DNA of 62,464 bases, taken from the NCBI GenBank assembly GCA_006386115.1, contig VFIW01000170.1, positions 1-62,464 on the forward strand, read 5' to 3'. Source of the stretch: Globisporangium splendens (lineage: Eukaryota; Oomycota; Peronosporomycetes; Pythiales; Pythiaceae). The translations under genes were made by a program, and so were the position numbers. The notes under the pieces were generated by a model. That model had not been told where the DNA came from and did no database searches. It saw only the letters and a list, made by a program, of their open reading frames with translations. How positions within the stretch are numbered: position 1 is the first letter of the stretch; every line of letters begins with the position of its first letter. Positions 1 to 62,464 of the stretch are shown one piece after another.

Positions 1-1395
1 AGCGTCCACAATGACGACGAAAGGATCAGCGCCGCACCGCTCGCGTGCGCCATCGCCAGCGTGGTTGGCACGGCGTTCACGAGCATCGTGACGCCAAACG
101 CGATCTGCAAATGCGCACATAACAACCGCAAATGCAAAAAAGATGAGACGGCATCCTCAAAGACGATGCACGTGAACACACGGTCGCACCTGGCCGCCGA
201 CCGCTGCCATGGTGACATTTATCGCGGTTTTCGACTCTTCTGGCAGAACCTGCCACACATTTGGCTTGCGGGCCTTCAAGTACACCGCAGTATACGCTGC
301 TAACGACCCGACCGCGAGCAAACGATGATCCAGTTGCACGAGCGCGACGTTGTCGTAAAAGTTGCGAAGCCATGGCTGTTGTCGACACAAGCGGAACACT
401 CACAGTTAGGTTACCAGAAACGCTCGACATATCGAACGAGACGTACGCGTTGGTCAAAGAGGCCATCTGGGACCCAGTGCTTGCCCATCTTTGGGAACGT
501 GTTGTACTCCTTGCCAGCATCGATCTCCGCGACCTCGGTACCGGCAATGATCGTTCCAACCAAAAGCGCCGTCACAGCTTGAAAGTACTTGCGTACTTCG
601 CCGATGTCCTTCAGCGCAGTGCTGCTCGTGATCTCACGCAGCTTGACGGCTCTGGACAACGGTGACACCAAATGGAACCCCGTCCAGAGCAGCAACGACA
701 TGTTCGCCAGCGAAAATGCAGCCTAGACACACAAACTCAATCAGCACCTGGTCGAGTTGAATGTCCAAGTCTCTTGCAGCTTACATGTGCTGGGAGGCCA
801 AACGTCGCGATGTCGCCCGTTGTCTCTCGTCGGTGGTGCTCTTCAAGGTTGTTGCGCACCATCTTGCGGCCAACGCACATTTGCGCCGCACCGAGCGCCA
901 ACACTCCTGCAAGTTGGGCTTGGATCGACACCGGCAGCTTGTCCTTCACAAAGAAGTATGCCAGTGGTCCTACGAACGCCAGTGCTGTCCCCTGACCAAG
1001 AAGGCGGTGCGCATACTCCCACTTGAAATTGCGCTTGAAATCATCCAGAGTCTGCAATACATTCACATGGAAGCAAGTACCAGAGATGAGTCACCAAGAA
1101 GGTCATGAAGCCTAGGCTGTTCTACCATACGCACCATGGGCTTTCGCTGGTGGTGTTGGCAGAACTCCTTGTACGTCTCAAACTCGTTGCGCCATTCGAT
1201 CTCGTCACTCGGTGGAAAGAAGCCACACGGCTTCCAGTACAACATCGACGCCCCCGATCGCGTGAGGCTTGCGGCAGCTCCCGCCGTGAGCGTCGTGGCC
1301 ACCATTCCGGCGCATCCAAACAGCCACCACGGGAGCGGATCCTTCTTCATCGATTCTTTCATTGCCGCAGTGGAGAGCGTTCCCGACATGGCCAA
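1..1395 (-). CDS. COX15: COX15, heme A synthase (3' end beyond window)
   Basis: Mitochondrial inner-membrane enzyme that converts heme O to heme A for cytochrome c oxidase. Five exons read on the minus strand: 1395-1135, 1051-785, 722-447, 375-190 and 104-1, each internal exon a multiple of three and every junction GT-AG in phase 0 (introns 83, 62, 71 and 85 bp). Joined, they give family hallmarks in order: LTRSGASM with FFPP and EWRNEFETYKEF; FKRNFKWEYAHRLLG; YNTFPKMGKHWVPDG; and NVALVQLDHRLLA. These contain the His residues expected to bind heme. The gene continues past base 1. The nearest ATG in exon 1 is at 1389, but a TAG acceptor just upstream (about 1398) suggests a further 5' exon. 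An Arg-rich reading frame with an ATG near 1613 and a GTGAGT donor near 1476 would suit a mitochondrial presequence, but its phase does not match this acceptor. The 5' end is therefore unresolved. Confidence 0.92.
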
Positions 1396-1760
1396 GCGCT
1401 ACAAATTGTGGCAAGAGCACATAAATTGTTCGTGAGATTGCCATGATTCCTACGACATCAGCAGGACTTAACTCACCTTTTGATCGCCTCGGAACGGCGC
1501 GCTCTTGAAAGCAGGGGGATGGCGTCGTCCCTGAAGTACATTCCTCGGCAGTCCGCTCGAAAAGTGCAGGCGTGCAGCCGCTGGGCGGCCACGCTACAAT
1601 GGAAAACTCGCATCAACCACATAAGCAGCGAGCCACTTGGTAATTGCAATACGAACCAAAAAGCAAACTGACGAGCAGCAATTGCGATGACGAGAGCAGC
1701 ATAGTTCCTCTGAGGCGACTTTTTCAAATCTGAGACCCTCAGATCAGCAGGGTTTTGCGT

Positions 1761-1871
1761 GTTTGCCTTTCCGAGGAGCAATCAACCGTCGTATCTCTGC
1801 TAAAGCTTTGACTGCAACTGCCTCACCAACAGCTCAGATCTGACGGTTGATTGCTTCTCAGAGAGGCAAAC
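1761..1871. repeat. 30-bp imperfect inverted repeat, 51-bp spacer
   Basis: Bases 1761-1790 are the reverse complement of 1842-1871 with about three mismatches. The repeat lies upstream of COX15 and is not part of any reading frame I can support. It may be a relic of a small inverted-repeat element or a structured upstream region. The rest of 1872-2570 shows no gene I can support. Confidence 0.7.
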
Positions 1872-2576
1872 AGGGAGGCTCTCAAACAAAGGACGCACTG
1901 ACATAGTCTATCCGAGAAATGCCGTTTGTGGCAGCAGAATTCGGTTGGGCACGGTCAGCAAGCCGACATTTGTGTTGAGAGGAGTTGGACCATCGGAACA
2001 ACCTTTGCAGAAGTTCGAGGCTGTATGCGCCAACGAGGATACCATTCAGCGATCCGGTGTCATTGATCGCGAAGTTCTACAAGGACGTCATGCCTGCGAG
2101 TGCATCTACAGCTTCTGGTACACGCTTATAGACCGGTGACCTGGCGTCAATGACCAAGGAAACGCCCCGAGGACTCGAAAAACACACATGGCTGCCCCTT
2201 GCGTCCACGCATCAAAACATGACGCGCCGTGAAACAAGGGGCATAGTCGCGCACCCACCGAAAGACGAGCTCTTCTCAGCCCGAGATGGCACGCGCCTCA
2301 GCTCTTCAGGATTCGGCGTTCAGTGTTGATTGTAGAGTCAACCACCCATCAGAGTCATCCCCAGCATCAATGCAGAAGAGGATGTGACCGTCGTGTTTAT
2401 GTCCGTGCAGAGACGCGTGCCTCCCTCCATTCTGGTTCTCGAAGCGAGCTAGATGAGCAGGAACCATTGAAATGGGCAACATGCCTACTCTCAGGACCCC
2501 CACGAGGAGCTCACGAAGACGCTCACGCTGGTGTCTCCACCCAAATGCACATGTGCTGAAAAGTATCAAGCTGAGA

Positions 2577-2592
2577 TCATTCGTCAACTCCC
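2577..2592 (+). promoter_or_regulatory. Oomycete initiator-like core promoter of the subtilase
   Basis: A TCATTCGTCAACTCC-type sequence matches the oomycete initiator pattern (TCAYTYY followed by a CA-rich flank). It lies about 38 bp upstream of the ATG at 2617, the usual short 5' leader of oomycete genes. Confidence 0.55.
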
Positions 2593-2616
2593 CCCTTCGC
2601 GACCAAGCCAAATTCG

Positions 2617-4053
2617 ATGAACATCCGATCCACTGTCCTCTTTGCCGCCGCCGCGATCGCTGCGCTCAGCTGCAACAACAATGTCGAAGCGAGACCTCGC
2701 GTCGAGCCAAGCGTCCACCGAACGCTGCGCCAAGAAGGCTCCGTGAACCTCATGGTCACGGTGAAAGGGTCGACCAGAAGAGTCCTTGAAAGTGTGAACG
2801 AGAAGGCGTTCGCCACGCGAGGCGACAAGATCGAGCACTTGGTCGAGACTCTGGAAGCGCATGCCAGCTCGAGCGGTGGAGATGTGGAGAAGCTGTTGTC
2901 ACAAGAGTCGTCGTCGGAGCAGCCTTTGTTTGCGAGTTATCAGAAGTTTTGGATCACGAACCAGATTTATATTGAATCGGCTTCGTGGGAGTTGCTGGAG
3001 AAGCTTGTGACGTTGGACTCGATTGAAGAAGTGCGCGAAGAAGAGGTCGTGCAGCTGGAGGACACTGGCTCGAGTTCATCGATCGGAAGTGGTGTTGCTG
3101 GCGATGGTGGTGTGGAATGGGGCGTCGAGCAGATCGGAGCGCCGTTGGTGTGGGCGAAAGGCTTTACTGGTCGAGGAGTTCTTGTGGGCAGCATTGACTC
3201 TGGTGTGCGCTACACTCACTCTACCCTCAATAGCAATTTTGTCGGTGATTATGGTTGGTACGCACCTCCAGCCAAGTCGGCGACACCGTCTGACAATAGT
3301 GGCCACGGTACGCACACGATGGGCACGATCGCTGGCAGCGGCGGTATTGGTGTCGCTCCGGGAGTGGAATGGATGACCTGCCGAGGATGCCCTAGTGGAC
3401 TTTGCATCGAAAGTTACATCCTCACCTGCGCGCAGTTCCTTACGTGCCCAACCGATACGAACGGAAACAACCGAGACTGCTCGAAAGCACCCCACGTTGT
3501 GAACAATAGCTGGAGCACAGTCGGCGGCAGAACGGTGTTCAATGCGGCAGTCGAGACGTGGCTAGCAGCTGGCATCATTCCTGTGTTTGCGAGCGGGAAC
3601 ACCGGTCCAGAGTGCGGTTCCACGCAATCCCCCGGTGATCACCCACGCATCTTCAGCGTCGGTTCCACTGCAGTGAACGGGAGTCTGGCATACTCCAGCG
3701 GCAAGGGTCCAGCTGTCGGAAGTGGCATCGTGAAGCCAGATTTATCAGCTCCAGGTCACCTGGTCAGCTCGGCTACGCACAAGGACGATAGTGGCTTTGT
3801 GCTCAAGTCTGGCACGAGCATGGCGTCCCCGCACGTTGCAGGCGCGATCGCGTTGCTCCTGAGTGTCCGACCTGGGCTAACGATCGACGAGATTCGCACG
3901 CTGTTGACGGCAACTGCAGACCATACGAACTTGGAACCGATGAACACAACGTGCGACGGCATCGATGACAGCACTTGGCCGAACAACAACTACGGATATG
4001 GCCGCATCAATGTGCACAACGCCTACGAGAAGCTGGTCGCATTCTCAGCCTGA
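2617..4053 (+). CDS. Secreted subtilisin-like serine protease (S8)
   Basis: Extracellular endopeptidase of the subtilase family, 478 residues, intronless. Residues 1 to about 25 form a signal peptide (hydrophobic Ala-rich core ending near NNVEA). Residues 26-150 resemble an I9-type propeptide that would be removed on maturation. The catalytic domain follows, with Asp194 (SIDSGV), His230 (GHGTHT), oxyanion Asn328 (ASGN) and nucleophile Ser401 (GTSMASPHVAGA), so the full triad is present. Several Cys-rich loops (residues about 265-295) suggest extra disulfides. It has no C-terminal extension or membrane anchor. The start at 2617 is the first ATG after an initiator-like promoter and gives a clean signal peptide. 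A role in host or substrate protein degradation is inferred from secretion, not shown. Confidence 0.95.
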   Translation: MNIRSTVLFAAAAIAALSCNNNVEARPRVEPSVHRTLRQEGSVNLMVTVKGSTRRVLESVNEKAFATRGDKIEHLVETLEAHASSSGGDVEKLLSQESSSEQPLFASYQKFWITNQIYIESASWELLEKLVTLDSIEEVREEEVVQLEDTGSSSSIGSGVAGDGGVEWGVEQIGAPLVWAKGFTGRGVLVGSIDSGVRYTHSTLNSNFVGDYGWYAPPAKSATPSDNSGHGTHTMGTIAGSGGIGVAPGVEWMTCRGCPSGLCIESYILTCAQFLTCPTDTNGNNRDCSKAPHVVNNSWSTVGGRTVFNAAVETWLAAGIIPVFASGNTGPECGSTQSPGDHPRIFSVGSTAVNGSLAYSSGKGPAVGSGIVKPDLSAPGHLVSSATHKDDSGFVLKSGTSMASPHVAGAIALLLSVRPGLTIDEIRTLLTATADHTNLEPMNTTCDGIDDSTWPNNNYGYGRINVHNAYEKLVAFSA

Positions 4054-4781
4054 CCGGCAGGTGCAGACAAACACCCACTGGTTTGATTCGAATACAAGAT
4101 ATGTCTACGTTTCCACAGCACAGCGTGACGAATATGTATTCGGATTTGGCTGTTGGACTCATCATGTACCACTCGGATATCCGATAACCGCTGTCGTGCA
4201 ACGTCTGGTCTCTCCCTCTCTTTTTTCTTTTTGTTGCATTCTGGCAACTTCGGGGTGCTCCAGATCGCGTTGGCGGCTTTGTGCACGCATGTGCAGACTC
4301 CATTCTAAACCCATGGACAAATAATTGATAGTATCAATTTGACACACCAGCAGCTTTTCCATGCTCTGAAAACAAAGGAATGAAGTGGGTGCCGACCTCG
4401 ATTATCGTGGAAGAGGTCCAATGGATCCTGTCCCGTTTATGGCCAACAACTGAAGTGACGTTGACGTGATGTGAGTGCGCTTACAGGACAGCGGAACCCG
4501 CAGCTGGACCTCGGAAGCTTCGCAGACATGCCCTTTCGAGTGCTGTCGTTGATTTCGCTCTCTCTTGCTTGCTGCCTCTTCTCGTCCCCAGTGCAAAACC
4601 GGTCCGGGACCAACCACGACGAGGTTGCACTTTCTTTATGAGTGTCGTCTGGTTGTGACACATGGTGTTCGCCAGAGGAAGTGAGACCTTGCCACTCCAG
4701 TCAAACTCCCTCGGGCTCATCTGCGCGGTGCCTTCAACTTTTACGACTCGATTCATTGCTCCCATTACACTCGCGCGTGCT
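4054..4781. other. Intergenic region between protease and START-like gene
   Basis: No reading frame here has a recognisable domain or promoter. It presumably holds the 3' end of the protease transcript and the upstream region of the START-like gene. Confidence 0.4.
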
Positions 4782-5397
4782 CTCTCTCACTTTCGATTCT
4801 TCTTCACCGAGAGCAAGCAAGCAGCGATGTTCGGCCTCAAGTCTCTCCAGATCCTGGCAGTTATCGCCGCCATGGTGGCGCCAGCGGCGTTCGCAGACAT
4901 CGACGCCAACGCCACGGCTGCTGAGCCGGTCTTTGGCGAGCTGCTCGTGAACAAGTTGACCGTGTACCCGATCGCGAACCGCATGTTCGCCGAAGCCGAG
5001 ACGATCTGGTCGTCGAAGGGCTGGTACGTGATCAGCAACTCGAGCGGCATCCTGAACGAGGGTAAGCCCGTGAGCGGCGATTTTGCCCCCGCGAACGTTG
5101 ACATTACGCGTGCGACAGGCGTCGTCAATGCGCCAGCGCAGAAGCTCTTCGACTACCTCATCACCCCGGTCGGGTACCAGCTCATCGACCCAGCGAGCAA
5201 CCCTGACGACTTCTCCAAACCAGTTCTCGAGTCATTCAACACGTTCCTGTGGCGTGGAATCGGCCAGACGAACAAGAAGCGTCTCGAGGCTGCTCGCGTC
5301 GAGGCCAACATCCCTGGCGTGAAGGTGCGTGAGTTCGTCGTGCTCAACGCAATCGATGCCAACACTCGTCTCTTTGTCTCCAAGTCAGCGCAGCACA
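4782..5397 (+). repeat. 616-bp direct repeat, copy 1 (parent of START-like duplication)
   Basis: Matches 6755-7370 at an offset of 1973 bp. Identity is essentially complete for the first 460 bp, including the 5' leader, then about a dozen substitutions. The left boundary lies at the initiator-like TCACTTT (4787-4793). Confidence 0.9.
4785..4796 (+). promoter_or_regulatory. Initiator-like element of the START-like gene
   Basis: TCTCACTTTCGATTC fits the TCAYTYY oomycete initiator core about 38 bp upstream of the ATG at 4827. The duplicated block begins almost exactly here. Confidence 0.45.
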
Positions 5398-5651
5398 AGG
5401 CTGACCCAGGCTGCAGTATCTACGGCCCAAAGTGGTGCAATGCGATCTCGACCGACCCTGTGCGCGCACTCAACACGTTCGCGGTGCAGGTGGAGCCTCT
5501 TGCAGGTGACGCCAACAAGTCCGTTGTGCAGTTGATCAACTACGCAGACTACATTGCCCCTGAGATCTCGGCTGCTGTCATGAAGGTTCTCACATCGGAC
5601 TACTTGCCACAGATGCTCGGTCGCATGCAAGCCGCCTTTGCTTCCTCGTAG
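4827..5651 (+). CDS. Secreted START-like (SRPBCC) lipid-binding protein
   Basis: 274 residues. An N-terminal signal peptide (about residues 1-23, MFGLKSLQ to AAFA) predicts secretion. The rest resembles an oomycete START/SRPBCC fold: a central 'VVNAPAQKLFDYL' strand-helix motif, a KVREFVVLNAID strand and a C-terminal helix ending PQMLGRMQAAF, features associated with hydrophobic-ligand pockets. I infer lipid or sterol binding only from this fold resemblance. The start at 4827 is chosen because it follows the initiator element and gives a clean signal peptide. The frame is open further upstream, but that extension has no signal-like start and lies before the likely transcription start. Two Cys (around CSIYGPKWC) could form a disulfide. 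A truncated copy starts at 6800. Confidence 0.7.
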   Translation: MFGLKSLQILAVIAAMVAPAAFADIDANATAAEPVFGELLVNKLTVYPIANRMFAEAETIWSSKGWYVISNSSGILNEGKPVSGDFAPANVDITRATGVVNAPAQKLFDYLITPVGYQLIDPASNPDDFSKPVLESFNTFLWRGIGQTNKKRLEAARVEANIPGVKVREFVVLNAIDANTRLFVSKSAQHKADPGCSIYGPKWCNAISTDPVRALNTFAVQVEPLAGDANKSVVQLINYADYIAPEISAAVMKVLTSDYLPQMLGRMQAAFASS

Positions 5652-6754
5652 GTGTGTTAGTGTGAGATATGGGGCAATCTCTGTTACTACACTACACGAG
5701 TAATCACCAGAATGAATCTCGTGCTGGTACAAATATGCTTATAAACACAGTAAATGTTGATTTTATGACAACTGTGAGTTTCAAGTTGAGGCTTGGCAAC
5801 AAGAGAGCGTGGCTTGAACTTGAATATCCTGAGTCTGGAACTGCCCGTTCGTGAGGAAAGACGACCGGTCAGCACTCCAGGCTTTCGCGCAAAGCGCAGC
5901 AGCTCTTCTCAATGCGTTCTCGGGACCTCAGCCACAATCTCGCACTTTGAACTCAATGTAATGCGCTCAAGCATTTTCAGGTGTAACGTTAGTGCCTTGA
6001 AGCCATTTTGGGTGCAACCTAGAAAAGTTTATCAATTAGTCTTTTGAGCACCCCAGAAAGAAAGGAGACCCACGAATCGAGCCGCAACTCTCAATTGTGT
6101 TCTTCCCGCTTTCGTCACGGTTTAACAGCGTGCCAACTCAAGTGCAACTACCTGTGTGCAGTCCCGTCCTACTGTCATTCTGACTTCCAGAGGTACCACC
6201 ACAGCACCCAATCCAGCGGCTCCTAACAGTGTAATGGAGATTGCCAACTCTGCTGCAACGGCATACTCTCATTAGCGCAAAGCGGATCTTCACGCAACTA
6301 GAGCCACACACATACACATCCGATGATGAGGTGCTCAAAATTGAAGCGATTTTACTCACTCTGTAGATATGATAGAAAGTAGGACTCTATAATAATAATA
6401 AGCATTATAACGGTGCTACCGACAAAAGGAGCAAATGTTGTCTAAGCCTGGTCTTCTGCCACAAACAATCTATTGTTGTGATAGTTTAGTCAGCTGGACC
6501 CTTTTATCAGTCAACGTTGGGTGTAATATTTCTGAGTCAAAAAGATATCGGTGGGATAAAACTGGCAGATGGAGATGATGTGTTGAATCGCTTCTGGCTC
6601 GATGCCCAGAGGTGAGACGCGCGAGTTGACGTCACCACACCCGTGACCGACGACCCCGTGCCAACGTGATCGCACGCCAGGTGGCAGTAACAGGCGGAAA
6701 CAGGACTTCCTCGCGATTCTTGGACCTCTTCCTCGTTCACTTTCGCATAGAGAG
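5652..6754. other. Intergenic, 1.1 kb
   Basis: AT-richer than the flanking genes. It has only short unsupported frames and no recognisable motif. Its right end directly abuts the duplicated START-like block. Confidence 0.4.
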
Positions 6755-7370
6755 CTCTCTCACTTTCGATTCTTCTTCACCGAGAGCAAGCAAGCAGCGA
6801 TGTTCGGCCTCAAGTCTCTCCAGATCCTGGCAGTTATCGCCGCCATGGTGGCGCCAGCGGCGTTCGCAGACATCGACGCCAACGCCACGGCTGCTGAGCC
6901 GGTCTTTGGCGAGCTGCTCGTGAACAAGTTGACCGTGTACCCGATCGCGAACCGCATGTTCGCCGAAGCCGAGACGATCTGGTCGTCGAAGGGCTGGTAC
7001 GTGATCAGCAACTCGAGCGGCATCCTGAACGAGGGTAAGCCCGTGAGCGGCGATTTTGCCCCCGCGAACGTTGACATTACGCGTGCGACAGGCGTCGTCA
7101 ATGCGCCAGCGCAGAAGCTCTTCGACTACCTCATCACCCCGGTCGGGTACCAGCTCATCGACCCAGCGAGCAACCCTGACGACTTCTCCAAACCAGTTCT
7201 CGAGTCATTCAACACGACCGTGTGGCGTGGAGCCGGCAGGTCAGACAAGGATCGTCTCGAGGCTGCTCGCGTCGAGGCCAACATCCCTGGCGTGAAGGTG
7301 CGTGAGTTCGTCGTGCTCAACGCAATCGACGCCGACGCTCGTCTCTTTGTCTCCAAGTCAGCGCAGCACA
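6755..7370 (+). repeat. 616-bp direct repeat, copy 2
   Basis: Second copy of 4782-5397. The left break is at the initiator-like sequence. The right break is inside the coding region, at the codons for SAQH, immediately before an A-rich tract. Confidence 0.9.
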
Positions 7371-7624
7371 CACCAAACAGTAAAAAAAAAAAAAAAGAAA
7401 AAAACACTACTCTAGAGCCTAACAAAGAAAAAAAAAAAAAAAACAGCAACAAGAAAACCAAAACAAAAAACCCTACCATGCACAAAACTACCACAATACG
7501 AAACCCCTCAAGTCCCGAAACCAAAAAAACAACGCCGCGGAGCATATTCAGCGACTTGATTCGGTATTTATTTCGCGGCGAACGTCCAGTGCATTGGTGG
7601 TTGCCCCATGAGTGCCTAGGCTGA
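6800..7624 (+). pseudogene. Truncated START-like copy fused to A-rich sequence
   Basis: The first 190 or so residues match the START-like protein at 4827. They include an identical signal peptide and an identical stretch to about residue 139, then clustered amino-acid changes. After the Ser-Ala-Gln-His codons the homology stops and the frame runs through a Lys/Asn/Thr-rich stretch encoded by an A-rich tract, ending by chance at 7624. The C-terminal third of the START-like domain is lost, so a working lipid-binding pocket is unlikely. The copy starts at the transcription-start-like element and is followed by A-rich DNA, which resembles a retrocopy. The parental gene does not end at this point, so simple retroposition of its full mRNA does not explain it. 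Confidence 0.75.
7371..7540. repeat. A-rich low-complexity tract
   Basis: Long A runs (two of about 15) interspersed with ACC/AAC-type bases over about 170 bp on the plus strand. It directly follows the truncated duplicate. It could be a decayed poly(A) tail, simple-sequence expansion or an assembly weak point. Confidence 0.8.
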
Positions 7625-10600
7625 ATCTCCTAGCGTCGCGATTGGAGTCGTCCCGGATGCCGACACGGTCTGGCAGCTCTTCTTTCAAGCTAGTACAATT
7701 ACATAGCCCTGAATTACCGCGCTAGAGTTGCCTTGGCCAGCACGACACTGAGCCTGCCAGCAGTGGCGACGCGTGCTTAGTACGTCCCTTTATAGCACTT
7801 CAACTGGCTCACTACTGCCAGCATTTCAGAGGCATCGACCGCCATTTCGTTTTCTTCTCTGAATTGGCGCCAATCGCAACAATTGATTGGCCTGAATACA
7901 AGAACCGGTCTCGAATAGAATCTTCTGACAACTGATGGGTTCGCATTCCGAGTACCTTCCCTCTGTCGCGATTGCGCTTACTAATAAATATGAGCTCCGG
8001 TAACTACTATTCCGGGACAATCTGTTAACCGAATTCACAGCATCAAGGAGACAACTCATTTAGAAGGCCGGTATTAGACCAGTACAACCCCGGTTTATCA
8101 TTGCGCCGATACAATACCGGTATTCAAGATGATTATGGCGCGAAAAGCGCCATCTCCAACAGCGATGCAAATGGCGATCGGCGCTTTCCCCATCAACATG
8201 CAGGAACTTTTGTTGAGAACAACATGCAGTAAGCCATGACTCACGAGCGTCGTCGTGGACGCTCAAAGTATTGCACGCGTGCGGGACATGCATGCTGCGG
8301 TGGTAAGAAGCCCTGACAAAAGGTGCCACCATCGTCCACATTCGTGGCTGTGCTCAGTGTGCGGGGCAACTTCTCCGGCGTGCGCATGCGGTGCAGGCAT
8401 CCACTCCAGCATCATCAAAACCTACACGCTCATGCAGAGTCTGAAGAAAGTAATCGCTGTGCAGATGCCCAGAAGCGTCTGACAACGTGGCAGACAGAAA
8501 ACCTTGAGTCTACGAGCGTGACGTTAATCTCGAGGCTACCGCATGATACCGTCACGTGACATGGACGCATCTGAAGCTGGAAGAAGAACCTGACTCAAGG
8601 AAACCTGAGGCGCGTACAGTGTAGAAGACTAAAGACTAGGAGGTTCATTGAGATCATGCGCTGCTAAGACCCCAGAGTTGAAATAGATGCCTGTTATGAT
8701 TGCAGGAATCCTCCAGGGTCACTCGACCTTCTGAAGCCACTGCGTGTGGTATGCACATTAATCGGCAGTTCGTAAGGCACAAATCAGCATGTTGGTTTTT
8801 CTCATTGAACATGACGCTTGAGCCCGCGAAACTCGGGCGAAATTAAAGACCGTCTCTTGTTGCAACAGGTCTTTGTTCGTGGCGGATTAAAGTGGCGAGA
8901 ATGTCAACACCCGTCATTTGAGCAACTGTATAACTTCACATATGGCGTGCTTGTGATGGTGTAATGTAGCTAACAGGTCGTGGCTCTCTCCATTTCTTAA
9001 GATTTGGACAATTCTGAGCTGATGGAAAGCAAGCATTGAACTCGATGCCACCTTGATTCATGGCGACAGACCACACACAAATCACTCCAGCAGATTTGAT
9101 GACGCCAAGGCATCGAGACAGACTGGGGATGCGACCGCACTTTTATGCAGATGGAGAGGACAGGATCGAGCCGATCCCATGTCGTAAACATGGTCTGGGC
9201 CAAATGCATGAAGGCTGGACTATGACCCAAAAGAGCCGAGGCATCAGCAAAAATGCCAGAAAAACGTGCACTCAGACACTCTAATTCCATATATACAAAG
9301 TAAAGCCTGGGACACAAGCAGATTTGCTATCTCAGCAATGCATGAGAGTGACCGAGTCACATGAGCCTGAAGCTGGTCATTTGACTGGTCTTTCAAGGTG
9401 AGCTCTCAGCACGACACATGGTTTATACCGGTATCAACCATTGAATGAATGCATGCTCTGCCTGATATAAAGCAGCAACTTTGTCCAGTATATCAGGGCG
9501 ATTTCGCCACTTGGACACCAGTCACTTTTGAAAAAGAAACTGGGCTGACCGAGTGGGCTAAACCATCCAACTGAAGGCTTATTGTACACCGGACCAACAA
9601 CTTCAAGTACGTGCGATATTTTCTGGCATAAGCACAGGCTGAGAGCAGCTTTATGACTGTGTTTACAGGATGTAAGTGATGCTGTGTGAGACTTGAGCAG
9701 CCTTGGGGTATGAGAAACTGCTCGATCCCCACGACTTCACCGTTTGACCCTATTTCTCCCACACGAAATCCTCGACAAATGACAAGTTTGTGATTGCTCC
9801 ACCACAACTTGAAACTGGATTGCGCCATTCGCCGAGCGTAATCACCGATGCATCTTACCCATTACCCGGACCAGAGAAAAATGCAGCAACTTTGCGCTTT
9901 GGCGTCATCATCATCATCGGTTTCGTGCATCTGCTGCTCGGACCTCTCTCTCGCGTCAGATGAGCGCTTCCTTGTTGTGTGTGCTCACGGGACAACAGCA
10001 CCGCAGATTATGGCTGAAGGTATGTTCATACCACCGAGGATTATGACTGCGGCAAAGCTTCAGCAATCTCCTCTGGTCGACAGCATTGCTTTTCGTGGTG
10101 TTCGACGCCACTGAGTGGGGCGCTCGGCGCACACAATGGACGACGCTGGCCACCGTCGCTCTTCCCGTTGACCAGCGCTTTTCAGAATCTCAGGCTCCCA
10201 CTTCTGGGATCAGGACTTCGGTTGAAGTTCGGCGCAGATGAGTGTTAGGCGTGGAGAGAAAGGACTAAGCCCGACTCAGGACTGAGTGTGTCATAAACTG
10301 CATAAATCAATGTGTGATGCATTACAAATGCTGGTGATGATGGTCGGTGTGATTAAGATAGTCAATTGTGCACTGTTTAAATACATATAACGGACATATG
10401 GAAGCTGAGCTACACAGGCACAGATGAAGGGGAACTCGGAGAGGAGCCTTCCAAATGCACAACCGAAATCTGAAGTTGCCCCAACCTAGAGTAAAGAAAG
10501 AGAGAGACTTGATTCAACCGCACAACCAACCCACGTAAACAAAAGCGAGAATGCTTTCGCGGTGAGCGATGCTGACAAGCGCGAGTTGAGGCTGCTTGAT

Positions 10601-11030
10601 TTATTTCTGAATTCCAGCGGCGGACCCACACCAAACTCGGGGGCAAGAGAGCAGCCGAGGCACACAGAACTGTCGGATGGACCGCGTATGCACTCGGTCT
10701 GCCACGTCCAGACTCTTTTGGCTGACTGGCTGCAGCCTTTCTGTACGTCTTTGAAGTTTGAGCCGATGTCGTCTGTTATTAGTGACGCAACCTACACTTT
10801 TCGGACTGTCATGACGTTGTTTTTCATTTGCATGCCGCAGGATGAGGGAGGCGGAAATAAATCAAGTTGAGAGGGAGCGTTCCCGCCGCTCATCGTGCAC
10901 ACGATCAGGGCGAGTAGTGTGGATTAATAGCGGCGATTATTAGCATGTAGTTCAAGTTCCCCCAAGTTCAACATGACAAATGGACACCCACCGGTCTGAC
11001 TGACTGACTGACTGGCTGGTCTTCACTTGA
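7625..11030. other. 3.4-kb gene-poor intergenic region
   Basis: Many short frames on both strands, none with a signal peptide, domain or promoter I can support. A short TGAC microsatellite lies at about 10996-11015. Possible relics of old repeats cannot be resolved by eye. Confidence 0.4.
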
Positions 11031-11141
11031 TTCATAGACCAACTAAAAAGTGTACATACCGAGTCTCACAGCACCACTGAGCGAGCGCCCTTGCCGTGGT
11101 TGTCGGCGTTGCCGTGTTCGTGCAGTCAGTCAGTCCCCAAG

Positions 11142-11160
11142 AGCTCATTCCTGAATTTCC
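11142..11160 (+). promoter_or_regulatory. Oomycete Inr + flanking promoter region of transporter 1
   Basis: AGCTCATTCCTGAATTTCC is a near-perfect match to the oomycete initiator plus flanking element. It lies about 37-55 bp upstream of the ATG at 11197 and is shared with the two transporter copies at 49842 and 52083. Confidence 0.8.
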
Positions 11161-11196
11161 TTCCCAGTTCTCAAGTCTCGATTCAAGTTCGACAAG

Positions 11197-12738
11197 ATGG
11201 CTGGAGGTGTGGTTGTGAACGTGAACAACAATTTGGACCATGACGCCCCCACGGAGGGTTCCAAGACGTACGCCATCATCGTGTGCGTCTTCGCGTCGCT
11301 CGGCGGTCTCTTTTTCGGTTATGATCAGGGTGTGACGAGTAGTGTGCTCATCATGAACTCGTTCCTCGAGGACTACTGCATCGGCTGGCACGGATTCACG
11401 CACGAGGACTGCATCAAGAGCGCGTCGGACTTGCCAAGCCAGTGGACGGACTTCACGCTCTGGTACAACATGGCGTACAACATTGGTTGCATCTTCGGTG
11501 CCCTGCTCGGTGGTATCGTCGCAGACAAGCTCGGTCGTCGCTACACGATCTTCACGGCTGGTGTGCTCTTCGTCATCGGCACGTGCTGGGTGTCGTTCAA
11601 CCCGGCGCACAAGCACGGTCTCATGTACATGGCGCGTATCGTCCAGGGTGTGGGTGTCGGCAACTCGTCGTTCTCGCTGCCGCTGTTCGGTGCCGAGATG
11701 GCGCCAAAGGAGTTCCGTGGTTTCTTTGCTGGCTTCATGCAGATGACGGTCGTGATCGGTCTCTTCCTTGCCAACTGTGTCAACATTGGTGTCGAGCACG
11801 TGGACGAAGGCTGGCGTATCACCAACGCCGTGGCCATGATCCCTCCAATCATTGTCATCTGCGGCATCTTCTTCGTGCCAGAGAGTCCTCGTTGGTTGTT
11901 GCAGCACAAGGGGAAGGAACAGGCAATGGCCAGTCTCAAGAAGCTTCGTCAAACCGAGAACGTGCACGTCGAGTTCGAATTGATTGCCGCCCAGCTCGCT
12001 GAAGAAGGCACGGAGACGAGCTACATGGATCTCCTCGAGCCGTCCATCTTGAAGCGTGTGATCATCGCGATGTTGCTCCAGGTGCTGCAGCAGGCGACCG
12101 GCATCAACCCGATCTTCTCGTACGGTGGTCTGATCTTCAAGGATGTGACGAACGCTGGTGCGGAGTCGGTGCTGATGCTGTCCGGCGTCAACTTCCTCAG
12201 TACGATCCCGGCCATGCGATGGGTCGACACGACGGGTCGTCGTCAGTTGCTCCTGGTCGGTGCTGTTGGCATGGTGCTCGGTCACTTGCTGTCTGCCATC
12301 GTGTTCACGGCCAGTTGTGATGGTAACGTCGATGATGCCGGTTGCCCCAAGGGCGCTGGCTGGATCATCGTGGTCGGCACGGCGTTCTTCGTGTTCAACT
12401 TTGCCATCTCGTGGGGTCCAGTGTGCTGGATCTACCCAGCCGAGATCTTCCCGATGAAGGTTCGCGCCAAGGCCGTGTCGCTCTCGACCATGGCCAACTG
12501 GCTCATGGGTGTGGCCATGACGTACGTCGTGAAGCTCTTCCCAGACTTGAACATCAACGGTGTGTTCTTCTTGTTCGCTGGCACTTGTTGCATCTCGGGC
12601 ACGTTCGTGTACTTTTTGTGTCCTGAGACGAAGGGAATCTTGCTCGAGGACATCGAGTACTTGTTCCACAAGGGGAGCAAGAAGCCGGGCATGTCTCCGC
12701 AGTACGTCGAAGTGGAGACGCCAGTCCAACAAGCCTAA
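11197..12738 (+). CDS. MFS sugar transporter, copy 1
   Basis: Plasma-membrane hexose transporter of the sugar-porter family (major facilitator superfamily), 513 residues, intronless. Signatures in order: GYDQGVTSS (41-49) in helix 1; KLGRR (111-115) in the loop between helices 2 and 3; PESPRWLL (228-235) before the central loop; QQATGIN (298-304) in helix 7, the usual sugar-binding segment; DTTGRR (344-349), the symmetric copy of the GRR motif; PAEIFPMKVR (414-423); and PETKG (476-480) after helix 12. Length and motif spacing are those of intact members. It is about 95% identical in protein to two copies 37 and 41 kb away. Substrate (glucose, fructose or other) cannot be told from sequence alone. 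A consensus oomycete initiator promoter precedes it. Confidence 0.95.
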   Translation: MAGGVVVNVNNNLDHDAPTEGSKTYAIIVCVFASLGGLFFGYDQGVTSSVLIMNSFLEDYCIGWHGFTHEDCIKSASDLPSQWTDFTLWYNMAYNIGCIFGALLGGIVADKLGRRYTIFTAGVLFVIGTCWVSFNPAHKHGLMYMARIVQGVGVGNSSFSLPLFGAEMAPKEFRGFFAGFMQMTVVIGLFLANCVNIGVEHVDEGWRITNAVAMIPPIIVICGIFFVPESPRWLLQHKGKEQAMASLKKLRQTENVHVEFELIAAQLAEEGTETSYMDLLEPSILKRVIIAMLLQVLQQATGINPIFSYGGLIFKDVTNAGAESVLMLSGVNFLSTIPAMRWVDTTGRRQLLLVGAVGMVLGHLLSAIVFTASCDGNVDDAGCPKGAGWIIVVGTAFFVFNFAISWGPVCWIYPAEIFPMKVRAKAVSLSTMANWLMGVAMTYVVKLFPDLNINGVFFLFAGTCCISGTFVYFLCPETKGILLEDIEYLFHKGSKKPGMSPQYVEVETPVQQA

Positions 12739-13399
12739 GTCGTTATTATCCGACTACTACGTGCTACTTTCGATGCATATTGTTGTGATTGTATGCAGCA
12801 AACGGAAGTTGCTCTAAGTCTCTGATAACAATGTAGTTGTGTTGCATTTCCCATTTATTCCAGTACGTCTTATTTGTTCCTATTGTGTGATTCGGGAGTG
12901 TGCATCATAGAAAGTGCATTGCCAACATCCTTCAGCAGCAAATGGAGCAGAGGGTTTTGCCCCTTGACGAAAGGGTCGATTTGCCAAATTGACCCTAGTA
13001 ATGTTTCTCCACACTTGTGGCACAACTTATTATGACGTAGCGATTTCCCGAATTTCTGTGGAGTCTTGCAGTCCCACGTCAACAAGCAAGACCGTTCATG
13101 AGCATGAGTGAGAAGTCCAGCGATTTGGTTGAGACGTTTGATGATGCGTATCTTTATCCACAATGAAGCTCGGTGGGAAGAACACTTTCTGTCGTAAGGT
13201 TGGCGCTGAATGCAATGCCTTAATTTCGAACTGCCACCTTCATCCTTGAACACTCGTGCATCTCATCTTCAGACAGCATTTCAGATGGAAGCAAAGAATG
13301 GCCATTTTGTAAAGCCACATCGATTTATACTGAAGTGCACAATAAAACTCGCACAAGGGATGCAGACATACACGTACAAAAGGACGCAAAACGAAGCAA
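12739..13399. other. Intergenic between transporter 1 and LPMO (convergent)
   Basis: About 660 bp between the 3' ends of two convergent genes. Only short unsupported frames are present. Confidence 0.5.
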
Positions 13400-15445
13400 C
13401 TACAGGGTCTGTTTGTTGTGCTCGGGGTGCACGACGCCACCGTTGTAGTCAGCTCCGTTGTTGAACGAGTAGGCGTGCGGATGGTCATGACCACGATCAT
13501 CCGCGTCGCCGCGAGCTACAGGAGTCGTTGGCTCGGGTGTCTTCTCGTCCGCGTCATTACCTTTCGAGCCGTATGCGTAGGGAAGGGGACTCGCATCAGT
13601 GCAGTCATCTTCACCGTCGCTACTTGCATTGGGGTCTGGTGTCGCTGATGGCGTCGAAGTCACGTTTTCGCCCAGAGTCCCGTCATATTCCTCCCCGCTC
13701 TCCCCCGCTGTACTACCTTGGTTTGACATCACAAGGTCGACAACGCCACCAGTGTTCTCCGACTCAGTGCCGCCATTGGCCTCAGCGCCAACCTGATTAG
13801 TTGTTGCGGTCTCGGAAGCATATGCTTCGGAGCCCTGAGGTGCGTGGCCACTCTCGGAATGCTGAGAGCCAGGATTCTCCCCCGGGGCGTTTGCGATCGG
13901 GAGTCCATTCTGGCAATCACTGTCGTCCTCACTCTCTGTGCCCTTGACACCGCCGTTGGCCTCACCGCCAACCTCAGCTCCTTCGGTGTAATCGTTGCTC
14001 TCAGCGCCAATTTCAGTAGCTGGTGTTGTGGGGTGTGGTTCTTGGCTCTGAGGCGCATTGTGATCGTGGTCATTCTCTGACTTACCATGGCGAAATCCAG
14101 GTTGCCCTTGGTGACCGTTGTGATGATGCATCTGAGTGTTTGTGTTCGACTGAGCACCCGCGGTCTTTGACTCGTCAACGGGTTGCGGCGCTGGAGGCTG
14201 TGTTCGATCACCATGGACGCTCTCCGATCTCGGAGCGCTGGATGCACCTGCGATCGGAAGTCCAAGCGAACAGCCAGGATCTTCACCACCTTCCGCCTCT
14301 GACGACTGGGCTCCAGTCCCTTGTTCGTCCGCTGGTTCATACTCGCCTTCTCCACCCACTTCACCCTCGTTCCCTGTGCCATTTCCAGTGCGCGATGGTG
14401 ATTGGGACGTATCTGGGATCTCGAGCTCATCGTCACAATCACCACCATCTTCGGAGGACTCGGCCATATCCAGCTCGTCCTCACAGTCCTCCTCCGCGCC
14501 GACCTCGCCTCCACTCGAGGACGACAGTGGTTCCGGCATTTCGAGCTCATCTTCACAATCGGGACCAAACTCGTCGCTCGAGGTAGGTGCTGCCGAAGCC
14601 ACTGGTGTTGGGCTTGAAACTGGTGATGGTGTGGCTGTGGGGCTTGGAGTGACGGACGGTGAGCCTTCCGTGGAGCGTTCGTTCTCCCCACCGTCACCAT
14701 TCTCGCCATCCTTCCCATTACTGTCGTCCATGCCTACGCCACTACCACCACCAGCAGCATTCAACCCGACACTCGCTTCCCAGCAAGTCGTATACGCATC
14801 GTCTACCGAGTTGAACGACCAGACCCACTTGAACGTGTACTCGCCAGGTGCGATGTCGTTTTCCAGGTCAAAGCACATGGTGCACAGCGCATGCTCTTTG
14901 TCTTGGCAGAAGTTCGGGCAGTTCTGGAAACCCTTGTAGTCGACTTGGCCGTTCACGTGCTTGCCGTTGTTCTGCTCGTAGTCCTTGAGAAACGCACTTG
15001 GGTCATCCGACGTTGGATTGACGGCTGTGCGCGTGATCCGCACGCCGGCATCGGGGACGAACTCGTTCGTGCAGGCTTTATCTGCTACGTGGTTCTTGGG
15101 CGGGTACGCTAGACAGACTCGCTGCCCGGGGGTGTACGACGCGACCGGTGCTTTCCTAGCGCCTTGGTTTTCCGCGTCGTCTCGCTCACATTGACATTTC
15201 GTGCTCGTATGTGCATTGAAGCCCGTGTCGACGCCAAAGCTGACGTCCATTTGCTTTCGACCGCAACGCGCTCGACCCTGGCAAAGCGACGGGTTCCACA
15301 CGCGGGCGTCTGTGGAACCCGGGGCGAAGCGGTAATCCGTACATTCAAGCCACGAGTGCGCGGACGTGGACGCGAGGTTGGAGAGAAATCCAAGCGCAAC
15401 GCTGGCTGCCACGGCGCTGCTGGTCCAACGCGAAGCTGCTTTCAT
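13400..15445 (-). CDS. Secreted AA17-type LPMO with long acidic tail
   Basis: Likely copper-dependent lytic polysaccharide monooxygenase. AA17 enzymes of oomycetes attack pectin oxidatively. Residues 1-29 form a signal peptide, so cleavage leaves His30 as the N-terminal residue (HSWLECTDY), the defining half of the histidine brace. His119 (PPKNH) is a plausible second copper ligand. The core spans about 30-229, with many Cys (GRARCGRK, KCQCE, NCPNFCQ, CTMCFDLE) and the closing block EYTFKWVWSFN and TTCWEAS. A region of about 450 residues rich in Ser, Thr, Pro, Glu and Gly follows, with repeated Cys-containing motifs (DCEDELEM, DCEDELDM, DCDDELEI; CSLGLPIA, CQNGLPIA). It ends in a His-rich tail. 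681 residues in total, against about 200 for the catalytic core. Family assignment is by motif memory; the tail function is unknown. Confidence 0.85.
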   Translation of the reverse strand: MKAASRWTSSAVAASVALGFLSNLASTSAHSWLECTDYRFAPGSTDARVWNPSLCQGRARCGRKQMDVSFGVDTGFNAHTSTKCQCERDDAENQGARKAPVASYTPGQRVCLAYPPKNHVADKACTNEFVPDAGVRITRTAVNPTSDDPSAFLKDYEQNNGKHVNGQVDYKGFQNCPNFCQDKEHALCTMCFDLENDIAPGEYTFKWVWSFNSVDDAYTTCWEASVGLNAAGGGSGVGMDDSNGKDGENGDGGENERSTEGSPSVTPSPTATPSPVSSPTPVASAAPTSSDEFGPDCEDELEMPEPLSSSSGGEVGAEEDCEDELDMAESSEDGGDCDDELEIPDTSQSPSRTGNGTGNEGEVGGEGEYEPADEQGTGAQSSEAEGGEDPGCSLGLPIAGASSAPRSESVHGDRTQPPAPQPVDESKTAGAQSNTNTQMHHHNGHQGQPGFRHGKSENDHDHNAPQSQEPHPTTPATEIGAESNDYTEGAEVGGEANGGVKGTESEDDSDCQNGLPIANAPGENPGSQHSESGHAPQGSEAYASETATTNQVGAEANGGTESENTGGVVDLVMSNQGSTAGESGEEYDGTLGENVTSTPSATPDPNASSDGEDDCTDASPLPYAYGSKGNDADEKTPEPTTPVARGDADDRGHDHPHAYSFNNGADYNGGVVHPEHNKQTL

Positions 15446-15485
15446 GCTTGGGTGTATTGTGCAAATGCCAGGGAGAGCGCTTTTT

Positions 15486-15497
15486 CACGAATGAGGT
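15486..15497 (-). promoter_or_regulatory. Initiator-like element of the LPMO gene
   Basis: On the minus strand CCTCATTCGTGAAAA matches the TCATTYY initiator core about 45 bp upstream of the ATG at 15445. Confidence 0.45.
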
Positions 15498-15499
15498 GG

Positions 15500-16760
15500 C
15501 AAAAGCATAAAGGTGAACTTGGGTACCATGGGGGACATAAGAGCACGAGCGCCTGCTCACCACTCGAGCGAGGGGCGCACGCGAGAGGAAGGCTCTTGGT
15601 GCGTTCTGTTATCTTTTCGTTGGAGGTGAACGCACAAGAAACCAACCAGAACGCAGCGAGAACAGCACACATGCGTGTCCATTATGCTCTGCGCCGCGAA
15701 AGAAAGACGGATCAGCTGGCAAACAAGATGCAAACGGCTCTATCCGTTTCAATCCATCGAAGGAATGCACTGCGGGGTCTATCGGCTTCAGAAAGGGTCC
15801 AAGAGCGTATTACCCATGCATAAACTCAGAAGGTTTCGGAGCAAAACACACGATTGCAGCACGACCGTTTCCTAGCAGCGAGAGAGAGACCCTTGAGAAG
15901 CGAACGTTGCTAGGTACCATACCAGCTTGAAACACATGCGCACTCGCTCTCTCACACCCAGCCGAGAACGGCAAGTCGGGCTTTTGACGACCATCACATA
16001 TGTAGGCTTCGCAAATCTAGCAGGCGCCCAAAACCTTCCGCACTCTACCTTCGGCTTCCTGAAGGCCATTTGTTTTGTGCCTGGGCTGCTACTCACTCGC
16101 TCTCATTACAAGGAATGCCTTCTATGCAAGTGAGTGAATGGCGTGAAACTTGGCGATCGCGCTCAGCGTACGCGGTTGTGTGGTTGTGTGGAGTGCGCGT
16201 GCGCCGATGTATCCACAACAGCGATGAAATGCCACGTGAACGAACGGCGATCCCACGATTAGTCGATTTGACCAGGAAAATCCAGGCTAAAACTGCACTT
16301 TCTATGGTCAAGAGCAACCTCTACAGCAACAATGTACAGTAACAATCATTCTAAACCAGTCACAATGTATCAATATCGTGCTACTGTTGATAGATACGGT
16401 AGATTAACAGGTAAAAGTATCCTTGAAAATCCATTCTCAAGTGACACCTTGGTGCGGATCCCACGTTTGACTTGCAAAATGGGGATGCGACCCACTCTCT
16501 GCAGCGACTCGCTTAGTCGAAGCTTCAGTCCTCCCTCCCTCAGCGCTGAAGAAACCTCGAGCGGTAGACGGGGGTCAGCGGCGCGTCTCTCGTTGCAGTG
16601 GAGAGGCACGTTGGACACTGCGAGACGGGGGATGGTCCAGTCGTACTTGAGTGAGGACCAGAATCCAGGGTCCTATTTCGATACTCTGAATATCGACTAA
16701 ACGCGTTCTGAGGCATTTGGGTTCACATCCGTTGCTTTTACAAATGTTGTGCGCTCACAG
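15500..16760. other. Intergenic, 1.3 kb
   Basis: Upstream region shared by the divergent LPMO and MYB 1 genes. No supported gene. A frame at 16332-16700 is open but has no recognisable feature or promoter. Confidence 0.4.
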
Positions 16761-16765
16761 CCTTC

Positions 16766-16780
16766 TTCATTTCTCAATTA
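16766..16780 (+). promoter_or_regulatory. Initiator-like element of MYB 1
   Basis: TTCATTTCTCAATTACTC matches the oomycete initiator and flanking element, 58 bp upstream of the ATG at 16825. Confidence 0.65.
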
Positions 16781-16824
16781 CTCTCCAAGCCAGTAGCTGG
16801 ATCACAACGATACTTCGTACACAA

Positions 16825-17373
16825 ATGAACAATGCCCAGCACGCCATCACCTCCGACGACTCCACTCGTGTTGGCCGCGGCGTGTGGACAACCGAAGAAC
16901 ACGACAAGTTCCTCGTGGGACTCAAGGCGTTTCCGGAGGGACCGTGGAAGGCAATCGCAGACCACGTCGGGACTCGGTCTGCACGCCAAGTGCAGACTCA
17001 CGCGCAAAAGTACTACGAGAAAGTAGCGCGACGCGTCCGTGGTCTCCGCAAGGACCGCAAGAAAGTAGTGCGCTCGGAGCACCGCATTGACGAAGCCCTC
17101 TTCGAGCTGCGCGTAGCTGACAAAGACGCCGCTGCTCTTGCTTCTCGAGGTCTGAAGGCAAATGTGCGCATGTCCCCAAGTACGTCCAGCAGCAGTAAGC
17201 CAAGCCATTCGACTGGAGCGCAGGTCAACCATCCCACTCCAATGACGGTCGATGACAGCTGCACGTCTGGAGATAGCGACTCGTCCTTGCACTTCCTCGA
17301 CGAAGACTGCTTGAACTTTCTCATCGCGATTCTCGACTCACAAGAGCTCGGTAACAGCTCGCCGTCGTCGTAG
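16825..17373 (+). CDS. SHAQKYF-type single-MYB transcription factor 1
   Basis: 182 residues, intronless. One MYB/SANT repeat near residues 18-70 begins GVWTTEEHDKFL and ends RQVQTHAQKYYEK, the oomycete form of the SHAQKYF signature, so a nuclear DNA-binding role is expected. A basic stretch (RRVRGLRKDRKK) follows and could serve as nuclear localisation signal. The C-terminal half is Ser/Thr-rich and acidic, ending with a short hydrophobic motif DEDCLNFLIAILDSQE that recurs in the other two copies and may be an interaction or activation motif. The start at 16825 is the first ATG suited to the promoter; the open frame upstream contains the initiator element. Confidence 0.9.
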   Translation: MNNAQHAITSDDSTRVGRGVWTTEEHDKFLVGLKAFPEGPWKAIADHVGTRSARQVQTHAQKYYEKVARRVRGLRKDRKKVVRSEHRIDEALFELRVADKDAAALASRGLKANVRMSPSTSSSSKPSHSTGAQVNHPTPMTVDDSCTSGDSDSSLHFLDEDCLNFLIAILDSQELGNSSPSS

Positions 17374-18118
17374 CGTCTCACTCCAAACTGCAGAATATTA
17401 TTTAATCTCAGGTTCATTTTTGATGCTCCACTCATTGTTTTCGTGTCCCCCTGTTGCTTTGTTACGAGCCAATTGCAATTTGTGAGTCCCTGGGGGTATC
17501 TTGTTTGTCAGCTGCCTTGTGCGAGGCTAATTGATCCCTAATCAGTCCGAAAAGCTTCCAAAGCTTCATTGCGCATGACAACCGAGTCTCAAAATAATGT
17601 TCACGTACTGCAAGTGCTTTTCTGTTCCAGCAGCATCGAAGAAACACCACAGCGCGTGCGCTTCCCCATTTTCTTAGAAACGCTTGGCTATGTCGCCTGG
17701 AAACATGCAGAAACGTGCCTTCAGCGAGTTCAATGTTGCCTTTTGGGACGACGAGAAAATCCACAGACTGGGTAACAATTGCAGGTCACACAGTGAGGTG
17801 ATCCCACTGTGAGGATGGGTCGTCCGTTAGTCAGTCATATGATTTTCCTCGTTCGATTTTCTGCGGACTAATGTAGCCACCTCGGCTAGCATTACAGTAG
17901 TCACTGTGTAAGTGACCTTGGTGCACAAATCGTCTTGACGCGGGGCGTGTGACACACAGATATGGATGGCGAAACGGGGGAAATATGACTACAAGGAGAT
18001 GGGTCTGGGTCCGTCAGCAAGCTCCGCTCAGTGACGGAGCGTCGAAATCCATTCAAGACGAAACTGGTGTTTGTACGACATGGACACTGCGTTGACGACG
18101 ACAATGGTCGAGCCAGGT
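17374..18118. other. Intergenic between MYB 1 and MYB 2
   Basis: No supported gene; it contains the region upstream of the MYB 2 initiator. Confidence 0.4.
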
Positions 18119-18120
18119 GG

Positions 18121-18138
18121 ACTCATTTTCACATTGAC
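18121..18138 (+). promoter_or_regulatory. Initiator-like element of MYB 2
   Basis: ACTCATTTTCACATTGACG matches the oomycete initiator, placed like those of MYB 1 and MYB 3. The first ATG downstream is at 18191, 68 bp away. Confidence 0.6.
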
Positions 18139-18190
18139 GAGCTTCCCAGCGCTTGGACCACAAACCACGCAGTAACTTCACCAAGCACAG

Positions 18191-18735
18191 ATGGGCAATA
18201 CAACATCACTCACGCAGAGCAACGCGGTGTGTGGACAACCGAAGAACACGACAAGTTTCTCGTGGGACTCAAGGCGTTTCCGGAGGGACCATGGAAGGCA
18301 ATCGCAGACCACGTCGGGACTCGGTCTGCACGCCAAGTGCAGACTCACGCGCAAAAGTACTACGAGAAAGTAGCGCGACGCGTCCGTGGTCTCCGCAAGG
18401 ACCGCAAGAAAGTAGTGCGCTCGGAGCACCGTCTCGACGAGGACATGATCGAGCTGTGCAAGGACATGGAAGGCGACGCAGAGACCAAGGAGCTGGTGGA
18501 AGTTGAGCGCACACAAAGAGGGTTGAGCGCGATCGCCATGCGTCGGCGCAGCGCTTCACCCAATGCTGTGGATTCGTTGAGCGCGTCGCCAGACGAAGTC
18601 AAGGTCGAAGAAGACGAGCTTTGCTTAAAAGGAGTCGATTCGTCCCTTGCATGTCCTGATCAAGAGTGCCTGGACTACCTGGTTTCTGTCCTCGAGGCGC
18701 ATGAAAGCAGCGTGGAAGTAGAAACCTTTGTTTGA
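18191..18735 (+). pseudogene. SHAQKYF-type MYB 2, N-terminus frameshifted
   Basis: The MYB repeat (GVWTTEEHDKFL to THAQKYYEK), the basic stretch and a C-terminal acidic region ending DQECLDYLVSVLEAHE are intact in one frame to the stop at 18735. That frame has no in-frame ATG between an upstream stop near 17986 and the MYB repeat. The first ATG after the promoter (18191) lies in another frame, about 13 codons before the repeat, so one base appears gained or lost. A short intron is possible: an ATG at about 18080, a GT in GCCAGGTGG near 18116 and an AG in CACGCAG near 18217 would restore the frame. However, that ATG precedes the initiator. The gene is either a recent pseudogene, an assembly error or an unusual spliced gene. 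Confidence 0.65.
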
Positions 18736-20060
18736 GTTTGGAGTTATATACATCACAAGTGCTACAATTTACCTTAACGCACACTAAAAATGAAGTCACA
18801 CAATCTCTTTACCTGTGTGTGGGATAACTACTTGACAGTGAGCTGCTCGTCAAACAAGTAGCTTCAGAACGCGTCTGTGCTGGTGACAGCGTGACAAGGC
18901 GAGCATGATGTCATTGCACTCTATTTCCGACAAAAGCCGAGTCGCTGTCGTTCCTGAAACGACAAATGATATGGCTTCATACTTGGAGCATCACAAGAGA
19001 ATCCAGAGTAGCTCGTTGTCGTGAAGGAAATGAGCAAATCGAGAACATCCCACGTTTGACCGATTGGAGTGATGGATGTTTGCTGCGTTGTGGGTAAGAG
19101 TTATGCTCCCATCTCTATGCACAGTACCAGTGTAGCCATCTCGAGAGCTCGATCCCGTGTTGTGCTGTTAGCGTACAGTTCTAAAGCTAGTCTCCAAAGC
19201 AGACAGCAGCTCAGTTGCTGCGGGCGTGTGGCATACCCTGTATGCGAGAATCGAGCGTAGAGATGGGAGACTCTGGACAGAGATCACCCTTGACGACCAC
19301 AAGCCAGGACGGGTAGCTGGCAGAGATCTCAGCGATGCTGGGGCTCTCTGCAGCGACGAAATCCACCCTGGCAATAGCTCCGTATCACCCGAAAGCGATT
19401 GGAGGTTCACACAATCTCACCCCTGCGACCGAAAGTCTTGGTGCTTGCATTATATAAAAGCTTTGGCTTGTCCGTGTATCACGTGAAAGACAGCGAAGTG
19501 TTGCTGTCTTCTCCTTCCAACTCAGGGAAATTGAGCGTCGACATCGCAACGTTAACGCGGATGCATACGATGCCTTTCGTTCGCCAACAGTTTTACTGCT
19601 GAGCCAATGGGCGTCTGAAAAAAATCCATTCGTCCACACGTTATCGCTTGGGGGATGAGACCGAGCCATTTCAGACGAGACGGCATTCGATCCCACTCTT
19701 ACAATATGGCTGAGGGGGATGAGCAGAGCCATTGTGGGTTGCTGCTGGTCTCAATTGGCTGTCAGCCACCGTGTAGCTGCTTGTGCGCCGGCACGGAGTC
19801 ATCGTTCAGCTGGATTCTGTGTCCATACGGCCCAGCGAACGCGCTTCACTCGCCTCGTATACGTATGACACACACGCGTGAGGAGCAGCAGATAGCTACA
19901 CATGAGCATAGATGCAGCCTCGACGGGATGCTCCAGCCTATGAGTTGCACACCTAAATGATGGATTTGCTGTCTATTAATCAATGTGAACCTGCTGAAAG
20001 AGCAGGGTGTGTAACATGACAGCGCGTTCCATCGCAATGCATTCAATGGCGAGAAGCGAA
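18736..20060. other. Intergenic between MYB 2 and MYB 3, 1.3 kb
   Basis: Only short unsupported frames on both strands; no repeat or RNA gene recognised. Confidence 0.4.
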
Positions 20061-20066
20061 CGCCAT

Positions 20067-20080
20067 TCTCATTTTTGCGA
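20067..20080 (+). promoter_or_regulatory. Initiator-like element of MYB 3
   Basis: TTCTCATTTTTGCGAG fits the initiator core, 54 bp upstream of the ATG at 20123. Confidence 0.5.
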
Positions 20081-20122
20081 GTTGGTCATTAATCAGAGGA
20101 ACCATTAGCCCTGCTCACTACA

Positions 20123-20683
20123 ATGCACGACAGCACGGCAAACAACAACACTTCGACGCCACAAAGCCGTGGTGTGTGGACTACAGAGGAGCACGACCGG
20201 TTCCTCGTCGCGCTCAAGGACTATCCGCAGGGACCCTGGAAAGCCATCGCGGAGTACGTCGGCTCGCGATCCGCTCGTCAGGTGCAGACCCACGCCCAAA
20301 AGTACTACGAGAAAGTTGCTCGTAGGGTACGGGGGCTGCGCAAGGACCGCAAGAAGGTCGTGCGCTTGGAGCACCGCCTCGACGAAGACATGACCGACTT
20401 GTGCAAGGACGTCGCGGGGGACGAAGAGCTAGCTGCGCAAGTGGAATCCACACGGCGTGGCTTGAGCGCGATGGCGATCGCGATGCGTAGACGGATTCCA
20501 CCGCCAAGCGCTGACCAGACGACTTCGTCACAGGAACACAAAGAAGAAGAAATCGCACCAGAACTCACGGAGCCGCAAGCAATGAGATCGTCGGAGGATA
20601 GCGACTCGTCGTTGTCACCGCTGGACGAAGACTATTTGAGCTACTTGATCTCGATCCTCGAGTCTAGGAACTTCGATCAGTGA
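20123..20683 (+). CDS. SHAQKYF-type single-MYB transcription factor 3
   Basis: 186 residues, intronless, with the same layout as MYB 1: a short polar N-terminus, a MYB repeat (GVWTTEEHDRFL to THAQKYYEK, about residues 14-66), a basic stretch (RRVRGLRKDRKK), then a Ser- and Glu-rich region and a terminal motif LDEDYLSYLISILESRN equivalent to the ends of MYB 1 and 2. It is more diverged at the DNA level from MYB 1 and 2 than they are from each other. A nuclear regulatory role is inferred from the family. Confidence 0.9.
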   Translation: MHDSTANNNTSTPQSRGVWTTEEHDRFLVALKDYPQGPWKAIAEYVGSRSARQVQTHAQKYYEKVARRVRGLRKDRKKVVRLEHRLDEDMTDLCKDVAGDEELAAQVESTRRGLSAMAIAMRRRIPPPSADQTTSSQEHKEEEIAPELTEPQAMRSSEDSDSSLSPLDEDYLSYLISILESRNFDQ

Positions 20684-21165
20684 TCGAAGGATGCCCAACG
20701 TCCCGCGCGCTCTCAGCGCACATACTATACAACCAGTTATTTTTACTGACTAAGAACATCTCTATAATCCACAGCGCGTTTCAGGCAGGAGAGCTTGTGT
20801 GGTGTGGCCAGCCGCAGGGTGGCGCTGTCAGACTCCAAGCACTGAAGCGAGGCGCAGTGTCAGAGCAGAACTGCATTCAACTCCAGCGCAACCGTGCAGA
20901 ACGACAGAGAAGCACAGAGAGAGAAGAAGAGCAGAGACAAAAAGAACAACTGGACACTGCTGGAAACGCCAGCAGTGCTTACATGAGTAGCTGCATATAG
21001 AAAACATGACTGCACACGTACAAGGGAGCATGAGGGCGATGGAAACAGTAAAAACTAAACAAACTAATCCACTTCGCATTTTACTATCAACCAGCAACAC
21101 GCTATAAAGAATTCTTTAGAGACAAGATCAATATACCTGGGCTAGGGGACATCGACGACGACGTC
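20684..21165. other. Intergenic with a 9-bp stem hairpin at 20955-20977
   Basis: CACTGCTGG and CCAGCAGTG (20955-20963 and 20969-20977) form a perfect stem with a 5-base loop. No gene is supported. The region leads into the gag-like fragment. Confidence 0.5.
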
Positions 21166-22386
21166 ATGTCCATGCCCCATCCTCTCCCCGAATTCGTCAA
21201 GGCTCCACGCCTATGCGAATGGAGCCAGCAGGCTCTCGTGCGTTTCGCCCGAGAGCGCAAGCAGTACGAGGAGAAGATGAAAGAGCGATGCCGCGTCACG
21301 GGCGAAGCCGAGAGTAACGTGACCAGTGGGTCAAAGTCGTCGCTCGAGCCTCGGATCCTCGATCACCTATCGCACTATGTCCTGAAGAAGGACGTTTTTG
21401 AAGTGAACGACGCGGACCTCCGGGGGCTTATCGACAAGAAGATTGGACGTGTGATGGACGACCACGTACCAGACATGGTGCCACTCTTTGCCGAGAATCT
21501 CAAGATGGACCTCCGGCAAGTAGACATAGAGGGGCGCATAGCGAAGTACTTCATGGAATTTGAGCGTCTTGTGGAGGAGAATGGCCTAACCTCGATGATG
21601 GGCCGTTGCTCGACACACATCGAAGCGGGGCGACAGCGAATGAAGGTCCGTTGTAAGATTCTGATCCAAAACGTGCAACCTGAGGTTTTGCGCGTTGAGA
21701 TCACGCGTCTCGCTGACTTGACCCACCGCAACATTGAGACTGACGACAGCGCACTCCACGACATGATTGTCGATCGGGCTACGCGGCAGCAGCGATACCA
21801 CCTCATCCAGTGTGAGGTGCGTGGCCAAGGAGGTAAAAAGCAGCGAGAGGCCGTTATTGAGGGCAAGGATACTTCGAGCAAAGGCAAGCCAAGGGCAATT
21901 CCAAAAGACAAGCAAAGGGAAATGCCGGCTGCGCCACGATCAGGGCGCTGGGTGTGCAAGGGTGAGCATTGGCTTCGTGACTGTCCGACTGCGACCGCAG
22001 TGCAGAAAGTGGAAGCAAAGCGCAAGATGACTGAAACCAGGGAACGCCGTGGTGACCGACTCAAGCGCGTGACCGAAGCTGCACCGACGCCTGTGTTTCG
22101 AACAGCCTTAGTGAATGGAATTCTCGAAGTGCCGTTCTGCTCTGACACAGGAGCGGACACCAACATCGTCGGACAGGCAATAGTGGATGAACTCGCGGGT
22201 CTCTCGGGTGAGCTCACAATAACTCCTGTGAGCCCACCATTGGAATTTCGGGTGGCCGGTGGTGCAATTATGCGCTGCGATGAGAAAATCTCGCTCAGTA
22301 TACGCATCAGCACGGCTGCAGGCCCACTACAGTTGCATGCCATCGAGTTTCTGATACTAGATGGCGAAGATGAACTTCTGGTGGGG
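21166..22386 (+). pseudogene. Retroelement gag + retropepsin fragment, cut by E1
   Basis: About 407 residues from the ATG at 21166 to the LTR boundary. The N-terminal two thirds look like a capsid/gag protein (Arg- and Glu-rich, helical). A degenerate zinc knuckle (WVCKGEHWLRDCP) lacks the second Cys. A retropepsin follows with the active site SDTGADTNIV, then a strand typical of the family (EFLILDGEDELLVG). The frame is then broken by the LTR of E1 at 22387; the few further codons to 22485 are LTR sequence. RT and later domains are missing, so this is a relic of a different LTR element from E1-E3. I cannot assign the family. Confidence 0.7.
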
Positions 22387-23037
22387 TGTAATGGGGCGCT
22401 GTTCACAACAGTCCCCAAAACACGGCACACACGCTTGTGCGACGAGGAAGCAATCCCGACTTGGAGGGAGAGAAGAACGACTTGAGGGCTTGAGAGAAAA
22501 TTTGCAACTGAATTAAAATGCTTATGGTTCCTGTCGCTACTTGTAAATGAACCCCAAGGGATCCTACACGTTCTATAACTAAAACCTAAACATACACAAT
22601 AAAACCTATGAATCTGATATATAAAACCTTGGGTACACTGAGGTTGAACCCACGAGATCTTCGATAAACTTGAACTTGAAGTCCCGTGGAAAACTCCCTG
22701 CAAAGTGATTGGCTACAGCCACTCACTTTAGGTGGCAGACACACGTCGGTCTCATCACCAGTGCAGTTTCCCAAGTAGGAACAATCACTCAGTACTTGAT
22801 TAGTACATGGATGTCATCACTCTGTACTGATTAGTACATGTGAACAACATTCTGCCCTGATCAGCACAGAGAGCGCTCGTGACGTCATGGGATGACGTCA
22901 CATGTGCATGTGGGGACTGTCGTACTGTAATCCCTTTGTTAATTGTCTCTCCACAATGCACACTGAAGGTGGTGTGCGGCACACTAGATCTGGGAACAGA
23001 TCCACCTTCATGTAATGGCTAGGTATAGCCCATTACA
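22387..23037 (-). repeat. 3' LTR of E1 (LTR-a)
   Basis: Begins TGTAATGGG and ends CCCATTACA (9-bp terminal inverted repeat). It contains a TTTATATATCAG TATA-like stretch, repeated GTACT-GATTAGTAC motifs (about 22795-22840) and two TGACGTCA palindromes at 22880-22887 and 22893-22900. Confidence 0.9.
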
Positions 23038-23054
23038 TCATCCCCTCCTTAAAG
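23038..23054 (-). promoter_or_regulatory. Polypurine tract of E1
   Basis: On the minus strand TTTAAGGAGGGGATGA abuts the 3' LTR; the same tract lies before the 3' LTRs of E2 and E3. It would prime plus-strand DNA synthesis. Confidence 0.75.
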
Positions 23055-23096
23055 CCAAAAGTACCTTGCGTACTTTTGCAGGCCTTTCGGAGCAGT

Positions 23097-23112
23097 TCAC
23101 TTTCCAATCGGC
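23097..23112 (+). promoter_or_regulatory. Antisense initiator-like promoter in E1
   Basis: TCACTTTCCAATCGGCC matches the oomycete initiator plus flanking element and ends just before the antisense ATG at 23114. The same sequence, with a better CAATT flank, precedes the antisense ATG of E2 (46017-46033). E3 has one mismatch. Confidence 0.55.
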
Positions 23113-23113
23113 C

Positions 23114-24181
23114 ATGAAGCGACCAAGTGACCAAGTAAACCGTGAAGAACGTCCGTCGTCCAAGCGACAGCAGACAGCTCCAGAACTCTTCGACGTATCC
23201 TCCATTCTGAAGAAGAAGGGGGATCTCGAGTTCTACAAGGAGCGGTTCTTCAGTTGGCGTCGGATCAACGATCGCGATGATCCGAACCAACCCATCGCAG
23301 CCCAGAGAGACTCATGGCGAACATTCGTTCGTCTTGAGAACGAGAACAAGATGGAGCGTCTTCTTCGTCGTGGCAATGCTCGTGCCCAAAGAAGAACTCC
23401 TGCTGACGACAGAGCGAATCCCAGCTCTGGTCGTCGTAGTGTCACCCCTGGCGACGCTACAAGTGGTTCTCGTAGCTGCGGACCACGTCGGGAACATCAG
23501 ACTCCATCGTCTGCCGTGGTTCCCACGTGTCCGAGCTCGGTGGATATCCACGCCACCGAACTCTGTAGAAGCGTTGAGGGTTCAACCGCTTCTTTCCTCG
23601 ACGATGAGTCGGTCGATCTTCGTGATCAACAATCGACTCAACCACCCAGCGATGATCTCCCTGAGAGTCTATCAATGGGGGTGGGGCTGAACGCGAAAAC
23701 GATTGAGCGACTCTGGAAGTGGAAGAGTGCTCATCGCGCTCAGATCGAGACACTGGAAGTTCGCGATGCGATCCTTTCGGATCGGTGCGAGAGCCTCGAG
23801 GACCAAGTGAAGGAGCAGGAGTCGCGGATCGACTCGCTGACCTTTGGTCCCGCTCAGTATCGGGCTTTGGAGTCCCGTTTCGAGCAACGGTTCGAGCAAG
23901 TCCAGGGCGAACTCGAGCGACTCCAAAAGGCTGAGAAGGCTCGTGAAATGCATCACGAACGTCTACTGCGCTCTGTGGAAGAGGCAGGGACGGCTCTTGA
24001 GGTACTCCGCAAGGAGTATAACTCGCGCCTTCTCGTGCTGGAAGCTGTGAAGGAGGAGTCCTTCGATGTGCTTCAGCGCCTTTACGCTGAGAAGAATCTC
24101 CAAAGCGATGAGCTGTTTGCTCTTCGCAATCAAGTGGAGAGTCTTCAAGATCAGCTTGATCGTTTGCGGAAGATCTCGTAG
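23114..24181 (+). CDS. Antisense coiled-coil protein of E1 (aORF)
   Basis: 355 residues, encoded opposite to E1 gag-pol. Residues 1-115 lie beyond the pol stop and overlap nothing; the rest is antisense to the pol linker and chromodomain. The N-terminus (MKRPSDQV, KRQQTAPELF, FYKERFFSWRR, RTFVRLENEN) is basic and conserved in E2 and E3. The middle is Ser/Pro/Arg-rich. The C-terminal 150 residues are a long heptad-bearing coiled coil (EQRFEQVQGELERLQKAEKA, then LRNQVESLQDQLDRL). The start is chosen at the Met conserved in all three elements, just after an initiator-like sequence. I recognise no family. Function is unknown; by analogy with antisense proteins of other retroelements (HTLV-1 HBZ, Ty1 antisense control) a regulatory role is possible but only inferred. 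Confidence 0.65.
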   Translation: MKRPSDQVNREERPSSKRQQTAPELFDVSSILKKKGDLEFYKERFFSWRRINDRDDPNQPIAAQRDSWRTFVRLENENKMERLLRRGNARAQRRTPADDRANPSSGRRSVTPGDATSGSRSCGPRREHQTPSSAVVPTCPSSVDIHATELCRSVEGSTASFLDDESVDLRDQQSTQPPSDDLPESLSMGVGLNAKTIERLWKWKSAHRAQIETLEVRDAILSDRCESLEDQVKEQESRIDSLTFGPAQYRALESRFEQRFEQVQGELERLQKAEKAREMHHERLLRSVEEAGTALEVLRKEYNSRLLVLEAVKEESFDVLQRLYAEKNLQSDELFALRNQVESLQDQLDRLRKIS

Positions 24182-27100
24182 GATCAGCTGATCCGCTTGG
24201 AAGGTAAGGCTTTAGTCTACCCACATAAAATGTAGGGTGTAGACGCATGCGTGTAGGTATGTCTAGCGTGTAGGCATCACCATTGCATTTAACTACCCTG
24301 AACGGTCCAATGAACCTTGGCAGAAGCTTCGAGCTTCCCAAGTTGGACACTGCATGTTCAGGCAGATTTGCCGCACTAAGCAATACAAGATCATTGATCT
24401 TATACACTTGCTTGTTCTTCCTTCCGCTCTTGTCTGCTTGTTCCTTTTGCAGATCCTGAGCCTTCGCGATTGCGTCTCGGACAAACCTCACAACGGCTTG
24501 TCTCCTCACAATAAAGTCATCGACTTGCTGTTCCTCACGACTTGTCATGTCGTCTAGAGGTTTCATCGAGTCAAAATTCGCTTTTAACTCTGTGACAGCA
24601 TTCAGGTCTGACTGTGGCTCCTTAGCCATAGTCCCTCCCCCACTTAAGGTAGAAACCTCTCCTACTAGTGACGCTGGCACTCGAGGGTGAATACCATAGT
24701 TCACACAAAATGGAGAGTGACCTGTCGAGACATGCGTGGAGTTGTTCAACGCAAACTCGGCAAGAGGGAGAAACTCACTCCACTCTTTGAAAGACGTCGC
24801 ATAACTGCGCAACACGTCTTCAAGGACACGATTCACTCGTTCAGTTTGACCATCCGTTTCAGGATGTGCCGCTGTTGACATGGACAACTTGGTGTCCAGA
24901 AGTCCGAACAGTGCACGCCAGAACTTGGACGTAAACCGAGTGTCACGGTCAGACACGATCTCAACTGGCAGGCCATGCAGACGGAATACGACGTCTACAA
25001 AGACCTTGGCCGTCATTTCGGCTGAGATCTTGTCCGAAACCGGCGCAAGATGGACCATCTTGCTGAATCGGTCCACAAACACAAGGATGCCATTGCGTCC
25101 GTGTTTGTCTCTTGGAAGTCCGAATATGAAATCCATACTCACAGACTTCCAACTGTCCGATGGGACAGCCAATGAACGAAGTGGTGCCTGAGTGGAACCA
25201 GAAGGTTTCACTCGTTGGCAGATCTCGCAAGTCCTCACATACTTGCGCACCCACTTGTACATGTGTGGCCAATAGTAATCCCGGGAAAGACTGAGAAACG
25301 TTTTCTCACGTCCGAGATGGCCACCCGAAGGACTGTCATGGTACTCGTACAAGAGTCGATGACGCAGACCTTCGTCGTTGGGAACAACAACCCTTGCTGT
25401 ATCCCCTTGTTCAACCGCGTAGTACAACAATCCATTGTGTACTCGGAAGCGGTGAACTCGCGACCTTGTTCGAGCAGGCAAGCTCTGCAGTGCTTTGTCC
25501 GAAGGGTCCTTGAAATACTTCAACAAGTCCTGACATGTTTCGTCAGACTTGTACCCTTCGACGATCTCTTCTCGCACTGTCGTCGTTGCTTGCACTGCGA
25601 TCGCTTGAACATCTTCACAGAGTCGACACGCTCCGTCCGTGTCTTCACTCTTGGACTTTGGATCATAGTCCGGACGTCTTGAAAGCGCATCGGCTAAGAT
25701 GTTCGTCTTGCCTGGCTTGTAGTGTACAACAAAGTTGTACTCTGCAAAGAAGGAGAACCATCTCGCCATTCTTTGCGATAAGTGAGGAGTCTTTACCGCT
25801 GTACGCAGCGACGCATGATCTGTGTAGATCGCAAAGCGCTCCTCGCCAAGCAGATACACACGGAACTTGACCAAAGAATACTTCATCGCCAGAAGTTCTT
25901 TGTCATGGACTGGGTAGTTCCGTTCTGCGGGTCGGAGTTGTCGTGACTGATACGACACAACTCGCTCATGACCCTCATCATCGTGTTGCATCAAGGCGCA
26001 ACCGATGGCATAGTCGCTTGCATCGCAAACCACATGAAAAGGCTTGTCGTGGTTTGCAATTGCCAGCACGGGAGCTTCTCGCAAACTCCTCTTGACTTCG
26101 GCAAACGCTGCTTGGTGGTCGCTGGACCACTCCCACTCAATGTCCTTCTTCAGGAGCTGTGTGAGGGGTTGCACCAACGCTGCATAATTGCGCGTGTACT
26201 TGTGCAAGTAGTTGGCCAAACCCAACCATTGTCGTAGCTGTTTGACATTCTGAGGCACAGGCCAATCGTCCATAGCTTTGACCTTCTCCGGATCAACTCG
26301 AACGCCATGCTTTCCCACAAAGCAGCCGAGAACGGGGATCTCTGGTGCAAAGAATATGCACTTCTTCAGGTTAGCGTAGAGCTTGTTCTCTCGCACATGC
26401 CCAGCCTTAGCACGTTGCGCAAAGAACTCGTCGATCGCAACGACTTGTCCTCTTGGCAACGGCCACTGCCGTGTGATACAATACTTCGTGCCAGGAAGTA
26501 TGTCAATCTCGTGACGAACGCCTCTATCGAATGGCAGTTCGTCCGGCACCTTGTCAGGGAATATGTCCTCATATTCCTTGACAAGTTCATACACGGGGTT
26601 CGTCTTGAGAGCGTCCCATGACTGCTCCTCGAACCTTTCCTTCCGTGTCTTCTCATCGAACACTTCAGCCTCCGTTGCTGATACTGTGTTGATGTCTTCT
26701 GCATCGTCAATATCGACGATCATGCAGACCTGCGAAATTTCGCCTTTCGCTAGGCTACGCTTCAGCGTCTTCTTGCTCATCCATGGCAAGGAAATCAACT
26801 CTTCGACTGAGCTTGGAGGATTTTCGACTTCAATGTGACGCATTACGTTGCTGTCACCATCTTCATTGTAGACCAAGACGTTCACGTATTCACTCGAAGT
26901 GACTCTTGCTTGGACACTTCCTTCGTCATCTTGACTTGTACCTTGATCAGGGGCACACGTTGCGCTTGCAACACTTGACGATAATTTCTTCTTTTTCTTG
27001 GTCGTCTTGTCTCGGGATGGCTCTTCGGCTCTTTTCCCATACGTTTCTTCCACGCACATCGCCTCATCCATGGGATCGATGGCAAAGGAGACAGTCTTTT

Positions 27101-27767
27101 TCTGGCGCCTGACTGCTCCACCTCCAGTAGTCTTCTTCAAGATGGGTACCGCTCGTGAACATGGGGGGCCATCGCACACCGCAATATCACGAGGGTCATC
27201 TGGGATCTCTTCGACAGATGTGTAAACCCACACCACTTCATCCGTTGTCACACAGCTCAAGTCAGCATCGTGTGACTTGTCAACGGAGATCTTCATCTTC
27301 ATCCAGTCAATGCTAGGTTGATAACGCTTCAACCATGGCATTCCCAGAATCAGATCAAACTTGTCATCGAGGTCGAGTAGAATAAACTCGTCTTCACCTC
27401 GGAAATCTTCACACTTGATTGCCAAGCGCACCACGCGCTTTGGCATCTTCACAGTTGACCCGTTGGCCAACCGGATAATCATCGTCTTCTCTTCATTCGC
27501 ATCAGGCATTGATACTTTATGCCTGACGATCACTTCATTTCGAACAAAGTTGTTCGACGCACCAGTGTCAACCAAAGCACGTAGAGGCGTTGCAATACCG
27601 TCTACATGAACTTTGAGAACGATCAAACTTGACGTTTGATTGACACTGTTCTCCCTCGTGGAAACTGCATGTGCATCATGCACATTGGGGCCAGAGTCCT
27701 GTGTTTCCACAAACACAGTCCTCTTTTCGAGCCCAGTAGGAGGCCCCGCCCCTACTGGTCGTTCCCG
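23457..27767 (-). CDS. E1 pol polyprotein (RT core deleted)
   Basis: Reached from gag by a -1 shift at 27773-27767. Domains in order: retropepsin (LVDTGASNNFV); a remnant RT (start EIDILPGTKYCITRQWPL, end ENKLYANLKKCIFF, then the connection); RNase H (FHVVCDASDYAIG, FAIYTDHASL); integrase zinc finger (HLGREKTFLSLSRDYYWPH, CEICQRVK) and catalytic core (MDFIFGLPRDKHG, FVDRFSK, HPETDGQTERVNR); a Pro/Ser-rich linker; and a chromodomain (WVVESIVDHEDRP, FYRVRWRGYPPSSDTWEP). About 154 residues of RT, including the YFDD catalytic motif present in E2 and E3, are missing between two copies of CTCTCGCA. The frame stays open, so the protein could be made but would lack polymerase activity. Confidence 0.85.
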   Translation of the reverse strand, partial: RERPVGAGPPTGLEKRTVFVETQDSGPNVHDAHAVSTRENSVNQTSSLIVLKVHVDGIATPLRALVDTGASNNFVRNEVIVRHKVSMPDANEEKTMIIRLANGSTVKMPKRVVRLAIKCEDFRGEDEFILLDLDDKFDLILGMPWLKRYQPSIDWMKMKISVDKSHDADLSCVTTDEVVWVYTSVEEIPDDPRDIAVCDGPPCSRAVPILKKTTGGGAVRRQKKTVSFAIDPMDEAMCVEETYGKRAEEPSRDKTTKKKKKLSSSVASATCAPDQGTSQDDEGSVQARVTSSEYVNVLVYNEDGDSNVMRHIEVENPPSSVEELISLPWMSKKTLKRSLAKGEISQVCMIVDIDDAEDINTVSATEAEVFDEKTRKERFEEQSWDALKTNPVYELVKEYEDIFPDKVPDELPFDRGVRHEIDILPGTKYCITRQWPLPRGQVVAIDEFFAQRAKAGHVRENKLYANLKKCIFFAPEIPVLGCFVGKHGVRVDPEKVKAMDDWPVPQNVKQLRQWLGLANYLHKYTRNYAALVQPLTQLLKKDIEWEWSSDHQAAFAEVKRSLREAPVLAIANHDKPFHVVCDASDYAIGCALMQHDDEGHERVVSYQSRQLRPAERNYPVHDKELLAMKYSLVKFRVYLLGEERFAIYTDHASLRTAVKTPHLSQRMARWFSFFAEYNFVVHYKPGKTNILADALSRRPDYDPKSKSEDTDGACRLCEDVQAIAVQATTTVREEIVEGYKSDETCQDLLKYFKDPSDKALQSLPARTRSRVHRFRVHNGLLYYAVEQGDTARVVVPNDEGLRHRLLYEYHDSPSGGHLGREKTFLSLSRDYYWPHMYKWVRKYVRTCEICQRVKPSGSTQAPLRSLAVPSDSWKSVSMDFIFGLPRDKHGRNGILVFVDRFSKMVHLAPVSDKISAEMTAKVFVDVVFRLHGLPVEIVSDRDTRFTSKFWRALFGLLDTKLSMSTAAHPETDGQTERVNRVLEDVLRSYATSFKEWSEFLPLAEFALNNSTHVSTGHSPFCVNYGIHPRVPASLVGEVSTLSGGGTMAKEPQSDLNAVTELKANFDSMKPLDDMTSREEQQVDDFIVRRQAVVRFVRDAIAKAQDLQKEQADKSGRKNKQVYKINDLVLLSAANLPEHAVSNLGSSKLLPRFIGPFRVVKCNGDAYTLDIPTRMRLHPTFYVGRLKPYLPSGSADPTRSSANDQADLEDSPLDCEEQTAHRFGDSSQRKGAEAHRRTPPSQLPAREGASYTPCGVPQEPSLPLPQSAVDVRDAFHEPSQPFGVARVRPGLARTVARNGTPKPDTERDQRSASRSATPAPSLGPRGSRTDPKGSHRELPVSRSERDEHSSTSRVAQSFSRSAPPPLIDSQGDHRWVVESIVDHEDRPTHRRGKKRLNPQRFYRVRWRGYPPSSDTWEPRQTMESDVPDVVRSYENHL

Positions 27768-27773
27768 TTTTTT
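27733..27773 (-). promoter_or_regulatory. -1 ribosomal frameshift signal, E1 gag-pol
   Basis: The slippery heptamer A AAA AAC (27773-27767) is in the gag frame. An 8-nt spacer follows, then a hairpin with arms 27758-27751 (CCAGTAGG) and 27740-27733 (CCTACTGG), extended by GGC/GCC with a GGG loop and one bulged base. The gag stop TAG is inside the 5' arm. See the E2 site for the compensatory change. Confidence 0.75.
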
Positions 27774-28807
27774 GAACGTTGGGAACGATCGAACCCACGG
27801 CCGCGACCGTAGTTGTTCGAGCGCGAACCCTGTGTCGTTTGCCGGTCAGGCAAGGACACTTTGCAGTTCCGAGCGAAGTGACCCGACTTCCCACAACGGA
27901 AACATTTTCCATCGTTGCGAGGACGTCCATTTCCAGGCGTGGAAATGTACGAGATGTCCATCGGCTCTGGGCCATCGTGCGCGACATTCGCTTGTCTTGG
28001 TGGCCTTGACGGAAACCCTTGGAACTTGGCTTGCTTGATGCTGAACTCTTCTTGCATCGCACGGCTGATGGCTTCGTCCAGCGTCTTGGGATACTCACGG
28101 AACAATTGGTTCCGGATTGGCCCGTCGTTCAGACCCGTCATGAACGTCACGACTTGCGTTGGAACGTCAATCGGCTCGTCCACGATGCTTGAGACCAGGA
28201 AGCGCGCTCGTTGTGCATACGAATGCAGATCGAAACGGCCTTGGCGGAGCTTGAGGAACTCGGCACGCGCACGGAACTCGCTCTGCGGTGGTTCAAACGC
28301 TGCCTTGAGCTCTGCCTTGAAGTCTTCGTAGCTGTAGAAGCAGTTTGGATCTGACAAACGCTTCCCATAAGCCCAGCTCTTTGCACGACCCGCAAGGTTG
28401 GACATCGCGAACAACACTCGCTGCATTGGGTCACGAAGTTGTCTTGCAGTGATAGCTGCATCCAACTCGACGAACCATCTCGAAAGAGGCTCGTTCTCTC
28501 CGCCACGATACGGAGAGACATCCAGCTTCAGCGGCACCGTCCTGAAGGACGAAACAGGGGTTGCGACCTGCTTTCGAGATTCAATAATCTCGTGGTGCAT
28601 GAAACTGACCGCGGCGTTCTTCTGGTCTTCAGGAGACGCCGATCGTAGCAGGCTGATTACAGTAGCCTCCCCGATGACGTTTCGCATCCGCTCCAGCGCC
28701 GACCACTCATAAGAAGACAAATGAGGAAAATACTCATTCGTCAACTCGACAGTTTCCGGTACTGCTGGACCGAGTGGCACATCTACTCCTTCCATGTTCT
28801 CAGACAT
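27752..28807 (-). CDS. E1 gag (capsid + CCHC nucleocapsid)
   Basis: 351 residues from the ATG at 28807 (MSENMEG; a second Met four codons on is the one conserved with E2). The central region (LDVSPYRGGENEPLSRWFVE, ARQLRDPMQRVLFAMSNLAG, EFLKLRQGRFDLHSYAQR) is the usual Ty3/gypsy capsid (retrotrans_gag) type. A CCHC zinc knuckle CFRCGKSGHFARNC binds RNA near the C-terminus, followed by a basic Gly/Arg/Ser tail. The frame ends at TAG 27754-27752, four codons after the slippery site. Intact, unlike pol. Confidence 0.9.
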   Translation of the reverse strand: MSENMEGVDVPLGPAVPETVELTNEYFPHLSSYEWSALERMRNVIGEATVISLLRSASPEDQKNAAVSFMHHEIIESRKQVATPVSSFRTVPLKLDVSPYRGGENEPLSRWFVELDAAITARQLRDPMQRVLFAMSNLAGRAKSWAYGKRLSDPNCFYSYEDFKAELKAAFEPPQSEFRARAEFLKLRQGRFDLHSYAQRARFLVSSIVDEPIDVPTQVVTFMTGLNDGPIRNQLFREYPKTLDEAISRAMQEEFSIKQAKFQGFPSRPPRQANVAHDGPEPMDISYISTPGNGRPRNDGKCFRCGKSGHFARNCKVSLPDRQTTQGSRSNNYGRGRGFDRSQRSKNGNDQ

Positions 28808-28891
28808 AGACGGATGTAGGTCTTGGACAGGAATGCGCGAAGTGCTCAAAGCCGCTTCGTCAAACCTTTCTTGACTTGGTCGCTGGAAGGA

Positions 28892-28909
28892 CCGCTCGAA
28901 GTGCTACCA
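28892..28909 (-). other. Primer-binding site of E1
   Basis: Two bases after the LTR the minus strand reads TGGTAGCACTTCGAGCGG, beginning TGG as expected for pairing with a tRNA CCA end. The first 13 bases are shared with E2 and E3. The tRNA species is not identified. Confidence 0.65.
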
Positions 28910-28911
28910 GG

Positions 28912-29560
28912 TGTAATGGGGCGCTGTTCACAACAGTCCCTTAAACACGGCACACACGCTTGTGCGACGAGGAAGCAATCCCGACTTGGAGGGAGAGAAG
29001 AAGACTTGAGGGCTTGGAGGAAAATTTGCAACTGAATTAAAATGCTTATGGTTCCTGTCGCTACTGTAAATGAACCCCAAGGGATCCTACAGGTTTTATA
29101 ACTAAAACCTAAACATACACAATAAAACCTATGAATCTGATATATAAAACCTTGGGTACACTGAGGTTGAACCCACGGGATCTTCGAGAAACTTGAACTT
29201 GAAGTCCCGTGGAAAATTCCCTGCAAAGTGATTGGCTACAGCCACTCACTTTAGGTGGCAGAGACACGTTGGTCTCATCACCAGTGCAGTTTCCCAAGTA
29301 GGAACCATCACTCAGTACTTGATTAGTACATGGATGTCATCACTCTGTACTGATTAGTACATGTGAACAACATTCTGCACTGATCAGCACAGAGAGCGCT
29401 CGTGACGTCATGGGATGACGTCACATGTGCATGTGGGGACTGTCGTACCGTAATCCCTTTGTTGTTTGTCTCTCCACAATGCACACTGAAGGTGGTGTGC
29501 GGCACACTAAATCTGGGAACAGATCCACCTTCATGTAATGGCTAGGTATAGCCCATTACA
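28912..29560 (-). repeat. 5' LTR of E1 (LTR-b)
   Basis: 649 bp, TGTAATGGG...CCCATTACA, same features as LTR-a, with several scattered differences from it. The right end abuts an internal LTR site of opposite orientation at 29561. Confidence 0.9.
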
Positions 29561-29699
29561 TAAGCATTTCAATTCAGTTGCAATTTTACCCTCAAGTACT
29601 CAAGTCATCTTCTCTCCCTCCAAGTCGGGAGATCGCTTCCTCGTCGCACAAGCGTGTGTGTCGTGTTTTGGGGACTGTTGTGAACAGCCCCCCATTACA
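29561..29699 (+). repeat. Partial LTR, opposite orientation
   Basis: 139 bp corresponding to the last part of the same LTR family, from TAAGCATTT to CCCCATTACA, in plus orientation. Its GGGAGATCGC and CTCAAGTACTCAAG variants match LTR-e (44780-45432) rather than LTR-a or -b. Confidence 0.85.
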
Positions 29700-31180
29700 T
29701 GGAGGCAATCCTGATTCGCATCAAAAAGGACCTCCCACACATCAAGAAGGTTGTTGTGCTCTCCGACAATGCAACTTGCTACCAGAACATGCTTCTCCCC
29801 CTGGTGTTCCTGCTTCTTGGTTATGTGCACGGAATCGATATAGTCCGTTTGATCCACACTGAGACACAAGACGGCAAAGGTGTCTTGGGTTCCCACTTTG
29901 CTCGTTCGATGCAGGTGCTGATCGCGTGGGTGCGTGAGGGTAATAATTGCATCACCCCAACGCAGACTGTCATCGGGCTGAAATCACATGGAGGATTGCC
30001 GAATTCTGTAGTCGAGCTCGTGGAACACGATCGATCGTCTCTTCAAAAGCTAGTGACTGACGCTAAGCAAATGGAGAAGCAGCTTCGTGCATGTGTAAGC
30101 AGAGCAAACGAAGTTCAGGTATCGTGGTCGGCAACATCATCTCCAATCAATCGCAAAGGAAATGTCAAATACTCACAGTGTCCAGATTTCGAGTTGAAAG
30201 TGTTTGCGGCGTCTGGAATTGGAGGTGGAGGTTCCTTTCGTTGTAGTCCGAGTCGCAATGTGTGCAGAGTCTTGCATCCATCCAGCATTGCGTTTGATGA
30301 TGCCAACCGAGAAGAAGAGCGCGAGCAAGAGGAAGATGAGTGCCATCCAGGAGGAGCCGACGACTGGGACAGCATGCCACTGCAAGATTCAAGCGATAGT
30401 GACGGAGAATACAGCGATGAGAGCCAAACCGAAGTGATCGAGATGAGTGTTACAACCGGTCTGGTAACAGGCGTTCGAATTGCCACTCAGGGACAGATTC
30501 GGCGGCGGACACTGCGGTGGAGACACAAGCCACGGCAAAACGATCACTCGCAAGCAGAAGTTCGATCCAGAGACGTTGTTTCGTTTGCTGTGCGCTCTGC
30601 TATCCTAATGCATTCCGCAGGAGAAGTGTTTGTGCAGGACCGAGCTTCCTTATACGGACGACAGAGAAGCAGCCAAGAGTTCGTCCTCCCCCAAGCGTTT
30701 AACTCTGGTTGGGCTGCGAGGCCGAAGCGTGGGAGTTTGTATGGAAAGCCATACATCGAGAGCTTCTGCGATGACATCAAGTCGTTGTTTATGGAAGGCG
30801 AACGTTCAGCAGCGAGCAAAATGGGTCCAGGAAGAATGTTGGAGATGCTACGCATCAATTACCCGGGGCGGTATGACTTACCGACAGAGAACGAGATTCG
30901 ACAGGAGATCACAAAGCTAAAGATCCAAGCGTCGCAAAGGTTACTCGAAGGAGGCGAGTCGACCGCATTTGATGTGCCTTCTGGTGCAGATGGTTGTCAA
31001 GCCGCTCTCAGTAGATTTGTTGAAGAAGATCCGACTATCAAGCCAAGAGCTGCTCTAGCACGATTTCGAGACGAAGTGCCCAATTCTCGACTGACAGATA
31101 CTCAAATCAAGACCGAGGTGAGCTACTTCAAGTCCAGAGTAAAAGCAAAGGCTTCCAAGGTCGATGAGCCAACACGCTAG
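29699..31180 (+). pseudogene. 5'-truncated transposase-like ORF
   Basis: 493 residues open from an ATG whose A is the last base of the LTR piece, so the true N-terminus is lost. The N-terminal part (VVVLSDNATCYQN, then HTETQDGKGVLGSHFA) resembles an Asp-containing RNase-H-like core seen in large, poorly characterised eukaryotic transposase-like proteins. The C-terminal part (GWAARPKRG, YIESFCDDIKSLFMEGE, PGRMLEMLRINYPG, LPTENEIRQEITKL) resembles the tail of the same proteins. Between them is an acidic stretch (EEEREQEEDE and following). I cannot name the superfamily. There is no stop within the surviving part, so the truncation is probably recent. Confidence 0.5.
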
Positions 31181-31373
31181 CAAGAGCTTCGACAATTTGC
31201 TCGCTGACGAACGTTGACGGCCGTCAAAATATCTGTATCATGACCACATAACTTCTCTGACTGATACGTGCCAAGCTGAGAGAAGACCGAGTGGGAATGT
31301 GAGCTTCTTCACTTCAACCCCCGGAAAAGGTTCAGCTTTAGAGCAATCGTACTCAAAACCGACAACGCAGGTG
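31181..31373. other. Short spacer before the E2 insertion site
   Basis: No gene recognised; it leads into a Ser/Gly/Val-rich frame. Confidence 0.3.
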
Positions 31374-31610
31374 GATCGACAACAGTTGACAGTGTGTCGT
31401 TGTTCAGTGGGTCGAGCAGTGTAGCTACATCAGGCTACTCGATTTCGGTCGCACGTGACGTTGGCAACAGCACGAGCCGCGGCGTGTCGGTGAGCAGTGG
31501 CGGCAGCGCGTCCGGTGTGGATGCATCGGGTGTTGTGCGCGTGGTGTCTGGCAATGCGACGGACGGTCCAAGTGAGCAGCGGGTCGAGCGTGAGTTCAGC
31601 TGCTGGCGTG
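31374..31610 (+). pseudogene. Ser/Gly/Val-repeat gene fragment, left of E2
   Basis: A frame reading SVSLFSGSSSVATSGYSI, then VSVSSGGSASGVDASGVV and similar, has a loose repeat of about 16-18 residues (S-G-x-A-S-G-V-x-G-x-V-x-V). Similar beta-type repeats occur in large oomycete proteins. It is interrupted by E2; a related frame continues after the TSD at 46700. Confidence 0.45.
31606..31610 (+). other. E2 target-site duplication, left copy (GCGTG)
   Basis: GCGTG precedes the LTR start at 31611 and is repeated at 46700-46704 after the right LTR. A 5-bp duplication is usual for Ty3/gypsy integrases. Confidence 0.85.
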
Positions 31611-32217
31611 TGTAATGGGCTAAGGCTGCCATTACATGCAAGGTGGCTCTTTGTGTGTGTCACACACCACCTTGTGGAAGTGCATTGTGGGTGCGAAGAT
31701 ATTGGGTGAAACACATAATAGTGATCCCCACATGCACAGGTGACGTCATCGTCTGACGTCAGAGCAATCTGTGTCTGAGTTGAGTGTTGGTCGCTCGCAA
31801 TCATTGAGATTCGGCGTGATTACGCACAACAGTACTCTAGACACGTGAGTGATGGTTCCTACTTGGGAAACTGCACTGGTGATGAGACCGACGTGTCTCT
31901 GCCACCTAAAGTGTGGCGCGAGCCAATCACTTTGCAGGGAATTTTCCACGGGACTTCAAGTTCAAGTTTCTCGAAGATCCCCTGGGTTCAACCTCAGTGT
32001 ACCCAAGGTTTTATATATCAGATTCATAGGTTTTATTGTGCATGTTTAGGTTTTAGTTATAAAACCTCTAGGAGCCCTAGTGGTGTTTTACATGTAGTGT
32101 CAGGAACCATAAGCTCATTTCAATTCAGTTGCATTTTTGCCAAGTTCCTCTCAAGTCTTCCTCTTCAAGCGCAAGCGTGCGTGCCGTGTTTGAGGCTGTC
32201 TCGGATAGCCTCTTACA
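31611..32217 (+). repeat. 5' LTR of E2 (LTR-c)
   Basis: 607 bp, TGTAATGGGC to CCTCTTACA. It shares about 250 bp of core (about 31845-32065, with TTTATATATCAG at about 32009) with the E1/E3 LTRs but has different ends. Two TGACGTCA palindromes at 31741-31748 and 31754-31761. Confidence 0.9.
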
Positions 32218-32219
32218 CC

Positions 32220-32238
32220 TGGTAGCACTTCGTAGTCC
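32220..32238 (+). other. Primer-binding site of E2
   Basis: TGGTAGCACTTCG two bases after the LTR, identical over 13 bases to E1 and E3. Confidence 0.65.
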
Positions 32239-32324
32239 TTCCAACGACCAAGTCAAGAGTCTGCATAGGCCGCTTGTGTAGCGTGCGCGGACATTCCAAG
32301 ACCCCTGTCCGATTGTGAGAAACA

Positions 32325-33368
32325 ATGGAAGGGATTGAGACGCCGATGGGCTCGATGCCTGGAGAGACCGTGGAGCTGACGAATGAGCATTTTCCTCATT
32401 TGTCGAGCCACGAGTGGGCAGCCCTCGAGCGTATGCGAGCGGTCATCGGTGATGCGGCTGTGATCAGTTTGCTGAGATCAGCGTCACCGGATGAGCAGAG
32501 GAACGCGGCTACGAGCTTCATGCATCACGAGATCATGAACTCTCATCGACAGCCCGCAACTCCTGTCACGACGATGAGAGTGGCACCTCTGAAGCTCGAT
32601 GTATCTCCGTACCGTGGCGGAGAGAACGAACCTCTAGCGAGATGGTTCGTTGAGTTGGATGCAGCGATCACTGCAAGACAACTACGGGACCCAATGCAGC
32701 AAGTGTTGTTTGCGATGTCAAACCTTGCGGGCCGAGCGAAGAGTTGGGCGTATGGGAAGCGATTGGCGGAGCCACATTGCTTCTACGACCTGGACGACTT
32801 CAAGCGAGAGCTGAAGAAGGCTTTTGAGCCTCCGCAGAGCGAATTTCGGGCTCGCGCTGAGTTCTTAAAGCTTCGTCAGGGTAAATACGACCTACACTCG
32901 TACGCTCAACGAGCACGATACCTCGTGTCAAGTATCGTGAATGAGCCGATTGATGCCTCAACGCAAGTTGTGACATTCATGGCAGGGCTCAATGATGGTC
33001 CAATTCGGAACCAGCTGTTCCGCGAGTACCCCAAGACGCTGGGTGAAGCCATCGAGCGAGCGATGCAAGAAGAATTCAGCATCAAGCAAGCCAAGTTCAA
33101 CGGTTTCGGCCCTCGCCCTGTTCGACAACACGCAGTCACACACGACGGTCCAGAACCGATGGACATCTCGTATGCCGATGCGACTACAAGCAGATACCCA
33201 CGCAATGACGGGAAGTGTTTCCGTTGTGGCAAGCCCGGTCACATCGCAAGAAATTGCAAGGTGTCCTTACCAAGCCAGCGAGCGACACACGGTTCGCAAT
33301 CGAATCGACCAGGCAGAGGCCGGCGATTCGAGCGTTCCCAACAGCCAAAAAACGGGAACGACCAGTAG
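32325..33368 (+). CDS. E2 gag (capsid + CCHC nucleocapsid)
   Basis: 347 residues. Ty3/gypsy capsid region (SPYRGGENEPLARWFVELDA, REAEFLKLRQ-like segment) with zinc knuckle CFRCGKPGHIARNC at residues 298-311 and an Arg/Gly-rich tail. Start ATG 32325 (MEGIETPMG), conserved with E1 and E3. The stop at 33366-33368 is four codons past the slippery heptamer. Intact and clearly related to, but diverged from, E1 gag. Confidence 0.92.
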   Translation: MEGIETPMGSMPGETVELTNEHFPHLSSHEWAALERMRAVIGDAAVISLLRSASPDEQRNAATSFMHHEIMNSHRQPATPVTTMRVAPLKLDVSPYRGGENEPLARWFVELDAAITARQLRDPMQQVLFAMSNLAGRAKSWAYGKRLAEPHCFYDLDDFKRELKKAFEPPQSEFRARAEFLKLRQGKYDLHSYAQRARYLVSSIVNEPIDASTQVVTFMAGLNDGPIRNQLFREYPKTLGEAIERAMQEEFSIKQAKFNGFGPRPVRQHAVTHDGPEPMDISYADATTSRYPRNDGKCFRCGKPGHIARNCKVSLPSQRATHGSQSNRPGRGRRFERSQQPKNGNDQ

Positions 33369-33387
33369 GAGCGGGGCTCCCTACTGG
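33347..33387 (+). promoter_or_regulatory. -1 ribosomal frameshift signal, E2 gag-pol
   Basis: A AAA AAC at 33347-33353, with AAA and AAC being gag codons. The pol frame is exactly -1. An 8-nt spacer is followed by a hairpin: CCAGTAGG (33362-33369) with CCTACTGG (33380-33387), plus inner AGC/GCT around a GGG loop and one bulged C at 33379. In E1 and E3 the inner pair is GGC/GCC: A-T has become G-C with both partners changed, which supports pairing in RNA. Geometry matches known -1 frameshift signals. Confidence 0.8.
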
Positions 33388-36238
33388 GCGAACAAAGAGT
33401 TCTGTGAATGTCGTGGAAGCGCAGAACTCTTGCCCCGGTGTGCGCAACGCACATGAAGTTTCCGCGAACAGATGTGAGCGTGTCGAGCAAGAGCCAGCCT
33501 TGATAGTCCACAAGGTTAAGGTAGATGGTTACTCAGAACCTCTACGGGCTCTTGTAGACACTGGTGCGTCGAACAATTTTGTCCGCACACAAGTGGTGAG
33601 AAGGCAAGGTTTGGACCTGCCTATCTCGAACAAGGAAATGATCGTTCGCTTGGCGAATGGATCGAAAGTGACGATGCCTAAGCGCGTGTTGCGTATGGCA
33701 ATCGAATGTGATGATTTCCGAGGCGAAGATGAGTTTATTCTACTCGACCTCGATGACAAGTTTGATCTGATTCTGGGAATGCCCTGGTTGAGAAGGTACC
33801 AACCGAGCATTGACTGGAAGAAGAAGAAGATCAGCGTCGACAAGCAAGTCGACGAAGACCTCAGCTGCCAGGCAGCAAGAGAGGTGATTTGGGCATATAC
33901 ATCTGTTGAAGATGTGTCTAATGAGAGTCAGGCGTGCGATGGCCCCTCACACTCAAATGACAAGCCCGTGAAGACCACTGGAGGTGGAGTAGTCAGGCGC
34001 CAGAAAAAGACTACTCCTGTAGCCAAGAGCGATGAAGAGTTCCGCTCTGGCAGGGTTAAAGAAGACAAGAAGACCGACGAAGAAGAACGAAGATCTGCAA
34101 GCGTCCCTGATCAAGACACAAGAGAAGCAGAAGATGAAGTGAAGCGACAAGAACAAGCCACTTCAAGCGAATATGTGAACGTCGCAGTCTACAATGAAGA
34201 AGGTGACAGCCAGATAGTGCGTCACGTACAAGTTGAAAATCCTCCAAGTCTGGCTCAAGAATTGATTTCCTTGCCGTTGATGAGCAAGAAGACGCTTAAG
34301 CGTAGCCTGGCGAAAGGCGAAATTTCGCAAATTTGTGCGATCGTCGATGAAGTTGCCGACGATGTCATCAACACTGCGGAAGTGTTAGATGAGAGAACAC
34401 GGAAGGAGAGGTTTGATGAGCAGTCGTGGGACGCTCTAAAGACAAACCCCGTGTATGGACTTGTCAAGGAATATGCGGACATATTTCCAGACAAAGTGCC
34501 GGACGAATTGCCGCAGGACAGAGGCATTCGTCACGAGATAGATGTACTTCCGGGAACGAAGTACTGTATCACGAGGCAATGGCCGCTACCGAAGGAACAA
34601 GTCGATGCGATCGACGAGTTCTTCGCGCAGCGACAGAAGGCTGGCCATGTGCGCGAGAGCAAGTCTCCGCACTGTAGTCCCACCTTCTGTGTGAAGAAGG
34701 CCACAGGCGGTTGGCGCATTGTTCACGCATTCAACAAATTGAATGATGCGACCATACCTGCTCAGACCCCAGTTCCACGCAAGGATATGATCCTTGATGG
34801 AATGGTTGGCAGCACTGTCTTTAGCGCGATCGATCTGAAAGACGGGTTCTATCAGATTCGAATGCGCGAGAGCGATGTACCATTTACAGCAGTTAGCACC
34901 CCTAGTGGTATGCTGTGGGAGTGGATGGTGATGCCACAAGGTCTGAAGAACGCACCAGCAACTTTCAACAGAATGGTCACGAATGTACTTCATCCATTGA
35001 GAGAGTTTGCACCGAGCTACTTTGACGACATATTCGTTCATAGTAAGGCCTCGGAAGGGAAGAAAGATGTCGATGTTCATCTTGAACATCTTCGTCAAGT
35101 CTTTCAAGTTATGCGTGAGAACAAACTGTACGCTAACTTGAAGAAATGCATCTTCTTCGCCCCCGAGATCCCTGTACTCGGTTGCTTTGTTGGCAAGAAT
35201 GGCGTTCGGGTCGATCCTGAGAAGGTCAAGTCTATCGACGATTGGCCTATTCCTCAGAACATCAAACAGCTACGTCAGTGGCTGGGTTTGGCCAACTATT
35301 TGCACAAATACACGCGCAACTATGCAGCGTTAGTGCAACCCCTCACGAGTCTTTTGAAGAAAGATAATGAGTGGGAATGGTCAGAGGAACATCAGGCAGC
35401 GTTTGCCAAAGTAAAGAAGAGCTTAAGAGAAGCTCCTGTCCTAGCTCTCGCAGACCATGAGAAGCCGTTCCATGTAGTCTGCGATGCGAGCGACTATGCC
35501 ATCGGGTGTGCACTGATGCAACACGATGATGAGGGCAAAGAAAGAGTTGTGTCGTATCAGTCACGACAACTCAGGCCCGCAGAACGGAACTATCCGGTCC
35601 ATGACAAGGAACTATTGGCCATGAAGTATGCATTGGCAAAGTTCCGAGTCTATTTGCTTGGTGAAAAGCAGTTCGCTATTTACACTGATCACGCATCACT
35701 GCGGACAGCTGTAAAGACGCCTCACCTATCGCAAAGAATGGCAAGATGGTTTTCCTTCTTCGCTGAGTACAACTTTGTTGTACATTATAAGCCCGGCAAG
35801 TCAAACATTCTTGCCGATGCGCTGTCAAGACGTCCGGATTATGATCCGAAGAACAAGAGTGACGACACGAACGGAGCGTGCCGACTCTGTGAAGACGTCA
35901 ACGCGATTGCTACGGGAGTGACAAGCACAGTCCAAGAAGAGATCACTGAGGGATACAAGCAAGACGAAGCATGCCAAGAACTGATCAAGTATTTCAAGAA
36001 TCCCTCAGAGAAGGCACTCCAAAACCTCCCACCAAGAGCAAGATCGCGTGTTCACCGTTACAGCATGCACAATGAGCTGCTGTACTATACGGTTGACGAA
36101 GGGGATCCAGCGAGGATCGTTGTCCCCAACGACGAAGGTCTGCGTCATCGACTCTTGTACGAGTATCATGACGGTCCTTCGAGTGGCCATCTCGGACGTG
36201 AGAAAACGTTTCTCAACTTGTCTCGAGATTACTACTGA
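33353..36238 (+). pseudogene. E2 pol, N-terminal part (protease, RT, RNase H), ends at TGA
   Basis: Retropepsin DTGASNNFV at 33557; RT with TFCVKKATGGWRIVHAFNKL, SAIDLKDGFYQIRM, MPQGLKNAPATFNRM and YFDD at 35018-35029; RNase H FHVVCDASDYAIG, YTDHASLRTA and NILADALSRRPDYD; then the integrase zinc-finger start HLGREKTF. The frame stops at TGA 36236-36238, where E1 and E3 have TGG (DYYWPHMYK). One G-to-A change explains it; all other codons are open, so the loss is recent or tolerated by readthrough. Confidence 0.88.
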
Positions 36239-37812
36239 CCTCACATGTACAAGTGGGTTCGCAAGTATGTGCGTACTTGCGAAGTGTGCCAAAGAGTTAA
36301 GCCATCCGGCTCTACTCGGGCCCCACTTCGTTCATTGGCTGTCCCTCAGGACAGTTGGAAGTCTGTGAGTATGGATTTCATATTCGGACTTCCAAGAGAC
36401 AAACACGGACGCAATGGCATCCTTGTGTTTGTGGACCGATTCAGCAAGATGGTCCATCTTGCGCCGGTCTCGGATAAGATCTCGGCAGAGATGACTGCGA
36501 AAGTCTTTGTAGACGTGGTGTTCCGTCTACATGGTCTGCCCTCGGAGATCGTATCAGACCGTGACACTCGGTTTACGTCTAGGTTCTGGCGAACTCTGCT
36601 TGGCATTTTGGATACAAAACTATCCATGTCAACAGCAGCACACCCAGAGACAGACGGTCAAACTGAACGAGTGAATCGTGTCCTGGAAGACGTGTTGCGC
36701 AGTTATGCGACGTCTTTCGGAGAGTGGAGTGAGTTTCTCCCTCTCGCAGAGTTTGCGTTGAACAACTCCACGCATGTCTCGACAGGTCATACCCCGTTCT
36801 ATGTGAACTACGGACTCCACCCGAGAGTGCCAGCGTCACTAGTGGGAGAGGTTTCTACCTTAAGTGGGGGAGAGACTATGGCTAAGGAGCCACAGTCGGA
36901 CCTGAATGCTGTCACAGAGTTAAAAGCCAATTTTGACTCGATGAAACCTCTAGACGACATGACAAGTCGTGAGGCACAGCAAGTCGATGACTTTATTGTG
37001 AGGAGACAAGCCGTTGTGAGGTTTGTTCGAGACGCAATCGCAAAGGCTCAGGATCTGCAAAAGGAGCAAGCAGACAAGAGTGGAAGGAAGAACAAGCAAG
37101 TATATAAGATCAATGATCTTGTATTACTTAGCACGGCTAATCTACCTGAACACGCAGTGTCCAACTTGGGGAGTTCGAAACTTCTGCCAAGATATATTGG
37201 ACCGTTCAGGGTAGTTAAATGCAATGGTGATGCCTACACACTAGACATTCCTAAACGCATGCGACTACACCCTACGTTCTACGTAGGTAGACTAAAGCCT
37301 TACCTTCCAAGTGGGTCAGCGAACCCTACAGAGCCTTTGGCAGACGATCAAGTCGATCCTGAAGTCGCTCCACCAGCTCGCGAAGAGTCTGTAACTCATC
37401 GTCATGGAGCTTCTTCTCGGCATAAAGGCGCTGAAGCACATCAAAGGACTCGTCCTTTATTGTCTCCAACGCGAGAAGGCGACCATGATACTCCTTCCGA
37501 AGTATCTCAAGAGAAGCCCCTGCCTCTTCCACAGAGCGCAGTAGACGTTCGTGATACGCATCACGAGCTTTCTCAGCCTTCTGGAGTCGTTCAAGCTCGG
37601 CTTGAATCTTCTCGAACCTCTGTTCGAAACGTGACTCCATTGCCGAACGCTGGGCAAGACCATCGAAGAGCAAGTCGATCTTCGACTCCTGCTCCTTCAA
37701 CCAGTCTTCGAGGCTTTCGCACCGGTCTTCGAGTACCGCGTTGCGAACTTCAAGAGCCTCGATCTGAGCGCGGTGAGCACTCTTCCACTTCCAGAGTCAC
37801 TCAATCGTTTTC
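36239..37812 (+). pseudogene. E2 pol, integrase part, broken by E3
   Basis: Continues in frame after the TGA: CEVCQRVKPSGS completes the HHCC finger; the integrase core has MDFIFGLPRDKHG, FVDRFSKMVHL and AHPETDGQTERVNR, carrying the D,D(35)E residues; then NLGSSKLLPRYIGPF and a linker. It runs into the LTR of E3 at 37813, within the linker before the chromodomain. Confidence 0.88.
37326..37812 (-). pseudogene. E2 antisense coiled-coil ORF, C-terminal piece
   Basis: Antisense to the E2 linker. It encodes the same coiled-coil C-terminus as the E1 and E3 antisense proteins (FEQRFEKIQAELERLQKAEK, RLYAEKKLHDDEL, VERLQDRLDRL). Near the E3 junction the left copy of the duplicated 21 bp has TGA where the right copy has CGA, so the cut piece also has a stop. 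Confidence 0.7.
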
Positions 37813-38462
37813 TGTAAGAGGGCGCTGTTCACAACAGTCCCCAAAACACGGCACACACGCTTGTGCCAGAGGAAGCAATCCCGACTTGGAGGGAGAGAAG
37901 AACGACTTGAGGGCTTGGTGGTAAAATTGCAACTGAATTAAAATGCTTATGGTTCCTGTCGATACTTGTAAATGAACCCCAAGGGATCCTACACGTTTTA
38001 TAACTAAAACCTAAACATACACAATAAAACCTATGAATATGATATATAAAACCTTGGGTACACTGAGGTTGAACCTACGGGATCTTCGAGAAGCTTGAAC
38101 TTGAAGTCCCGTGGAAAATTCCCTGCAAAGTGATTGGCTACAGCCACTCACTTTAGGTGGCAGAGACACGTTGGTCTCATCACCAGTGCAGTTTCCCAAG
38201 TAGGAACCATCACTCAGTACTTGATTAGTACATGGATGTCATCACTCTGTACTGATTAGTACATGTGGACAACATTCTGCACTGATCAGCACAGAGAGCG
38301 CTCGTGACGTCATGGGATGACGTCACATGTGCATGTGGGGACTGTGTTACCGTAATCCCTTTGTTAATTGTCTCTCCACAATGCACACTGAAGGTGGTGT
38401 GTGGCACACTAAATCTGGGAACAGATCCACCTTCATGTAATGGCTAGGTATAGCCCATTACA
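37813..38462 (-). repeat. 3' LTR of E3 (LTR-d)
   Basis: 650 bp; the outer end reads TGTAAGAGGG instead of TGTAATGGGG. Paired TGACGTCA sites are present. Closest to LTR-a and LTR-b. Confidence 0.88.
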
Positions 38463-38538
38463 TCATCCCCTCCTTAAAGTCACAAGTACCTTGCGTACTT
38501 TTGCAGACCTTTCGGAGCAGTTCGCTTTCCAATCGGCC

Positions 38539-39609
38539 ATGAAGCGACCAAGTGACCAAGTGAATCAAGATGAAGAACGTCCTTTGCCCAAGCGACAGCA
38601 GACAGCTCCAGAACTCTTCGACGTATCCTCCATTCTGAAGAAGAAGGGGGATCTCGAGTTCTACAAGGAGCGGTTCTTCAGTTGGCGTCGGATCAACGAT
38701 CGCGATGATCCGAACCAACCCATCGTAGCTCAGAGAGACTCATGGCGAACATTTGTTCGTCTTGAGAACGAGAACAAGATGGAGCGTCTTCTTCGTCGTG
38801 GCAATGCTCGTGCCCAAAGAAGAACTCCTGCTGACGACAGAGCGAATCCCAGCTCTGGTCGTCGTAGTGTCGCCCCTGGCGACGCTACAAGCGGTTCTCG
38901 TAGCTGCGGACCACGTCGGGAACATCAGACTCCATCGTCTGCCGTGGTTCCCACGTGTCCGAGCTCGGTGGATATCCACGCCACCGAACTCTGTAGAAGC
39001 GTTGATGGTTCAACTGCTTCTTTCCTCGACGATGAGTCGGTCGATCTTCGTGATCAACAATCGACTCAACCACCCAACGATGCTCTCCCTGAGAGTCTAA
39101 CAACGGGGGTGGGGCTGAACGAGAAAACGATTGAGCGACTCTGGAAGTGGAAGAGTGCTCATCGTGGGCAAATCGAGGCTTTGCAGCAGCGTTGTTCGAC
39201 ACTTGAGGAGCGCTGCGAGAGTCTCGAGAACCTTGTCGCCGATCATGAGTCAAAGATCGATGTCCCGACAGAAGGTTGTGCCCAGTGTTCGGCTTTGGAG
39301 TCCCGTTTCGAGGAACGGTTCCAACAAGTTCAGGGCGAACTTGTCCGACTCCAGAAGAACGAGAAGTCTCGTGAGTTGGCTCACGATCGCCTTTTGCGCT
39401 CTGTGGAAGAGGCAGGTTCGGCTTTTGAGGTACTTCGTGGTGAGTACCATTCTCGTCTTCAAGCGCTGGAGTCGGTGAAGGACCAATCCTTCGACGTCCT
39501 GCAACTCTTGTACGCCGAGAAGAATCTCCAGAGCGACGAGCTGTTTGCTCTTCGCAATCAAGTGGAGAAGCTTCAAGATCAGCTTGATCGTTTGCGGAAG
39601 ATCTCATAG
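38539..39609 (+). CDS. Antisense coiled-coil protein of E3 (aORF)
   Basis: 356 residues, complete, same layout as in E1: basic N-terminus (MKRPSDQV, then KRQQTAPELF, FYKERFFSWRR), variable Ser/Arg middle, coiled coil with differences from E1 mostly in the middle of the coil (for example LTEGCAQCSALESRFEERF-like versus E1), and the same C-terminus LRNQVEKLQDQLDRLRKIS. The first 350 bp lie 3' of the pol stop. No stop codon has accumulated, although pol of this element carries one. Confidence 0.65.
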   Translation: MKRPSDQVNQDEERPLPKRQQTAPELFDVSSILKKKGDLEFYKERFFSWRRINDRDDPNQPIVAQRDSWRTFVRLENENKMERLLRRGNARAQRRTPADDRANPSSGRRSVAPGDATSGSRSCGPRREHQTPSSAVVPTCPSSVDIHATELCRSVDGSTASFLDDESVDLRDQQSTQPPNDALPESLTTGVGLNEKTIERLWKWKSAHRGQIEALQQRCSTLEERCESLENLVADHESKIDVPTEGCAQCSALESRFEERFQQVQGELVRLQKNEKSRELAHDRLLRSVEEAGSAFEVLRGEYHSRLQALESVKDQSFDVLQLLYAEKNLQSDELFALRNQVEKLQDQLDRLRKIS

Positions 39610-42600
39610 GATCCGCTGATCCGCTTGGAAGGTAAGGCTTTAGTCTACCCACATAAAATGTAGGGTGTAGACGCATGCGTGTAGGTATGTCTAGCGTGTA
39701 GGCATCACCATTGCATTTCACTACCTTGAACGGTCCAATGAACCTTGGCAGAAGCTTCGAGCTTCCCAAGTTGGACACTGCATGTTCAGGCAGGTTCGCC
39801 GTGCTAAGTAATACAAGATCATTGATCTTATACACTTGCTTGTTCTTCCTTCCGCTCTTGTCTGCTTGTTCCTTTTGCAGATCCTGAGCCTTCACGATTG
39901 CGTCTCGAACAAACCTCACAACGGCTTGTCTCCTCACAACAAAGTCATCGACTTGCTGTTCCTCACGACTAGTGATGTCGTTGAGGGTTTTCATCGAGTC
40001 AAAGTTGGCTTTTAACTCGGCAACAGCATTCAGGTCATACGACGACTGCGGCTTATTGCCTTTAGCCGTAGTCCCTCCCCCACTTAAGGTAGAAACCTCA
40101 CCCATTATGGAAGCAGGCACTCGAGGATGAATGCCATAGTTCACATAAAATGGAGAGTGACCCGTCGAGACATGCGTGGAGTTGTTCAACGCAAACTCGG
40201 CAAGAGGGAGAAACTCACTCCACTCTTTGAAAGACATCGCGTAGCTGCGCAACACGTCTTCAAGGACACGATTCACTCGCTCTGTTTGACCGTCCGTTTC
40301 AGGGTGTACCACTGTTGACATGGCCAACTTGGTGTCCAGAAGTCCGAACAGTGCACGCCAAAACTCGGACGTGAAACGGGTGTCACGGTCAGACACGATC
40401 TCGACTGGCAGGCCATGCAGACGGAATACGACGTCTACAAAGACCTTGGCCGTCATTTCGGCTGAGATCTTGTCCGAAACCGGCGCAAGATGGACCATCT
40501 TGCTGAATCGGTCCACAAACACAAGGATGCCATTGCGTCCGTGTTTGTCACGTGGAAGTCCGAATATGAAGTCCATACTCACAGACTTCCAACTGTCCGA
40601 TGGGACAGCCAATGAACGAAGTGGTGCCTGAGTGGAACCAGAAGGTTTCACTCGTTGGCAGATCTCGCAAGTCCTCACATACTTGCGAACCCACTTGTAC
40701 ATGTGTGGCCAGTAGTAATCCCGGGAAAGACTGAGAAACGTCTTCTCACGTCCGAGATGGCCACCCGAAGGACTGTCATGGTACTCATACAAGAGTCGAT
40801 GACGCAGACCTTCGTCGTTGGGAACAACAACCCTTGCTGTATCCCCGTCTTCAACCGCATAGTACAACAATCCATTGTGTACTCGGAAGCGGTGAACTCG
40901 CGACCTTGTGCGCGACGGAAGACCTTGCAGTGCTTTGTCCGAAGGGTCCTTGAAATACTTCAACAAGTCCTGACATGTTTCGTCAGACTTGTACCCTTCG
41001 ACGATCTCTTCTCGCACTGTCGTCGTTGCTTGCACTGCGATCGCTTGAACATCTTCGCAGAGTCGACACGCTCCGTCCGTGTCTTCACTCTTGGTCTTCG
41101 GATCGTAATCCGGACGTCTTGAAAGCGCATCGGCTAAGATGTTCGTCTTGCCTGGCTTGTAGTGTACAACAAAGTTGTACTCTGCAAAGAAGGAGAACCA
41201 TCTCGCCATTCTTTGCGACAAGTGAGGAGTCTTTACCGCTGTACGCAGCGACGCATGATCTGTGTAGATCGCGAAGCGCTCCTCGCCAAGCAGGTAGACA
41301 CGGAACTTGACCAAAGAATACTTCATCGCCAGAAGTTCTTTGTCATGAACTGGGTAGTTCCGTTCTGCGGGTCGGAGTTGTCGTGACTGATACGACACAA
41401 CTCGCTCATGACCCTCATCATCGTGTTGCATCAACGCGCAACCGATGGCATAGTCGCTTGCATCGCAAACCACATGAAAAGGCTTGTCGTGGTTTGCAAT
41501 TGCCAGCACGGGAGCTTCTCGCAGACTCCTCTTCACTTCGGCAAATGCCATTTGGTGGTCACTGGATCACTCCCGCTCAATGTCCTTCTTCAGGAGCTGT
41601 GTGAGCGGTTGCACCAACGCTGCATAATTGCGCGTGTACTTGTGCAAGTAGTTGGCCAGACCCAGCCATTGTCTCAGCTGTTTGACATTCTGAGGCACAG
41701 GCCAATCGTCAATAGCTTTGACCTTCTCCGGATCGACTCGAACGCCATGCTTTCCCACAAAGCAGCCGAGAACGGGGATCTCTGGTGCAAAGAATATGCA
41801 CTTCTTCAGGTTAGCGTAGAGCTTGTTCTCTCGCATGACCTGAAAGACTTGACGGAGGTGGTCAAGATGAACATCAACGTCAGACTTTTCACCCGTGGTT
41901 TTACTATGAACGAATATATCGTCAAAGTAACTCGGTGCAAACCCTCTCAATGGACGAAGTAAATTCGTGACCATCCTATTGAAAGTCGCAGGAGCGTTCT
42001 TCAGTCCCTGTGGCATCACTAACCATTCCCACAGCATACCACTCGGGGTACTCACTGCGGTTAGTGGTACATCGTCTTCGCGCATTCGAATCTGATAGAA
42101 CCCATCTTTCAGATCGATAGCACTGAAGACAGTACTGCCAACCATTCCATCAAGGATCATATCCTTGCGTGGAACCGGAGTTTGGGCTGGAATGGTAGCG
42201 TCGTTCAGCTTGTTGAAAGCATGAACGATGCGCCAACCACCAGTTGCCTTCTTCACACAGAAGGTTGGGCTACAATGCGGAGACTTGCTCTCTCGCACAT
42301 GCCCAGCCTTAGCACGTTGCGCAAAGAACTCGTCGATCGCAACGACTTGTTCTCTTGGCAACGGCCACTGCCGTGTGATGCAGTACTTCGTGCCAGGAAG
42401 TATGTCAATCTCATGACGAACGCCTCTATCGAATGGCAGTTCGTCCGGCACCTTGTCAGGGAATATGTCCTCATATTCCTTGACAAGTTCATACACGGGG
42501 TTCGTTTTGAGAGCGCCCCACGACTGCTCATCAAACCTTTCCTTCCGTGTCTTCTCATCGAACACTTCCGCAGTGTTGATGACATCGTCGGCAACTTCAT

Positions 42601-43636
42601 CGACGATCATGCAGACCTGCGAAATTTCGCCTTTCGCTAGGCTACGCTTCAGCGTCTTCTTACTCATCCACGGCAAGGAAACCAAATCTTCAACAGAGCT
42701 TGGAGGATTTTCAATCTTCACGTGACGGATTACATCCACGTCACCATCTTCATTGTAGACCGCGATATTCGCAAACTCGCTTGAAATGTCTTGTGCTTGG
42801 ACACTTCCTTCGTCACCTTGACTTGTACCTTGATCAGGGGCACATGGGACACTCTTCTTGCTGGTCTTCTTCTTCTTCTCTCGGGATGGCTCTTCGGCTC
42901 TTTTCCCATTCGTTTCTTCCACGCACATCGCCTCGCTCTTAGGGTCGATGGCAAAGGAGACAGTCTTTTTCTGGCGCCTGACTGCTCCACCTCCAGTATT
43001 CTTCTTCAAGATGGGTACCGCTCGTGAACATGGGGGGCCATCGCACACCGCAATATCACGAGGGTCATCTGGGATCTCTTCCACAGATGTGTAAACCCAC
43101 ACCACTTCATCCGTTGTCACACAGCTCAAGTCAGCATCGTGCGACTTGTCAACGGAGATCTTCATCTTCATCCAGTCAATGCTAGGTTGATAACGCTTCA
43201 ACCATGGCATTCCCAGGATCAGATCAAACTTGTCATCGAGGTCGAGTAAAATGAACTCGTCTTCACCTCGGAAATCTTCACACTTGATTGCCAAGCGCAC
43301 CACGCGCTTTGGCATCTTCACAGTTGACCCGTTGGCCAACCGGATAATCATCGCCTTGTCTTCATTCGCATCAGGCATTGGTACTTTATGCCTGACGATC
43401 ACTTCATTTCGAACAAAATTGTTCGACGCACCAGTGTCAACCAAAGCACGTAGAGGCGTTGCAATACCGTCTACATGAGCTTTGAGAACGATCAAACTTG
43501 ACGTTTGACTGACACTCTTCTCCCTCGTGGAAACTGCATGTGCATCATGCACATTGGGGCCAGAGTCCTGTGTCTCCACAAACACAGTCCTCTTTTCGAG
43601 CCCAGTAGGAGGCCCCGCCCCTACTGGTCGTTCCCG
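38885..43636 (-). pseudogene. E3 pol (full RT; one TGA, slip site mutated)
   Basis: Retropepsin DTGASNNFV, RT with YFDD (in SYFDDIFVHSK), RNase H, integrase and chromodomain, in the same order and about 90% or more identical to E1. TGA at 41567-41569 interrupts the RT connection where E1 has Trp (IEWEW); the neighbouring Trp is Arg. Downstream the frame is open to 38885. The slippery run at 43637-43641 has five instead of six A, so gag no longer ends at its usual stop and the -1 signal is lost. Confidence 0.88.
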
Positions 43637-44675
43637 TTTTTGAACGTTGGGAACGATCGAACCCACGGCCGCGACCGTAGTTGTTCGAGCGCGAACCCTG
43701 TGTCGTTTGCCGGTCAGGCAAAGACACTTTGCAGTTCCGAGCGAAGTGACCCGACTTCCCACAACGGAAACATTTTCCATCGTTGCGAGGACGTTCATTT
43801 CCAGGCGTGGAAATGTACGAGATGTCCATCGGCTCTGGGCCATCGTGCGCGACATTCGATTGCCGAATTGGTCTCGACACAAACCCTTGGAACTTGGCTT
43901 GCTTGATGCTGAACTCTTCTTGCATCGCACGGCTGATGGCTTCGTCCAGCGTCTTGGGATACTCACGGAACAATTGGTTCCGGATTGGCCCGTCGTTCAG
44001 ACCCGTCATGAACGTCACGACTTGCGTTGGAACGTCAATCGGCTCGTCAACGATGCTTGAGACCAGGAAGCGCGCTCGTTGTGCATACGAATGCAGATCG
44101 AAACGGCCTTGGCGAAGCTTGAGGAACTCGGCACGCGCACGGAACTCGCTCTGCGGTGGTTCAAACGCTGCCTTGAGCTCCGCCTTGAAGTCTTCGTAGC
44201 TGTAGAAGCAGTTTGGATCCGACAAACGCTTCCCATAAGCCCAGCTCTTTGCACGACCCGCAAGGTTGGACATCGCGAACAACACTCGCTGCAAAGGGTC
44301 TCGCAGTTGTCTTGCAGTGATGGCTGCATCCAACTCGACGAACCATCTCGAAAGAGGCTCGTTCTCTCCGCCGCGATACGGAGAGACGTCCAGCTTCAAT
44401 GGCACCGTCCTAAATGAGGAAACAGGGGTTGCGACCTGCTTCCGGGAGGACATGATCTCGTGGTGCATGAAACTGACCACCGCGCTCTTCTGGTCTTCCG
44501 GAGACGCCGATCGAAGCAGACTGACCACAGCAGCCTCTCCGATGACATCTCGCATGCGCTCAAGCGCCATCCACTCATGAGAAGACAAATGAGGGAAACC
44601 CTCAATGGTCAACTCGACAGTTTCCGGTACTGCTGGACCGAGTGGCACATCTACTCCTTCCATGTTCTCAGACAT
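43545..44675 (-). CDS. E3 gag with altered C-terminus
   Basis: 376 residues from the ATG at 44675. Capsid region and CCHC knuckle (CFRCGKSGHFARNC) as in E1. Because one A is missing in the slippery run, the frame passes the normal stop and adds about 30 unrelated residues before ending at 43545. Probably still able to form particles; the pol link is broken. Confidence 0.85.
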   Translation of the reverse strand: MSENMEGVDVPLGPAVPETVELTIEGFPHLSSHEWMALERMRDVIGEAAVVSLLRSASPEDQKSAVVSFMHHEIMSSRKQVATPVSSFRTVPLKLDVSPYRGGENEPLSRWFVELDAAITARQLRDPLQRVLFAMSNLAGRAKSWAYGKRLSDPNCFYSYEDFKAELKAAFEPPQSEFRARAEFLKLRQGRFDLHSYAQRARFLVSSIVDEPIDVPTQVVTFMTGLNDGPIRNQLFREYPKTLDEAISRAMQEEFSIKQAKFQGFVSRPIRQSNVAHDGPEPMDISYISTPGNERPRNDGKCFRCGKSGHFARNCKVSLPDRQTTQGSRSNNYGRGRGFDRSQRSKTGTTSRGGASYWARKEDCVCGDTGLWPQCA

Positions 44676-44779
44676 AGACAGAAGTAGGTCTTGGACAGGA
44701 ATGCGCGAAGTGCTCAAAGCCGCTTCGTCAAACCTTTCTTGGCTTGGTCGCTGGAAGGACCGCTCGAAGTGCTACCAGG

Positions 44780-45432
44780 TGCAATAGGGCGCTGTTCACA
44801 ACAGTCCCCAAAACACGGCACACACGCTTGTGCGACGAGGAAGCGATCTCCCGACTTGGAGGGAGAGAAGACGACTTGAGTACTTGAGGGTAAAATTGCA
44901 ACTGAATTAAAAATGCTTATGGTTCCTGTCGCTACTTGTAAATGAACCCCAAGGGCTCCTAGAGGTTTTATAACTAAAACCTAAATATACACAATAAAAC
45001 CTATGAATCTGATATATAAAACCTTGGGTACACTGAGGTTGAACCTACGGGATCTTCGAGAAGCTTGAACTTGAAGTCCCGTGGAAAATTCCCTGCAAAG
45101 TGATTGGCTACAGCCACTCACTTCAGGTGGCAGAGACACGTCGGTCTCGTCACCAGTGCAGTTTCCCAAGTAGGAACCATCACTCAGTACTTGATTAGTA
45201 CATGGATGTCATCACTCTGTACTGATTAGTACATGTGAACAACATTCTGCACTGATCAGCACAGAGAGCGCTCGTGACGTCATGGGATGACGTCACATGT
45301 GCATGTGGGGACTGTCGTACTGTAATCCCTTTGTTATTTGTCTCTCCACAATGCACACTGAAGGTGGTGTGTGGCACACTAGATCTGGGAACAGATCCAC
45401 CTTCATGTAATGGCTAGGTATAGCCCATTACA
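44780..45432 (-). repeat. 5' LTR of E3 (LTR-e)
   Basis: 653 bp; the end adjoining the PBS reads TGCAATAGGG. Carries GCGATCTCCC and TGAGTACTTGAGG variants shared with the fragment 29561-29699 and absent from LTR-a, -b and -d. Confidence 0.88.
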
Positions 45433-45691
45433 CAGAGTCGCTCAATCGTTTTCGCGTTCAGCCCCACCTCCTCTGATCGATCATCAGGGAGAGCGTCGTT
45501 GGATCGTTGAGTCGATAGTCGATCACGAGGATCGATCGACTCGTCGTCGAGGAGAGAAGTCGTTGAACCGTCAACGCTTCTACAGAGTACGGTGGCTTGG
45601 CTATCCGCCGGACTCGGACACGTGGGAACCTCGAGAGACTCTTCAGTCTGATGTTCCCGACGTGGTTCACAGCTACGAACAGAGCTTGTAG
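45433..45691 (+). pseudogene. E2 pol, chromodomain end after E3
   Basis: Resumes E2 pol: RVAQSFSRSAPPPLI, then chromodomain WIVESIVDHEDRSTRRRG, FYRVRWLGYPPDSDTWEP, ending HSYEQSL at the stop. The aromatic residues expected for histone-tail binding (Trp, Tyr, Trp) are present. Separated from its integrase by E3. Confidence 0.88.
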
Positions 45692-46016
45692 TGCTCTCGC
45701 GAGCACTAGAACGACGAGAGCCAAGCTCTTTATGGTCGTTCTCGAGCGTGCCTCCTAGGTTCCCTAGCAAACGCTCGACAAGATTCTCGTTCTCGAGTCG
45801 GACAAACGTCTTCCACGACTCGAGCTTCGCTGTGCTGGACTGGCCAGGATCGTCGCTGCCGGACATCTTGCGCCAGAGGAAGAACAACTCCTTGTAGAAC
45901 CGACGTCCTCCACGCTTCTTGCGAATAGCGGAGATGTCGTACAAGCCGGGAGTCGTCCGCTGCCGCTTTGGCTCGGGCCGTTCTTCGCGCTTCACTTGGT
46001 CGCTTGGTCGCTTCAT
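45433..46016 (-). pseudogene. E2 antisense coiled-coil ORF, N-terminal piece
   Basis: Starts at ATG 46016 just after an initiator-like TCACTTTCCAATT (46033-46017). Encodes MKRPSDQVKREERPEPKRQ, then LYDISAIRKKRG, FYKELFFLWRK and KTFVRLENEN: clearly homologous to the E1/E3 N-terminus but diverged, with conservative changes (V/I, F/Y, K/R). About the first 110 residues overlap no sense gene. The C-terminal piece is at 37812-37326. Confidence 0.7.
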
Positions 46017-46033
46017 GGTCAATTGGAAAGTGA
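46017..46033 (-). promoter_or_regulatory. Antisense initiator-like promoter in E2
   Basis: TCACTTTCCAATTGACC on the minus strand fits the oomycete initiator plus flanking element, directly before the antisense ATG. Confidence 0.6.
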
Positions 46034-46092
46034 GAGCGGGTGCCTCTTCCGAAAGAAGTAAAGTCCGTGATGGAACTTTAAGGGAGGGATGA

Positions 46093-46699
46093 TGTAATGG
46101 GCTCAGGCTGCCATTACATGCAAGGTGGCTCTTTGTGTGTGTCACACACCACCTTGTGGAAGTGCATTGTGGGTGCGAAGATATTGGGTGAAACACATAA
46201 AAGTGATCCCCACATGCACAGGTGACGTCATCGTCTGACGTCAGAGCAATCTGTGTCTGAGTTGAGTGTTGGTCGCTCGCAATCATTGAGATTCGGCGTG
46301 ATTACGCACAACAGTACTCTAGACACGTGAGTGATGGTTCCTACTTGGGAAACTGCACTGGTGATGAGACCGACGTGTCTCTGCCACCTAAAGTGTGGCG
46401 CGAGCCAATCACTTTGCAGGGAATTTTCCACGGGACTTCAAGTTCAAGTTTCTCGAAGATCCCCTGGGTTCAACCTCAGTGTACCCAAGGTTTTATATAT
46501 CAGATTCATAGGTTTTATTGTGCATGTTTAGGTTTTAGTTATAAAACCTGTAGGAGCCCTAGTGGTGTTTTACATGTAGTGTCAGGAACCATAAGCTCAT
46601 TTCAATTCAGTTGCATTTTTGCCAAGTTCCCCTCAAGTCTTCCTCTTCAAGCGCAAGCGTGCGTGCCGTGTTTGAGGCTGTCTCGGATAGCCTCTTACA
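46093..46699 (+). repeat. 3' LTR of E2 (LTR-f)
   Basis: 607 bp, about four differences from LTR-c. Preceded by the purine tract AAGGGAGGGATGA. Confidence 0.9.
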
Positions 46700-46935
46700 G
46701 CGTGGTGTCGCTGGGCGGCGGCTCGACCACCGGCGGCGCTGGCGGGTCTGTGCTGGTGACAGCTGGTGTCGACGGTGTGATCCGATTCAGCAGTAGTTGC
46801 CGACACAGTTCGGCTGGCAGCGAGATCGATATCGCCGCTAGCGAGAGCACGAGCAGCGCTGTTGGCGGTGCCAGCGTGAGCGTTTCTGGCGATCACTGCT
46901 GTGAGCGGCAGTGCTGGTGGCGTGTTCATCGCTGA
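46700..46935 (+). pseudogene. Ser/Gly/Val-repeat gene fragment, right of E2
   Basis: After the TSD the frame reads VVSLGGGSTTGGAGGSVLVT, then SSAVGGASVSVSG, continuing the repeat style of 31374-31610. Together they look like one degenerate host repeat gene split by E2. Confidence 0.45.
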
Positions 46936-47349
46936 TTGCAGCGCGCGTGCGTGGTCATCCTAGGCATGTCTGTTAGTGAACCAGTGTTTTTGTTGAGGTA
47001 GTGCAATGTTATCGCAATATTATTGGTCAATATTTTAAATGCGGAACTGTTTTATTGGCTAATAATTTTACCATTAACCTGTTTTTGCAGAAAGTACATT
47101 TCTGGACATTTCTTATGACAAAAAACGATGCACATGTGCCAATTACAGAGCATGAATCTGCATGAGGTGTCGACTTTGATGACTCATTGCTCGGTCATTA
47201 CGAGTCTTATTGAAATTCTAATGGTAGCAAAACAGTTTTGAAATAATAGTGAATATGATGGCGTTGAGTTTTGTGTTCCACAGCACGATCCGGATTTTTT
47301 TTTTGGAGAGACCCCCAAAATTCGGTCTGGTTGACTCAGAGACTGCTTG
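46936..47349. other. Intergenic, AT-rich
   Basis: No gene recognised; includes a T run near 47294-47304. Confidence 0.4.
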
Positions 47350-48040
47350 TTAATAAGAGCATCCGCCCTTCGTGGACACATACATGATGTTTTGCCACTG
47401 AACGTCACCATGGCAATAACCGGCGTCGTGCCAATGTTGCAACGCCGTCAGCATGTCACGAACCCACACCCGTGCTTCATCCGCATCGAGTGGCTTTCGT
47501 TCAAATCCTACCGGACTCAACGTCGCAACCAACTTGTTTGGCTTCACATCTAAGGTCACACTTTGCAAGTATGTGCTTCGGCGCACGCTCAAGTCAAGCC
47601 CCTCCATCGCCGTATAAATCTCGATCAATCGGTCGAAATTGATCTCATCGTCTCCTTTTATAATCGTTCGTCGAACTCCTTTGTCTGTCGATTCAATGGT
47701 TCGCTTTTCATTGCGTTCTGGCTGGAATGGCATTAAACGCGGCACGGACGGGCGGTTGGAATGTTGCACCATGGCTGGGAAGAAAAACGCCAAATTGCAG
47801 AACAACCTTAGCACCTCTCCATGTTCAGTTGGCTCGTTGACAGGTGGCACTGGGAGGATAGTGTGGATTTTACGATCCTGATCGATCGCGACGGCGGTGA
47901 ATACCCCTCCGCTGGTCGCATAGCCCAGTGCTTCTTTATCCGCTGATTGGCAGGGGGCAAGCTTAATTTGATTCGATGATGACTGCTTTGTGTACTGGGC
48001 GAATGAAGGATGTCTGCTTCCTGTTGTAACAACTGTGCAA
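47350..48040 (-). pseudogene. Crinkler-type kinase-like domain fragment
   Basis: An open frame without a proper start (stop upstream near 48050) encodes roughly 230 residues: RHPSFAQYTKQSS, IKLAPCQSADKEALGYATSG, VPPVNEPTEHGEVLRLFCNL, then the kinase-like catalytic loop HWHDAGYCHGDVQWQNIM, which carries Asp and Asn as in active kinases (HGD in place of HRD). It ends soon after, so the DFG-type half is missing. Similar domains sit at the C-terminus of oomycete Crinkler proteins and related solitary kinases. No LFLAK-type N-terminus is present. Probably a relic. Confidence 0.55.
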
Positions 48041-48300
48041 TTTAGAACAGATTACAGAGAACACCGACTTGCTTTAGGACTGAAAAGAACAAACCAGCAT
48101 GCAATGCGCCAACAAGACCAGCTAAGAGAAAAGCATTGATTTCAATGAATACTATATTCCACGATCAATACATAAACGGTTGTTTTGATCCTCACTCGAA
48201 GAGAGATATAGAAAACCCCAGAAAACTGTAGTCTCCTATGTATTCTACAGGCTCAGCGAGATCAACAGCAACGTCAATCATCGCCCTCGTGGTCGCTCAC

Positions 48301-49842
48301 CTACGCTTGTTGGACTGGCGTCTCCACTTCGACGTACTGCGGAGACATGCCCGGCTTCTTGCTCCCCTTGTGGAACAAGTACTCGATGTCCTCGAGAACC
48401 ATTCCCTTCGTCTCGGGACACAAAAAGTACACGAACACACCCGAGATCACACACGTGCCCGCGAACAAGAAGAACACGCCGTTGATGTTCAGGTGCGGGA
48501 AGAGCTTCACGACGTACGTCATGGCCACACCCATGAGCCAGTTGGCCATGGTCGAGAGCGACACGGCCTTGGCGCGAACCTTCATCGGGAAGATCTCGGC
48601 TGGGTAGATCCAGCACACTGGACCCCACGAGATGGCAAAGTTGAACACGAAGAACGCCGTGCCGACCACGATGATCCAGCCAGCGCTCTTAGGACAGCCA
48701 GAGTCGTCCACGTTACCATTACAACTGGCCGTGAACACGATAGCAGCCAGCAAGTGACCGAGCACCATGCCGACGGCACCGAGCAGCAACAGCTGACGAC
48801 GACCCGTGGTGTCGACCCATCGCATCGCTGGGATCGTACTGAGGAAGTTCACACCCGACAGGAGTAGCACGGAGGTCGCACCGGCGTTCGTCACATCCTT
48901 GAAGATCAGACCACCGTACGAGAAGATCGGGTTGATGCCGGTCGCCTGCTGCAGCACCTGGAGCAACATCGCGATGATCACACGCTTCAAGATGGATGGC
49001 TCGAGGAGATCCATGTAGCTCGTCTCCGTGCCTTCTTCAGCGAGCTGGGCGGCAATCAATTCGAACTCGACGTGCACGTTCTCGGTTTGACGAAGCTTCT
49101 TGAGACTGGCCATTGCCTGTTCCTTCCCCTTGTGCTGCAACAACCAACGAGGGCTCTCTGGCACGAAGAAGATGCCGCAGATGACAATGATTGGAGGGAT
49201 CATGGCCACGGCGTTGGTGATACGCCAGCCTTCGTCCACGTGCTCGACGCCGAGGTTGACGCAGTTGGCGAGAAACAGACCCGTGACAACTGTCATCTGC
49301 ATGAAGCCAGAGAAGAAACCACGCAGCTCCTTTGGCGCCATCTCGGCACCGAACAGCGGCAGCGAGAACGACGAGTTGCCGACACCCACACCCTGGATGA
49401 TACGCGCCATGTACATGAGACCGTGCTTGTGCGCCGGGTTGAACGACACCCAGCACGTGCCGATGACGAAGAGCACGCCAGCCGTGAAGATCGTGAAGCG
49501 ACGACCGAGCTTGTCCGCGACAAAGCCGCCCAGCAGGGCACCGAAGATACAGCCGATGTTGTACGCCATGTTGTACCAGAGCGTAAAGGTCGTCCACTGG
49601 TCTGGCAAGTCCTTGGCGCTCTTGATGCAGTCCTCGTGCGTGAATCCGTGCCAGCCGATGCAGTAGTCCTCGAGAAACGAGTTCATGATGAGCACACTGC
49701 TCGTCACACCCTGATCATACCCGAAGAAGAGACCGCCGAGCGACGCGAAGACGCACACGATGATGGCGTACGTCTTGGAGCCCTCGGTTGGGAGGTCGTC
49801 TTCCTGGTGGTGGTTCACGTTCACCACAACTCCGCCAGCCAT
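48301..49842 (-). CDS. MFS sugar transporter, copy 2 (left palindrome arm)
   Basis: 513 residues, all sugar-porter motifs as in copy 1 (GYDQGVTSS, GRR, PESPRWLL, QQATGIN, PAEIFPMKVR, PETKG). Differs from copy 3 at only three residues: Val versus Ile in the first helix (IIVCVFASL), Ile versus Thr after HEDC, and Ile versus Val in MARIIQGVG. Differs from copy 1 by about 5%, mostly in the N-terminus, the loop before helix 2 and helices 5 and 8-9. Divergently oriented to copy 3. Confidence 0.95.
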   Translation of the reverse strand: MAGGVVVNVNHHQEDDLPTEGSKTYAIIVCVFASLGGLFFGYDQGVTSSVLIMNSFLEDYCIGWHGFTHEDCIKSAKDLPDQWTTFTLWYNMAYNIGCIFGALLGGFVADKLGRRFTIFTAGVLFVIGTCWVSFNPAHKHGLMYMARIIQGVGVGNSSFSLPLFGAEMAPKELRGFFSGFMQMTVVTGLFLANCVNLGVEHVDEGWRITNAVAMIPPIIVICGIFFVPESPRWLLQHKGKEQAMASLKKLRQTENVHVEFELIAAQLAEEGTETSYMDLLEPSILKRVIIAMLLQVLQQATGINPIFSYGGLIFKDVTNAGATSVLLLSGVNFLSTIPAMRWVDTTGRRQLLLLGAVGMVLGHLLAAIVFTASCNGNVDDSGCPKSAGWIIVVGTAFFVFNFAISWGPVCWIYPAEIFPMKVRAKAVSLSTMANWLMGVAMTYVVKLFPHLNINGVFFLFAGTCVISGVFVYFLCPETKGMVLEDIEYLFHKGSKKPGMSPQYVEVETPVQQA

Positions 49843-49929
49843 TGTCCTTGTCCTTGTTGTTTGCTTGCTAGTTGTTGCGTGTTGGTTGAGTCTTGTATAA
49901 AAGTTTGGAGAACACTGGAGTAGTAGAAC

Positions 49930-49947
49930 GCAAATTGAGGAATGAGC
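49930..49947 (-). promoter_or_regulatory. Oomycete Inr promoter of transporter 2
   Basis: GCTCATTCCTCAATTTGC on the minus strand, a consensus initiator plus flanking element, about 90 bp upstream of the ATG. Confidence 0.85.
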
Positions 49948-50329
49948 TCAACGGAGAGGGAGGACCGACGGTCACCCTCTAACTTCAGTCGTCCGAGTGA
50001 AGCAGAGTGTTGCCACCTCGTCTGTACTTCCTGGTTTCTATCCCTGCCTCACGGGGTTGTGGGCTTGCTGGGAGGCTGTTGTGCGTGGGTTGTGTGCTCG
50101 TCCACCTGCCAACTTGAACTTGGGAGTGGGCAAACGCGGAGCAACTTGAACTTGTCAGCGTTGCTCCTTTAATATCGCCAAGCAAAGCTGCTGGCGTGAT
50201 ACGCTTGATGCACACAAGTTCTCTTTCCTCTGGAGCCAGGGCTCACTTGATTTATTTCTCTTTCTGTGTCTGCTTCAACTGCGTTTGTGACGAGACACGC
50301 CTGTCGGAAAAACTTCAGCTCCAAGTGTG

Positions 50330-51601
50330 AACTGATCCACAAAAGGTGCGTTTCGCATACAGATGTTAAAACCTCTCATATCGGATAATTGAGCAATTAG
50401 ATCTTGCTGGTTTGAACAAACATGTACACTGTGTCCTAAAATCCTACCTCTAATACCTGATAGACAAGTTCAAATAAATCCGAAATTTGATGTTTAACTG
50501 TCCTGTCCATGTGGCTCTCTTTTTGAGCAGGTCTCCTAGACGGTGCACAACTGTGGACTGTGTGTTGAGACCGAGAAAACAAAACAGGAAATTGTGGACT
50601 GCCACGCAAGTAGCTTGCATTTACTATCCGAGATCAACACCAGGGTATTTTTGCTACATTGGATAGCGAGTGAGGCCAAGTTGTGGGTTCAAACTTTGCC
50701 AGATGCCTCGTAGCAGCGCAATGTTGCACTTTTTTTAAATGTTCGGACACAAGTTGATCCCACTCTTTGCATCTGCTTCCTTGATTTATTGGTTGCTTGC
50801 CGTACGGTGATCACAAAGGGGATTTCGACCCAGCTGGTGTGAGGCACGATCAGCCACCAAGAGCGCCGAAAATGGCTCTTTTTAATCTGCTCTGAAAGCA
50901 AATTCTATCATAATACAGTCGAAATGAGATATACTCGAGAATGCATTGGCTCGAGTACATCGCGAGCTACCGATATGCAAGTAAATAGGTCAAAATGAAA
51001 ACGTACAGGAAGCAGAATGGGAATATCGGATATAGCGCGTTGTCACCACGTGCCATTTGTGCTGAAGTAATCCTATCCGAGAGTGGAATTCTGCTTCGCT
51101 CATTTCTGAAGTTGCCCATCTTCCATCCCCAGCACATCTCTCGTTGTCATATCGGTTTAAAGAATGAACGAAACTTCAGAAACATGAGCGAAGCAGAACC
51201 TCACTGTCGATTGAAGCAGGATTTCGCTGTTCCTTCGGATAGATGAAAAAACGCACAAGCCATAGGACTCAGCGTACTATAACGGCTTGAACTCGAGAGC
51301 GTCTATTTGCAGTCATTTTGTGTTGTGCATGATAAATTGTTTAGCTCCCACCGAGGTAGAAAATTCAGGACAGGGTGGAAACAGCCGAGACGAGCGCTGA
51401 CACATCTGCTACTTTCGCTGCCGTTTCACTCTCCACTAGGCGAAGTCGGATCACCACAATATATCAATTATAAAGGATACTTCATTGGGCAGATCAGCTC
51501 ATTTTGGGTTAATCTCTGGCTCAGACATTCCGTTTTACAGGATGCAATATAGAAGAGATTTCAATGACCATCTGCGAAAAGTATCTCGTGGACGGTTACT
51601 G
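50330..51601. other. Palindrome spacer with a small inverted repeat
   Basis: No supported gene. Bases 51089-51113 (TTCTGCTTCGCTCATTTCTGAAGTT) and 51172-51198 are an inverted repeat with a short indel, possibly a miniature transposon remnant. Confidence 0.6.
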
Positions 51602-51982
51602 CACACTTGGAGCTGAAGTTTTTCCGACAGGCGTGTCTCGTCACAAACGCAGTTGAAGCAGACACAGAAAGAGAAATAAATCAAGTGAGCCCTGGCTCCA
51701 GAGGAAAGAGAACTTGTGTGCATCAAGCGTATCACGCCAGCAGCTTTGCTTGGCGATATTAAAGGAGCAACGCTGACAAGTTCAAGTTGCTCCGCGTTTG
51801 CCCACTCCCAAGTTCAAGTTGGCAGGTGGACGAGCACACAACCCACGCACAACAGCCTCCCAGCAAGCCCACAACCCCGTGAGGCAGGGATAGAAACCAG
51901 GAAGTACAGACGAGGTGGCAACACTCTGCTTCACTCGGACGACTGAAGTTAGAGGGTGACCGTCGGTCCTCCCTCTCCGTTG

Positions 51983-52000
51983 AGCTCATTCCTCAATTTG
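51983..52000 (+). promoter_or_regulatory. Oomycete Inr promoter of transporter 3
   Basis: AGCTCATTCCTCAATTTG, a consensus initiator plus flanking element, about 85-100 bp upstream of the ATG. Confidence 0.85.
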
Positions 52001-52082
52001 CGTTCTACTACTCCAGTGTTCTCCAAACTCTTATACAAGACTCAACCAACACGCAACAACTAACAAACAAACAACAAGGACA

Positions 52083-53624
52083 ATGGCTGGCGGAGTTGTG
52101 GTGAACGTGAACCACCACCAGGAAGACGACCTCCCAACCGAGGGCTCCAAGACGTACGCCATCATCGTGTGCATCTTCGCGTCGCTCGGCGGTCTCTTCT
52201 TCGGTTATGATCAGGGTGTGACGAGCAGTGTGCTCATCATGAACTCGTTCCTCGAGGACTACTGCATCGGCTGGCACGGATTCACGCACGAGGACTGCAC
52301 CAAGAGCGCCAAGGACTTGCCAGACCAGTGGACGACCTTCACGCTCTGGTACAATATGGCGTACAACATCGGCTGTATCTTCGGTGCCCTCCTGGGCGGC
52401 TTTGTCGCAGACAAGCTCGGTCGCCGCTTCACGATCTTCACGGCTGGCGTGCTCTTCGTCATCGGCACGTGCTGGGTGTCGTTCAACCCGGCGCACAAGC
52501 ACGGTCTCATGTACATGGCGCGTATCGTCCAGGGTGTGGGTGTCGGCAACTCGTCGTTCTCGCTGCCGCTGTTCGGTGCCGAGATGGCGCCAAAGGAGCT
52601 GCGTGGTTTCTTCTCTGGCTTCATGCAGATGACAGTTGTCACGGGTCTGTTTCTCGCCAACTGCGTCAACCTCGGCGTCGAGCACGTGGACGAAGGCTGG
52701 CGTATCACCAACGCCGTGGCCATGATCCCTCCAATCATTGTCATCTGCGGCATCTTCTTCGTGCCAGAGAGCCCTCGTTGGTTGTTGCAGCACAAGGGGA
52801 AGGAACAGGCAATGGCCAGTCTCAAGAAGCTTCGTCAAACCGAGAACGTGCACGTCGAGTTCGAATTGATTGCCGCCCAGCTCGCTGAAGAAGGCACGGA
52901 GACGAGCTACATGGATCTCCTCGAGCCATCCATCTTGAAGCGTGTGATCATCGCGATGTTGCTCCAGGTGCTGCAGCAGGCGACCGGCATCAACCCGATC
53001 TTCTCGTACGGTGGTCTGATCTTCAAGGATGTGACGAACGCCGGTGCGACCTCCGTGCTACTCCTGTCGGGTGTGAACTTCCTCAGTACGATCCCAGCGA
53101 TGCGATGGGTCGACACCACGGGTCGTCGTCAGCTGTTGCTGCTCGGTGCCGTCGGCATGGTGCTCGGTCACTTGCTGGCTGCTATCGTGTTCACGGCCAG
53201 TTGTAATGGTAACGTGGACGACTCTGGCTGTCCTAAGAGCGCTGGCTGGATCATCGTGGTCGGCACGGCGTTCTTCGTGTTCAACTTTGCCATCTCGTGG
53301 GGTCCAGTGTGCTGGATCTACCCAGCCGAGATCTTCCCGATGAAGGTTCGCGCCAAGGCCGTGTCGCTCTCGACCATGGCCAACTGGCTCATGGGTGTGG
53401 CCATGACGTACGTCGTGAAGCTCTTCCCGCACCTGAACATCAACGGCGTGTTCTTCTTGTTCGCGGGCACGTGTGTGATCTCGGGTGTGTTCGTGTACTT
53501 TTTGTGTCCCGAGACGAAGGGAATGGTTCTCGAGGACATCGAGTACTTGTTCCACAAGGGGAGCAAGAAGCCGGGCATGTCTCCGCAGTACGTCGAAGTG
53601 GAGACGCCAGTCCAACAAGCGTAG
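52083..53624 (+). CDS. MFS sugar transporter, copy 3 (right palindrome arm)
   Basis: 513 residues, intact, with the same motifs as the other two copies; three residue differences from copy 2. The conserved motif set and lack of stops suggest all three are functional hexose transporters of one family. Head-to-head with copy 2, so both are read outward from the palindrome centre, each from its own initiator promoter. Confidence 0.95.
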   Translation: MAGGVVVNVNHHQEDDLPTEGSKTYAIIVCIFASLGGLFFGYDQGVTSSVLIMNSFLEDYCIGWHGFTHEDCTKSAKDLPDQWTTFTLWYNMAYNIGCIFGALLGGFVADKLGRRFTIFTAGVLFVIGTCWVSFNPAHKHGLMYMARIVQGVGVGNSSFSLPLFGAEMAPKELRGFFSGFMQMTVVTGLFLANCVNLGVEHVDEGWRITNAVAMIPPIIVICGIFFVPESPRWLLQHKGKEQAMASLKKLRQTENVHVEFELIAAQLAEEGTETSYMDLLEPSILKRVIIAMLLQVLQQATGINPIFSYGGLIFKDVTNAGATSVLLLSGVNFLSTIPAMRWVDTTGRRQLLLLGAVGMVLGHLLAAIVFTASCNGNVDDSGCPKSAGWIIVVGTAFFVFNFAISWGPVCWIYPAEIFPMKVRAKAVSLSTMANWLMGVAMTYVVKLFPHLNINGVFFLFAGTCVISGVFVYFLCPETKGMVLEDIEYLFHKGSKKPGMSPQYVEVETPVQQA

Positions 53625-53739
53625 GTGAGCGACCACGAGGGCGATGATTGACGTTGCTGTTGATCTCGCTGAGCCTGTAGAATACATAGGAGACTACAGT
53701 TTTCTGGGGTTTTCTATATCTCTCTTCGAGTGAGGATCA

Positions 53740-54397
53740 CGTGTAGTGGAAACAACACTGTATGTAAATTTCGTTCGGTATATTTTTCACTGTCATCGAT
53801 GTTCTTCTATCTTGACGTCTGTCTAGAAGCACTGCCAGTATTGTTGTGTGTATGCTACGCTTCTTTCTAGTCTTCATAAATGAGTGTGGAGTTGGTCCAA
53901 TGTATGGCTTGTTGAAATAGATGTTCGCTGCCTTCCTGCGTGCAGGTTGTCGCGCAAATGCAATTGCTCTTTGAAGTTTGGGCTCACGGTCCTAAAGCTA
54001 ATCTGCTCTGTGGTGTCCTAAATTAGTTGTGTCACTGCAATTTATTGCATCCTAAAATAAAGTTCTTCATTTGGCTTGCGTCCTATTATTACCTTTGCTC
54101 CTTGAAACTAGAAATCGGAGGACTGCATTTGTGCTACTATTATATCTCAGGTACCCACACAAAATTGTGGTTCTTCCTCTTTCTGTCGACACACACTTTT
54201 ACTTCTCAAACCTCACCCTCATCATGCTTATGGGTGCATTTAACCCCTCTCTCCATCCCTGATTTATCAACTTTAACATTCCATAATCTCCGACAGGTAA
54301 TTTTCGTCATACGTTATTTTTGTGCCGTCCCGCACAGGCGTCTCGCCATCCTGAGACCAACGCGCCATCGTCCCCCCTCGCCTCCATCTGTCTGGTT
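53740..54397. other. Intergenic upstream of the PH-MAP kinase gene
   Basis: AT-rich, no gene recognised. A GT in CGACAGGTAATT near 54296 could be a 5'-leader splice donor but no partner is clear. Confidence 0.4.
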
Positions 54398-57300
54398 ATG
54401 GCGAGCGCTGTGCCGACCACGCGCGTGCCCGCCCCCTCCTCTAATGCGAATGCGGTGGGGCTGTCGCTGACAGAGGAGCACGTGAAGCTGACGCAGAAGG
54501 CGGACCGGCAGCTCATGAAGCTGATCCCGATCGCGTGGCAGGGCGTCGTGAAGAAGAAGGGAGAGTGGCTTCCGCGCTGGGAGGAGATGTACGTGACGCT
54601 GGACGGGCTCACGGTGCGCGTCTTCGAGTCCAAGGCCAAGTACCTTGAGCTGCTCGCGATCGAGGAGCGCAACTTGACCAAGGCACGCTACCCCGCTGGC
54701 TCGCCACCGTCGTCCCGAGGCAGTATCACTGGTGCGAATGCGAGTCAGCGCACGGCGTCCATGTCGGCGATCGCCGCGCAGAAGAGTCTCGTCGTCACGG
54801 CGTCTACAGAAAAGCCCGAGAAGGCGACGGCGACGAATAGCAGCAAGGAGAGCAGGAAAGGGTGCTACACGATCAAGGCTGTCGCGAAGGAGAACGTCGG
54901 TCGCGCGCACGGCTTCTCTGTGGCGACGCTGGAGAAGAAGTCCATGCATTTTTCCGTCGAGAGCGAGATCGAGCGCGTCGTGTGGATCCACCTCATCTCG
55001 GCCGCGCTGGAGCAGCAAACGATTCTGCCCAAGGCCAAGAAGCGTCTCGTGGACCAGCTCCCAGCATCGACGTCGGGGCGGTTGAGCGTATCGATTCCGC
55101 ATGCACCGTCGCGCGGACTCGTACCGGGCGTGACGATAATGAAGACGCTGCTGGGCACGCCGATCTCGGTGAATCTGTACATGTTTTACGAAGCGTGGGG
55201 CCACATCCAGTGCCGCAAGGGCAACTTTGCCGATCTGATCCCGAGTCTGCACCCGAACATCACGATCACGTCGAATTACCCGCCGTCGGTCCCGATCGCA
55301 GGCGAGTACCACGGCTGCGAGGGCTTTCTGTTCTTTTTCACGAAGCTGCACAGCACAATCGACATTTCGCATTACACAGTGCAGCACATGGCGAGAAGTG
55401 GCGATCTCGCGGTGGTGACGGGCCGAGAGACGATCAAGAACCTCGCGAGTAGCCGCAAGTTCCGGCATCTGTGGAAGCACGAGCTGCGCTTTGAGGCCGA
55501 CGGACGCATCAGCCACATCAATATCATCGCCGACAAGACTGCCGCAGCCGTCGCGTTCGGTGTGCAATCTGATGGCCCGTCGCTGGAATTGCCCCATGAA
55601 CAAGAAGAATCGGCGAGCACGTGTCCACCAGGTGAGATTCGAGTCGTGTGCATCTCGGGCGAAGGCATCAAGAAAAAGAAGCCCATCCCGGCGTCAGCGA
55701 ATATCAAAGTCACGATTGGGCTCAACAATTTCCCCCATTTGACGATGAAAGCCGCGACGAGCGGCAGCAGCAAAGCAGTGAACCACGTAGGTTCGTGGAA
55801 ATCGTACTCGACGAGACCGTCGAAGAATGGCAATGGCAGCAATCCGTTCTGGGCAGAGACGCTGAGCATCCAGTTTTCCGGGGCGGTGCCTGGCACAAGT
55901 TCGTGTTTATTTATTGAAGTGTGGAGTCTGAGTGTGATGGGCGACGAGCTCATTGGGTGTACAAAAGTGAATCTGGCCAATTATCTGGGCACGTCAGCAG
56001 GAACAGAAGAGGACATTGCGTCGCTAGCGGTGCCAAAGTGGTATGAACTCCGGAAACCGGAGGAGTTTGTGTCGAGCTCTGGAGCCACAGGGTCCCCAGA
56101 CAAGAAGAAAATCACCAGTGGCAGTGCTTCAGGTGACAGTCAAGACAATTGCGGACGCTTGCAGCTGAGTATTAGCTTCTTACCGCACATAGACGACGAT
56201 GATACGTTCTTCAATGATGGCACTGAAGCTACTCCTCGCCATCGGAAGAGTTTCGATCGATTACAGGCGCTGCACGAGGAGACTGGGGAGAAAGAACGAA
56301 ACACGTTGGATCGTCGACTCTCAGACACTTTCTATTCCGAGAACGACTCGAGTTACGAGAGCGGAAATGCGGAAAGGTCGTCGTCAAGCAATCAGACAAA
56401 GAGGAACAGCGGCTCCGAGAGAATGTCCATGGGGTCCCCAGATGATATGTACACATTCACTGTTGCGTCGACAAAGTTTCGTGTGTACACTCGGTATCAA
56501 CTGATTCGAGCCATCGGCCATGGCGCATACGGCGTCGTCATCGCTGCGAGCGATCAGATCACGGGCAACTCAGTCGCGATCAAGAACATCCCGAAAACCT
56601 TCGATGACCTGGTGGACGCAAAGCGAATCGTGCGTGAGATTCGACTGATGCGCCATCTCCAGCATCCGAACATCGTGGCTGTGGTTGACGTCATGCGTCC
56701 CCCGTCGCTCACCGAGTTCGACGACACGTACATCGTCACGGATCTCATGGAAACGGATCTGCACCGCGTGATCAACTCCCAGGAAACTCTATCAAGCGAC
56801 CACATCGCGTATATCACGTACCAGCTCCTGTGTGCGATTCGGTACATCCACTCGGCGCAGATCATCCATCGCGACATTAAACCGTCGAACATCCTCATCA
56901 ACCGCGACTGTCTCGTCAAGATCTGCGACTTTGGGCTCGCACGAGGCATCGAAGTCGCCAGTGATGGAGGCGAAATGATTGATCAGGCGCTCACCGAGTA
57001 CGTCGTGACGCGATGGTATCGCGCGCCAGAGCTGCTCCTGGCGAGTCGGTACACGACGGCGATCGATTTATGGTCCATCGGCTGCATTCTGGTGGAGTTG
57101 TTCACACGGAAAGCGCTGTTCCCGGGCCATGACCACGTGCACCAGCTCAATTTGATCTTGCAGATGGTGGGCAGTCCACCAAAGGACGACATGGACTTCA
57201 TCACGAACGCCAAGGCGAAAAAGTGGATGGCGCGGCAAGCAGACCACGAACCCAAGTCGTTCTCGAAAGTGTGTCCCTCGGCGCCTGCAGACGCGATCGA

Positions 57301-57646
57301 TCTGATGGCGCGGTTGCTGGAGTTTGATCCACGTAAGCGCATCACTGTTGATGAAGCGATCGCACATCCGTTCGTGGCCTCGTACCGAAAAGCTGAGACC
57401 GAGTCCACGGCTGAGTCGGCGTTTGACTTTTCGTTTGAGAAGGAGAACCGAAGCAAATTGGACAAAGATACGCTGCGCCGACTGATCTTCGAGGACGTGT
57501 GCCATTTCCATCCCGATGCGCAGGACGAACTCGACCGCTTTGTGCGCGAGCAGGAGCGACTGCGCGCCGTCGAGGAGCAGACGCGCCAGCGAGAGGAGTC
57601 TACCTCCAGCAGCGCGCCGTCGTCGCAGCGTGCAGGAATGGCATAA
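54398..57646 (+). CDS. Multidomain MAP kinase: PH, NTF2-like, C2, MAPK (TEY)
   Basis: 1082 residues, intronless. About 45-205: PH domain (WQGVVKKKGEWLPRWEEMYV to VVWIHLISAALE), with an insertion. About 255-390: NTF2/SnoaL-like domain (FYEAWGHIQCRKGNF, HYTVQHMARSGDLAVVTGRE). About 412-550: C2-like domain (IRVVCISGEGIKKKK, FIEVWSLSVMGDELIG). About 560-690: Ser-rich linker. About 700-1010: MAP kinase with glycine loop GHGAYGVV, lysine in VAIKNI, catalytic HRDIKPSN (Asp826), DFG, and activation loop TEYVVTRWYRAPE (Thr866, Tyr868), a classical TEY-type MAPK. A charged tail follows. PH and C2 domains suggest membrane recruitment of the kinase; the NTF2-like part may bind a ligand or partner. The start ATG at 54398 is the first in-frame Met that gives no long non-conserved extension. 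Confidence 0.9.
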   Translation: MASAVPTTRVPAPSSNANAVGLSLTEEHVKLTQKADRQLMKLIPIAWQGVVKKKGEWLPRWEEMYVTLDGLTVRVFESKAKYLELLAIEERNLTKARYPAGSPPSSRGSITGANASQRTASMSAIAAQKSLVVTASTEKPEKATATNSSKESRKGCYTIKAVAKENVGRAHGFSVATLEKKSMHFSVESEIERVVWIHLISAALEQQTILPKAKKRLVDQLPASTSGRLSVSIPHAPSRGLVPGVTIMKTLLGTPISVNLYMFYEAWGHIQCRKGNFADLIPSLHPNITITSNYPPSVPIAGEYHGCEGFLFFFTKLHSTIDISHYTVQHMARSGDLAVVTGRETIKNLASSRKFRHLWKHELRFEADGRISHINIIADKTAAAVAFGVQSDGPSLELPHEQEESASTCPPGEIRVVCISGEGIKKKKPIPASANIKVTIGLNNFPHLTMKAATSGSSKAVNHVGSWKSYSTRPSKNGNGSNPFWAETLSIQFSGAVPGTSSCLFIEVWSLSVMGDELIGCTKVNLANYLGTSAGTEEDIASLAVPKWYELRKPEEFVSSSGATGSPDKKKITSGSASGDSQDNCGRLQLSISFLPHIDDDDTFFNDGTEATPRHRKSFDRLQALHEETGEKERNTLDRRLSDTFYSENDSSYESGNAERSSSSNQTKRNSGSERMSMGSPDDMYTFTVASTKFRVYTRYQLIRAIGHGAYGVVIAASDQITGNSVAIKNIPKTFDDLVDAKRIVREIRLMRHLQHPNIVAVVDVMRPPSLTEFDDTYIVTDLMETDLHRVINSQETLSSDHIAYITYQLLCAIRYIHSAQIIHRDIKPSNILINRDCLVKICDFGLARGIEVASDGGEMIDQALTEYVVTRWYRAPELLLASRYTTAIDLWSIGCILVELFTRKALFPGHDHVHQLNLILQMVGSPPKDDMDFITNAKAKKWMARQADHEPKSFSKVCPSAPADAIDLMARLLEFDPRKRITVDEAIAHPFVASYRKAETESTAESAFDFSFEKENRSKLDKDTLRRLIFEDVCHFHPDAQDELDRFVREQERLRAVEEQTRQREESTSSSAPSSQRAGMA

Positions 57647-57775
57647 GCTACAGAAAAAAAGCAGAAAGACTCGAGTTATAGTCGAGAAGCAGGAAAAGAA
57701 CAACAAAAAATGCAGCTTCGTTGATATCAAAGTGGCTTTCCGTCTAGTCTAGCATGGTTGATGCTGATATGCCAA

Positions 57776-58954
57776 CTACAGGCGACTCAGTCCGAAGCTG
57801 GCGGCGGCAGCGAGCGCAGCGATGGAGGCACCACGCATGAGTGCTTTGTCAGGATACCGATACAGGAACAGCGCGAGGTCGCCACTGAGGCGCGACTCGA
57901 AGTGTGGCATCACGTCATTCTCGGGCAACGGCACTTTGGCCTCAACGAACAGGTCGCTGATCATGCGAAGCGTGAGCCCCCAAAGGATAAAGTCAAATGG
58001 GTGGCGCACAGTCATGTCTTCGTCCGGAAGCGCGTGCGTCGGTCGCGGCAGGTAAATGCACTTGAACACGAGGTCGCCAAACACTTTTCTCACGAACTCT
58101 TTGAGTCGCGGACGCGTCGCGAGCGGCCGGATCATGTCCTCGATGGGCCACACGAGCGGCTGGAACCGGGTCGGATTGAAAAACTCTTGGATGTCGACCC
58201 AGAACACGTCGGCGATCTCGGATTCCTGGATGCGCAGCGCGAGTTCTTGCTCTTCAGCCGGGGTCTCCATCACGAACACTAGAGAGGAGAGAAGGAGCGA
58301 CTATGAGCCTTAATAAGGCAGCTACGACATTCCAGCTCCTTAAATGCGACCGCATACCTTGCGTGCTCACCCAGAACGTCCGCAGATGCGTTTGAATCGC
58401 AGGAAGGCTCCCAATCCAGCGCACGTTTCTGTTTGCATCGCACAAGTCAGCATAGCTCCTTAATACAACAACAGCCATAGATGGAAGCCCTACGGTGCCG
58501 TCAGATCGAGTCCGATCTCCTCCATGGTCTCGCGCGTTGCGGTCTCTCGGGGCGATTCCCAGGGCACGTCATCGTTCTTCTCGTTCGCTTTGATGGCGGC
58601 AATGTCGAACGGGTCGCTGCCTTCGATCGCGCGCTTCTGGCGCTTGCCCCCTGGGAATGCGACCTGGCCGCTCCACGCGTCGCGCTCGTTGATGCTGCGC
58701 CGCACGAGCAGCAGCTCCAGCGTGCGCTGCTCGCGCTCGCGCCAGCGGAACACCGCCGCCACACTCGCGCGCTACATTAAAAGAGCTCCGATTGTGTTAG
58801 CGTAGACGCCTTAAAGGGGGCAACAAAGAGAACGTACGGGCGCAGGCGTGGCAGCGCTCTCGGCCGTGAGCTTCGCGAGGTTACGCTCCAGCAGCGGCAG
58901 CAGCACCGACAGCTTCTGCGGCGCGAGGAACGGACGCAGCGCCTGGCGGCTCAT
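57776..58954 (-). CDS. Nudix hydrolase, CoA-pyrophosphatase-like, four exons
   Basis: Exons 58954-58838, 58771-58494, 58428-58358 and 58278-57776 (minus strand) splice to 969 nt, 322 residues, with phases 0, 2 and 1 and GT-AG borders; intron 2 (65 bp) has a CTGAC branch-type sequence. Exon 2 carries AAVFRWRE, LLVRRS, GQVAFPGGKRQ and ETATRETMEEIGLDL. This is the Nudix box (G-x-E-x-R-E-x2-E-E-x-G) with an insertion between GG and E, of the type in NUDT7/8 CoA diphosphatases. Exon 3 has RWIGSLPAIQTH and the C-terminal exon FILWGLTLRMISDLF, also seen in that group. Tail-to-tail with the MAP kinase gene, 129 bp apart. Likely hydrolyses CoA or acyl-CoA; substrate inferred. Confidence 0.88.
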
Positions 58955-61900
58955 GGTGTCTTCTTCCCTTATTGGTTGTGCACCACGTCGATTTTGATGA
59001 GCAGTGTCAGAAGCGTGACTGCGCATTCAGCAGAACCTGCCACTGACTATTGATACGCTGTCAAAGGTTTATCAATTGATGGAATTGGCAATTATTTGAT
59101 GTAGGTTAATTTTGGTGACGTTTTGGAAAGTGGTGGAGTGTTTGGGTTGAAAGTTAACAACCTAGATCAGTAAGTTGCAGTTTGGGGAGATGGTGGATTA
59201 GACACGACACTATCCAAGTGAACAAGGTAATTGGGCGTTAAAGGTGTCGATACTGGCACCATTTACTGTGTTTGTCTTCTCACAAAGCAACCTTTCTGAG
59301 CACAAAACTCTTTTTATCATGTTAGAGCTGTACATTTTACTAAAATAGCCTTTCTATACTGGATAAAACACTATTAACGAGATATACCCATTAGTACAGG
59401 GTTGACAACAAACAGCACTCATTGCACCTACTTAATCGCTCAACTCCTGTCGCTAACTCAGCGCGTTTGGGTGCATTACAACTGCAGTGGAACTGTTTCC
59501 ATGCAATAGTGTGCTGAGTGTTTCAAGCGCGTGGCGTTTGCGTCTGATAACGCGTGCGTGATGGGGATCTTTTCGAAAGCGAGCTCTCCACGCTGCTGTG
59601 TACGCTACCTAGAGTGCGATCTGCTGACAACGAGTTGCAGCGACTTTGGCGTCATCCATGCATCCACCACCTCATCCCATTACGTTGCGGTCTCTTCAAC
59701 TGTGATTTGGAATAGCGATACGATGGAGAGGTTCCAATCATGTGGACGAACAAAATGCAAACGAACTGCTCGTGTACAATAATGCGACGAAGCAAACATA
59801 ATTGACAAAGTAGGTGGTCTTGACTGGGTGCAGTTGACTTGGTCTGGTCCAGAATCTCGATTAAACCCAGGAAGATGGTCGCATGCTCCGCTCTTAGAAC
59901 GAGCCACAGAACCGAATCTCGATGATGGGGCGATCGCATCGTTTGAATGTGAGGCAAGCGACTGTTGGCAGAGACTCGCTTTCCAAAGTTCTTTCCAGGA
60001 GCATGGGTGCACGGTCTCACATTGAAGAAGTGGCGACTGCGAGTCGCACGCACATGCAAGCGTGCGCAGAGCCTTTATGAAGAAAAGGGCGGTGGAATAT
60101 GGAACCTGGTGCTCGGTCGTATAGCAGACAGCAAGCTCGTCGCAGAGCGATTTCGCGATCGCAATGACTCTTTTACTGGTTCTTCACGCTGCTGAAATGG
60201 GCGAAGGGGACTGCATCGCATTACCAGAACTGCAACAGCAACTGGTATTGCACAGTCTGGAGACGTGGTGGTGTTGCGATTCCTTTCTCAGCCACCACAC
60301 AGCCACAAAAGCCAATTTTTCAAGGCATTAGAGCCACCCTCTGGCTCTTGATACCGTGAATGGAACTCGGCTGTTGCTGCCGCCATTGCAGCTTTGTGAG
60401 CCACAGACACAGTCTCCATATGCCAATGTGTCCATGCTGCCTCAATGGAGACTTGGGAGCTTTTCACACTGGTCATCCTCAAGACAGCGTCCACTGTGGG
60501 TAGGGCAAGCGGATCCGCTCGTTGGAAGGTGATTGAAGTGGAGAGGGCTCGGGGATCTCGTTGTCAGTCTGAATCTGATGAAAGATCTTCCTGCCCCTAC
60601 CCCTCAACGACAACGAACTCAGTTCACTGGTCTCTGTCCACCGAGTTTTATCCACACGAAAAACTTGGGAAACTACAGCAACTTTGAGCCTAACGATCAA
60701 ATAAATACAAGAAAAGCCGAGCGCACTTGAGTTCGCCTGTAGTCAGCCGACCGGTCCCACAGACGTCGCAGACTTTTGGCTTTTCCTGCACCCACTTGAC
60801 ATCCTTTCTCATGTCATGCTCTTCGAATTTCTATTGGGAGTCGCAGTCATTTTTTGCTCCATTTGTTGCTCTCTGTCCTTTCCGCGTTGCGCAGCTCGTT
60901 GTCTCTTTGCAGCCTCTGTCAAATTCTCAGAAATCGAAAACAAAAGACATGCGACTGCAACAGGTTTATAGTTTGCGCACTCATCGTTTCTTTAGTAGGT
61001 GATCTGAGCCTCAAAAGGTATGAACACGTTGAGGTGCTCGGGAAGATTAAGTCGATGAAGAGATCTTGAGGCTCGGACTGGATTTGCCGGCGTCGACACC
61101 ATGGATCCTTCCATTAATTCCCGCGTCCAATGGCGACATGTGTCAGAGCCCAACACTTGAGCTCTTCCTTTCGAAGACCAGAGCCTCAAGTCACGCTCAT
61201 CTACAAGAGGAGGAGGTTTCTATTTTGCAATTCGTCGGCATGATCGAGATCTGCAAGATGAGGTCGTTGGCAAAGTCAGTTACCAGAACACTCGGGCTGA
61301 CGAGTCCGAGTTGTGGCTCTGGGTTCGTACAGGTACATATCAAGCCATCCGCTCGACAGGACAACAGCATGCACGTGACTTTACCTGTGTAAACGTATAT
61401 CCGGTGAACGCATGCGATCTGGATTTTATGTCATTGCTATTATCTGCAACCTCAATAACTGCTTTTCCCCTGTAAATCCGATCAAATGCCCCATCTTCCT
61501 GTTCGATCTCCACTGACCAGGGTGGACCATCACTCCGTTCGCAGCTCTACATGCTCGTCCTCTGCGTGAGCCAATCCACGACGAGCGTACCGTCCGCTTT
61601 CCCTTCCCCTCGTAACCTGTGGACGAGCAAAATAGAGTTGCAAGATACGTTCCCTACCCCGCCACCAAGGGCTCGGTCCTTTTCTGAGCTCAATCACAGA
61701 AGTCCCTTTTTGGCTCTCCATTGCTCCTCTCCGCACTTGTGATTGCCACTCTGCTGCTGCTGCCTGCGTCTGCGCCACTCCTCCTGAGCGCTCCATCATC
61801 ACCTCCACTTCCACAGTTCCGTGCTTGCCGACAGAACCGTCTGCTGGCTGCTCCACTCAGGCGCGTGACCCGACTTCGTGCGTTTCTGGTTCGCTCACTT

Positions 61901-62096
61901 GACGGCGAGTTCGTCTGTCATTCTCCAACTTGCGCTCGGCGTTGAACGGCTTGGCAGGGTACGTGCATTCTTCATTTACATTGTGTTATTGACTACTATG
62001 GAAATGGCGAGTGATGGACCTTGCTTGTGTGCTGCTGCATAGTATCGAATAGAGTGCTGCCTCGTGGTCTAGATTGCGTCCTGTTGAAGCACAACC
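58955..62096. other. 3.1-kb region without a supported gene
   Basis: Several short frames. One at about 59965-60195 (plus, GAWVHGLTLKKWRLRVARTC and onward) looks protein-like but has no start, partner exon or family I recognise; it could be a decayed gene. Confidence 0.35.
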
Positions 62097-62464
62097 ATGA
62101 TGAATACCACATGCCTGCAGAGACCGCAAGTGGTGAGTCAATCTCGCCAGTCCAGTGGCGAGAAGGTGAAAGAGCAGAATGGGAAGCTTGCTTCACCAGG
62201 CTCTCGACGACCGAGCTTCAGAAAGAAGCGCGACGTGAAGCAAGAGGAGGACTGCAACTCCTCCAGTGGCACCCGCACGAGTTGTACAAGTCACGACACC
62301 GATTGCAGAGAGCTCTTGTGGGACGAACTGTCGACTGGATCGAGCACGGAGCAGGAGTCGGACGGATGGAGCAATCGAAGTCACTCTCCAGTCGGAAGAT
62401 GCAGTACGGATACTGAGACTCCGACTCCAGTCGAGTTGGTATCTATCTCTCAAGGCGTGTCAAG
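62097..62464 (+). CDS. Unknown Ser/Arg-rich protein, runs off right edge
   Basis: The frame from ATG ATG at 62097 is open to the window end (122 codons). It begins MMNTTCLQRPQVV, continues with a basic part (RRPSFRKKRDVKQEED), then Ser/Thr-rich acidic sequence (ELSTGSSTEQESDGWSN). No domain is recognisable, and the rest lies outside the window. Possibly a disordered N-terminal region of a regulatory protein. Could be chance, but the length and even composition favour coding. Confidence 0.4.
   Translation, partial: MMNTTCLQRPQVVSQSRQSSGEKVKEQNGKLASPGSRRPSFRKKRDVKQEEDCNSSSGTRTSCTSHDTDCRELLWDELSTGSSTEQESDGWSNRSHSPVGRCSTDTETPTPVELVSISQGVS

Follow-up and report, generated by a model that had tools for sequence, protein, structure and literature searches.

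Does the long open reading frame that lies opposite the pol gene of a Ty3/gypsy retrotransposon in Globisporangium splendens, a water mould that causes plant disease, encode a protein that selection maintains and, if so, what might that protein do for the element? The DNA that we analysed, which we call the window, is the whole 62,464-nucleotide stretch of contig VFIW01000170.1, and it holds three related elements (E1, E2 and E3, the last nested within E2). A preliminary description had reported that all three carry a frame opposite gag-pol that begins with MKRPSDQV, and had proposed that it encodes a selected antisense accessory protein. The parts of the elements used below are as follows.

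22387..23037, minus strand: E1 3' LTR, 651 nt
23114..24181, plus strand: E1 antisense ORF, 355 aa, opposite E1 pol
23457..27716, minus strand: E1 pol, 1419 aa, with Pfam protease, RNase H, integrase, SH3_Tf2-1 and chromodomain
23463..23648, minus strand: E1 pol chromodomain (PF00385), pol aa 1357-1418
23649..24203, minus strand: E1 pol linker, 185 aa, of which PSTEQKRDNG make up 73%; the antisense coil lies opposite
24204..24392, minus strand: E1 pol SH3_Tf2-1 (PF24626); the antisense ORF ends 22 nt before it
27752..28849, minus strand: E1 gag, with Retrotrans_gag and zinc knuckle
28912..29560, minus strand: E1 5' LTR, 649 nt, 97.1% identical to the 3' LTR
31611..32223, plus strand: E2 5' LTR, blastn limits
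33215..37812, plus strand: E2 pol region as far as the nested E3, with two ORFs, of which the second continues to 37924 in the E3 LTR
37326..37812, minus strand: E2 antisense ORF, C part, split from the N part by the nested E3
37813..38462, minus strand: E3 3' LTR
38539..39609, plus strand: E3 antisense ORF, 356 aa
38885..41551, minus strand: E3 pol, 3' part
41567..43966, minus strand: E3 pol, 5' part, a separate ORF
44780..45432, minus strand: E3 5' LTR
45433..46016, minus strand: E2 antisense ORF, N part, frame open
46093..46706, plus strand: E2 3' LTR, blastn limits

The antisense frame in the three elements and across the genome

The antisense frame starts with MKRPSDQV in E1, E3 and E2, as had been reported. 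The E1 ATG (23114) lies between the LTR edge at 23037 and the pol stop at 23457, 76 nt from the 3' LTR edge. Codons 1-114 (23114-23455) fall beyond the pol stop and outside pol, which bears out the earlier estimate of about 110 residues free of any sense overlap, and codons 115-355, roughly two thirds of the gene, overlap pol. In the region of codons 1-114 every one of the five other frames of E1 contains stops (3, 6, 1, 1 and 3). The N part of the E2 frame is open, again as first described; its C part has a single in-frame stop five codons in and is then open to its end, and an alternative frame for this part was rejected for its many stops. E2-type copies elsewhere in the genome that lack the interruption have an antisense frame of 349 aa.

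When we searched the genome (53.3 Mb in 195 contigs) for further copies, internal stops were found in only 6 of the 114 copies scored with the E1 antisense query (the best 114 of 483 candidates), in 5 of 150 scored with the E1 N part (the best 150 of 386) and in 16 of 150 scored with the E2 N part (the best 150 of 433), so that stops are far from being present in most of these best-matching family members. We also fetched the 60 best-matching loci (30 E1-type and 30 E2-type); the start codon of the antisense frame was present in all 60, and the frame was at least 342 aa long in 54 (29 E1-type and 25 E2-type). Since scored copies and fetched loci alike were picked by best match, these counts overstate how intact the family is.

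The two LTRs of E3 are 95.7% identical and those of E2 99.0%. An in-frame segment of about 150 reverse-transcriptase residues that E2 and E3 have is absent from E1 pol (junction 26381-26396). Among 40 scored matches (from 566 candidates) only the window's own spans this junction, so the loss looks private to the E1 copy. By eye, the E1 flanks (22380-22386 and 29561-29567) show no matching short target duplication, and the copy may therefore be recombinant or its flanks may have changed. Elsewhere in the window we noted a sugar-transporter-like ORF present three times (11197-12738, 48301-49842 and 52083-53624; PF00083 was scanned for the first, of which the others are 89-99% repeats), the latter two each in one arm of an inverted repeat (48186-53739; 99%). 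There are also three direct repeats (16876-17112, 18223-18459 and 20168-20404, 78-95% identical to the first), the last inside an ORF (20123-20683) with a Myb-like DNA-binding domain, and a large ORF (54320-57646) that combines protein kinase, SnoaL-like and weak PH matches.

Selection on the two strands

Over codons 1-114 the E1 and E2 frames differ at about one third of sites. The E1/E2 dN/dS was 0.231 with a codon alignment and 0.31 with a nucleotide alignment, far from the value near 1 that a neutral sequence would give, and Fisher tests of synonymous against nonsynonymous change gave p values of 2.2e-8 (for dN/dS 0.23) and 5.6e-6 (for dN/dS 0.31). The two remaining same-strand frames gave 0.83 and 1.01. 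Changes by codon position in the nucleotide alignment (34/30/49, p=0.07) are by themselves only suggestive of selection. In a neutral simulation of the E1-E2 divergence (n=5000) the frame was open in 152 runs and protein identity was at most 50%, whereas the actual proteins are identical at 61 of 108 residues (56%). The antisense frame is thus under purifying selection over codons 1-114, and the preliminary description was right that E2 is much diverged here with conservative changes in a pattern not expected by chance.

Within the overlap the third position of pol codons is the second position of antisense codons, and the second position of pol codons is the third of the antisense frame, so that selection on the two genes can be separated. 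Opposite the chromodomain (codons 115-192) the E1/E2 dN/dS was low in pol (0.29) and high in the antisense frame (2.27), and opposite the pol linker (codons 193-355) the order was reversed in all three comparisons, with antisense and pol values of 0.27 and 1.55 (E1/E2), 0.26 and 1.80 (E1/E3) and 0.24 and 2.38 (E3/E2); as these are NG86 estimates, a method not made or calibrated for overlapping frames, and as the element pairs share sequences and are not independent, the evidence lies in the contrast between stretches and not in the exact values. In the coil the Fisher p values for the antisense frame were 5.6e-9 (E1/E2), 2.2e-9 (E1/E3) and 1.2e-11 (E3/E2). Over the 1 kb that follows the antisense stop, pol had a dN/dS of 0.07 (E1/E2), and changes at antisense second and third positions went from 22:49 in the coil to 76:8 there (E1/E2), the flip between coil and pol-only sequence having Fisher p values of 4.8e-15 (E1/E2), 1.6e-8 (E1/E3) and 1.1e-18 (E3/E2). 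The chromodomain and coil stretches also differed from each other (p=4e-4 for E1/E2 and 2.2e-4 for E3/E2). Taken singly, the excess of antisense replacements opposite the chromodomain (p=0.079) and that of pol replacements opposite the coil (E1/E2, p=0.082) were not significant, and E1/E3 opposite the chromodomain, with just 7 changes, gave 0.85 and 0.73 and did not separate the frames.

Constraint is therefore partitioned between the strands: it falls on pol opposite the chromodomain, on the antisense frame opposite the linker, and on pol again past the antisense stop. Open frames in the overlap had initially been described as expected by chance; part of the overlap is, however, selected for the antisense protein too, and the case for a selected protein is accordingly stronger than first thought. 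That the antisense frame is a selected protein-coding gene is strongly supported by the dN/dS values, the Fisher tests and the simulation together.

Predicted protein, relatives and LTR sites

We built an AlphaFold2 model of the antisense protein on 20 relatives, which divided it into three parts.

23198..23392 (codons 29-93), plus strand: predicted four-helix N-domain, outside pol
23393..23662 (codons 94-183), plus strand: predicted disordered stretch, AlphaFold2 low confidence, with codons 117-179 opposite the pol chromodomain
23663..24175 (codons 184-354), plus strand: predicted long single helix (coiled coil), opposite the pol linker

The predicted N-domain helices span residues 29-35, 38-51, 61-76 and 80-93, with block pLDDT of 79-88 over aa 41-90, and mean identity among 12 members was 60% over aa 25-93. 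Comparison of the N-domain model with known folds matched none, which leaves DNA binding unsupported. The long helix, of about 170 residues, had block pLDDT of 87-98 from residue 191, and a periodicity of 3.5 in its hydrophobic residues was seen in all five members examined (p from 0 to 0.036, 2000 shuffles each), the strongest period in E1's own helix being 3.14. With a helix predicted opposite the linker and disorder opposite the chromodomain, order on one strand is predicted to face a loose stretch on the other, the state of the pol linker being judged from composition only. The N part is basic, with a net charge of +8 to +10 in the four members for which it was calculated, and an NLS-like cluster occurs in 63 of 68 proteins against 52% in shuffles, modestly above what composition gives. 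Pfam recognised no domain in the E1 antisense protein, all rows being coil-type or weak and below cut-offs, and neither bZIP nor PF04195 (TRP28) was among the eight families listed for it (E up to 1, a range in which HMMER filters drop most matches above 0.1). The product is likely nuclear and rod-shaped.

The protein family that we assembled has 84 members: 64 named as G. splendens (63 with FI667_ tags), 19 from jgi/ena/lgn contigs, and the window's own. Eighteen of the 19 are 43-77% identical to E1 and the remaining one (P0009) is 88% identical; we have taken these 19 for proteins of other oomycetes. Motifs around FY-RFF-WR and SWRTFV-LENE are kept in the diverged relatives. As these 19 are predicted proteins, open frames are built into these data. 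Within the G. splendens genome the frame is conserved in two diverged families of elements. No relative in a viral or prokaryote contig was confirmed. The G. splendens gene models were made by AUGUSTUS with transcriptome hints (PMC7163027), and that many copies of the frame were predicted as genes is suggestive, though not proof, of transcription.

E1 and E3 are only 0-7% apart over the first ~200 antisense codons and 0-8% apart in the 240 nt past the coil end, and 15-43% apart at 23741-24100 (against about 39169-39528). Between such near-identical flanks, the coil stretch (23741-24100) appears from these alignments to have been exchanged between element families. The coil of copy L064 is E1-like in its first part and E3-like in the rest, and in protein trees P0057 falls with E2-type proteins by its N-domain and with E3-type proteins by its coil (coil fork support 92/88, below the starred level). 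Mosaic patches also occur in pol (24521-24700, 13-18%), so exchange is not confined to the coil.

The LTRs and the stretch before the antisense ATG contain the following sites.

22880..22900: twin TGACGTCA, E1 3' LTR
29403..29423: twin TGACGTCA, E1 5' LTR
31741-31761: twin TGACGTCA, E2 5' LTR
46223-46243: twin TGACGTCA, E2 3' LTR
38305-38325: twin TGACGTCA, E3 3' LTR
45275-45295: twin TGACGTCA, E3 5' LTR
23011..23037: palindrome TGTAATGG...CCATTACA at that end of the LTR which lies closest to the E1 antisense ORF, one arm being the LTR terminus
23097..23103, plus strand: INR match TCACTTT, just before the ATG of the E1 antisense ORF
23106..23112, plus strand: FPR-like stretch, just before the E1 ATG

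The octamer TGACGTCA, which we take to be a CRE/bZIP site, is present as twin sites 13 bp apart in all six LTRs of E1, E2 and E3. Twelve of its 14 occurrences in the window are inside these LTRs, two in each, against 2.1 expected for the whole window and a maximum of 6 in 100 shuffles, and across the 60 loci both sites were exact in 49, one in 9 and none in 2. The 30-column bin that contains the twin sites is identical at 26 of 30 positions between E1 and E2 LTRs (adjoining bins, 17/30 and 18/30); overall these LTRs are identical at 512 of 697 positions and other bins reach 30/30, so the twin sites are one conserved island among several. An inverted inner copy of the LTR terminus, TGTAATGG-N10-11-CCATTACA, occurs in all six LTRs and upstream of the start in all 60 loci, and this terminal palindrome could serve the integrase or a dimeric regulator.

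Oomycete core promoters, in the parts of PMC3599244 that define them, have an INR (YCAYTYY) and an FPR (MWTTTNC) with a usual gap of 2 nt. Before the antisense ATG, E1 has TCACTTT-2 nt-AATCGGC and E2 has TCACTTT-2 nt-AATTGAC, a full match to the INR with 5/7 (E1) or 6/7 (E2) positions of the FPR and the 2-nt gap kept. Of the 60 loci, 55 have an exact INR 11-17 nt ahead of the ATG; the other five upstream forms are E3, which in the window is short of one base, and four more. Directly before the ATG, E1 and E2 are identical at 15 of 17 nt, as against 21 of 58 in the preceding stretch (ungapped).

Possible roles and known systems

We hold, with moderate confidence, that 23114-24181 is an antisense protein gene under purifying selection whose product is a likely nuclear coiled-coil oligomer that would act back on transcription from the element's own LTR; going beyond the selection results, we infer that the gene is transcribed, that its product is nuclear and that it feeds back on the LTR. 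Sites in the 3' LTR together with the internal INR would drive an antisense mRNA, and the protein would enter the nucleus, oligomerise via its coil and modulate transcription in the sense direction. It might do so by pairing with a host bZIP factor at the twin TGACGTCA sites or by displacing that factor, much as the antisense proteins of HTLV act on the LTR there. The coil would have had room to be encoded in the pol linker, which is long and of low complexity, without harm to the integrase or chromodomain. A more specific version, which we consider unlikely, is a convergent HTLV-like circuit in which twin CRE (bZIP) sites would drive the LTRs, the antisense coil protein, overprinted on a sacrificial disordered integrase linker, would bind that bZIP factor and lower sense transcription, and exchange of coil modules would set which elements cross-regulate.

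A possible if doubtful alternative is that the selected accessory protein has a role in replication, as a nucleic-acid chaperone or as a nuclear carrier of the integration complex. The basic N part joined to a long coil would suit such a role, LINE-1 ORF1p chains are among the 29 weak coil-side matches (E up to 1), and a pre-integration-complex role for such proteins is discussed in a portion of PMC7264820; the coil matches are generic, however, and separate antisense expression would be an odd route to a particle component needed in step with Gag. We think it rather improbable that the protein works against silencing, freeing the element from repression by host chromatin or small RNAs: the frame is open in many copies, and small RNAs of Phytophthora infestans map to both strands of gypsy elements (according to sections of PMC3522703), but nothing specific points this way and neither sequence nor fold connects the protein with any known suppressor. 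Antisense RNAs act through double-stranded RNA or interference in some elements, as one part of PMC7264820 relates, and the open frame might be incidental to such an RNA; the purifying selection seen at the amino-acid level in two distinct stretches makes this very improbable, the codon patterns refute it as the sole explanation, and a role of the RNA would be at most an added function. Although long antisense frames opposite genes do occur and the window has many overlapping ORFs, there is next to no likelihood that pol composition forced the frame open by chance, a reading refuted by the frame-specific dN/dS, the simulation and the Fisher tests, as codons 1-114 face no pol and pol is itself the unconstrained frame in the coil region.

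Returning to the reading of a selected antisense gene with feedback on the LTR, the known class that comes nearest is aORF-3R, which the preliminary description did not name. These are antisense ORFs between pol and the 3' LTR in plant and fungal LTR elements, for which the relevant part of PMC7264820 lists Grande GENE23, RIRE2, PvRetro13 and Boty; the same text cites GENE23 as nuclear with its own promoter and describes an SMC-type region in PvRetro13 ORF2. The G. splendens frame likewise runs antisense to gag-pol, starts between pol and the 3' LTR and is kept in most best-matching copies. It differs in that about two thirds of the gene lie over pol with constraint partitioned between the strands, in its oomycete host and in the chromodomain of its pol, the proteins having been compared via Pfam only. 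Retand elements, described in an excerpt of PMC11963269, are non-chromoviruses in which 2.9-6.6 kb separate pol from the 3' LTR and some antisense ORFs match Smc domains. Retand TRP28 is likewise an antisense protein beyond pol, and the E1 protein differs from it in having no PF04195 match.

The likeness to HTLV-1 HBZ that had been drawn at the outset is fair in layout. HBZ of HTLV-1 and the APH proteins of HTLV-2/3/4 come from a gene that lies antisense next to the 3' LTR, HBZ contains a zipper and blocks CREB-2/Tax at LTR sites, APH-2 can interact with CREB although it lacks a bZIP, and the HTLV LTR has CREB-type sites (all from sections of PMC10186651). The twin TGACGTCA sites in the LTRs are a further parallel, but the E1 protein has no bZIP match and its INR match lies inside the element and not in the LTR, and we claim no relationship. 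The comparison with Ty1 that had been made alongside is weaker, as the antisense products of Ty1 are non-coding RNAs. The segregated overlaps of HIV-1 are on the same strand, unlike the opposite-strand overlap of E1 pol and the antisense gene. In those overlaps, as treated in part of PMC9119678, one gene likewise dominates selection in each stretch, with a structured protein set against a disordered one. Chronos (PMC5348765) is an oomycete Ty3/gypsy element with a chromodomain, as is E1 (PF00385); it differs in its plant-type RNase H (aRNH), whereas E1 and E2 pol list only RT_RNaseH models (E up to 0.1), and the word 'antisense' is absent from the main text of that paper. Our literature searches turned up no antisense protein in an oomycete element, in keeping with the initial statement that no description of one there was known.

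The aORF-3R class is already known, and what sets the present frame apart is the oomycete host and the overprinting of pol with partitioned constraint. LTR retrotransposons have long been seen to carry antisense accessory genes, with no function assigned to them. The present locus offers a clean case in which selection can be read for each strand and its boundaries track protein domains, and the core-promoter match and LTR sites give direct handles for experiment. It extends the class to oomycetes and is a case, in a retrotransposon, of overprinting on opposite strands with the constraint divided between them. Should the regulatory reading be right, feedback by an antisense coil protein would have arisen independently in retroviruses and retrotransposons.
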